Both the position numbers and the translations under genes were made by a program. Under the pieces are notes generated by a model. The model saw only the letters and a program-made list of their open reading frames with translations, searched no databases and had not been told where the DNA came from. Below are positions 1 through 39,485 of a stretch of 39,485 bases of DNA, in pieces. Location: the NCBI GenBank assembly GCA_023380935.1, contig JAMCST010000010.1:1-39485 (forward strand). Reading direction: 5' to 3'. Numbering within the stretch: the stretch's first letter is position 1; every line of letters begins with the position of its first letter. Source of the stretch: Patescibacteria group bacterium. GTDB lineage: Bacteria > Patescibacteriota > Microgenomatia > UBA1406 > GWC2-37-13.

Positions 1-2781
1 ACAGCCAGTGCCACAGTTAAGGGCCGTGTCGCAACCGCAGTTGGTTGAGACTGAGGAGCTGGAGGAGGAGCGGCTTGATACAGACGAGGAGGATGAAGAT
101 GTGATAACCGGCAACGCATTGGCATTGGCCACCAGACGTGCCTGCAACTGATTCATGTCCACCGGGTATTTACTCGGCTGGTTGAAAAAATCCGACTGGA
201 AACAGATGGCGGTGGCGCCGGAGTTGATCGCCAGATTGATGGCGTTGGCGTTGTGCCGGACTGCTTCCTCGTGAGTGTTCCAACGGCAACAGTCAGCACA
301 GCCGCCGGTCTGGTATCCGTCGCCTGCAGCACAGAAAAACGACGGATGGCCGACTTCGTAAGTGATAACGGTACGTCCCCGGTACTGGCTGAAAAACGGA
401 TCAATCACATTGGCGTCGCCGGTTCCCAAACCGGTAAAGCTGCCCCAAAAATTGGCCTTGAGCCAGAACCGATACCCGTACTTGTCTACCCCGTACCGGG
501 CCACTTCCTCCTGGACACGCGCCTGGCAGGAAAGACCGGTTCCTACCTGGATCACAAAAGGATAAGTGTGGAAACTGCGACCATAAATGTCAACAATGTT
601 CTTGACCGCCTGGATATAATCGTTGTCAAACACCAGCTGACTGTTGTTTATTTTGGCAATTTCCCCGGACCGGTCCGGCGACCCGAGCACCGTCCGCGCC
701 ATTTCCTTGACCCAGAAGTTGTTCGGGTCAAGCACGTCGGCCACTGCTCCGGACGGAATGTTGCTGTCTCCGTAACAATATTTGGGCCCCAGATACATCT
801 CTCCGTAGTTTCCCCCTCCCTGGATGAGTACTGCCTCGATCACATCGGCGTACTCCGGTTTTTCGTACCTCTGCGCCAGTGCCTGGAGGATTTTTTCGTG
901 ATAGGCCAGATACTGGGGATCCCACTGGACCGGTACGCCCTGGTTGTAAACGCGCATTCCCTTATCGATCGCCCACTGCGGCACTGACGGATACTGGCTT
1001 GGACTGTCGGGATTGCTCACCAGTACCTGAAGCCAGATTTTTTTGTGCTGGGCGCGCGCGGCGGCAATCTGCTGGTCAACCGAAGAAAAATCGTATTTGC
1101 CCTCCTGCGGTTCCAGCCTCGACCAAAACAACTCGGATGACGGATAGGTCCACTGGACATTGGCGTTGCTGACATTTGCCAAGGTATGGCATTCGCCAAT
1201 CCCCGACCCGTGAGTCGACGTTGAACGAGGAATAACGGATGAGGCGCTCGAACTGGAGGCCGAACTCTGGCTGGAGCTGGAACTCGATCTCGAACTGGAG
1301 CTTAAGCTCGAACTTGATCTTACGCTGGTATCCAGTTTGACGACGCGCACGCGTGAACCGCGGCCGTCATTGTTGTTTGTGTCATAAACGCCGTAAAAAA
1401 TCCCGTTGTCGACCGCGATCAGACGCGGATAGTCCTGATAAGGACCGGAAAGATCGTCCAGCGCCATATCCCCTTCAAAGTTGCCGGTCTGGTTCTGGGT
1501 TTTTATCATGATCCTGTTGTTTTTCCGGTACATCAACAAACAGGTGCTGCCGGAACAGGCCACCGACGGAAAGGAATACAGGCCGGCCTGGGAATCGGGA
1601 ACGGCAACATCGGCCTGGACAACCGCGCCGGTCTGCCGGCTTACGGTGGACATAACTAAAGTATTGGTGTCGTTGGTGGCGTTGAGTTTTTTTGAAGCCA
1701 CGACAATAAAAACATCCTGACCGGATCGGTAGGCCACTGTCGGCCGGTAAAGATAATCCGGTTGCTTGGGGCAGTCCAGATCATAAGTACAATTGGCCGT
1801 CGAATTGAGAATGTGTATATTGTTGCCGATCGCCGTCCCGTCCAACCCGACAAACTGCCCCCAGACACCGGTGGCGCCCGGACGGTTGTCACTCCACACC
1901 ACCAAATATCGGTCGACGCCTTTGGCGGCGTAGCGGGGAAATTCCTGATTGTGTGCCACCCGCGTGCCGTCGGACTGCCGGCTATATAGACTGCCTCCGG
2001 TATCTCCGACCGGCGCAGCTGGATTGTTAATGTCTACCTGACGACCATATATATCTTTTCCCGCGTCATAACCGTTAATTTTTGTATAACGACTGCGGCT
2101 GTCATGCCAGACCACCAACGCTCTACCGTTGTTTAGCGGCAATACCGATGACTCCTGCTGGCAGCTGCCGGCATAGTCAGGACCAGAGACAGGAATGCCG
2201 GCCACGTCAAGAAGTGAAGCGGATAAACCGTGGGTCGCCGGGTCATAAGTGCGGAAAGCCACGTCAGTACAAGATGACTGATTCCACGGACTTCCCGAAT
2301 CTGTCGACGCATCTTTCAGCGTGGCATCGGAAATGGTCATCCATGACAGCAGATACTTGTCCTGGTTGTTGTCGTAAACGACCGCCGCATAAGACTCGTT
2401 ATCATAACGCGCCGGCGTTAATGACTGGTACTGGCCGCGATCGGCAATGGCGATCTCGTCGCCGATCAGCGTACCGGTCCCGGCATCGATCAACCGGCCG
2501 TAAATATTATCGTTATATTGGGGTCCGTAGCCGTCGGGGTTGTTCTGGGGATCGCTGCGGCTGTCTTGCCAAACGACCAGCAGTTGCTTTCTGGTCGGGT
2601 CGTAAGCTAAACTTGGTAGGGCGGTTTGGCCTACTGACGGCAGCTCTTTATTCCAGACGACCGTCACCGGATTAGTGCTTGAGGCTCTTGAACCAGTCAG
2701 GTAACGGTTTAAAAAAACGGCAAAGGCAGAAACGGAGATCAACACCGCATAGACAATTAAGATTCTCTTAAACCATTTCAT
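1..2781 (-). CDS. Secreted multidomain glycoside hydrolase-like protein, C-terminus cut by window edge
   Basis: The frame is open from ATG at 2781 to base 1 with no stop, giving 927 residues of a longer protein. An N-terminal hydrophobic segment (residues 4-22) is a signal anchor. Residues about 45-480 carry repeats of the form VVWxDxR...IYGR (VVWQDSRS, VVWHDSRS, VVWSDNRP), which resemble beta-propeller blades. A Ser/Arg-rich linker at about 487-525 leads to a (beta/alpha)8-like domain at about 530-880 with FWSRLEPQEGKYDFSSVD, typical of the GH42 beta-galactosidase fold. Candidate catalytic acids are in GGGNYGE (about 655) and ITYEVG (about 805). A second poly-Ser linker and a Cys-rich stretch (NCGCD, NCGTGC) follow at the edge. 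It probably acts on extracellular glycans; the substrate cannot be read. The fold call is fairly sure, the exact family is not. Confidence 0.8.
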   Translation of the reverse strand, partial: MKWFKRILIVYAVLISVSAFAVFLNRYLTGSRASSTNPVTVVWNKELPSVGQTALPSLAYDPTRKQLLVVWQDSRSDPQNNPDGYGPQYNDNIYGRLIDAGTGTLIGDEIAIADRGQYQSLTPARYDNESYAAVVYDNNQDKYLLSWMTISDATLKDASTDSGSPWNQSSCTDVAFRTYDPATHGLSASLLDVAGIPVSGPDYAGSCQQESSVLPLNNGRALVVWHDSRSRYTKINGYDAGKDIYGRQVDINNPAAPVGDTGGSLYSRQSDGTRVAHNQEFPRYAAKGVDRYLVVWSDNRPGATGVWGQFVGLDGTAIGNNIHILNSTANCTYDLDCPKQPDYLYRPTVAYRSGQDVFIVVASKKLNATNDTNTLVMSTVSRQTGAVVQADVAVPDSQAGLYSFPSVACSGSTCLLMYRKNNRIMIKTQNQTGNFEGDMALDDLSGPYQDYPRLIAVDNGIFYGVYDTNNNDGRGSRVRVVKLDTSVRSSSSLSSSSRSSSSSSQSSASSSSASSVIPRSTSTHGSGIGECHTLANVSNANVQWTYPSSELFWSRLEPQEGKYDFSSVDQQIAAARAQHKKIWLQVLVSNPDSPSQYPSVPQWAIDKGMRVYNQGVPVQWDPQYLAYHEKILQALAQRYEKPEYADVIEAVLIQGGGNYGEMYLGPKYCYGDSNIPSGAVADVLDPNNFWVKEMARTVLGSPDRSGEIAKINNSQLVFDNDYIQAVKNIVDIYGRSFHTYPFVIQVGTGLSCQARVQEEVARYGVDKYGYRFWLKANFWGSFTGLGTGDANVIDPFFSQYRGRTVITYEVGHPSFFCAAGDGYQTGGCADCCRWNTHEEAVRHNANAINLAINSGATAICFQSDFFNQPSKYPVDMNQLQARLVANANALPVITSSSSSSVSSRSSSSSSVSTNCGCDTALNCGTGC

Positions 2782-2819
2782 AGGTAAATGTCAGACACAC
2801 CAACACCACTGATATATTC

Positions 2820-2847
2820 ATTATATTATCAAATAAAACCGGGTCAT
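2820..2847 (-). promoter_or_regulatory. Predicted sigma70-like promoter for the large left-end gene
   Basis: On the minus strand, ATGACC (2847-2842) and a perfect TATAAT (2825-2820) are separated by 16 bases. The predicted transcript start near 2813 gives a leader of about 32 bases before the ATG at 2781. The rest of the 2782-2884 gap holds nothing else I recognise. Confidence 0.5.
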
Positions 2848-2884
2848 ATGAACCAATCCACCTCGTAGGTGTAACACGGTCCGG

Positions 2885-3217
2885 TCAGACAATCCGCAAT
2901 AAACGAAATAGGGCAAAACTGATGAAGTAAAACAGGACGATGTGGAAAACCGGCAGGTAAAGGGTGAGAAAAATCGTGACGATCGCCAGCATGAAAAACG
3001 CCTCGTTATGGACCGACGGCAGCAAACCCTTGGTCACCAGCATCAAGATAATGATGGTTAATAACGTCTTGGGGTCAAACCAGTAAATGCTCCAACCGAA
3101 ATACATCGCCAGGCCAACCAGGACTGCCGCTAAAATTAAAAATATCTCTTTGGTATCAAAGTAAAACGGACCGATGTACATAAAGTTGATTGTAAAGAAA
3201 AACCGCCTTTTTGTCAA
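2885..3217 (-). CDS. Small polytopic membrane protein, family unknown
   Basis: This 110-residue protein is almost wholly hydrophobic, with three to four predicted membrane helices (about 25-45, 50-65, 72-90 and 90-107). It is the last gene of a three-gene minus-strand operon, 8 bases after the preceding stop at 3226. Its middle (IIILMLVTKGLLPS) resembles the 100-residue protein at 10471-10773 (LLIFMLVTRSLISS), which likewise lies beside cysteine-rich secreted proteins. The two are probably paralogues. The start is the first ATG; an internal Met at residue 13 is also possible. Function is unknown; a role in anchoring or exporting the neighbouring secreted proteins is only a guess. Confidence 0.6.
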   Translation of the reverse strand: MTKRRFFFTINFMYIGPFYFDTKEIFLILAAVLVGLAMYFGWSIYWFDPKTLLTIIILMLVTKGLLPSVHNEAFFMLAIVTIFLTLYLPVFHIVLFYFISFALFRLLRIV

Positions 3218-3225
3218 AATCTTCC

Positions 3226-3636
3226 TTATTCCTGCAACGGTTCGTAAATGGTAATGGTTTTCCCGCTCGGCAACTTGTATTCATATACTTTCACCTTGGC
3301 ATCGTTTTTAAACATGATATAGGTTTTTTTTGTGTCTTTATCCTCAGCGGCATAAACGCCCTGGCCGATCTGGTAAATGATTGATTTTTGCGGAGCTGCC
3401 TGGGCGGCACTGGGCATATCTACTTTGTTTGCCGATACCTCGCCTTGATATACGCCAGGGGTTTTTCTGAACAAACCGGCCAACCGCATCGGCAGATTTG
3501 ACAGTTGAGCGACAATTGTCGGGTTGATCTGGGGCGAATCGGCAATAAAGACCTTCGGCGCGAAAATGCGAACGACAACTATTGAGATAATTAAAATAAT
3601 TACGATTTTTAATTTTCCCAACAAAAATTTTCTCAT
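3226..3636 (-). CDS. Single-pass membrane-anchored extracytoplasmic protein, unknown
   Basis: The protein has 136 residues. The frame opens upstream at 3657, but I choose ATG 3636 (MRKFLLGKLK) because it sits just after the TAA of the upstream gene (3641-3639) and is preceded by GGAAA, one of the few purine-rich ribosome-binding-like sites in the window. Residues 11-25 (KIVIILIISIVVVRIF) form one membrane anchor. The remaining part is a small soluble domain ending in short beta-like stretches (YIMFKNDAKVKVYEYKLPSG). It is translationally coupled to the cysteine-rich protein at 3639-5189, which suggests a joint role outside the membrane. I recognise no family. Confidence 0.6.
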   Translation of the reverse strand: MRKFLLGKLKIVIILIISIVVVRIFAPKVFIADSPQINPTIVAQLSNLPMRLAGLFRKTPGVYQGEVSANKVDMPSAAQAAPQKSIIYQIGQGVYAAEDKDTKKTYIMFKNDAKVKVYEYKLPSGKTITIYEPLQE

Positions 3637-3638
3637 GG

Positions 3639-5189
3639 TTATTTCCAACAACACCAATCAACTGATGATAATCGCGTACAGTTGTGATAACCCGCTTCAG
3701 CGGCTTTATTCAAACAATCGGTCGAGGGAGTTGTTACGATTTTAGCAATCGCTGATAAAAATCCAGTAATCGGAGACACATATTCTTCATATGCCATCGT
3801 GCCGCAGTTAAACGGCTGACAAGTTTTGGCGGCAAATTGTTGTTTTGCTTCGGCTGATAGAGCATAATACTCAATCGCCGCAACGCAGCTTCCCTTACCG
3901 AGCGGACAACGATAAGGTTGCTTGTCGCCGGCGAAAAAACCGATCGTGCCCGAACAAACCCCGTGTTCCGATGTACATTCCCCGGCACAGATTTTATCAC
4001 CGTTCCAGTTCATTATATCTAAGTCCTTTGTGTTGCAGATATTGCCGGTGTTAATACATGGCGATTGACCCTGATTACCGCAGTTTTTTTCGATCGCGCT
4101 TGTTTCCGCTGCAGTAGCAGCTTTACTAGAACTAGTAAGGGGATTCGGTTTTCCATGGCCGACGCAGACTGTGTCGCTTACCTTAACCGGACTGTAATAC
4201 CCGCTTAAAGGATTGTTGTCTCTACGGAAGAATTGACATTGATAACAAACATTATCTACCCAATCTACTCTTGTATAGTCATTACACCATTGGCTATTAA
4301 GGGTTGAGGTTTGGTTTGTGCTGTCAATGGTTGACTTCACTGTGGTTGAGGTCGTAGTTTTTTGGGTGGAGGTGGTTTGATTTGATGGAGTTGTGCTGTT
4401 TGTATCGGTGGTTTTATCCGACGGTTTACTTACGTTAGTTACCCCGGTGGTTTCGCTGCCCGTCGTGCTGCCGCTTGGACCATGAACAACACTGCCGCTT
4501 CCTGGTTTTGGGGCTCCATAAGCAACTGTTGGTGTACCGGTAATCATACTGTTCCCAGTACACTTGGTAGTAGTCACCACCCCTTGGACCTCTTTGGTTT
4601 TCTTACAATCAGCACTGTCCCAGATTGTTTGGACACAAACATACACTCCCTTAGCGGTGTCACACACCTGGCGCACGCATGACTCGGCCACCGCGCCGAC
4701 TTGACAGTTTTTCATATCGCTTAAACCACAAGACTCACCGGTTTCTTTCCCCGTCTTAGTCTGTACGGCGCACTTATCATCGTAAAAGCTTTCCACCCAC
4801 ATCATCTTTTTCAGACTGGTGTCACATTCTTTTCTCAGCTGGGCATTGATTACCGTTCCCGGCACGCAGCCAAGCGTCGTCGGGACCGCGGTGGCGCCGA
4901 CCCGGCACCGGGTCTGGCACTCCGGGTATTTATAGACCCACTGGCCTTTGTCGCACTGGTAAACCAACGCCACCCCGGCATCGCTCGGACAACCGGCGTT
5001 GTCGTTGGCACACTCGGTTTTGTATTCGTTCTGCACTATGCAACCTTCGGCAGCCTTGGAGTTAACCGAAACGCGCTGGTGACGATTTAGCCAAGTAAAC
5101 GCCAACGTCGACAGGCTAAGCAGCATCACCGCCGCCAGGACGACCGGCGCCGCGATAATACCCCGTTGGGATTGACGAATTGTATTCAT
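3639..5189 (-). CDS. Cysteine-rich secreted protein with Ser/Thr linker
   Basis: This 516-residue protein has an N-terminal hydrophobic segment preceded by basic residues (QRGIIAAPVVLAAVMLLSLS, residues 9-28), so it is exported or membrane-anchored. Two cysteine-rich modules (about 48-220 and 300-516) with dozens of paired Cys flank a low-complexity Ser/Thr/Asn linker at about 223-296. The C-terminus ends in VDWCCWK. The Cys pairing implies disulfides formed outside the cytoplasm. It is the first gene of the minus operon that runs down to 2885 and is divergent from the glycosidase-like gene at 5246. No enzymatic motif is visible; a cell-surface or appendage component is likely. The prepilin-like look of the N-terminus is noted but lacks a convincing cleavage motif. 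Confidence 0.65.
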   Translation of the reverse strand: MNTIRQSQRGIIAAPVVLAAVMLLSLSTLAFTWLNRHQRVSVNSKAAEGCIVQNEYKTECANDNAGCPSDAGVALVYQCDKGQWVYKYPECQTRCRVGATAVPTTLGCVPGTVINAQLRKECDTSLKKMMWVESFYDDKCAVQTKTGKETGESCGLSDMKNCQVGAVAESCVRQVCDTAKGVYVCVQTIWDSADCKKTKEVQGVVTTTKCTGNSMITGTPTVAYGAPKPGSGSVVHGPSGSTTGSETTGVTNVSKPSDKTTDTNSTTPSNQTTSTQKTTTSTTVKSTIDSTNQTSTLNSQWCNDYTRVDWVDNVCYQCQFFRRDNNPLSGYYSPVKVSDTVCVGHGKPNPLTSSSKAATAAETSAIEKNCGNQGQSPCINTGNICNTKDLDIMNWNGDKICAGECTSEHGVCSGTIGFFAGDKQPYRCPLGKGSCVAAIEYYALSAEAKQQFAAKTCQPFNCGTMAYEEYVSPITGFLSAIAKIVTTPSTDCLNKAAEAGYHNCTRLSSVDWCCWK

Positions 5190-5211
5190 GTTGGCAATCA
5201 GATATATATTT

Positions 5212-5240
5212 ATAGTAAATTAAAAATATCTTTAAGTCAA
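5212..5240 (-). promoter_or_regulatory. Possible promoter for the cysteine-rich operon
   Basis: TTGACT (minus strand, 5240-5235) and TACTAT (5217-5212) are 17 bases apart, upstream of the ATG at 5189. The region is AT-rich and other -10 readings (TATAAA) exist, so this is tentative. No clear promoter was found for the plus gene at 5246 in the same gap. Confidence 0.35.
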
Positions 5241-5245
5241 TTAAC

Positions 5246-6649
5246 ATGGGAAATAATCCGAAGTTGCGTAAGATAATTTTTGGTTTAGCGGTCATACTGA
5301 CGCTCCTGATTCTTGCCACCATTCTGGCCTCGCTACGTAAAACATTAATGCCGTCCACTGCCGGTGTGGTTTATCGCAATACCGATCAGGCCACCGGCGG
5401 CAGTACCTCAAGTTCAGGAACAACCGGCAGTCAACCAGGCCAAGGAACCAGTAATCATCCTATAGAAGTTTATCCATCAAGTATAATTAATTTGTACGAC
5501 AATCAAACATCTAATAGTCAAACAAACATAATAAATAACGGACAAAATAGCTCGACTCTCACCAATCCCGTGCCTTACTCATCCCAGTACGTTGCCCAGT
5601 ACCGTACCGGCCCATCAACCGGTGTCACTAACCAGACCGATTCCTCTCCTGATTTGACCGCCTTGTTTACCAGTCTGTTCAATATTAACATTTCCGGTTT
5701 AGCCTTTAATAACGCCGTTTTATCTCCCACGCCTCAACCGATACCAGCACCGGCGCCACTGGGGAAAATCGGTGTTTTTATTATGTCCGATTACTCGACC
5801 GGTGCCAAACAAATTGTTGCTGCCAAGCCTCAAATCATTAAGGTGATGGACCCGCAAATCCATAACTCACTACTGGATGCGGTAAAGGAATACAAGCGCA
5901 TCAATCCAAGCGGGAAAGTCGTCCTCCGTTTTTATGAGGGAACACAAAACTGGCACTTTACCGAGACCGACGATCCGGAAACCAGCGCCCAGACGTTTTT
6001 TACATCGGTAATTCATCCCGGTTTGGCGCTGCTGGGAAATGACGTTAGCCTTTTCGACTATCTGGAAACACCCAACGAACTCGATAATACGCCGGGCTGG
6101 AATGACTCAACTTCGGTCAGTTGGCTGAGTCGCTTCTGGGTAAAGTTAATTAATCTAAACCAGTCGGCCGGCATCAAGACCTGTGTCGCCAGCATCCCTG
6201 TCGCTAATCCGCCCGGCGACCTTAACGAAGTCAAAACTCATCTGACTGATTTTGTCCCTGCCCTTCTGGCCGCCCAGTCGGCCGGCGGCGCCCTGTGTTA
6301 CCATGCCTATACGCTTCAATACACCCAAGACGTCGGCGCCGAAATCTATACTTCTTTACATTACCGTACCATCCACCAGGCGATCGCCCAGCTTAATTCC
6401 AACTTAGCCACGCTGCCGGTGATCCTTTCCGAAGCCGGCGTTGATCAGTCCGGCAACCCCCAAACCAGCGGCTGGCAGGCCCACGGCACCATTCAGCAAT
6501 ATGTGAACTGGATCGACTGGTTCGCTCAGCAGATTAACCAGGATCAGTATGTGATCGGCGCCACCCTCTACCAAATCGGAGATGGCTACTGGAGTTCTTT
6601 CAACCTTGAGCCGCTGGCCGGATGGCTGGCAAGTAACCTTTCTCATTAG
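5246..6649 (+). CDS. Membrane-anchored glycoside hydrolase-like protein (clan GH-A type fold)
   Basis: This 467-residue protein has a signal anchor at residues 9-30 (IIFGLAVILTLLILATILAS). An Asn/Ser/Thr-rich low-complexity stretch (about 45-135) and a Pro-rich hinge (about 160-175) follow, then a (beta/alpha)8-type domain from about 175 to the end. Two glutamates match the retaining clan GH-A pattern: the Asn-Glu pair in LETPNELD (about 273-280) as acid/base and ILSEAGVD (about 395) as nucleophile. It should therefore cleave a beta-linked glycan on the outside of the cell; the substrate is unknown. It heads a plus-strand cluster with an LCP protein and an SGNH hydrolase, all extracytoplasmic, which supports a glycan-remodelling role. 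No Shine-Dalgarno is visible before the ATG. Confidence 0.65.
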   Translation: MGNNPKLRKIIFGLAVILTLLILATILASLRKTLMPSTAGVVYRNTDQATGGSTSSSGTTGSQPGQGTSNHPIEVYPSSIINLYDNQTSNSQTNIINNGQNSSTLTNPVPYSSQYVAQYRTGPSTGVTNQTDSSPDLTALFTSLFNINISGLAFNNAVLSPTPQPIPAPAPLGKIGVFIMSDYSTGAKQIVAAKPQIIKVMDPQIHNSLLDAVKEYKRINPSGKVVLRFYEGTQNWHFTETDDPETSAQTFFTSVIHPGLALLGNDVSLFDYLETPNELDNTPGWNDSTSVSWLSRFWVKLINLNQSAGIKTCVASIPVANPPGDLNEVKTHLTDFVPALLAAQSAGGALCYHAYTLQYTQDVGAEIYTSLHYRTIHQAIAQLNSNLATLPVILSEAGVDQSGNPQTSGWQAHGTIQQYVNWIDWFAQQINQDQYVIGATLYQIGDGYWSSFNLEPLAGWLASNLSH

Positions 6650-6717
6650 TTTCATTTGCATTATGAGTTACCGGTGGTTAAGATAAAGTTAAGGTCCGAT
6701 TTTTTACCCAGATAATT

Positions 6718-7212
6718 ATGAGTCCGTTTACCAAACGTGTTATTTTTTTGGCTGCGCTAATCGTTACTTCGTTTGCATTTACGACGCTACTTTTCTACAA
6801 CGGGCGATCCAAGCAACAAGTCAACCCCGTTAACTCAACTAACAACTCTATTAAAGTAATCAAGGCGGCTGGTCCACAAACCACCACCCTGAAATTATAT
6901 TATCTCGATCTTAATCTCAACCCGACCAGCGGCCAGATCAACATCAGCGACACCGGACTGACCACCGCGTCATTGCCAAGCTATACACCTGATTTAAAAC
7001 CGGATCCGCAACACAATCTGATCCAGTACCATATTAAGGTCGCTGACGGTACAACTCTGATACAGCAGGGTTATGGCGCCGTAGTAAAATCGCTCAGCAC
7101 CTTAAACGATCAACGTGTTTTTATCAGAGTTCTCACTCTTTACCGACCCGGTGCCCTGATCAGCCTTGAATTCCCCGATACCCAAACAAGTTGGAAAACC
7201 GTGATTAAATAA
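6718..7212 (+). CDS. Small membrane-anchored secreted protein, unknown
   Basis: This protein has 164 residues. Residues 7-27 form one hydrophobic signal anchor (VIFLAALIVTSFAFTTLLFY). The remainder is a soluble extracytoplasmic domain rich in Thr, Leu and Val with alternating hydrophobic residues, suggesting beta structure (LKLYYLDLNLNPTSGQINI). No catalytic motif is visible. It lies 68 bases after the glycosidase-like gene and 2 bases before the LCP gene, so it is probably cotranscribed with both. It might be an accessory subunit for the LCP protein, but that is inferred only from position. The gap 6650-6717 shows no convincing hairpin or promoter. Confidence 0.6.
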   Translation: MSPFTKRVIFLAALIVTSFAFTTLLFYNGRSKQQVNPVNSTNNSIKVIKAAGPQTTTLKLYYLDLNLNPTSGQINISDTGLTTASLPSYTPDLKPDPQHNLIQYHIKVADGTTLIQQGYGAVVKSLSTLNDQRVFIRVLTLYRPGALISLEFPDTQTSWKTVIK

Positions 7213-7214
7213 CA

Positions 7215-9560
7215 ATGAATAAACTATTAGCTATCGCCAAATTTCCCGTGTACCTGGTTATTTTGGGAATACTTATGACCGGCTTGGTAAAACCCACATC
7301 TGCCCAAACCATCACCTGCAACCGGCCGGGTGGCTGCTGCACCAGCCAGGACGCCTGCGGCGGCCGCTGTGATCCCAACCTTAATGACGGCTGCGGTTAT
7401 GCCGGCTGCCGTTTTTGGGAAAAATGCGTAGCCGGCAACTGCATTGACCTAACCAATGGTAATCCTAATGTTGTTCCCGGCCCGGATGCCTGCGGAGACA
7501 AAGGCAAGAATTATCTTATTCCTACCGTTACCCCGTCGGTTTCTTCCCAATCCGCTTCTGCTCCGGTTTCCGTCGGATCAAACAATATCGCTTCGATTAT
7601 CTCCGGCTCCACTGGTAATGCTTGCGACTATCAAGGCAAATCTTATGAACACGGCTATTGCAGTCCCACCTCAGCTACCGGCCCCTATCTTTTCTGTGAT
7701 AACGGCAATTGGAAAACAGATAACGGTTCGGTCTGTATCCGAGGTAAGGTCGTATGCATCGGCAACGGCGCCAAAAAAACCAACCGCGACTGCTGTTCGC
7801 AAACCGTCAGTAACACAGGCATCTGTGTGGCTCCGGGTACATCAGCTACTGCCGGCCAACTCCCAAAAGCCTCAAACCCGACTCTTTCCCCAAACTCAGT
7901 CAGGACCTCCCCCCGACCCAACCCGACCACTCAATCGATTACCCAATCAACCGTTCAACCGACCGCCCCAATTCCCAGTATCCAAACCACCACCAAGTCG
8001 CTCATCCAGATCCAGGTATCAAACGATAACCAGTTCAGCCCTAACGACCTATCCAATCGAATTTTAACCATCACCGACCCTACCTCCATCAAAACCTATT
8101 CCTGGTATGTGGCAGGCAACAACGATATTTATATTAAGTCCATTTATCAGGACGGTACTTACCAAATCAGCACCATTCCCGCCACCGGCAACCTTCAGAT
8201 CAAGATTCCTGGGTCAAACAGCACCTTATCGATTAATTCTCTCCGTCTGGAAAAAATTACCATTAATCACAATGACGTTAACTTGGAAACATTAATCAAC
8301 GAGGGCCAGACCATTACCATTAATAGTCTGGAGAATTACCAACTTCCGGTTAACCTTCAGTACAACAACGGCTCCGTAAAAACCATCAGTTATCAACTGA
8401 CCATGCCGGCGCCGCCCGAAGGCTCAACCAACCCACCCTCCCCTACAACCGCCGCACCGTCCACCGCCCCTACCCCAACCGAACCAGTCCCCGCCCTGAC
8501 GGTATCAGACTACGGCAACCGCTCAACCACGATTATTTCTACCATTGTCGATAATTTTTACCGGCAGGCGATCGCCAACCGCAATCGTCAGGCCGTTGAA
8601 GACGCCGGCTATCTCAGCCGCATCGATCCGAACCTGAATCAGGACCGGATTAATTTTCTTATTCTCGGCATTGGCGGCGAAGGATTCCTAACCGACTCCA
8701 TCCAGATTCTTTCCTATCGCGTCCAAACCAACACGATTGCGCTTATTTCTTTGCCGCGCGATCTGATGGCGCCGGAAATCATCGCCAAAGCCAAAACCCA
8801 GGGCTACGACTATACCAACTCCCGCCTTAACCAGGCATTGGCCATGGGATCGGCCAGATACGGATACAACGACGCCGAAGGCTTGGCGTTTACCAAAACC
8901 GTGGTTGAGGATGCCACCGGCATCGCCGTTGACTACGCGGCGGTCATTAATTTCAACTGGGTAACCGGTTTCATTAATAACACGATGGGGAAAATTCCCA
9001 TTCACCTGGATGCCGCCATCCACGACTCAAGTGCCCATTTAGATATTGCGGCCGGAGATCATCTGATTGACGGCAATACCGCCATTCAGCTTGCCCGCTC
9101 GCGCTATACCACCTCAGACTTCGCCCGTTCATCACGTCAACAATTGGTTATTAAGGGTTATTTACAGGCCTATAAGGGCTATATGACCGACACCAACCAT
9201 GGATTGCTCGATAAAGTCTCGATGCTTTTCCGTACCCGTTCGTCGATTATTGAAGGCCAACAAAAAAACCAGTTGATTACCGATTTTAACCTGGGAGATC
9301 TCGTGCTTAACCAGCTTTCCAGTGTGCCAAAACTTGCCATTTTGTTAAACCAATCCAACATCGGCGAATTCCCGGAAATCGTTAACGGTGTCTCAGTTTC
9401 CAACCAAGATCTGGCCGGAGTGGTCAACAGCGGCGTGGAAAGCGCCAATATTCCCAATATCTCACTGTTGAAAATGAAAGGAAAGAACCCTTTAACCGAT
9501 TCACCCACCACCTATTGGGATAATTTACGTACCGCCGTTAAATATAGTTTAGCACCATGA
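7215..9560 (+). CDS. Cysteine-rich secreted protein with C-terminal LytR-CpsA-Psr (LCP) domain
   Basis: This 781-residue protein has an N-terminal hydrophobic signal ending near SAQT (about 30). A cysteine-rich module (about 34-210: RPGGCCTSQDACGGRC and later pairs) follows, then a Pro/Thr/Ser linker, a beta-rich Ig-like part (about 260-400) and a second Pro/Thr linker. The LCP domain spans about 475-690, with INFLILGIGGEG, TDSIQILSY, ISLPRD and the conserved LARSRYTTSDFARSSRQQ. LCP enzymes transfer undecaprenyl-phosphate-linked glycans to peptidoglycan or proteins outside the membrane, and the Arg/Asp residues for pyrophosphate binding are present. An LCP domain behind a 470-residue ectodomain is unusual, since most follow the membrane helix directly. 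The gene starts 2 bases after the preceding stop and overlaps the SGNH gene by ATGA. Confidence 0.85.
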   Translation: MNKLLAIAKFPVYLVILGILMTGLVKPTSAQTITCNRPGGCCTSQDACGGRCDPNLNDGCGYAGCRFWEKCVAGNCIDLTNGNPNVVPGPDACGDKGKNYLIPTVTPSVSSQSASAPVSVGSNNIASIISGSTGNACDYQGKSYEHGYCSPTSATGPYLFCDNGNWKTDNGSVCIRGKVVCIGNGAKKTNRDCCSQTVSNTGICVAPGTSATAGQLPKASNPTLSPNSVRTSPRPNPTTQSITQSTVQPTAPIPSIQTTTKSLIQIQVSNDNQFSPNDLSNRILTITDPTSIKTYSWYVAGNNDIYIKSIYQDGTYQISTIPATGNLQIKIPGSNSTLSINSLRLEKITINHNDVNLETLINEGQTITINSLENYQLPVNLQYNNGSVKTISYQLTMPAPPEGSTNPPSPTTAAPSTAPTPTEPVPALTVSDYGNRSTTIISTIVDNFYRQAIANRNRQAVEDAGYLSRIDPNLNQDRINFLILGIGGEGFLTDSIQILSYRVQTNTIALISLPRDLMAPEIIAKAKTQGYDYTNSRLNQALAMGSARYGYNDAEGLAFTKTVVEDATGIAVDYAAVINFNWVTGFINNTMGKIPIHLDAAIHDSSAHLDIAAGDHLIDGNTAIQLARSRYTTSDFARSSRQQLVIKGYLQAYKGYMTDTNHGLLDKVSMLFRTRSSIIEGQQKNQLITDFNLGDLVLNQLSSVPKLAILLNQSNIGEFPEIVNGVSVSNQDLAGVVNSGVESANIPNISLLKMKGKNPLTDSPTTYWDNLRTAVKYSLAP

Positions 9561-10465
9561 AAAAATATCCGTACCATCACACCAGACAACTGCTTATGCT
9601 TACCATGTTGTTGATTTTTACCACCATCAGCCTGTTGGCGGTAAGTTATATCCGTAAACCTTTTTCCCAACGATCCGAGGCAATCTTCCTTGATCCAAAC
9701 GCCGAAAATGTCCTGACATTTAGCCAAATCGACGCCGCCGGCAAATCGCTCCCGATCAGTTGCGCCAACCTGGTTTGTCAACTGATCAACCAGGGGCCGG
9801 TAATCGTAAAAATCAATCAGGCGTTATTAAGCAACACCGCTTTACCGGCTCCCACTTCAGTACCAACCGCTAAAGCCGTCCAGATGGTAGGGGTTATCGG
9901 TGACTCGATGTCGGTTACCCAACAATACCCTACCCTACTGAACACCACCTACCAAATCCCGGTGGTCGACAGCTACGCCACCATCGGCAGCCAAACCGGC
10001 AGTTATCAGGGAAGCGGCGGTCGGTATGTGGGGATACAATCTCAACTGTCACAGTTACTTCAATCCGGAAAATCATACGATTATGTGATTGTCTTCGGCG
10101 GCGTCAACGATTTTAACAGCGGCACTAGCCTGTCCGACACCGAAAAAAATCTCGAGCAAATCTATAAGAGTTTAAAACAACAGGGCTTCCGCGTCATGGC
10201 TATTACGGTTTTACCCTGGAAAGACTACCAAAATATGAGCGACTATGCCAAAACCAACCAGCTTTGGAGTGAGAGGACCATCGCCCTCAACAATTGGCTA
10301 AGACAACAGGTCAATAATCACGCCATCGATGCCTTGATTGATGCCTATGGCGAGTTTAACGACAACGGCGCGTTAAAAACCGAGTATTCCAGCGACGGGC
10401 TCCATCTCAATCAGGCGGGTAACGCCAAACTGGCGGAAATGATCATCCAACATTTCCAGCGTTAA
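9557..10465 (+). CDS. Membrane-anchored SGNH/GDSL-type hydrolase
   Basis: This 302-residue protein has a signal anchor at residues 11-31. The SGNH fold spans about 108-302. Block I is VIGDSMS with the catalytic Ser at 117, block III is GGVND (Asn184), and block V is SDGLHLN with the Asp280/His283 dyad. The block II Gly may be GSGG near 152-155. Such enzymes are esterases or O-acetyl transferases acting on polysaccharides, peptidoglycan or lipids. Placement right behind the LCP gene (4-base ATGA overlap) suggests removal or addition of acyl groups on the glycan that the LCP protein handles; that link is inference. All catalytic residues are present. It converges on the small membrane gene at 10471, leaving 5 bases between stops. 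Confidence 0.85.
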   Translation: MKKYPYHHTRQLLMLTMLLIFTTISLLAVSYIRKPFSQRSEAIFLDPNAENVLTFSQIDAAGKSLPISCANLVCQLINQGPVIVKINQALLSNTALPAPTSVPTAKAVQMVGVIGDSMSVTQQYPTLLNTTYQIPVVDSYATIGSQTGSYQGSGGRYVGIQSQLSQLLQSGKSYDYVIVFGGVNDFNSGTSLSDTEKNLEQIYKSLKQQGFRVMAITVLPWKDYQNMSDYAKTNQLWSERTIALNNWLRQQVNNHAIDALIDAYGEFNDNGALKTEYSSDGLHLNQAGNAKLAEMIIQHFQR

Positions 10466-10470
10466 CCACC

Positions 10471-10773
10471 TCAAATCAGATTGGTCTTGGTATAAAGCAA
10501 AACGGCGATGAGCAGATAGATCGCCAAACCATAAGGAGACAGCACCATGCTGAACACCAAACCAAACAACACGATGAATAAATACGAGTTAAACTTCAAG
10601 CTGGAAATCAGCGACCGTGTCACCAACATAAATATCAACAACACCATGAGCGATGGATAGCGAAACGGCGACACTGGAATATTCAAGAACCCAACAACAA
10701 TCATAACGACCGCGAAAACCGCTACAAATAAATCCTTTTCGTCGAGAAAAAACCGGTCAAGACGGATCTGCAT
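10471..10773 (-). CDS. Small polytopic membrane protein, paralogue of the 2885-3217 product
   Basis: This 100-residue protein has about four hydrophobic segments (13-32, 38-52, 58-75 and 78-95). LMVLLIFMLVTRSLISSLKF aligns by eye with LLTIIILMLVTKGLLPS in the 110-residue protein at 2885-3217, and overall size and helix order also match. The start ATG lies 3 bases after the TGA of a tiny upstream gene (10777-10902), so the two are probably translated together. No function is recognised. Both paralogues sit beside cysteine-rich secreted proteins, which suggests a shared envelope role. Confidence 0.6.
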   Translation of the reverse strand: MQIRLDRFFLDEKDLFVAVFAVVMIVVGFLNIPVSPFRYPSLMVLLIFMLVTRSLISSLKFNSYLFIVLFGLVFSMVLSPYGLAIYLLIAVLLYTKTNLI

Positions 10774-10776
10774 AGA

Positions 10777-10902
10777 TCAATTAGGAATTAGTTTAATTAA
10801 AAATCCCACCCCGTTTCCCGCAACATAATACTGATCGATAAAATAGGCCAGACAAAAAGCCAACAGTGTCAACCCAGTCTTTATTGCCCATTTTTTTATC
10901 AC
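10777..10902 (-). CDS. Tiny 41-residue single-pass membrane protein (GTG start)
   Basis: This is a short frame below usual ORF cut-offs. It starts at GTG (10902-10900) and ends in TGA (10779-10777), 3 bases before the ATG of the next gene. The product begins MIKKWAIKTGLTLLAFCLAY and continues with a polar turn and a short hydrophobic tail ending LIKLIPN, so it looks like one membrane helix with a basic, cytoplasmic N-terminus. Support comes from the sensible membrane-protein composition, the tight spacing to the next gene, and a TATAAT 7 bases upstream that would place the transcript start at the GTG (leaderless). The overlapping alternative frame (MGNKDWVDT) looks less protein-like. Function unknown. 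Confidence 0.55.
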   Translation of the reverse strand: MIKKWAIKTGLTLLAFCLAYFIDQYYVAGNGVGFLIKLIPN

Positions 10903-10907
10903 GGTTT

Positions 10908-10919
10908 CATTATAATGAT
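10908..10919. promoter_or_regulatory. Palindromic bidirectional -10 element
   Basis: TCATTATAATGA is a perfect 12-base palindrome that contains TATAAT on both strands (plus 10911-10916, minus 10914-10909). It lies between the divergent genes starting at 10902 (minus) and 10941 (plus). The minus start would be leaderless; the plus transcript would have about an 18-base leader. No good -35 is seen on either side. Confidence 0.5.
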
Positions 10920-10940
10920 ATTTATATTGTTAATGCAAAT

Positions 10941-11873
10941 ATGAAAATCGCTGCCGGAATTATTTTTTTGACCGCGCTGGTTTTTTCCTATCTGGTCATG
11001 TCTTCCCCGGTTTCCGCCATCTCCGGTTGTTTTTGCGGCGCCAACAGTTCGTGTTATTCCGACGGATGTACGAGAAAAACGATCAAAGGCGACGGATCGA
11101 TCGATTATAACCTATGCGGCAGCGCCGGCTGCGGCGGTGCCTACAGCGCCTGTTACCAGGCGACCGACGTCGAGTACACCGAGGTCGGTAAGTATTTCTG
11201 CACTCAACAACCGCCCTGTTGCAAAGACATGGTCGAACGCAACGACCCGGAAGCCTGCTGTTGGCCGGAACGGGGTTTTTGCCACCCGTATTTCTGTGCC
11301 CAGGTGTCGCGGCCGGAAAAATGCGGCTGGTACTGGACTTTTCACGACGGCATGACCAATCGCGAACAAGGATATGGTTGCATGAAAGGCCCGGACGCCA
11401 ACCATCTTACCCCGAACTTCGGCCTGCCCCCGGGGGTTCCCGGCGCCGGTCAACCAACCACCCCTCCCACGACTGCACCCACCGCTACCCCGACTAAAAC
11501 GGCGGTCGCCACGACTGCCCCGACTCATTCTCCAATCACCACCTCAAGCCCGACCGTCAAACCGGGAACCGCTTCCCCAAATCCCACCAACCGTCCGGCC
11601 ATGACCATTCCCACCGGCGCTGTCGCCGACCAAAACACCACTCAAACCAATGACCATATCGCCATCAATAATCCTCTCCAGAATTTTGTGATCAAACTAC
11701 CCCAATCACAGATTATCAAGGAGAGAATGAAGATCGCCGCCGTCAGTTCTGCAAAAATTCTTGATCTTCCCGGCTATCTGGCCGGCAAGATCATTAACCT
11801 TGACCGCCAGCTGGAAAATTTCATTAACGAGAAACTGATTCAACTGATCCCGGTGCAGTCGTCAGCGCTTTAA
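10941..11873 (+). CDS. Cysteine-rich secreted protein with Pro/Thr linker and amphipathic tail
   Basis: The frame opens at 10866, but ATG 10941 is preferred. It gives a proper signal peptide (KIAAGIIFLTALVFSYLVM) and lies behind the -10 element at 10911, while the earlier ATG would precede that promoter. The 310-residue product has about 25 cysteines in residues 27-150 (GCFCGANSSCYSDGC, QQPPCCKDM, ACCWPERGFC). A Thr/Pro/Ala-rich low-complexity linker follows (about 165-245), then a C-terminal helical part (KIINLDRQLENFINEKLIQL) that may be amphipathic. The disulfide-rich head plus stalk suggests a surface protein. It resembles in style the heads of the proteins at 3639-5189 and 7215-9560. Its last 50 bases overlap the oppositely oriented gene at 11824. 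Confidence 0.65.
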   Translation: MKIAAGIIFLTALVFSYLVMSSPVSAISGCFCGANSSCYSDGCTRKTIKGDGSIDYNLCGSAGCGGAYSACYQATDVEYTEVGKYFCTQQPPCCKDMVERNDPEACCWPERGFCHPYFCAQVSRPEKCGWYWTFHDGMTNREQGYGCMKGPDANHLTPNFGLPPGVPGAGQPTTPPTTAPTATPTKTAVATTAPTHSPITTSSPTVKPGTASPNPTNRPAMTIPTGAVADQNTTQTNDHIAINNPLQNFVIKLPQSQIIKERMKIAAVSSAKILDLPGYLAGKIINLDRQLENFINEKLIQLIPVQSSAL

Positions 11874-12300
11874 CACTGGCAATCACCTGATCCCAGTCGC
11901 CCTGACGGGCCAAAAGCCAGACCTTTTCCCAGTCGGCGCCGCTTTCCTTAGCTTCGGAACTAACAAGTGACTGCTTTTTTACCTCGGCCAGCTTGGCTTG
12001 GTAAACCGTCAACACAAACATTGATTTAAACTCACCGGCCCAGGCAATCAGTTGGCGGGACAGCTCCGGCGACTGCTCCTGCAAAAAATCGCGCAGTCGC
12101 TTTTCCGTTATCCCCGGTCGGCTCACCAACCGGCTAAATTTATCCTCGAGCAACGCACCCAATCCGACGGCATTAATTTTTTCGTTCAGATAACCAATAA
12201 AGGCCAACGCATAGCGATTGATAACGCGATTTTTCTGATTATCCGGCCAGCCGTTGCCGCCGATTAGATCGAGTAAGCCGTAGTCCATGATGGTGTTCAT
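11824..12300 (-). CDS. Helical cytoplasmic protein, unknown
   Basis: The protein has 158 residues, with no signal peptide or membrane segment, and is mostly helical. A Trp-rich C-terminal third (DWEKVWLLARQGDWDQVI) is the most distinctive part. It starts 4 bases after the stop of the 598-residue gene upstream and is probably cotranscribed with it. The last 50 bases are antisense to the end of the cysteine-rich gene at 10941-11873, and both frames stay open through the overlap. Size and helical style resemble the small proteins at 19781-20245 and 34112-34459, which also sit next to large unknown proteins, but I see no convincing alignment. Function unknown. Confidence 0.6.
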   Translation of the reverse strand: MNTIMDYGLLDLIGGNGWPDNQKNRVINRYALAFIGYLNEKINAVGLGALLEDKFSRLVSRPGITEKRLRDFLQEQSPELSRQLIAWAGEFKSMFVLTVYQAKLAEVKKQSLVSSEAKESGADWEKVWLLARQGDWDQVIASVKALTTAPGSVESVSR

Positions 12301-12304
12301 ATTT

Positions 12305-14101
12305 TTATGGTGTCACTGGTAACCATTGTCCTGTACGACTAAACCAGATGGCCGAACAGATTAACTGGATGGCGGTTTTAGGGTCCATCCCCTCCAGCGA
12401 CTGGATCAACTGGGGCGCACCAGACTGAACCGCGGTAATGACGGCCGCACCCAGCTCCGGCTGGAGATTTTCCAACGCCGTACTCATTGCCCTGATATCT
12501 TCGGCAGCCCGTTGAGTGCCTTCGGCTTGGATGGCGTGTGTTAAAGCTCCTCCCAGTTCCGGACCAAGCCAGGTGGTCAGTTGGTTGATTTCGGCCGGGC
12601 TCATGGCCGTTACTACCTGGCTTAACCGGGTAGCCGGCTCGATCAGTTCGGGACTCAGGGTTGCCAACGTCTGGGCGCCGGCGACTTTGGTAGCTGTTAA
12701 CCCGCCGTTTTCCGCTGTCATCGGCACGACCGGCACGACTGTCAGCGGTTTGGCCGGATTAACGGCTACCGGCGCAACCGGCCTTGGGACAACCGGCGCC
12801 GGCATGGTTGATGTCACCGGCCGCGGAGAAGTAATCCGCTCCGCGTCAACTAACATGTCGGTGGCGGTTTCCAGCGGTTTAGCCGCTGTCGCATGCGCCA
12901 TAACCGGTACCGGTATAACGTCTGGCGCCGAATGGGGTTGACCAACCGTGACCGGTGAAGGAAACGGTTGCGGGTTCAACTGCGGCTGCGTTACTTCAAC
13001 CGGTTTGGTGACCGTCACCGGCACCGCCTCCGGTTGGGGACGCAGATTTAGGTTTTCCTGATTTAGTTTTCTTCCCGGTAAAAATGGATATATTCCGTCT
13101 TTCACCTTACTGACCAATTTAACCACTTCCTCTATCAATTGGTAAATCAACGCCCCTTTGGCCGCCTCAATTCCGACTACCGCACCGATGCCGGCAGAAT
13201 ATCTTAATCTCTCCGCCCGCCGGACGGCTTTCTCCACCTGGGTAAGAATCGTATCAAGATCCGTCTGGCCGCCAAAACTTTCGTTGCGCATGACTTTATC
13301 TAGGGCACGGCTAATCAGGGCTCGGTTTGACCGAACAACCGCCTGTTCCTGCGGTGATAAATAGGCGCCATATTTTTCGACTGCACCGGTGGTTAAAAGA
13401 TAATAAAACCCTTCACCCACTAGTTTAAGATTTTTTTTGTTGTAAGGAATAGACGGGTTTTCACTCAGCGCTACCAGTTTACGCGCTTTACGGCTTGGGG
13501 CCACCGGGGTGACAATTGATTTAAGCGCCGCCCGTTCCAGCGCCCTGGTAAATAATTGATAGCTCTTTCCCAATCCCTCCAAACCGTACCCTACTGGCGG
13601 GGATACCAGTTTGGCGGTTTTTACCAGTCGGTTTTTCCCGACTCCTTCAGTATGGGAGTATTTGGCAAACAGCTGAAAGGCGTTTTCGCCTAATGCCCGT
13701 TCCAGTGCCGAAACCAGCAGTGTCGAACCGGCCGAGGCGGCCGCGGCAAGCGCTACGCCGGGAATAGTAATCGCTACCGGCGCCACACCCACTGCTAATT
13801 CCAATCCAGCAGTGGCAGCCACGCCGCCGCCGGCACCAACGACAAAAGTAGATAGCGCCCGGGCCAACGGCCGGGTTTCCACCGCCATCACCACTTCGGC
13901 GGCTTTTTTTACGGCTGCGGTTCCAATTGCCGATCCGACCGGCAATACCCCTCCCCGGCCCCGCCCGGCCGACAAGCGCTTTGGAGTCGTATAGTAATCT
14001 AGTAATCGGTCAAGATTTTCCTGAACTGCCGTCTCCACACCGGAACCGACCAAAGTTTGTCTATCAATATATGGGTTTGAAACAGTTTCTTTTTCCGCCA
14101 T
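12305..14101 (-). CDS. Large membrane-associated protein with Gly/Ala-rich hydrophobic helices, unknown
   Basis: The protein has 598 residues. After a polar start, residues about 50-150 hold several Gly/Ala-rich hydrophobic helices (FVVGAGGGVAATAGLELAVG and the following ALAAAASAGSTLLVSALE), resembling glycine-zipper membrane segments. A charged helical middle (about 180-330) contains another such helix (IGAVVGIEAAKGALIYQ). A Pro/Val-rich linker (about 355-480) leads to a helical C-terminal domain (about 485-598). There is no catalytic motif and no classical signal peptide. The alternation of Gly-rich hydrophobic helices with charged helices recalls the middle of the 2395-residue protein at 20290-27477. 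A possible TATACT at 14115-14110 would give a nearly leaderless transcript. Function unknown. Confidence 0.6.
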   Translation of the reverse strand: MAEKETVSNPYIDRQTLVGSGVETAVQENLDRLLDYYTTPKRLSAGRGRGGVLPVGSAIGTAAVKKAAEVVMAVETRPLARALSTFVVGAGGGVAATAGLELAVGVAPVAITIPGVALAAAASAGSTLLVSALERALGENAFQLFAKYSHTEGVGKNRLVKTAKLVSPPVGYGLEGLGKSYQLFTRALERAALKSIVTPVAPSRKARKLVALSENPSIPYNKKNLKLVGEGFYYLLTTGAVEKYGAYLSPQEQAVVRSNRALISRALDKVMRNESFGGQTDLDTILTQVEKAVRRAERLRYSAGIGAVVGIEAAKGALIYQLIEEVVKLVSKVKDGIYPFLPGRKLNQENLNLRPQPEAVPVTVTKPVEVTQPQLNPQPFPSPVTVGQPHSAPDVIPVPVMAHATAAKPLETATDMLVDAERITSPRPVTSTMPAPVVPRPVAPVAVNPAKPLTVVPVVPMTAENGGLTATKVAGAQTLATLSPELIEPATRLSQVVTAMSPAEINQLTTWLGPELGGALTHAIQAEGTQRAAEDIRAMSTALENLQPELGAAVITAVQSGAPQLIQSLEGMDPKTAIQLICSAIWFSRTGQWLPVTP

Positions 14102-14225
14102 ACTTAATAAGTATAATAATATATTTGTGCCGTAAAATACTACTTAAAAGATTGGTTTTTCACGCACAGGAAAATGAATATTCAAACAAACTGATCATTC
14201 GGATAGCTTATTATTAAACTCCGAT

Positions 14226-14254
14226 TTGACAAATCCGTTAGCAGCTTCTATAAT
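14226..14254 (+). promoter_or_regulatory. Consensus sigma70-type promoter (TTGACA-17-TATAAT), leaderless
   Basis: A perfect -35 TTGACA (14226-14231) and perfect -10 TATAAT (14249-14254) are separated by exactly 17 bases. The expected transcript start (14261-14262) coincides with the ATG at 14262. This decides the start of the regulator gene: an upstream in-frame ATG at 14226 lies inside the -35 box. Confidence 0.8.
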
Positions 14255-14261
14255 AAAAACC

Positions 14262-14483
14262 ATGTCAATCTCCAGCAAAGTCAAAACAAAAGTATCACTC
14301 GACGACTTACCTGATCTGCTGACGATCCGTGAAGTGGCCGATCTGCTGCGCGTTTCTCCGTTGACCATCAAGCGCTGGGGTAAAAAGGGCAAGCTTCCGG
14401 CCATCCGCATCAACTCACGCGGTGACCGCCGTTACCGCAAAGACGTTGTTACCCGATTGTTGGGGGTAAACGCCGCAGAATAA
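14262..14483 (+). CDS. MerR-like / excisionase-family DNA-binding protein
   Basis: This 73-residue protein carries a winged helix-turn-helix of the MerR/excisionase (HTH_17) type at residues 20-66: TIREVADLLRVSPLTIKRWG is the helix-turn-helix, and NSRGDRRYRKDVV forms the wing and start of the next helix. It lacks an effector domain, so it is a bare DNA-binding module, as in many small regulators. Its promoter is the best match to consensus in the window, suggesting steady, strong transcription. It lies immediately upstream of the PBP gene (69-base gap with that gene's own promoter) and divergent from the 598-residue gene, so it may regulate either. This is not shown by any operator I could identify. 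Confidence 0.75.
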   Translation: MSISSKVKTKVSLDDLPDLLTIREVADLLRVSPLTIKRWGKKGKLPAIRINSRGDRRYRKDVVTRLLGVNAAE

Positions 14484-14518
14484 ATCACCCGCTTCACATC
14501 ATCAGTATTTGATCCTGT

Positions 14519-14546
14519 TTGATTTATTTGCGCCTTCCTATATAAT
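14519..14546 (+). promoter_or_regulatory. Promoter of the penicillin-binding protein gene, leaderless
   Basis: TTGATT (14519-14524) and TATAAT (14541-14546) are separated by 16 bases. The expected +1 falls on the ATG at 14553. No Shine-Dalgarno could exist in such a transcript. Confidence 0.65.
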
Positions 14547-14552
14547 AATTAA

Positions 14553-17486
14553 ATGGCAGAATGGCCCAATCGATCAACGCATCATGTACCGAGACCTGAA
14601 GAGCGTCAAGCACAGCAACAACGGAAGAAAACTATAACCAGACGGGCGTTTTTGTTCGGCGGGTTATTGTCCGGAGGCGCCACGGCCGCCGCCGCAGTAG
14701 TCAAACGTGAAGATGTCGTCAAAGGAATATCTTATCTTAGTTTTGAGAAACTGGCTGGAGATTTACGCCGCCATCTTGATCCCGATCTTTTTACGGTGCG
14801 GCATGCTCCGGACACCGTCCAAACTGCCCAAGACGGCGACGAACTACCCTATCCCATTCATCCACCCGAACTAGTGCACGAAATCACAGTGGGTCCAGAG
14901 GCACAGATGCGCTTAAAAACCGTCCTTTCCGACCTTTACTATGACGGAATCGTTAATTTGTTCGGAGCCGATGATCAGACGGGAGAAACAGCCGTCGCTG
15001 ACTTGATTGAATCAGTCACCGAACAAATCAACCTCCTGACTCTAAACCTACATATTGATCAACGCCGCATCGATGATTTAATTCCTAGCCGCAAAATCCA
15101 TCGGGCGGTTGTCGATGATAAACACGCCGCTCGAGAGATCGTCGAGTTCTTATTAGCGAAGCAGCCAGACCAAATTGCCATGACACTCAACCAACCTCCG
15201 TACCACGAAGAGCAAGATGCCGCTACCGGCGAAGCTATTGCTTGGGATAAACAGCAAGAAGCCGCCTTAAGGCGTCGGCGCGCGCGACAAAATCAAGCCG
15301 TTTCCTCTCCCTCGCCGGTTATTACCCTAACGCCTGCTCCGGTAACCGAAGGATTGGGTGTGGTTAAGGCAGCCGATTATCGCTCCGCTAATCAACACAA
15401 ACAATCTAAACTAAGCCGGCGCAAGTTGCTAAAAATCCTAGGAATCGGAATACCGGCGGCCTCCACTGCCGCGGCCGTGGGAGCAACAGCTGTCGCAGTA
15501 ACAGACACTACGATTCCCTTGGAAATTGGACTCACCACCATTCTTAAAGAAATCGACGAGGCGACGCTTTGGAAGACGATTGAAGCCCGGTTCCCAGCAC
15601 TGATGCAGCGCCCTATAAAAATTCCTGGAATATTGACAGTCACTGATGCCAACGGCCAAATAATCAGTCAACTGGCTGAACAGGGACATTTCCGCAAATT
15701 AGTCAAATTTTCCCAAATTCCCAAACCATTGATTGATGCGCTTACTGCCACCGAAGATGGTAATTTTTGGAATAACGCCGGAGTAGAACTGACCGGTATT
15801 ATACGCTCTTTACGCAGCGGCGTCGGCGGCGGCTCCACTTTAACCCAGCAGTTAGTAAAAAACCTGTGCTGGAGCGATGAGGAAAATGAAAAGTTTCTCG
15901 GAGACAGAACTAAAAAAACCGCCGAGATCTTAATGGCAGCCCTGCTGGAAAATCAACTGGAACGCCAATTCCGTGAATCGGGCCTGGATAAATCCGCCGC
16001 AATGCGCAAGGCAAAAGAAACCATCATCGAGGCATACTGCAACACGATTCCTTTTGGGGCGGGGATATATGGAGTTAAGGCCGCTTCCGAAAGTCTATTC
16101 GGCAAAAATCCGGAAACTCTCACTACCGCCCAGGCAACTTTTCTGGCGGGTATGCCTCAAGGTCCAAGTTTTTTCGATCCCGCCTATCCTGTTACCGTTG
16201 ATCGCATAAGTGATTATGTGGAAACGCGCCACCAGTATGACAACATTACTGACGGTCAGTACCAGGCCATTAAGACTTTGCCGGAAAATCAACGGGCCGG
16301 TAAAACCCGTCAAGCGATTGTCATTAACTTAATGGTTAAGCAGGGTCAATTGACACCAGACCAAGGCGAGTTAATTTTTAATGAAGACCTGCAGTTGCTT
16401 CCGGTACCAGAAAGCGCTAAGCGCCGGCAACTGTACTCGACCAATTCCAATCTCGATCATTTTGCCCAATATATTCGTCTACAACTTAACTCCCATCTGC
16501 CTCCGGAACTTCAAGGAACCGAAATGACGGTTTCCACCAGCCTCGATCAAAAAAAACAGGCTTCGCTGGAAAAAGCCGTATCAGAAACCCTGCCCACTAT
16601 CAGCGCCTTTCGGCCCGACAACATCAGCGTGTTTGTCAGGAATATTAGAACCGGAGAAGTGGTGGCCACTTACGGCGACCAGGTAACTCTTCACCCGCCC
16701 GGTTCTTCGGTTAAGCCTGCCACTTATGCCAAGGCGCTTGAACTGGGTAACGTCTTGCTTAATCAAAACTTGGCGCCCGATTTCGGCATTGACGTGATAG
16801 TGGAAAAAGACGGAAAACGTACTCCTTGGAAAGTCACCAACTGGGGCATCCCCACTTACGGAGCCGTCAACTGGAAAAATGCTCTGGCGGTTTCGTTAAA
16901 CTGCGCCGCAGCCAACACGGCTATGAAAATGGGCACGATGCAGCTGGCCGACGGCCTGGAAAAAACCGGCGCCTATTCGCATTTGACCGATGACGACAGC
17001 CTGAGCCACATCGGTTGGCCCTTAACCCTCGGTACCCGTGACACCAATCCAGCCAAAATGGCTACCATGTACGGCGTTTTTGGTAATCAGGGTAGGCGTA
17101 TTGATCCTAAACCGATCATTACGGTAAAAAACGCCGACGGAAAAACCGTCTACAAGACTAAACCCGATCAGCCATACGCCCAGCCGGTATTTGATCCTGA
17201 AGTGGCCGGGGAAATCGCCGACGCCCTGGGAAACAACGCCTACCGACCAGACGGTAATACTTACACGGCTTGGAAGCCGTTGCTCAATCAACCCGGAGAA
17301 ACCCCGTTTTTTGCCAAAACCGGCACGGCCGAGCCGACGGCTGAAGGTCGCCATTCTTGGACGGTGGGGGTAAGCGGTGATCTGGCGATCGCTGTTTATG
17401 TCCATACTCCTCCGGACACCGATTCCTCCGGTCTGTACACGGCCGCACCCATATTCCGCGCGGTCAAACAACAACTGGTTGGCTAA
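14553..17486 (+). CDS. Class A penicillin-binding protein (glycosyltransferase GT51 + transpeptidase) with two twin-arginine-like motifs
   Basis: This bifunctional peptidoglycan synthase has 977 residues. The GT51 domain spans about 365-545, with catalytic Glu401 in TATEDGNFW, then GGSTLTQQLVKN (426-437) and the IIEAYCNTIPFG/GVKAASESLFGK region. The transpeptidase domain spans about 655-975: Ser718-x-x-Lys721 in PPGSSVKP, SLN (781-783) and KTGT (922-925), so all active-site motifs are intact. The N-terminus is odd. TITRRAFLFGGLLSGGA (27-43) and SKLSRRKLLKILGIGIPAAS (285-304) both look like Tat signals, each followed by a hydrophobic run, with about 235 residues of unknown helical sequence between. 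The enzyme must face the outside. It has its own leaderless promoter and runs into the kinase-like gene 4 bases downstream. Confidence 0.92.
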   Translation: MAEWPNRSTHHVPRPEERQAQQQRKKTITRRAFLFGGLLSGGATAAAAVVKREDVVKGISYLSFEKLAGDLRRHLDPDLFTVRHAPDTVQTAQDGDELPYPIHPPELVHEITVGPEAQMRLKTVLSDLYYDGIVNLFGADDQTGETAVADLIESVTEQINLLTLNLHIDQRRIDDLIPSRKIHRAVVDDKHAAREIVEFLLAKQPDQIAMTLNQPPYHEEQDAATGEAIAWDKQQEAALRRRRARQNQAVSSPSPVITLTPAPVTEGLGVVKAADYRSANQHKQSKLSRRKLLKILGIGIPAASTAAAVGATAVAVTDTTIPLEIGLTTILKEIDEATLWKTIEARFPALMQRPIKIPGILTVTDANGQIISQLAEQGHFRKLVKFSQIPKPLIDALTATEDGNFWNNAGVELTGIIRSLRSGVGGGSTLTQQLVKNLCWSDEENEKFLGDRTKKTAEILMAALLENQLERQFRESGLDKSAAMRKAKETIIEAYCNTIPFGAGIYGVKAASESLFGKNPETLTTAQATFLAGMPQGPSFFDPAYPVTVDRISDYVETRHQYDNITDGQYQAIKTLPENQRAGKTRQAIVINLMVKQGQLTPDQGELIFNEDLQLLPVPESAKRRQLYSTNSNLDHFAQYIRLQLNSHLPPELQGTEMTVSTSLDQKKQASLEKAVSETLPTISAFRPDNISVFVRNIRTGEVVATYGDQVTLHPPGSSVKPATYAKALELGNVLLNQNLAPDFGIDVIVEKDGKRTPWKVTNWGIPTYGAVNWKNALAVSLNCAAANTAMKMGTMQLADGLEKTGAYSHLTDDDSLSHIGWPLTLGTRDTNPAKMATMYGVFGNQGRRIDPKPIITVKNADGKTVYKTKPDQPYAQPVFDPEVAGEIADALGNNAYRPDGNTYTAWKPLLNQPGETPFFAKTGTAEPTAEGRHSWTVGVSGDLAIAVYVHTPPDTDSSGLYTAAPIFRAVKQQLVG

Positions 17487-17490
17487 TTAT

Positions 17491-19014
17491 ATGGAAACGA
17501 TCACGCATCACACCGGAACGGAGGCGGAGATAAAATCGGAGCAAGATAAAGAACCGTCTTGGCACCATAAATCATCGCTTCACGTCCGTCTACTTGCACA
17601 GGATAAATATCTTGATCCCAACCAAACCGGATTTAGTCCTATTGAAAAAACCCAAATAAAATCCTTTACTCTGCGCAACTACTCTCCCTACGAAGCGATC
17701 TCCGACTCCGACCGTGACCGGTACTATCGAAACCAGGCCGCAGACTTTTCTCAACAGATGCAGACCTGGGTTAGCGATACGCGGGAGAAATTACAATCGG
17801 CCGGGGAATTCTTCCACTCCACACCTGATGGCGTCCGGTGGCGACAGGTGTTTTTAGGTTTCGGGATCGACCCCGTCAACCTTAATAACCAACAAATCGA
17901 ACGGTTTTATCACCTTTATTTAAGCGACAATAATCGCAGTCAATTGAAACGGGTGGTGGCCAATTTCATCAAATTGCACTGTGATCGCTCTGGTAAACCC
18001 GACCTGGTTTTAATAGAGCAAAATAATGACGTACTAGAATATATCTCCGGGTACTTTGGAACAGGACAAACGGTTGATCTGGTTAAAGAATTGGTTATGG
18101 CGGAAGCGCGTTGGGAAGTGGAAGAAACGTCGTTAATCAATAACGTCAACGAACTGATTGCTGATCAACCTCAACCAATCGTCAGATTGAACAGACTAAT
18201 GCCCGAAGAACATCGGTTGCTCAATTACGTATGGGAGTCTTTAAAAACAGAAGACAAAGCAACCGGGCATTCTCTACCTACCGTTGGCAACCAGACTGTT
18301 AACAGAACCGATCGCCCACAACTCACAATGGAAAAATTGCCCGAACGACCGCCGGCGGCCGTATTAACAAAAGAAACCGAACAGTTTTTAGTCAACTGTA
18401 ATCTTAATCCGGTTTACCTCAATCCCGTTCCCATCGGTCGTGGCGCCAACCATACCGTTTTTGCCTATGACGAACCCGGACAACCAAAAAAAGTGGTCAA
18501 GTTTCCCAACCTTCAGATCATCACCGGCATGAATAACGGCATCCTTGATGAAGATGCTAATATCTCTACCATGATGCGCGCTTTTCCCAACCATGTTTTG
18601 CCGACGGAAACCCGGAGAGACCCCCAATCGGACCGCTACTGCATCGTTCAACAGGCACTCAAGGGTCAACCACTAACCAATCACAACATCACCCCCGATC
18701 TGCGCAGACAATTGAGTGAAATCGTTACCTCAAACCAACATCTGATGGAAAAAGAACAACTGGCGCTCGACATGACCGGGATGCCTGGCTTCCTGTCTTG
18801 GATAAAACGAAAACTCCGCGGAGATACTCCTTTTGAGTTATCCAATATTATGATTGACGATCAAGGAAAATTGATGATCATTGACTATGATTTATATAAG
18901 TTTAACCACGGCGTAGGCCTAAGAAGAAGAATCGGCGCCAGGCTTGGGTTTTTGGTTGATCGTCTAATGATCCACCACTATTTCGGAATCGACATTCAAA
19001 AAAGACCTAATTGA
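17491..19014 (+). CDS. Protein kinase-like protein with N-terminal helical domain
   Basis: ATG 17491 is chosen over the longer frame from 17377 because it lies 4 bases after the PBP stop (17486). The product has 507 residues. Residues about 30-252 form a helical domain that appears to be shared with the protein at 28178-29896. Residues about 305-505 look like a protein-kinase or aminoglycoside-kinase fold: glycine-rich loop PIGRGANHTVFAY (314-326), VVKF with Lys337, LSNIMID with Asn452, and metal-binding Asp465 in MIIDYD. The usual catalytic Asp five residues before the Asn is absent (Pro447), so it may be a pseudokinase or use Asp427 or Asp445. No membrane helix is visible. Coupling to the PBP gene suggests control of envelope growth, which is inference. 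Confidence 0.65.
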   Translation: METITHHTGTEAEIKSEQDKEPSWHHKSSLHVRLLAQDKYLDPNQTGFSPIEKTQIKSFTLRNYSPYEAISDSDRDRYYRNQAADFSQQMQTWVSDTREKLQSAGEFFHSTPDGVRWRQVFLGFGIDPVNLNNQQIERFYHLYLSDNNRSQLKRVVANFIKLHCDRSGKPDLVLIEQNNDVLEYISGYFGTGQTVDLVKELVMAEARWEVEETSLINNVNELIADQPQPIVRLNRLMPEEHRLLNYVWESLKTEDKATGHSLPTVGNQTVNRTDRPQLTMEKLPERPPAAVLTKETEQFLVNCNLNPVYLNPVPIGRGANHTVFAYDEPGQPKKVVKFPNLQIITGMNNGILDEDANISTMMRAFPNHVLPTETRRDPQSDRYCIVQQALKGQPLTNHNITPDLRRQLSEIVTSNQHLMEKEQLALDMTGMPGFLSWIKRKLRGDTPFELSNIMIDDQGKLMIIDYDLYKFNHGVGLRRRIGARLGFLVDRLMIHHYFGIDIQKRPN

Positions 19015-19022
19015 AGAATGGG

Positions 19023-19051
19023 TTGTTAATACAATCTAAAGGTGGTAAAAT
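19023..19051 (+). promoter_or_regulatory. Promoter of the PHP gene, leaderless
   Basis: TTGTTA (19023-19028) and TAAAAT (19046-19051) have a 17-base spacer. The expected +1 is 19058-19060, matching the ATG at 19060 and arguing against the earlier in-frame GTG at 19042, which lies upstream of the -10. Confidence 0.55.
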
Positions 19052-19059
19052 ATGCCATC

Positions 19060-19779
19060 ATGATCGAGATCCCGCCTGGTAGGTTCGACCTGCATACTCA
19101 CGATCACTATGCGATTCCGCCCGAATTCCTTCCTTATCCTCCAGCTGATGTTGTCCGCCGGGCTGCGGCAATCGGATTGATGGGAATTGCAATTACCCGT
19201 CATAATACCGTCAAGGGCTGGCAAGAGGCCCAAAAAGAAGCAGATCGACTAAAACTGATTATAATCCCTGGAATTGAACTGGCAAGCTTTGTGTTCCCCA
19301 CACGCACCCCGCATATTATTGCCTTATTTTCTGACATGACCGATATATCCGGTCGCTTACCGGTAGCCAAGGCGCCCGCAACCGTCTGCGAGTGGATCAA
19401 GGATAATGGAGGAATAGCGATTGCCGCCCATCCCAGTAGCGCACCCGGAAAAACCTCTCTTTCGTATCGGGAAATACGGGAATTGCGCCTTCAGTTAACA
19501 GCCATTGAGGTGGTTAACCTATTTGGACTTAATAAAACTGCGCTAGAATTAGCGCAAGAGTTGGACCTGGGAATCAGCGGCGGATCCGATGCGCATTTAC
19601 TAGAACAAGTCGGACTGGCCGGAGTAGCAGTTGGCGGAATGGCCAATAGCGCCGGAGACGTGATTGGCGCTATTAGAAGTAAACAGACTCTTCCTTTTGT
19701 ATCTGACAATATTGATAGAAAACTGGTGGGACGACATTCAACCAGCCCTTTATTAAACTGGTTGTTCAAAAGAAGATAA
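19060..19779 (+). CDS. PHP-domain metal-dependent phosphoesterase
   Basis: This 239-residue protein fills a PHP (polymerase and histidinol phosphatase) fold with its metal-ligand motifs: DLHTH (10-14), a second motif reading TRHNT where TDHNT is usual, GIELAS, IAAHP, EVVN and GGSDAH. PHP enzymes hydrolyse phosphoesters such as 5'-3' oligonucleotides, AMP-type nucleotides or sugar phosphates, using up to three metals. The Asp-to-Arg change in motif II may remove one metal ligand. The start at 19060 follows the predicted promoter. It is convergent with the 154-residue gene, with 1 base between stops. It has no signal peptide and is likely cytoplasmic. The substrate cannot be told from sequence. 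Confidence 0.8.
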   Translation: MIEIPPGRFDLHTHDHYAIPPEFLPYPPADVVRRAAAIGLMGIAITRHNTVKGWQEAQKEADRLKLIIIPGIELASFVFPTRTPHIIALFSDMTDISGRLPVAKAPATVCEWIKDNGGIAIAAHPSSAPGKTSLSYREIRELRLQLTAIEVVNLFGLNKTALELAQELDLGISGGSDAHLLEQVGLAGVAVGGMANSAGDVIGAIRSKQTLPFVSDNIDRKLVGRHSTSPLLNWLFKRR

Positions 19780-19780
19780 A

Positions 19781-20245
19781 TTAATTCATGGGCTTTCCTT
19801 GATCCGGAGGCAATGGCGCGACCATTGGCGCTGGTGGTTTTGACGCGACCGCCGCCTTGGCACCGGCATCGGTTGGAGCAGACGACTGCGTATCCAATCC
19901 TAGATACACTCCTCTGAATTCCAGTAGCGTTTCGGTTAACAGGTCGATTAGATCTTCAATATGATCGACAATGAACTGTTGCACTTGATTTTCGGGTTTC
20001 TTCTCTTTGAGCAGTGTTTCAAACTGTACCACCTCTTCGTCCGACAGGGCGGAAATGATGCGTGCCGCGATAAAGTCGTCGAGACGGACGATCAGGTCTT
20101 GTTTGACTTGTTCTCTTACTTCATCTGTCAAATCCGGAAAATGCTTATCCTTGATTAGCTGATCGATATAGGCTTGAATATTGTTATTGTTGCCCACCTT
20201 GGCCATTGAGTCGAGTTTGGCAATTACATTTGTCAGATTGTTCAT
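19781..20245 (-). CDS. Small helical protein, DUF5663-like
   Basis: The protein has 154 residues. Residues about 20-115 form a run of amphipathic helices with the pattern LTDEVREQVKQDLIVRLDDF followed by ISALSDEEVVQFETLL, resembling a short helical family common in CPR genomes (DUF5663-like, from memory). The C-terminal 35 residues are a Pro/Ala-rich low-complexity tail. There is no signal peptide. The ATG at 20245 is 8 bases from a perfect TATAAT, so the mRNA would be leaderless. It lies directly downstream of the 2395-residue gene (44-base gap) but probably has its own promoter. Function unknown; small helical adapters next to big partners recur in this locus. Confidence 0.6.
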   Translation of the reverse strand: MNNLTNVIAKLDSMAKVGNNNNIQAYIDQLIKDKHFPDLTDEVREQVKQDLIVRLDDFIAARIISALSDEEVVQFETLLKEKKPENQVQQFIVDHIEDLIDLLTETLLEFRGVYLGLDTQSSAPTDAGAKAAVASKPPAPMVAPLPPDQGKPMN

Positions 20246-20252
20246 TTAATTT

Positions 20253-20258
20253 ATTATA
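20253..20258 (-). promoter_or_regulatory. -10 element for the 154-residue gene, leaderless
   Basis: TATAAT on the minus strand (20258-20253) places +1 at about 20246, next to the ATG at 20245. A TTGCAT lies 20 bases further upstream, a long spacer, so the -35 is weak. Confidence 0.55.
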
Positions 20259-20289
20259 AAACAAGTAATTAAATAATAATGCAACTATT

Positions 20290-23200
20290 TTATTCGTTCA
20301 CCTTAACGCCCTTGACGTTACCGTCATCGCTTTGGTATTTAATGTTTTTGTAGTTTCTGTCCCGATATTCAAACAACGCGTCAAATAACCTTTTTTTACC
20401 TTCTTCGGTTAAAATTATACGCCCATCGTTTGTCCTCTCCCAACTGGCTTTACCAAAAAGCATCAGATTAAAAGCCCGATCAATCAATTGATTATCATAC
20501 GAGGCATTAAGACTAGAGAGCTGTGCTTCGATTCTCTCTTGAATTTCCGGCCATTCTGTTTCCAAATTTTCATCATTGCGCGATGGATTTATCGGCCTGG
20601 CCTTATATCCTCCTTCGGCAAAATCATTCCACGCACTTAAGATTGATTCGCCGTTGCGATAACGATCAAGCAACCGCGCCGGATCAACCTCAACCCACAT
20701 ATCAAGCGAAGACCGGCCGATCGGGAAATCTTTCTCCGTATACTGTTGTTGATTGCCCAATCTGGCGGCGACACATTTCATACCGATGTCGGCATCTTCA
20801 CCCACTTTAAGCGTTTCGTCATAGTTTCCGATGGCTGCCAACATGGACGATTTAATCTGCAAGCCGGCGCCTGAGGTAAATAAAGGAGCTGGGTAGCTAC
20901 TCTCACTGAGCCTTAAAATTGCCTGCAACACCCGCATTGGGACATGAAACCCAGGGAAGCGATCGTAAAACATCGTTCCGAAGTCAATTTTGCAGGTGTA
21001 AATATCCTTATCCTTGTTAACATTTTCCATCAGTTTTTCAATAAAGGTGTTTGAAATCCCTTTAACATCTGCCGGTAATACCGTTGTCAATACGTCTTCT
21101 TTAATTCCTGCATCTTGAACTCTTTTTAGGGCAATATCATTAACGGTTTTCATAACGTCACCGATAGTAAAGGTTGCGCTTTCCAATTGCTCCGTAAACA
21201 CCCGAAGCGGAAACGCGGGGTTGTTTCTAATAAACTCGTTAACGTTATCGATCGTTTGCTGCACTTTAGTCATGTCGGCGTTTTCCCGCCAGTTAAGATA
21301 AAGAACCACTTCGTAATTTTGCGGGTCGGCATTTTGTTGTTTAGTCAATAGGTCCAAAGTTTTTATTATATTTTCTGTTTCTAAGGCCGCCGCCGCCGGG
21401 ATGGTTATTACCGAGCGGACCGTGTCTTTCATTGGGACGGCTGATTGACTGACTAATCCCTCAATTCGTTGACGGCGACTAGTGCTCATTTTCTGAAAAT
21501 ACAAACCGAGCTCGGTTTGTTGGTCAAGCTTAGCCTGTGGATTAGCCTCCAGGGTTACCGAACGGTCTTTTTTCCACTTTTCCTGATCTTCAAGCGGTCG
21601 CAAATACGATCTGGACATGCCTGAATACTGGTTAATCGCCGACTCTAGCGCTTCATTTGGATATGGAGAACCGATGGTTGAAAATGCCTCGCCGGTTGGG
21701 ACTGGAGAATATGAATATGGGGCTGCCGCCGTCACTCCCGTCGTTGTCCCTGGAGAAGAGATGGCAGGCGCCCTGGGAGTGCCGGTAGGGGCTGAACCGC
21801 CTGTCCCCGAAACCACTGATGCGACTGTGGTCCCAGAAGAGTTGCGCGTACCCGCAGCCTGCGGCTGACTAATCGTTCCCGGCCGGGGTTGAGAAATGGT
21901 GGGGCGGCTGATGCCCGGATACGAAATTCCCGGCGACGAGATTGTCGGTCCAATTCGGGTTGTTCGCACGGGCGCTATAGGTAACGAATCCGCCACCCCA
22001 CCTTTTATTCCTTCGGGAGCTTCGAGCGGTCGGCGGGGCCAGACCAACGGCGGCAGCGGCAGATCAATATTGGCTACGGCGTGAATATCCGTCGTCTTCA
22101 TCCCAAACGTCACGTCTCGTGGCAATGACTCCAGTTGGGGAACTGGTTCACCCTCTAATTTAACCGAGGCGAGAAAATGTTCTTTTACTCCGTCCAGTTG
22201 CGTCATGTCCCTGGTTTTAAACCATTCTGAAGCCTCAATTACTGCTCCGTTGTCGGGTTTTTGTAATACGCCTACTCCCCACCATTGGAACAAATGTGGA
22301 TTAGGTCCGCCTATCGGTGTTCCATCTTGGAATACGGGAGGAAGAATGAAGTTGCCCGAGGCATCAAGAGGCGCATAGATGCGTTGGCCATCATGCATCT
22401 TTAGGATAACAAACAGATCCTGCGGGTTAATCTGTTTATCCGGCGTTTTGCCGATCAACTCGATCAAGCCGTTATCTTTCCTCCAGTCCAGCCCGGGAAT
22501 GTGGGGATCGATTGCTTTTTCATCGATTGTTCCGCCGAAGTTCAACAATCCTTTAACATCCATCTTCCACTGTTTTTTTACCGCGTCAAAACCAAAACCG
22601 ACATGGCCTTCCAACTCATGGCCGGCATGATCGCCGCTCAGTTTGACGTGTTCGGGCCAGATCACATGAAAATCGACATCGCCGGGCGGTTTGGTAAACA
22701 TCATGTGATTGGCTTCCATCCCGTTGCCCCTGACAAATGCATCGACATCAGCCGCCAGTTTTCCCAACGCCCCGGCCGGCACGGCCGGACCTTTGTCCGG
22801 ACCGATTTTGACGAATAACGTTTCTTTTGTATCGATGGGAGATATGTTCTTGACCTGCCCGTTTACTCTGTTGTATAAGAATTTATGGACGACACCGGTC
22901 TTTGTATCGGTGATATCAATTCCGTTGGCGGTCTCCGTTGCCGTGAATCCCGTCGGCAACTGAAAATTCAATCCGCTATGCAGTTCGGGCTTGGGACCCG
23001 GCGGCAATAGAACATCTTTACCCGGCACAGCGTTCTTCACCAGTAAACCGTGATTGATCAGCCAGTTTTCCACTGTCGGAATGGGAATAGCATTGTGTGC
23101 TGCGGCCAACTCTAAAGCGCGATTGACTCCCCAACTGGCGACCTTACCCGCCCCCACCCCCACCAGTCCTCCAGCCAAGGTGATGGCTGACGCACCAACC

Positions 23201-26200
23201 GCCCTTTTGAACCGGGCGCGTTTGAATGCCTTTTCTCTGGCCACGATCGACTCTGCCTTCGACACGGCAAGATTACCCATCGCTACCTGGAAAGCCGGCG
23301 GCAATCCGGCGCCGTTCTTAATCGCGTCCACCTGAACGCGAGCCAGCTCCGTAACGATATATTCGGTCGCGTCCTGACCGGCAGGAGTAGTTATTCCCAG
23401 CTGATTGGCGATATTGGTTTGAGTCGCAGCATTACCGGTCAAATAACGACGTAGGGCCACCTTGGCCTGGGCTTTAGTCAACTCAAGATTGGTTTTTTCC
23501 ACCTGGTAAGACTGGGGGTTTTGCGCCGCTAACACTCCAAAACCTTTCTCGTCCCCGTAAAAATCATTGATATGCAAACGGGCAATCGTATCGGCCACCA
23601 ATCCCATCAGTTGCATTACCTCTGTTTCGGTAATCGGCTGATTACGCTCAAGCGTTTGCAACAATTGACGCATCGGGACAGTCAGTTCGCCTTCCATCTG
23701 CCTTTTACTGATCTCGATCCGCAACATCTCGTTTCTCCGCCTGGCATCGCGGGCAAAAGAATAACCAAGCTCGCCTTCGATATTGTGCTCTTCATACTCT
23801 CGGGTGAACTGTCTGGCTTCTTCAAACCCTCGGACAACCGCACCCACCGCCGCTCCGCCGGCCACTGGAACGGCCAGATTTCCTCCCATTCTCATCAATC
23901 TTTGAGCGGTATATATGCCGCCACCGGCCAATAATCCGGCGCCCACATGACCAATCCCAACCGAAGCGGTTTTACCCAACCATTTTGCCCGGCCGGTCGG
24001 CGCGTTAAGATAAGTATCAGGCACCACCTGAGGGGCGTTACCCGATGCGCGGATTTCTTGATACAGCTTAAAAACCCGTTGGTTGGTAATTGACCTGGCC
24101 GCCAGTCTTTCAATCTTATCTTCGCGGACGATGCCTTTTTGTCCTGATTCCAATGTACCGACATTTACCTTCAATACTAAGTTGGCCACATATTGGTCCA
24201 GATTGGCTACTGACCGGCCATGATCCTGGGCCTGCAAAAGTTGAGGTAATAATACTTCATTAATGTAAGGGACAATGTCGGTTCCATAACTTAGCGAGAG
24301 TTTCAGGGAATCTTTTATGTCCTGGGGTTGACCGTCATACCAACTCACAAAACGCGGATCAAAGAAGAAGTTCTGAATTTTGGCTCTAATCTCCATCAAC
24401 TGTTCGGCGTTAACCGTTCGCGTTGCCAAACCGGTGGTCAACAACGGCCTTATGATTTCGTTACGGAAAAAATCACCCACCGGACCGTTTAAGACTACTG
24501 CATGCTGGGCCCGTTTTTCACCAACGACATGGTGAACCATCTCGTCGGCAAACTGGCTGCTGACACGCTGAGCAACCGCTTCGGCGGCCTGGTAATCTTG
24601 AGCCAACATCTGCGTATATTGATTGTATAGCCCCTGATGCGACTGAATCCAAACCCGGTTATTTGGGTCGTTAGGATACTCTAATGCCTGGCGCAGCTGG
24701 CGGATAACCGAAACCCTTTCCCGATGGAGTTCCCGCTCGCGAAAAACTAATTCATTGCCCAGGTCACGCAACTTTCCCATTCCGCGCCTAATCAAGTTGT
24801 TCCTTTTGTCCTTAACCTGCTGGTTAGCTAGTTTATCCACCGCGGTAACAAACTCGAACGGCAGTGTCGTCATTTGGATTCCCGACTCGGCAAATAGTTT
24901 GTGTGCATGGCCTTTTTCTTTGGCATAAGTTGCCGTTAATCCGACGTTATACTTCCAAAACCGGGAGAAGAATTTTTTTATCAGTGGGGCTTTAGCTTCC
25001 CATTTTTTTCGGTCTTCGTTCATCAGCAACCGCGCGGCTTCCCGATCACGCTCCTCTAACACCTCCAGGTCAGCCACACGCGTCCCTGATTGATCGGTGT
25101 GTTCCAACCTTTGTTTGGCCGCCGCCAACCCAAAATTAACCTCGTTCGGCAGTGGTCCGGGACGACTTGGACCTGGGGTTGGCCCATAAGGCCGATAAGG
25201 GGTTGATAAGGTAGGACGGCTGATTCCTGGATAAATAGACGGTTGGGAAATGGTGGGTCGACTGATGCCCGCATTTGATGACGATATGGTTGGACGGCTA
25301 ATTCCGGGCGTTACCGGTGGATAGGAGATGGTCGGCTGACTGGTTCCTGAAGCGGGTCGAGATACGGCCGGTTGACTGATTCCGGGCATAGCCGCTGACG
25401 ACTGGGATATGACAGGATAACCGCTACTGGGACCGGCGGTTTTACCCGAAGGTTGAATCACAGAATATGCGCTGGAAACGGTCTGGGTTTGCGAAGCGGG
25501 TGTTTGAGCGCTTACTATCGTTGGTGATCCGGCCGAAGTTCCGGCGGCAATGGATGTTTGGGCAATTTCTTCAATGGTTTTGTCTCTCTGCTCGAATTGT
25601 TTATAGTTAATTTCTTCCGGTACTTCATACAGTTGACCGTCAAGGCTGTAAGAAATCCGCCGCCTCATTAAATCTGCCCCCTTGATCGCGTAATCGAATA
25701 GATATGGCCGTTCTTTGTCGTCAAGAATCTCCTGGATTTTATCCTGATGCCTGTCGCTTAAAAGCGCGTCCTTGTCTTTTATTCCCACGCCTTGATAGTT
25801 TCCGATCATCGTCTTCACCGCATCAGGATCTTTGGCGATCTGTCTTAACCGCTCCTGCATCTGGATAATAACCTTATCATGTGGTCGGTCGCTGACGGGA
25901 TTAATGTCCGCCGGCTTATTGACGGTTTTAATCGCTTCAATGCAGTTTATGTAAAAATCCTTGCGCACGTCTACCAGTTGACGGCTGGCCGTTGTCTTTT
26001 CGGCAGCGTTGGCGTTGGCGTCGTGCAAAACCATCTCCAACCTGCGCATCCGCTCCCGATACGAACCCTGTTCGTCGATCTTCGCATCAAGCAGTTGATC
26101 GGCCACCAAAGTAAAAGCATACAAATCCCGCTGCGGCAGCAGTTTCCATTCCTTATCGGCGGTAAAGATGTGATTTAAGTCGCCTTCCACCGATGCGGTG

Positions 26201-27477
26201 GCTTCGGTATGGACAACGGCCGTCTTGACGTCGCGGCGCTTCTCCTGGTCTAAAAATTGCTGGTACTGCTGTTGTCTTTCCTGATTGGATTGAGCCATTC
26301 GTTGGGCGGCCACCGCTTCGACCGCCATACAAACAAACGGGGTACGACTGACGTCCACTCCACGGACAACGGCCGAAGCGATCGCCTTGTCCTCCGGCTT
26401 AATCAGGTCGGGGTTACGAATTATCCGTTCGATCGCCTGCAGTACCTTTATTTCATAGTCGGCCTGGCTTTCTTGCCGGTCGGGTGGAAGCAGTTTTTTC
26501 ACCCGCTCCAATAGTCCGTCTTTCCCCTGCACCGCATCGATGTCTGTCTGATTTTGACGGATAAAGTCGGCCAACTTAATTTTCTGGCTTGGAAGATCGA
26601 CGAGATGGCGCACTTCAAGATCAAGCTTGCTCTTGTTAACCGGCGGACGGGCTTCTTCCGACGGTGGTGAAATCGGCGGTTCAACAGACAATTCGGCAGC
26701 CGCAGTCGCATCAACCGACCGGTTATTAAACCGTTGGGTTAAAGTGTTAACAATTTGCTCCGGCGTTGCTTTGCCCAATTGTGACAACCGATCTTGTTCT
26801 TCGTCAGCGCACAATACGATTTTTTCACCCTTAACCATCTTTTCCCCCGACTGAATTTCCTTTACTGTTCCATCGGTTTGGATTACCCGAGTTATTCCTT
26901 TGCCTTCGTTGATGATGCGTGCCGTTCCGTCTGTTTCAATCACCGCGGCGGAAAATCCAACCAATTCATCACCAAGCACCCCCATCAGTTGTTTTACAGC
27001 CAGTTCTGCCTGCTGGATACCACCGGTTTCTGTTAGGGCGCGCAAAAAAACTACCGAAGTCAACGCACTAGATTCTCCACCGGCCCCCTGTTTACCCAAA
27101 CAATTTAGATACACCCCGCCGATTTGTTTTCCAATCATCTCCTGTACCTGTTTAGGCAAAGCTTCAACTTGTTCGGCGGTCAACGCGGGAATATGGTTAT
27201 TTTTGGCATTCAGATCATGTAGCCTTTGCGCCAAAGCCGCATAATTTTCCTTAGGGTTGACAATCGGTTGGTTGGATTCGTTATGGATTGTGCCAAACAA
27301 AACGGCCGTTGAAGGGTGAGTATTTTTTCCAAACGCAGCCACCGAATCCGGACAGATCGGTGTGATTTTGGGCAGAGCACAGCGGGCATCGCCGAAAATC
27401 AATCTTTCCGGCGGAGGTTGAATTTCAGAAAGGCCACTAACGGCAGAATTGACCGATAAAGCATGCGACTCTGCCAT
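20290..27477 (-). CDS. Giant multidomain protein: PP2C-like N-terminus, Pro/Ser repeats, Gly-rich hydrophobic helices, GT2-like C-terminus
   Basis: This 2395-residue protein is the largest in the window. Residues about 25-235 resemble a PP2C-type phosphatase: SALTSVVFLRAL, AAVIETDGTARIINEGKG and KIVLCADEEQDRLSQL, the last matching the usual LLLCSDGL motif with Ser-Asp-Gly altered to Ala-Asp-Glu, so activity is doubtful. Residues about 270-680 are charged and helical. Pro/Ser repeats with ISRPTIS lie at about 695-775 and again at about 1840-1870. Residues about 800-1470 are helical with Gly-rich hydrophobic stretches near 1169-1205 and 1421-1452. A beta-rich part (about 1500-1800) follows. Residues about 1990-2300 look like a GT2/GT-A fold: VRSVITIPA, LPADVKGIS (about 2134) and VGEDADIGMKC (about 2224), matching the ED motif of family 2 enzymes. 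There is no signal peptide. Function unknown; domain calls are by eye. Confidence 0.7.
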   Translation of the reverse strand: MAESHALSVNSAVSGLSEIQPPPERLIFGDARCALPKITPICPDSVAAFGKNTHPSTAVLFGTIHNESNQPIVNPKENYAALAQRLHDLNAKNNHIPALTAEQVEALPKQVQEMIGKQIGGVYLNCLGKQGAGGESSALTSVVFLRALTETGGIQQAELAVKQLMGVLGDELVGFSAAVIETDGTARIINEGKGITRVIQTDGTVKEIQSGEKMVKGEKIVLCADEEQDRLSQLGKATPEQIVNTLTQRFNNRSVDATAAAELSVEPPISPPSEEARPPVNKSKLDLEVRHLVDLPSQKIKLADFIRQNQTDIDAVQGKDGLLERVKKLLPPDRQESQADYEIKVLQAIERIIRNPDLIKPEDKAIASAVVRGVDVSRTPFVCMAVEAVAAQRMAQSNQERQQQYQQFLDQEKRRDVKTAVVHTEATASVEGDLNHIFTADKEWKLLPQRDLYAFTLVADQLLDAKIDEQGSYRERMRRLEMVLHDANANAAEKTTASRQLVDVRKDFYINCIEAIKTVNKPADINPVSDRPHDKVIIQMQERLRQIAKDPDAVKTMIGNYQGVGIKDKDALLSDRHQDKIQEILDDKERPYLFDYAIKGADLMRRRISYSLDGQLYEVPEEINYKQFEQRDKTIEEIAQTSIAAGTSAGSPTIVSAQTPASQTQTVSSAYSVIQPSGKTAGPSSGYPVISQSSAAMPGISQPAVSRPASGTSQPTISYPPVTPGISRPTISSSNAGISRPTISQPSIYPGISRPTLSTPYRPYGPTPGPSRPGPLPNEVNFGLAAAKQRLEHTDQSGTRVADLEVLEERDREAARLLMNEDRKKWEAKAPLIKKFFSRFWKYNVGLTATYAKEKGHAHKLFAESGIQMTTLPFEFVTAVDKLANQQVKDKRNNLIRRGMGKLRDLGNELVFRERELHRERVSVIRQLRQALEYPNDPNNRVWIQSHQGLYNQYTQMLAQDYQAAEAVAQRVSSQFADEMVHHVVGEKRAQHAVVLNGPVGDFFRNEIIRPLLTTGLATRTVNAEQLMEIRAKIQNFFFDPRFVSWYDGQPQDIKDSLKLSLSYGTDIVPYINEVLLPQLLQAQDHGRSVANLDQYVANLVLKVNVGTLESGQKGIVREDKIERLAARSITNQRVFKLYQEIRASGNAPQVVPDTYLNAPTGRAKWLGKTASVGIGHVGAGLLAGGGIYTAQRLMRMGGNLAVPVAGGAAVGAVVRGFEEARQFTREYEEHNIEGELGYSFARDARRRNEMLRIEISKRQMEGELTVPMRQLLQTLERNQPITETEVMQLMGLVADTIARLHINDFYGDEKGFGVLAAQNPQSYQVEKTNLELTKAQAKVALRRYLTGNAATQTNIANQLGITTPAGQDATEYIVTELARVQVDAIKNGAGLPPAFQVAMGNLAVSKAESIVAREKAFKRARFKRAVGASAITLAGGLVGVGAGKVASWGVNRALELAAAHNAIPIPTVENWLINHGLLVKNAVPGKDVLLPPGPKPELHSGLNFQLPTGFTATETANGIDITDTKTGVVHKFLYNRVNGQVKNISPIDTKETLFVKIGPDKGPAVPAGALGKLAADVDAFVRGNGMEANHMMFTKPPGDVDFHVIWPEHVKLSGDHAGHELEGHVGFGFDAVKKQWKMDVKGLLNFGGTIDEKAIDPHIPGLDWRKDNGLIELIGKTPDKQINPQDLFVILKMHDGQRIYAPLDASGNFILPPVFQDGTPIGGPNPHLFQWWGVGVLQKPDNGAVIEASEWFKTRDMTQLDGVKEHFLASVKLEGEPVPQLESLPRDVTFGMKTTDIHAVANIDLPLPPLVWPRRPLEAPEGIKGGVADSLPIAPVRTTRIGPTISSPGISYPGISRPTISQPRPGTISQPQAAGTRNSSGTTVASVVSGTGGSAPTGTPRAPAISSPGTTTGVTAAAPYSYSPVPTGEAFSTIGSPYPNEALESAINQYSGMSRSYLRPLEDQEKWKKDRSVTLEANPQAKLDQQTELGLYFQKMSTSRRQRIEGLVSQSAVPMKDTVRSVITIPAAAALETENIIKTLDLLTKQQNADPQNYEVVLYLNWRENADMTKVQQTIDNVNEFIRNNPAFPLRVFTEQLESATFTIGDVMKTVNDIALKRVQDAGIKEDVLTTVLPADVKGISNTFIEKLMENVNKDKDIYTCKIDFGTMFYDRFPGFHVPMRVLQAILRLSESSYPAPLFTSGAGLQIKSSMLAAIGNYDETLKVGEDADIGMKCVAARLGNQQQYTEKDFPIGRSSLDMWVEVDPARLLDRYRNGESILSAWNDFAEGGYKARPINPSRNDENLETEWPEIQERIEAQLSSLNASYDNQLIDRAFNLMLFGKASWERTNDGRIILTEEGKKRLFDALFEYRDRNYKNIKYQSDDGNVKGVKVNE
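21866..21953 (-). repeat. Second block of PGIS/PTIS Pro-Ser repeats inside the giant gene
   Basis: Short units such as SSPGISYPGISRPTISQP recur here and again at 25205-25390 in the same reading frame, about 3.3 kb apart. Each block joins two larger parts of the protein, so they look like matching flexible linkers that arose by local duplication. Confidence 0.6.
25205..25390 (-). repeat. First block of PGISRPTIS-type repeats inside the giant gene
   Basis: At least five units of the type GISRPTIS or GTSQPTIS follow each other with variable spacing, encoding a Pro/Ser-rich linker at about residues 695-757 of the giant protein. Confidence 0.65.
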
Positions 27478-27570
27478 TGATTAATTAAGTGACAAATTCA
27501 CTAATAACTTTTATTTTGATATATTGGGATATAAAAATCAATACGTACGAAAAAACAACCAACTGTCGAT

Positions 27571-28098
27571 TTAAACCTTGTGCTCGGAGGAAGTCGACTG
27601 GCCCTCTTTTGCTTGTTGAGTCCTAACAAAATCTTTTATGGCGTCTTCAACCTCTTGTAAATCGCCCTCCCACCCAGCTAAATCTCGAGCGCCTTCGGAC
27701 ATAATAAGAGTCATAAAATCACCAACGCTCTGCTCCACCGCTCCTCTGTCTTTTAGATCTATTAAGGCTTGGAAATCAGATGGAGTTAATCTAATCGCTC
27801 CGAATGAACTATCCCTTATTCGATCAATGGCCTCTTGAATTCTACCAGTTCTCTCGTCGACTTCTAACGAGGGAAAATTCTCAACCAAATCTCTCATCGC
27901 CCTAATTGGGCTGTTTAAGTTTAGATTGTCACCTCCTTTTTTACAAGCTTGACGAAACCGTAAAGTAACAAGACTGGCGGCAAGATAACCGTCGCGTCTG
28001 GCCGGTGGCTGATTCGGTCCACACCGATGTTGATACTCTTCCTGAAACCTTGTTAAAAAAACCGGTGGTCTAATCATGGCATCCATAGTTTTATTCAA
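27571..28098 (-). CDS. Helical cytoplasmic protein, unknown (TTG start)
   Basis: The protein has 175 residues from TTG 28098; an in-frame ATG at 28086 would give 171. An AAAGGA lies about 13 bases upstream of the TTG, too far to be decisive. The sequence is soluble and mostly helical, with an acidic C-terminal half (WEGDLQEVEDAIKDFV) and no membrane segment or known motif. It lies 93 bases upstream of the giant gene on the same strand and is divergent from the 572-residue gene at 28178. It may be transcribed with the giant gene, though the gap 27478-27570 is AT-rich and could hold a separate promoter. Function unknown. Confidence 0.55.
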   Translation of the reverse strand: MNKTMDAMIRPPVFLTRFQEEYQHRCGPNQPPARRDGYLAASLVTLRFRQACKKGGDNLNLNSPIRAMRDLVENFPSLEVDERTGRIQEAIDRIRDSSFGAIRLTPSDFQALIDLKDRGAVEQSVGDFMTLIMSEGARDLAGWEGDLQEVEDAIKDFVRTQQAKEGQSTSSEHKV

Positions 28099-28177
28099 AG
28101 AATTTACTAATATCCTTTATGGTGCTATATTTATATAGAAAAGTCAATATATTTAATCTATATTATTTATTGAACAT

Positions 28178-29896
28178 ATGCCAGACGGACCAACCATCGA
28201 AATCACTCCTGCCGAAGTTCTCCGTTCAGTTCCGGTCGCAGACGCAATCCAGTCACGTTTTTTAGTCCAGTCCCATTTTGGTGACCGTGCTTTTGACCCA
28301 GCCGACCGCCAGCTCCATCTTAACCCCAACCAAGCCCGTCAGGCTGTCGCGCGTTTTCAACCCGATTTTACCGATCTGTCGCGCGCGTCAATGAACGAAG
28401 CCGGAGAAAAATACGCCGGAAAACCGTTTGATCTGGTTTATGGCGAATGGCAGAATAACTTTTTAGTCAGTGTCGGCGCCGACTCGGATAAACGCACGTT
28501 GGTTCAAACCCTCCTCGATCTGCCCGAGTCACACATCCCATCAGCAGGGGACGTTAACCGCCTTTATGAACTTTATCGTTTCCGTCCAGGAGAAATCAGT
28601 CGCAGATTGATGGCTGATTACTTTCGACGCCTGCTAACCGTCTGCCCTACTCCGGCTGACTTTTCTGCCCATCGCCAGGAGATTGTCTGGTTGAGCCAGA
28701 TGCTTTATGGTGATAAAGTTTTAGGAACAATTATTGCAGAAAACGCCGATATCACAAGCAGGCAGCGAAACGTTGAAGCCGCTACAACCTTAGAAAAACT
28801 TATCCACTCTGACCAGCCGGAAACCGCTGTAGTCAATAACCCTTCAGGCGAAGCCGCCAAACTACTGAAGGAATATTTGCGTCTGCGCGGTGCAAAATCC
28901 ACTCCGGAATCTGACTTAACCGCACCCTTGACCGTGACACCGGAAGTTTCCACACTGCCCGAAGACCCTTACGCCGCATTATTAACTTTGGCTGGTGAAC
29001 CGATCCCCGATCAAAACACGACAACTTACCAACCAATCAGCGTTAATCCGACTACTCCACCCGAACCGCCAATTCCTTCACCTGTTAGTCAACCGCAGAT
29101 GATTTTGGCACCGGAAACCGAGACACCAAACAACCTAACTGACCCAGCTGTATTATTAGACGAATCAGTAAAGCTACCCTTTAGTAAAAAAGTCGCTGCC
29201 GCCTTTCATCCGTTACGGGTTTTTGCCGGTAAAACCGAGAGATTTGCCAATCAAGTCATTGAAAAGCAAGAACACATTGCCCGTCAGATGATTAAGGCCG
29301 GCGAAGAACTGCCTAGTTGGATACCGGTTCTCCCAGCCTGGCTGAAATTCATGGGCAACCAGCAGATGCTGTGGCACAGCCTGACCGAACGCGATCCCAG
29401 AACCGGTCACTTTTTGCCGGCCAAAGAGCGCTGGGAAAAAATGAAGGGGTTTGGGGCCGACATGCTGGTTAACCAGTTCAAAAGCGCCACCGACGCCATC
29501 ACCCTAGTTGCCCTGGTCGGCGTAGGGCCACTTTCCGGGCCGGCCGAAGCTGTCAAGGTTACCGAGGCGGTGGGGAAAACCAAAGCGATCCTCACCGGAC
29601 TGACCGGAGACGAGGCAGAAACTACCATGGTCGAACTATTCCCCCAGTTATTAAAAACCGCCGGACAGTACTGCGGTAAGCCTATTACTAAACACAGCCT
29701 GTCTGTAACCGCTGCATTTTTTGATAAAGCATTCGGTATAGCGACAGTGAAAGAAACCACGATTGCACAGCTAAAGAACAATCCCCAATGGCAGAATTTA
29801 AAAAGTCAATTGACCGCTGCCCTGGCTGATGAACCTGATCAGAAAACCAAGGACGCGGTGTTTGAGGTGATAGCTAAAGCGACAGCGACAAGATAA
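28178..29896 (+). CDS. Large helical protein sharing an N-terminal domain with the kinase-like protein
   Basis: The protein has 572 residues. Residues about 25-238 align by eye with residues 30-252 of the kinase-like protein at 17491: RAFDPADRQLHLNPNQARQ against KYLDPNQTGFSPIEKTQ, then GDVNRLYELY against QQIERFYHLY, and a conserved QP followed by a helix with E...LL.Y. A Pro/Thr linker (about 240-330) leads to a C-terminal helical domain with WIPVLPAWLKFMGNQQM (about 380) and a Gly-rich hydrophobic stretch ITLVALVGVGPLSGP (about 440). There is no signal peptide. The transcript start is probably within about 5 bases of the ATG (TATTAT at 28161-28166). Function unknown; the shared domain points to the same pathway as the kinase-like protein. 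Confidence 0.6.
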   Translation: MPDGPTIEITPAEVLRSVPVADAIQSRFLVQSHFGDRAFDPADRQLHLNPNQARQAVARFQPDFTDLSRASMNEAGEKYAGKPFDLVYGEWQNNFLVSVGADSDKRTLVQTLLDLPESHIPSAGDVNRLYELYRFRPGEISRRLMADYFRRLLTVCPTPADFSAHRQEIVWLSQMLYGDKVLGTIIAENADITSRQRNVEAATTLEKLIHSDQPETAVVNNPSGEAAKLLKEYLRLRGAKSTPESDLTAPLTVTPEVSTLPEDPYAALLTLAGEPIPDQNTTTYQPISVNPTTPPEPPIPSPVSQPQMILAPETETPNNLTDPAVLLDESVKLPFSKKVAAAFHPLRVFAGKTERFANQVIEKQEHIARQMIKAGEELPSWIPVLPAWLKFMGNQQMLWHSLTERDPRTGHFLPAKERWEKMKGFGADMLVNQFKSATDAITLVALVGVGPLSGPAEAVKVTEAVGKTKAILTGLTGDEAETTMVELFPQLLKTAGQYCGKPITKHSLSVTAAFFDKAFGIATVKETTIAQLKNNPQWQNLKSQLTAALADEPDQKTKDAVFEVIAKATATR

Positions 29897-29929
29897 TTAT
29901 TTACTTATTAACCAGTAAATAGCAATCTC

Positions 29930-29959
29930 TTGACAAACTAACACTATTAATAATATATT
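29930..29959 (+). promoter_or_regulatory. Sigma70-like promoter for the 665-residue gene
   Basis: A perfect TTGACA (29930-29935) and TATATT (29954-29959) are 18 bases apart. Predicted +1 near 29966 gives a leader of about 30 bases without an obvious Shine-Dalgarno. This lies in the 29897-29995 gap, so the gene is probably not dependent on readthrough from the 572-residue gene. Confidence 0.6.
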
Positions 29960-29995
29960 AAATGTAAGAGTTGTTCTTATATCTAATCAGTAATC

Positions 29996-31993
29996 ATGCC
30001 TGAAGTCACATCCAATCAACAAGGTGTAATGGAAGCAGCGCAACGCGCGCAAGCTGAAGCTTTTCGACTGGGCACCGGCGGGTTAGAAATAGAAAGAGTG
30101 CAACAAAACGGAGCCCGATATGTATTGGAAACGAGGTTAAGTCAACACGCAGCAACAATAAAACAAACTCCGGTTGATCAAAGAGATCCACACAAAGTAG
30201 AACTATATAAGGGTCTTAAACAGGCACTCACAGCCGATATTGGCCCAGGAAGAAACGACCAACGGCCCATTTCTCCCGGGGAACGACAATCTATCTCCGC
30301 CGTCGTACAATCACTCGGAACCAACTTAATCATCAGCACTCTTGAACCAGAGCAACATGAGGCCTTATCAAACCTGATTGAATTAAGAAACAAATATTCG
30401 ACGGGAGAAGAGTTAAATGTGGATGAAAACGAAACGGTAAGGGAATCGCTTCGCGTTTTATTAGGTAAACGCAATGTCGACGGTAACTTTGTCTATGAGG
30501 CTCCATCGTCAAACGAGCAGTCCAAACAGTCAGGCAAGCCCGAAAGCGTATTTCTTGGTAACGACGCGATTAAAAAACTCCCTAAAGAACAACAGGAGCT
30601 ATTGTCTAAACCAACCACCGAACTTACCCCAACGCAACGAATGGAAAAAACCAAGCTTCTCATTCGTTTGTCAAAGGACCGACTTGCAGCGAAAAGACAC
30701 ATAGCCGAACGTTTAGATTCCATTAATTCCAGTCGACGGGACATTGTTAAAATGCTGGTGACTTTTCGTGATCAGTTGAAGGATGTGGAAGCCACAATCC
30801 AGGCAAATCACTTAACGCCGGCCGAAAGAGACTTAGTGCATGACCTTCTTAATTATTCAGCTTCAGAGATATCAGGGATATTCAATGCAGAAGCCATGGC
30901 GTCAGCGGAACAAAGTTTAGATAAATTCTCCCGGGCATTGGAGGAAAATTTCGATCCCGACTTCTTAGATTACGCGGAAAAACTGCAGGCTTTGAACGTC
31001 GCACAAGCAAAACTTATGGCCAAGCGTAGTCCGGCCCGCGCCAGAATCTTTCGACGGGTATTTGGTTTAGTCCATCAAGTAGATGCAAAGGCAAGAATGG
31101 GCTATGTCAATCGTGATGCCAATAGATCTAGGTCTGATGTCGACCGGATCGTCGATGACCAAAAAGATCAGTTTTCCGTCCTTAGGTACTCTAAGGGTTT
31201 GCTTGGGCGTGGTTTTAAAAACCTTCACTTTGAAGATATTGATGCCATTCTCAAGGCTGGGGGCGGATTTCAAGTTAGAGCCCCCGATGAAACAACCGAA
31301 CTTAGGCAACGCATATATAAAGATATTATTGATATATCAATCTACGGGGTTGATTTATCCAACGAACCGTCCGTTAGCGCTCCCGCATTTGCCGCCAACG
31401 AAACACAAACGCCAAGGCCCGCTGAAGCGCAATCGACCGTTTCCACGCCTACTAATCGCCCAGAAGCCCCATTGCTTTCAGGTGAGGTTAAACTCACCTA
31501 TGCTAATGTGGCCGACTTAGTTAATAATATTGTCGGGGCAAAAATGTTACGCGACATTCGGGAAAGCCGGGATGTTACTTATGAATCAGTCGAAGGCGAC
31601 ATGAATGATACGCTAGGCGGTTTGTTTGTTACGCTGCGTGATAAGCTGGGCATGTCAGAGGTCGACGCTAACCTGGTGTTAAATGACATTAGGAGACGAA
31701 ATGAACAGGCGGCCACCAGAATAAAGACAACACTGCCGACTGGCCCAGAGGGAAGCATGCATCTTAGCGGAACAGCACCAACTTCAACTGCTCCGGAGAC
31801 GATCATCCGAACGGCCCAGAAGGTCTTTGACTCTGCCAAACCCGGTAACGTTAACCAAGAAGCACTAGACAGAGAACCCTTACCTCAACCAGTTAAAGAT
31901 CGCATTAAAACTGGATTAGAAACTAGTGGTGTCGGTTTTTTACTGTTATTATTTAGCGCTTATAAGAAAAAAGCCACCCCACCAACCGCATGA
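29996..31993 (+). CDS. Large helical protein with short C-terminal hydrophobic tail, unknown
   Basis: The protein has 665 residues. It is strongly helical and charged through residues about 1-440, including likely coiled coil around 210-330 (KTKLLIRLSKDRLAAKRHIA). A Pro/Thr linker at about 462-495 leads to a second helical domain (about 500-570). The end is a short hydrophobic run followed by lysines (GVGFLLLLFSAYKKK), resembling a tail anchor. There is no signal peptide and no catalytic motif. It overlaps the 72-residue gene at 31990 by ATGA. The PPP-type phosphatase encoded convergently at 32211-34109 also ends in a hydrophobic segment plus lysines, so the two could sit on the same membrane face. 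Function unknown. Confidence 0.6.
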   Translation: MPEVTSNQQGVMEAAQRAQAEAFRLGTGGLEIERVQQNGARYVLETRLSQHAATIKQTPVDQRDPHKVELYKGLKQALTADIGPGRNDQRPISPGERQSISAVVQSLGTNLIISTLEPEQHEALSNLIELRNKYSTGEELNVDENETVRESLRVLLGKRNVDGNFVYEAPSSNEQSKQSGKPESVFLGNDAIKKLPKEQQELLSKPTTELTPTQRMEKTKLLIRLSKDRLAAKRHIAERLDSINSSRRDIVKMLVTFRDQLKDVEATIQANHLTPAERDLVHDLLNYSASEISGIFNAEAMASAEQSLDKFSRALEENFDPDFLDYAEKLQALNVAQAKLMAKRSPARARIFRRVFGLVHQVDAKARMGYVNRDANRSRSDVDRIVDDQKDQFSVLRYSKGLLGRGFKNLHFEDIDAILKAGGGFQVRAPDETTELRQRIYKDIIDISIYGVDLSNEPSVSAPAFAANETQTPRPAEAQSTVSTPTNRPEAPLLSGEVKLTYANVADLVNNIVGAKMLRDIRESRDVTYESVEGDMNDTLGGLFVTLRDKLGMSEVDANLVLNDIRRRNEQAATRIKTTLPTGPEGSMHLSGTAPTSTAPETIIRTAQKVFDSAKPGNVNQEALDREPLPQPVKDRIKTGLETSGVGFLLLLFSAYKKKATPPTA

Positions 31994-32208
31994 ACGACGT
32001 TAATCAAAATTCCAACCAAACGCAGTCTTCAGAAGAGCAAAAAAGACTAAAAGAGTTGTGGGAACAAATTGAAACGGCCAATATTACAAGCAACGATATA
32101 CAAAAAGCCACCGATAAGATAAAAGAACAGCGTCTGACTAATTCACAGATCGAAGAACTGCGCGCTGAAATTAAGAAACAGGCCAACTCTCCAGCGGACA
32201 AACCGTAA
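31990..32208 (+). CDS. Small charged helical protein, unknown
   Basis: This 72-residue protein starts inside the stop of the 665-residue gene (ATGA overlap), so the two are translationally coupled and probably work together. The sequence is polar with one or two long amphipathic helices (QKRLKELWEQIETANITSND, KIKEQRLTNSQIEELRAEIK) flanked by Asn/Gln-rich and Pro-containing ends. No membrane segment. It is convergent with the phosphatase gene, whose stop begins at 32211. No family recognised; a coiled-coil adapter is plausible. Confidence 0.55.
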   Translation: MNDVNQNSNQTQSSEEQKRLKELWEQIETANITSNDIQKATDKIKEQRLTNSQIEELRAEIKKQANSPADKP

Positions 32209-32210
32209 TT

Positions 32211-34109
32211 TTAGCCAGCCCCCTGTGGTTTCTTTTCGAGCGCCTTTAGTAGGGCAAAAAGCGCAAGCAACGAACCCAGCTGCCCGACCACTCTTACCCC
32301 TCGAGCGGCTTTTTCCTGTACGACCTTCTTCACCCGTTCACTTTTAAGAAAACGAGCAATCATTTTTACGTCTTCTTTGTCAGCTAATTGACTCTGCTCA
32401 AGGTGACGCAACGTATCGGTGGCTACCTCGCCGTCGGCAACTGCCTGGGTAATCTGCCGGCCGATACCTATCATCGGCGCCTGTTGGGCCTCCTCATCAG
32501 ACACACCAAAAGCCTGCGCCAAAACAGTTAACGCGTTTGATTCCTTGAGTGGCTGACGGCGGGCAATTAACTCGTCCAATTGTCCCTGGAGATTGACACA
32601 TTGACCTTGCAATTCCTTGGTTTTCTGGCTGTTTGGCTGAGCCGATCTGACGGTCTCGGCAATCGAATTAATTTCCAGTTGTTTGGCTCCAATCTGTAAA
32701 TCCAAACCAAGCGCCCGCCGCCTGGATTGCCGGCCCGGGTCATTAATGGTAGCTGCCTCGCTGATATACTGATCTCCCAGTTTGCTTAACTGTTCGGAAA
32801 AATTACCGCCGTGGCTAATAACCTCAAGCATCTGATGGGCGATTTCCGGCATCTCAATCCCAAAGTCCGCTGCCAACTCCCGCGTCAGAGCGTTTTCCGC
32901 CTCTTTTGACCTCTCCGCTTCGCTTTTTACCGGCGGGGCCAACTCGACCCGGCGGTCCATCGGATAACGATGCTCAAGCAGCGCTTTGCCGTCTGAACCA
33001 ACCACGGCTTTGTCTACCTCTAAATAAGTAACATGTACCTCGTCCGGCTGCCCATCGTTTACCTCAAGTTTAGTGATGCGCGCCGCACCGGTACGGTAAT
33101 ACTCTTCGTCGGCATAAAGAAAACGGGGTAGTGCCTTACTAGTGGTTTCATCCAACATTGTCGTGGCCGCCGCCTGCTTACCCATTTCCGGCCGATAAGG
33201 CGTGTGACCGACTACAATCAGATTAATTTCACCGGCATTTTCTCCTCGACTTTTCTTGCCGGTCATCTGACCGTTGAGCTGCTCACGCAGTTTGTGGGCT
33301 TTAAGCGGATCACGTACCACTTCCTGAAAGTTAGTTTCTCTTACCCAAAACGGGTTATCTTTGTTGTTCACATCATTACCACCGTGATTGGCTAACCACT
33401 CAATCACTCTCTTATCTCCTTGTCTTATGGCTGCCTGGATTTTATCCATTGCGTCGATGCCGCTTCCGTAATTGACACCATTAATGGTCACCGGTAACAA
33501 ACTGCCGGTGGCGGGATCGGCCAGAAAACCAGCGTGGGTTACCAACACGTTGTCTACCACCGTATAGGTTTTGCCGTAATTGATAAGAAATTGGTACAAC
33601 TCTTGCAGTTGCGGATGATTGCGAGCTTGGTCGGCCGAGACGATCCCTAACTGATTCAACATTGCCATTCCGCCGTTGCCAAACCAGGTCATAAATGCTT
33701 CATTGTTTCCCTGCATCGCCGCCATAAATAACAGTTCGTGGTTTCCGTAATTCCAAACCGCCTTCCCCTCTTTTACCAATTGCATCATTACCTTAGCCGC
33801 CTCTAGAGAATGGGCTCCACGGTCAATTACATCACCGGCACTGACAATCACTTCTCCCTCCTTCATGTTTTCGGTGAACTCGGAAAAAGGCGGCTCTTGT
33901 ACCGGTTGATTAACCGGCGTACTGTGTTTTACAATCTCCCGGCCGCCGTGGTAGTCGGGGATGATGCGGACGTTTTTTACATAAAACGTATTTTCCTGGA
34001 TTGGTTTATCGACCTCTGGCGGTTGAATCGTTTCTGATCTTGCCACCGATGTTGCTAGTGGGGACAGACCATCACCGATTTCTGCAACCGCTACGCTAGT
34101 GTTACCCAT
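32211..34109 (-). CDS. PPP-type metallophosphatase with helical C-terminal region and hydrophobic tail
   Basis: This 632-residue protein has a calcineurin-like metallophosphatase domain at about 45-310 with the PPP signature. Asp52-x-His54 in IIPDYHGG, GDVIDRG (92-98), GNHE (122-125), THAG with His192, and GHTP with His302 provide the dinuclear metal site. Members dephosphorylate Ser/Thr proteins or hydrolyse Ap4A-type dinucleotides; which one cannot be told. Residues about 390-600 are helical with likely coiled coil. The C-terminus has a hydrophobic helix (VVGQLGSLLALFALLKAL, about 607-624) followed by lysines, suggesting a membrane tail anchor. The start ATG is 2 bases after the stop of the 115-residue gene upstream, so they form an operon. 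All metal-binding motifs are intact, so it is probably active. Confidence 0.85.
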   Translation of the reverse strand: MGNTSVAVAEIGDGLSPLATSVARSETIQPPEVDKPIQENTFYVKNVRIIPDYHGGREIVKHSTPVNQPVQEPPFSEFTENMKEGEVIVSAGDVIDRGAHSLEAAKVMMQLVKEGKAVWNYGNHELLFMAAMQGNNEAFMTWFGNGGMAMLNQLGIVSADQARNHPQLQELYQFLINYGKTYTVVDNVLVTHAGFLADPATGSLLPVTINGVNYGSGIDAMDKIQAAIRQGDKRVIEWLANHGGNDVNNKDNPFWVRETNFQEVVRDPLKAHKLREQLNGQMTGKKSRGENAGEINLIVVGHTPYRPEMGKQAAATTMLDETTSKALPRFLYADEEYYRTGAARITKLEVNDGQPDEVHVTYLEVDKAVVGSDGKALLEHRYPMDRRVELAPPVKSEAERSKEAENALTRELAADFGIEMPEIAHQMLEVISHGGNFSEQLSKLGDQYISEAATINDPGRQSRRRALGLDLQIGAKQLEINSIAETVRSAQPNSQKTKELQGQCVNLQGQLDELIARRQPLKESNALTVLAQAFGVSDEEAQQAPMIGIGRQITQAVADGEVATDTLRHLEQSQLADKEDVKMIARFLKSERVKKVVQEKAARGVRVVGQLGSLLALFALLKALEKKPQGAG

Positions 34110-34111
34110 AG

Positions 34112-34459
34112 TTAGCTGTTTAACTTATACAGTAGTACTTTTTTTACCATATCCTGGGCAGTGTCATATTGCCCTTTTTTGATATATTGACTTACTTGTG
34201 ACAAGGCCCGTTGTTGATATTTCTGTTCGTACTCTTTAATTACTTTAATTACGACCGGGCCTAGCTCGGAAAACTGGTCGTCTAGTTTAATGGCGTTGCG
34301 GTAGAGCTCGTCAAGCATCATACCTGGTTTAATCAACTCCAGCGTCGCCAATGCTATTTTGCGAATCCGATCTTGCATTCCTTCGTTTTTATTCAGTGCT
34401 TTAATGACACTTAATACCTCGACCTCGATATATCTGCGGAAATCATCGGCCTGGTTCAT
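34112..34459 (-). CDS. Small helical protein coupled to the phosphatase gene, unknown
   Basis: The protein has 115 residues and is soluble, all-helical and charged (LKVIKALNK-like segments early; VIKVIKEYEQKYQQRALSQV later). It is the first gene of a two-gene operon with the PPP phosphatase. The stop and the next ATG are separated by 2 bases, so stoichiometric production and direct interaction are likely. The ATG is preceded by a minus-strand TATAAT 7 bases upstream, giving a leaderless mRNA. No known family recognised. Confidence 0.6.
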   Translation of the reverse strand: MNQADDFRRYIEVEVLSVIKALNKNEGMQDRIRKIALATLELIKPGMMLDELYRNAIKLDDQFSELGPVVIKVIKEYEQKYQQRALSQVSQYIKKGQYDTAQDMVKKVLLYKLNS

Positions 34460-34466
34460 GAATTTT

Positions 34467-34476
34467 ATTATATACT
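34467..34476. promoter_or_regulatory. Overlapping divergent -10 elements, both leaderless
   Basis: Minus-strand TATAAT (34472-34467) and plus-strand TATACT (34471-34476) overlap by two bases. Predicted starts fall at 34460 (ATG 34459, minus) and 34483 (ATG 34483, plus). The two promoters could not be occupied at once, which would make the phosphatase operon and the zinc-ribbon gene mutually exclusive at any instant. Confidence 0.6.
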
Positions 34477-34482
34477 AAACTT

Positions 34483-35244
34483 ATGTCCTGTCCTAATTGT
34501 GGCCATTCCTTGACCAACGCGACATACGACAATCAACTCGTACTGCACTGTTCCACCTGCGGCGCCAGTTTTTTCGAAGCCAACGGCATCAACCGCATCA
34601 GCGTTGAGACCGCCCAGCAACTGGTCGCGGATAAACAAGAAGACATTATCGTCGGTCAACCCAAGCACTGTCCCAAGGATGGCAGCCAGTTTGTCTCGAT
34701 CAGTGAAGACAAAATCAAACCTCATGACGTTACCCTGCTGCGCTGCCCCACTTGCCAGGGTGTGTTTGTTTATCCCGACGACCTCCTGAAATTCAAGTTG
34801 GCCCAAACCGCTAAAATCGCCTTTTTCAAGAACTGGAACAAGCCGTTGCCGGCGCTAAGGACCGTACTGGTCTTTTCCTTTGTTGCCCTGGTGTCGGTCT
34901 CGGTAATCACCGGCTTAGGTACATTTACACAATCAAACGTCCAACCGTCCCAAGCCCGCGATCTGATTAAACAAATTAATATTACCGCCTCTCCGGACAA
35001 ACGCTATGTCTTTTTCTATTTTTCCACCGCCGTCCCGGTCAGCGCGACTCTCGCTGTTACTGACGCTACCGACGACACCGTTCAAAGCCGCACAATTTCG
35101 GCAGAGCTGAAGACTTTACACACCGTGACGCTAGGAGATCTCAATCTTAACCACGATCTCTGGTACCAGATTACCTGCACCGACGCTCAAGGCAATCAGG
35201 TGAAGTCGGAAAAACAACGGCTTATCTTAACCCCAATCCGTTGA
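34483..35244 (+). CDS. Zinc-ribbon membrane protein with extracytoplasmic beta domain
   Basis: This 253-residue protein starts with a zinc ribbon (CPNCG ... CSTCG, residues 3-32) and a second zf-TFIIB-like ribbon (HCPKDG ... RCPTCQGVF, about 62-93) in which one Cys pair is reduced to Cys-x-x-Asp. A membrane helix (about 122-146, TVLVFSFVALVSVSVITGLG) follows, then a beta-rich extracytoplasmic domain of about 100 residues (fibronectin-like by appearance: YVFFYFSTAVPVSATLAV). Cytoplasmic zinc ribbons joined to an outer beta domain suggest a sensor or assembly factor; function unknown. The leaderless start is supported by TATACT at 34471. It is convergent with galT. Confidence 0.65.
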   Translation: MSCPNCGHSLTNATYDNQLVLHCSTCGASFFEANGINRISVETAQQLVADKQEDIIVGQPKHCPKDGSQFVSISEDKIKPHDVTLLRCPTCQGVFVYPDDLLKFKLAQTAKIAFFKNWNKPLPALRTVLVFSFVALVSVSVITGLGTFTQSNVQPSQARDLIKQINITASPDKRYVFFYFSTAVPVSATLAVTDATDDTVQSRTISAELKTLHTVTLGDLNLNHDLWYQITCTDAQGNQVKSEKQRLILTPIR

Positions 35245-35246
35245 AC

Positions 35247-36134
35247 TCAACCGTCCTTGGCTTTTTTCAGCCGGCTGATGACCCCGGCCATCTTCCGCTC
35301 CATCCCTTGAAGTTCCAGCGCCGCCTGGGACGGATCGATGATGTTCACGTGCAGCCCGGTTCCCAGTTCAAATCCGGCCCGGTGGACAAAACGCGGGATC
35401 AGGCGCAAATACCAGTTTTCCTTGGGATAAATATAGTAATTGTAGTCAAACGGAAGCAGGGTGTGCTGGTTTTTGATATAAATCTTGCGCAACTGTTTCA
35501 GCAGGCGCTGCAAAATCTCGACCAGATCGTCGATCTCCTCGTCGGAAATGTCGCCAAACAGCGTTCCCTCCTTTTTCGGCGCCACCCAAGTCTCGTACGG
35601 CCACTGGGAAAAATCCGGACAATAGACATTAAAGTAGGTGTTGCTGTAAATCAAATTATTCATCGGCTCGCGCGCCAAGGCATCAAGGTTTATTTGGGGC
35701 GGAATGACCACCAACTGCGAGTGGGGGTGTTCCAGCGAGGCGCCGGCGTGCTCACCGTGGTTGCAGAAAATGATTACCTGACCGCGGCTGCGGTAGAACT
35801 GATAGCGCTGGCGGTAAGCTTTGAAAATCAGAGAAACTTGAAACGCCGACAGGTCTTCAATATCCCTTTCGCAGTCGGGAGAGTGGATGATGACTTCGTG
35901 CAAATCGGTAATCGGATATTTGTTGGGGATTACCCGCACCACCCAAGGATCTTTCTCATGGCCGTACTTGTTGTAGCGCAACACGGTGTCCGGAGTCTGG
36001 GCTTCGTTGCCCGGACAAAACGGACATTTTTTTTTGGTGGTCCGGGGCTGGAAAACGTCGGACGGCCGGTAGGTGCGTTGGGGCGAGATAATCACCCACC
36101 GGTGCGACGAGATGTCGGGAACGTATTTACTCAC
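35247..36134 (-). CDS. galT: Galactose-1-phosphate uridylyltransferase (GalT) family
   Basis: This 295-residue protein belongs to the HIT-superfamily GalT group. CPFCPGNE (37-44) supplies zinc-binding cysteines, and HPHSQ (136-140) holds the nucleophilic His138 that forms the uridylyl-enzyme intermediate. Later NYYIYP and HRAGFELGTG fit the C-terminal half. It exchanges UMP between UDP-glucose and galactose-1-phosphate in the Leloir pathway; some relatives use other sugar phosphates or ADP. The start is GTG 36134. It lies downstream of uridine kinase on the same strand and near a GT4 gene, fitting nucleotide-sugar supply for surface glycans. A TATACT at 36169-36164 is a possible promoter in the 69-base gap. 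Length is slightly below the usual ~350. Confidence 0.85.
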   Translation of the reverse strand: MSKYVPDISSHRWVIISPQRTYRPSDVFQPRTTKKKCPFCPGNEAQTPDTVLRYNKYGHEKDPWVVRVIPNKYPITDLHEVIIHSPDCERDIEDLSAFQVSLIFKAYRQRYQFYRSRGQVIIFCNHGEHAGASLEHPHSQLVVIPPQINLDALAREPMNNLIYSNTYFNVYCPDFSQWPYETWVAPKKEGTLFGDISDEEIDDLVEILQRLLKQLRKIYIKNQHTLLPFDYNYYIYPKENWYLRLIPRFVHRAGFELGTGLHVNIIDPSQAALELQGMERKMAGVISRLKKAKDG

Positions 36135-36203
36135 GTAGCAAACAACACATAATTAATAACATTAGTATACTCGAATTAATGTTACATGTTTTATGTTGGA
36201 TGT

Positions 36204-36830
36204 TCAATACTTTTCTTTCCTCAACCTGTCAACCGCATGAATGATGCTGCGGACTGCGATGTGATTATCCCCTCCCTCTGGGATAATCAAATCCGCATAT
36301 TTTTTAGATGGTTCGCCAAAGGCGAGATGCATGGGTCGCGCCATTGCCAGATATTGGTGCAGAACAAACTCCAACGTCCTCCCGCGTTCACCGATATCGC
36401 GAGTGATTTTCCGGCTGAGCCGGATGTCGGCATCGGTATCTACGTATAGTTTTAGATCGAAAATATTGCGCAGCTCCTGATTTTCGAATATCAAGATTCC
36501 CTCGACGACGATGATCGGTTTACTCAATACGGTAATCGGTTGGTCGCGTCGGTTGTGAACGACAAAGTCATACAGCGGCATGGCGACCTTTTCGCCGGCG
36601 ATGAGTTTTTTTAGATGTCGGATTAACAAGTTGGTTTCCAGAGAATTCGGATGATCGTAGTTGGTCTTTTTCCTCTCTTCCAGAGTCAGTTGGGTCTGGT
36701 CGCGGTAGTAGTTATCGTGGGGGATATATAAGACTTTGTTTTTAAAATGCGCCCGGATTTTTTTAGCCACGGTCGTTTTCCCTGAACCCGTTCCGCCGGC
36801 GATACCGATGACAAATGGTTTCCGCTTCAT
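36204..36830 (-). CDS. udk: Uridine kinase
   Basis: This 208-residue P-loop kinase phosphorylates uridine or cytidine to UMP or CMP in pyrimidine salvage. The Walker A motif is GGTGSGKTT (12-20); HDNYYRD, YDHPNSLET and VVEGILIF are the family signature segments, and RLSRKITRDIGERGR is the lid region. The frame extends to an ATG at 36842, but ATG 36830 (MKRKPF) is preferred. A TAAAAT abuts the first ATG, and a TTGACT (36864-36859) and TATGAC (36843-36838) would place +1 at about 36831. Length is normal for the family (about 205-215). It lies 30 bases from a palindrome associated with the transposase-like gene. Confidence 0.88.
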   Translation of the reverse strand: MKRKPFVIGIAGGTGSGKTTVAKKIRAHFKNKVLYIPHDNYYRDQTQLTLEERKKTNYDHPNSLETNLLIRHLKKLIAGEKVAMPLYDFVVHNRRDQPITVLSKPIIVVEGILIFENQELRNIFDLKLYVDTDADIRLSRKITRDIGERGRTLEFVLHQYLAMARPMHLAFGEPSKKYADLIIPEGGDNHIAVRSIIHAVDRLRKEKY

Positions 36831-36860
36831 TGTTAATGTCATATTTTAACCAAAAATTAG

Positions 36861-36877
36861 TCAACCTGCCAGGTTGA
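36861..36877. repeat. REP-like palindrome, copy 1, also a likely terminator
   Basis: TCAACCTGCCAGGTTGA is a perfect 8-base inverted repeat around one central base. On the plus strand it is followed by TTTTT; on the minus strand by CTAATTTTT, so it can act as a terminator both ways, including for the transposase gene ending at 36894. The same 16-base core occurs at 37631-37646. Confidence 0.75.
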
Positions 36878-36893
36878 TTTTTGGGTTATCGTA

Positions 36894-37529
36894 CTACTCT
36901 AAAATGGATCTTTTAATTTGCTTTAGTACTTTTTGGTAACTAATTTGGTCTTCGCAAAATTTTTGGTAATCCGTTGCCTTATTAATTGATATCTCTTTAG
37001 GAATGTTTTTGTCTGCGCCGATATATTGTTCATACGAAGAATGCTTCCAATCCTGCGGCCGTTTAACAAAGTGACTAGTTGTTGGGTTAAGATGAATATA
37101 GCGTGAAACGTGTAGCAGCTGCCAATTTGTACAAACCCGCACCGCCTTAAAGGCCGATTGCCACAATGGACCTTTTCTTTTAAATTTAATATTGAAATAA
37201 CGAGTGAAGCTGTTTTCAATATCGGCGATTAATTTGGAAAAATTGTCTTCGTTTTTAATTTTTATCAGTAAATGATAATGGTCTGGCATTAAACAATAGG
37301 CGATGAATTTAACTCTAAAGCCGTCCGAATCGGTTAATAAGTCAACCGAGGCAATCTGTTCATCGAGCCTGTCTTTAAGATGTTTTGACAGGCTTTTCCA
37401 CCGATATTGCCTACTGTAATAACTTAAAGTAAATAAAAACCGGCGACAGTTATTCCAATCGGACAGGATTTTAAACCCACCAATACTTTTGTTAAAAACA
37501 TGGTAAATCTCACCTTTATAAAAATACAT
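36894..37529 (-). CDS. REP-associated tyrosine transposase (RAYT), Y1/HUH superfamily
   Basis: This 211-residue single-strand DNA transposase-like protein of the IS200/Y1 group has its HUH motif in MPDHYHLL (His84, His86). The likely catalytic tyrosine is Tyr144 in RYIHLNP. KGPLWQSAFKAV and KHSSYEQYI are typical of RAYT proteins. The enzyme nicks and joins DNA at hairpins. All key residues are intact and the frame is undamaged. Base composition is more AT-rich than its neighbours, suggesting transfer. A TTGACA (37567-37562) and CATAAA (37541-37536) upstream have a long spacer of 20 but would put +1 at the ATG. Flanking palindromes at 36861 and 37631 are the probable substrates. Confidence 0.85.
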   Translation of the reverse strand: MYFYKGEIYHVFNKSIGGFKILSDWNNCRRFLFTLSYYSRQYRWKSLSKHLKDRLDEQIASVDLLTDSDGFRVKFIAYCLMPDHYHLLIKIKNEDNFSKLIADIENSFTRYFNIKFKRKGPLWQSAFKAVRVCTNWQLLHVSRYIHLNPTTSHFVKRPQDWKHSSYEQYIGADKNIPKEISINKATDYQKFCEDQISYQKVLKQIKRSILE

Positions 37530-37630
37530 TTCCTATTTATGCTGATAAATATATTGTTTTATGTCAATGGACTATAAACAACAATTTGTCAATTTTGTCT
37601 TCATACAGCAAGCTGCAACCATCACATATC

Positions 37631-37646
37631 CAACCTGCCAGGTTGA
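37631..37646. repeat. REP-like palindrome, copy 2
   Basis: CAACCTGCCAGGTTGA repeats the core of the copy at 36861-36877 in the same orientation. Its right end (TTGA) overlaps the putative -35 of the pth promoter. The remaining 37530-37676 gap contains no gene that I can see. Confidence 0.7.
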
Positions 37647-37669
37647 TCAGTTGTGGCATAAAGTATAAT
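37643..37669 (+). promoter_or_regulatory. Promoter of pth, leaderless, -35 supplied by the palindrome
   Basis: TTGATC (37643-37648) and a perfect TATAAT (37664-37669) are 15 bases apart. The expected +1 is 37676-37677, at the GTG chosen as the pth start. The first in-frame ATG (37668) lies inside the -10 box. Confidence 0.6.
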
Positions 37670-37676
37670 GGTAGTC

Positions 37677-38255
37677 GTGAAGCTCATCATCGGCCTGGGC
37701 AATCCGGGAGAAAAATACCAACATAACCGCCACAATGTCGGGTTTATGTTCGTCGATTATCTATTAAATACGGTTAGCGAGTTAACGGATTGGCGAGTTA
37801 ACGGGTTTAAAGCCGACAAATACTCCAACTCGCAACTCGCTGAACTCGTAATTAATGATAAGGAAATATTAGTATGCAAACCCCAAACCTTTATGAATCG
37901 CTCCGGACAGGCGGTCGGTGAGCTAATTAGACGATATGAAATAAATCCCGCTCGGGATCTGGTCGTCGTTCACGACGACCTGGATATTCCGCTGGGCAAG
38001 TTAAAGATTCAGTCCGGCACCGGACCGCAGCTGCACAACGGCATCGAGTCGATCGAACAGATACTCAAAATTAAAGACTTCCTGCGTGTGCGCATCGGCG
38101 TCGACAACCGCCCACCCGCTAACCGGATGGATGGCGAGGCCTATGTACTACAGAACTTTCTTGCTCCTGAACATAACCAGCTTTACCAGACAATCTTCCC
38201 GGCGATCATCTCAAGATTGAAGCTTTATCATCTTCCAAAAACAAAACAAAACTGA
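37677..38255 (+). CDS. pth: Peptidyl-tRNA hydrolase
   Basis: This enzyme frees tRNA from peptidyl-tRNAs that drop off the ribosome. GTG 37677 is chosen because it gives the canonical start MKLIIGLGNPG and coincides with the predicted transcript start, whereas the upstream ATG at 37668 overlaps the -10 box. The product has 192 residues, a normal length. Catalytic His19 lies in RHNVGF, Asn9 in GLGNPG, Asn74 in KPQTFMNRSG, and HDDLDIPLGK plus LHNGIESI complete the active site. The usual GGHNG motif reads QLHNG here, a small deviation. It is the one clear housekeeping translation gene in the window and stands next to the RAYT unit. Confidence 0.93.
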   Translation: MKLIIGLGNPGEKYQHNRHNVGFMFVDYLLNTVSELTDWRVNGFKADKYSNSQLAELVINDKEILVCKPQTFMNRSGQAVGELIRRYEINPARDLVVVHDDLDIPLGKLKIQSGTGPQLHNGIESIEQILKIKDFLRVRIGVDNRPPANRMDGEAYVLQNFLAPEHNQLYQTIFPAIISRLKLYHLPKTKQN

Positions 38256-38270
38256 TCAGTTTAATTAATT

Positions 38271-38279
38271 TGTTATAAT
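38271..38279 (+). promoter_or_regulatory. Extended -10 promoter of the GT4 gene, leaderless
   Basis: TGTTATAAT (38271-38279) is a perfect extended -10 (TGnTATAAT). The +1 predicted 7 bases downstream is the ATG at 38286. No -35 is needed for such promoters and none is clear. Confidence 0.65.
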
Positions 38280-38285
38280 TTATCC

Positions 38286-39473
38286 ATGAGAATTGGAATT
38301 AACGGTTATTACCTGACGACGCTCAATTCCGGTATCGGTCAGTACTCCATCAATCTGTTGCGTGCTCTTGCCGAAATCGACAAAAAAAATAAATACTTCG
38401 TGTTCACCACTCAAAAAATCGACTGGAACCTGCCGGAAAACTTCCGCCTAAAAGTCGTCTCTCCCCTTCCTCTCTTCCGTCGGACTTTTTTTAACCGGTT
38501 TTTCTGGGAAGAATATCAATTAGGCAACGCGCTTAAACGTTATAAAATTGAAGTGTTCCATGGCCTATATCAATCATTGCCGCGCTCCGCGGAAAAAATC
38601 GGCGCGGTAGTCACCATCCACGACGCCATTCCCTGGCGGTTTCCGTTTGAGCGCAAACAACTGACCTACCGTTGGTATTCCGACCTGCGCAAAGATCTGG
38701 TAACCAAACGGGCCAATAAAATCATAACGGTTTCCGAAACCAGCAAAATTGATTTCGCCGCCATTTACGGCATTAAACCCGAGACAATTGAGGTCACCTA
38801 CGAAAGCATCGACCCGGTATTCTGGAAAAAACCTACGCCGACCGAGATCGACCAGTTTAAAAAAACCTATAAACTCAACCGTGACTATATTCTCTACACC
38901 GGCGGGCTGAAACGCCATAAAAACATCAGAATGCTGATCAAATCGTTTGCCATCCTGATCAAGGACCACGGCTACCAGGGAGATCTATATATTCTTGGGG
39001 CCATCCGCAAAACCATGGCGGTTTCGCCTTATATTTACTACCGGGTTGAGGACCTGGAAAAATATGCCAAGCTGAAAAAAATTGGTGACCGGGTTAAATT
39101 CGTCGGCTTTGTCAGCCGCAAAGACATGTCGTTGTTCATGCATCAGGCCCAAGCCTTTGTCTCATTATCTCTTTACGAGGGATTTGGCCTGCCGGCGATC
39201 GAGGCGATGACCTCGGGCACGCCGTCGGTGCTGTCTAACCTGGGCGCCTATCCGGAAATCGCCGCCGGCGCCGGATTATTTGTCTATCCTTACGGCCCGC
39301 ACCGGATTGCCGAAGCCCTGCATCGCGTCGTCACCGACGCCAATCTTAGCCGTCAACTGGTCAAAAAAGGCCTGGAAAAAGCCCGATTCTTCGATCGGAT
39401 TAAAATTGCCCAACGAGTGCTGGAAATCTACAAGGAAGTGTATGACGACTATAAAATCAACTTTCAGCCATGA
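38286..39473 (+). CDS. Family 4 glycosyltransferase (GT-B fold)
   Basis: This 395-residue GT4 enzyme has an N-terminal acceptor domain opening MRIGINGYYLTTLNSGIGQY, with the Gly-rich loop typical of the family, and VTIHDAIPW. The donor domain has YILYTGGLKRHKNI (about 200), VKFVGFVSRKDM and the E-x7-E motif in YEGFGLPAIEAMTSG (about 296-310). GT4 enzymes transfer sugars from nucleotide donors with retention; many are mannosyl- or glucosyltransferases for surface glycans. There is no membrane helix, so it acts at the cytoplasmic face. It overlaps the next gene by ATGA at 39470. Nearby galT and udk fit a sugar-nucleotide cluster. The specific sugar cannot be assigned. Confidence 0.9.
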   Translation: MRIGINGYYLTTLNSGIGQYSINLLRALAEIDKKNKYFVFTTQKIDWNLPENFRLKVVSPLPLFRRTFFNRFFWEEYQLGNALKRYKIEVFHGLYQSLPRSAEKIGAVVTIHDAIPWRFPFERKQLTYRWYSDLRKDLVTKRANKIITVSETSKIDFAAIYGIKPETIEVTYESIDPVFWKKPTPTEIDQFKKTYKLNRDYILYTGGLKRHKNIRMLIKSFAILIKDHGYQGDLYILGAIRKTMAVSPYIYYRVEDLEKYAKLKKIGDRVKFVGFVSRKDMSLFMHQAQAFVSLSLYEGFGLPAIEAMTSGTPSVLSNLGAYPEIAAGAGLFVYPYGPHRIAEALHRVVTDANLSRQLVKKGLEKARFFDRIKIAQRVLEIYKEVYDDYKINFQP

Positions 39474-39485
39474 TAAAGATCGGCC
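39470..39485 (+). CDS. Start of a further gene, cut by the right edge
   Basis: An ATG overlaps the GT4 stop (ATGA) and opens MIKIG before the window ends. The position and these few residues fit another GT4-type protein or other N-terminal beta-strand of a Rossmann-like fold in the same operon, but five codons cannot identify it. Confidence 0.4.

Follow-up and report, generated by a model that had tools for sequence, protein, structure and literature searches.

Patescibacteria genomes are small, yet the lineage studied here retains genes of 5-9 kb for a family of giant proteins. What such a protein might do is the question raised by the 39,485-nucleotide stretch of DNA analysed here (the window), in which a single reading frame encodes 2395 residues. 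The original prediction took it for a fusion of a degenerate PP2C-like phosphatase domain with a GT2-like glycosyltransferase, possibly a scaffold in which the one senses phosphate and controls the other. The reading that we prefer, with a probability of roughly 55%, is that the giant belongs to an undescribed Microgenomatia scaffold family, probably membrane-associated, whose end modules are exchangeable and in this protein most likely serve for binding.

A single reading frame with two matching linkers

The frame is present as predicted, on the minus strand at 20290-27477 (2395 codons, ATG start at 27477), and the plus strand across the same interval is riddled with stops. All features of the giant given below are on the minus strand. 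Two Pro/Ser/Thr linkers interrupt the protein: linker 1 (25123-25545, residues ~645-785) contains ISRPTIS-type repeats, and linker 2 (21643-22002, residues ~1826-1945) has the same repeat unit. The motif [IVL]S[RQYS]P is found in 13 copies, every one of them inside the linkers, compared to 0.37 on average and at most 4 over 1000 shuffles. At the DNA level, one unit of the repeat in linker 1 (25241-25274) has 88% identity to one in linker 2 (21887-21920). This identity and the common motif confirm that the linkers match, as had been noticed from the sequence.

Searches of Pfam and NCBIfam with the whole protein gave no match above threshold, and for the 1,500 residues between the end domains there was none in Pfam, NCBIfam or PDB. 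The claim that no described family has this order of domains accordingly holds. A literature search, with preprints and most subscription papers outside its coverage, found nothing on this architecture.

The N-terminal domain resembles a PP2C phosphatase that has lost most of its metal ligands

The N-terminal domain (26665-27444, residues 12-271, with boundaries from HMM matches) was examined with AlphaFold, Foldseek and hhalign. The AlphaFold model, for which the input was 4 sequences, is confident for residues ~61-228 only. When this model was compared to the PDB with Foldseek, the top seven matches were all PP2C phosphatases (including 3pu9, PPM1H, SpoIIE and tPphA), and Ntn-type folds ranked after them. 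The best PP2C match has an E value of 0.018 and a probability of 0.96, with none below 0.001 and with the first 60 residues outside the model.

Profile comparison also supports this relationship. Aligned by hhalign to a PP2C alignment (ten PP2C_2 matches found in genomes of the order, together with the second PP2C-like domain of the giant L019), the N-terminal profile scored a probability of 82.7 and a P value of 9.4e-6; two unrelated alignments used as controls gave P values of 0.82 and 0.28. By sequence search, the PP2C-like profile retrieved chance matches only from the PDB. The alpha-beta-beta-alpha fold of PP2C is thus supported by Foldseek and hhalign, short of conclusive, and the assignment of residues ~61-228 to a degenerate PP2C-like domain is well supported by these models and profiles, though not proven.

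In the hhalign register, KIVLCADEEQDRL lies opposite the PP2C strand and xDG motif, and LCADEEQD (residues 222-229, 26791-26814) occupies the xDG position. The motif had been predicted to replace the Ser-Asp-Gly of active enzymes: the position was right, and the replacement is partial, with the Asp retained (ADE) and the Gly gone. This is the only one of the four catalytic metal-binding Asp residues (motifs DG, GDS, xDG and DN/DD) that remains. The first DG reads NC (Asn in YLNCLG), and neither the Asp of GDS nor the terminal one is left.

Compared to the PP2C/PPM phosphatases (PF13672, PF00481 and SpoIIE, PF07228), the domain shares the order of strands and helices, the top structural matches and the xDG position, but lacks three of four Asp residues that are invariant or nearly so in the alignment of genuine PP2Cs, has no match in a Pfam sequence search and is fused to a scaffold. 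The degenerate PP2C-like character of the N-terminus, as first proposed, is borne out by the models, the profiles and these losses.

The C-terminal domain has a glycosyltransferase fold and an incomplete DXD motif

At the other end, residues 1960-2395 (20293-21600) form a GT2/GT-A-like domain. A profile built from four relatives matched GT2 structures in the PDB (6yv7, E value 0.0034). The AlphaFold model of the segment (2 sequences) is confident for the N-terminal Rossmann-like half alone (segment residues 40-205), and its top Foldseek matches are all GT2 (best E value 1.3e-4). Both results agree with the GT-A pattern around VGEDADIGMKC (residues 2225-2235) that had been recognised by eye, and support the Rossmann-like N-terminal half of GT-A. 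We consider the fold well supported at the level of profile and model; the alignments are small and the structure models partial. Predicted separately, the two ends of the giant therefore returned a PP2C-like and a GT-A fold, each from a partly confident model.

The motifs of the active site are unevenly kept. The catalytic (E/D)D motif is retained (VGEDADIG, residues 2225-2232), whereas the metal-binding DXD motif is incomplete and reads PAD. Four relatives (L015, L020, L021 and L051) have DAD, and five giants of another family (f9) have lost the motif entirely, the position reading ENST or similar. Judged from these motifs, glycosyltransferase activity of the window protein is doubtful, because DXD reads PAD here and is absent in the five f9 relatives. 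The domain is thus like GT2 enzymes such as PcManGT (6yv7) and RmlT (8bz4) in its N-terminal half and GED, and unlike them in its PAD and in forming one end of a protein of 2395 aa.

An active enzyme that makes envelope glycans, with the remainder of the protein as membrane anchor and regulator, would nonetheless agree with the GT2 profile and fold matches. The retained GED and the second Asp of DXD may suffice for catalysis, and LCP and PBP genes are found in the window, with LCP or PBP genes also near other giants. This explanation is unlikely in our estimate, given that PAD occurs in the window alone, that five relatives have no DXD and that most giants have no glycosyltransferase at all.

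The middle of the protein defines the family

Between the two ends lie three domains. CORE (25546-26604, residues 292-644, alignment A2) is helical, conserved and of no known family; it was found in 7 genomes only, all of one family, and its matches in named records belong to Candidatus Roizmanbacteria and other Microgenomates. The long helical HELHYD domain (23095-25131, residues 783-1461, alignment A9) defines the giants. Of the 83 genomes of the order, 16 have it, as do three further families in the class. The window copy matches the A9 profile with an E value of 1.2e-194, which is not an independent measure as A9 includes the window sequence; by pairwise BLAST it is 41-44% identical to independent members across 600-670 aa. 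Searches of Pfam and PDB with the HELHYD profile gave chance-level scores only. The third domain, BETA (22108-23097, residues 1461-1790, alignment A11), is presumed to be beta-rich and accompanies HELHYD in many giants.

The Gly-rich hydrophobic segments originally placed between the two end domains were located within HELHYD. Two of them (23833-23964, residues 1172-1215) could form a membrane hairpin, and a third lies at 23146-23202 (residues 1426-1444). Membrane insertion is not secure, because the hydropathy is moderate (Kyte-Doolittle mean 1.2-1.6) and several relatives have one hydrophobic segment only. After BETA, a hydrophobic stretch before RR (residues 1805-1816) could be a fourth segment.

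Giants with membrane segments are not new to Patescibacteria. In Absconditabacteria (Vampirococcus lugosii), very large putative membrane proteins have been proposed to serve in host attachment (PMC8080830). By analogy, the window protein could be a surface giant for host contact, its enzyme-like domains being adhesive or host-modifying. The BETA domains of relatives contain Asp/Gly-rich motifs (DIDGDGS, DGVDGEWDG) that resemble calcium sites, typical of extracellular proteins, and the set of modules overlaps that of effector proteins. Nevertheless, the window protein has no N-terminal hydrophobic signal, known PP2C, kinase and glycosyltransferase modules act on cytosolic substrates, and the conservation of small partner genes points to an internal machine. 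The Vampirococcus giants, likened to ours by description only, have been characterised as surface proteins, and PP2C, kinase or glycosyltransferase domains do not figure in their description. We regard a role in host contact as improbable, more so than an active glycosyltransferase.

A viral origin was also considered and rejected, as the CORE and glycosyltransferase profiles found no viral relative in IMG/VR.

Relatives carry different end modules on the same core

Giants of 1600-2500 aa recur across many genomes. All genomes compared are MAGs, for which the absence of a module from a fragmentary genome is weak evidence. The full order from PP2C-like domain to GT2, sought in other Patescibacteria, was found once more: two members have it, the window protein and L015/L032. 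The latter consists of PP2C-like, CORE, HELHYD, BETA and GT2 domains followed by a Ser/Thr protein kinase (PF00069, 1.2e-31). A chance fusion of unrelated genes or an assembly artefact can be dismissed as very improbable: the window comes from a draft genome (17 contigs, ~85% complete), but the independent L015/L032 has the identical five-domain order in one uninterrupted frame of 2938 aa, and giants of this kind recur elsewhere. Both the DXD motif and the kinase motifs of L015 appear intact, and on this basis L015 may be an active enzyme.

Other giants carry other modules. For example, the L085 giant ends in a metallophosphatase (PF00149, 1.2e-13), the 1634-aa frame of G082 (L103/L113) has a C-terminal PP2C_2 domain above the Pfam cut-off, and the L156 giant has an N-terminal PP2C_2 domain, likewise above the cut-off. 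In L019, a degenerate PP2C-like domain is followed by a second one that keeps DG and TDG and scores below the Pfam thresholds. The five f9 giants have a C-terminal GT-like domain; the first 200 residues are conserved within this set. A PP2C-like N-terminus in these giants was rejected, as neither the NPP2C nor the PP2C profile matched. Many giants have a PP2C-like domain without a glycosyltransferase or the reverse, and the pairing is accordingly not obligate. Nothing found here speaks for phosphate sensing by the N-terminal domain, and its control of a working glycosyltransferase is likewise unsupported, in view of PAD in the window, the loss of DXD in the five f9 giants and these separate occurrences. 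Beside a separate BETA-bearing giant, a 1292-aa protein (L051:5620-9498) joins a glycosyltransferase domain to an APH-type kinase (PF01636, 2.5e-31).

One core thus bears different enzyme-like modules in different relatives, which supports the scaffold idea in spirit. The family core has no match among curated families, and kinase, phosphatase and glycosyltransferase modules have been exchanged between species. The giants offer a natural experiment on how domains are exchanged and how enzymes become binding modules.

In the scaffold reading that we prefer, a constant helical core with Gly-rich segments, usually together with a beta-rich domain, would carry phosphosignalling or sugar-transfer modules, many of them degenerate, at its ends. 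Both end modules of the window protein most likely bind rather than catalyse, because three of the four PP2C Asp residues are lost and the DXD of the glycosyltransferase is incomplete. The giant would thus more likely organise partners or control them than work as an ordinary enzyme. The pseudo-PP2C module may bind a phosphoprotein or a kinase or phosphatase partner; for the GT-like module, the ligand may be a glycan or a nucleotide sugar. The Gly-rich segments would associate with the membrane and the end modules would be cytosolic, such that the scaffold brings binding modules to the envelope; the Asp/Gly-rich BETA motifs of relatives would fit a location on the outside.

Conserved neighbours of the giant

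Several genes around the giant are conserved in other loci. Gene B (19781-20245, minus strand, 154 aa) is DUF5663-like, and such a gene adjoins giants in most inspected loci, other families included. Three of six members of its family match PF18908 (best 2.9e-6). The window copy fails the model, and DUF5663, with no known function, lends context and no role; no paper on it was found in the same literature coverage. Gene E (34112-34459, minus strand, 115 aa) is helical and 52-58% identical in syntenic loci. It is present in 24 of the 83 genomes of the order, more than the giant, and also where no giant was detected. The next gene encodes a metallophosphatase (PF00149) protein (32211-34109, minus strand), which shares 42% identity with a protein encoded beside the L014 giant.

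Gene C (17488-19014, plus strand) has an N-terminal domain in common with neighbours of other giants. By eye, its C-terminus contains kinase-like motifs (GRGANHTVF, NIMI, DYD). As gene C has no match in Pfam or PDB, its identity as a kinase is unsupported there and stays a suggestion at the level of motifs. In G051, a protein with a gene C-like start (VGLQARIL) ends in a PP2C domain (L115:1407-3764, 785 aa). This result suggests that a second type of protein at giant loci may also exchange its end modules.

Synteny suggests that genes B, E and C and the metallophosphatase may work with the giant. Extended to the whole class, the family could form a receptor-like signalling machine, with a giant membrane scaffold, a beta domain outside, interchangeable modules inside (PP2C, kinase, metallophosphatase, GT2 and their pseudo-versions) and B and E as dedicated small partners. 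We put this forward tentatively, as a possibility with the odds clearly against it. If true, gene-poor bacteria would run their phospho- and sugar-dependent control from a single hub linked to the envelope. More generally, the family points to an unstudied system for signalling or envelope organisation in mostly uncultured bacteria.

Other genes of the window are of interest in their own right. A penicillin-binding protein (14553-17486, Transgly and Transpeptidase) has a long N-terminal region in which two Arg-rich/hydrophobic stretches (with RRAFLFGG and RRKLLKILGIG) look like an internal duplication, and PBP-like genes are near several other giants too. By eye, the protein at 7215-9560 is LytR-CpsA-Psr-like (LCP), with a Cys-rich N-terminus; a homologue of its C-terminal part is found near the L017/L029 giant. 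The 598-aa protein at 12305-14101 contains Ala/Gly-rich hydrophobic stretches and has no Pfam match. Finally, a gene at 36894-37529, between those for uridine kinase and peptidyl-tRNA hydrolase, resembles by eye a REP-associated transposase.
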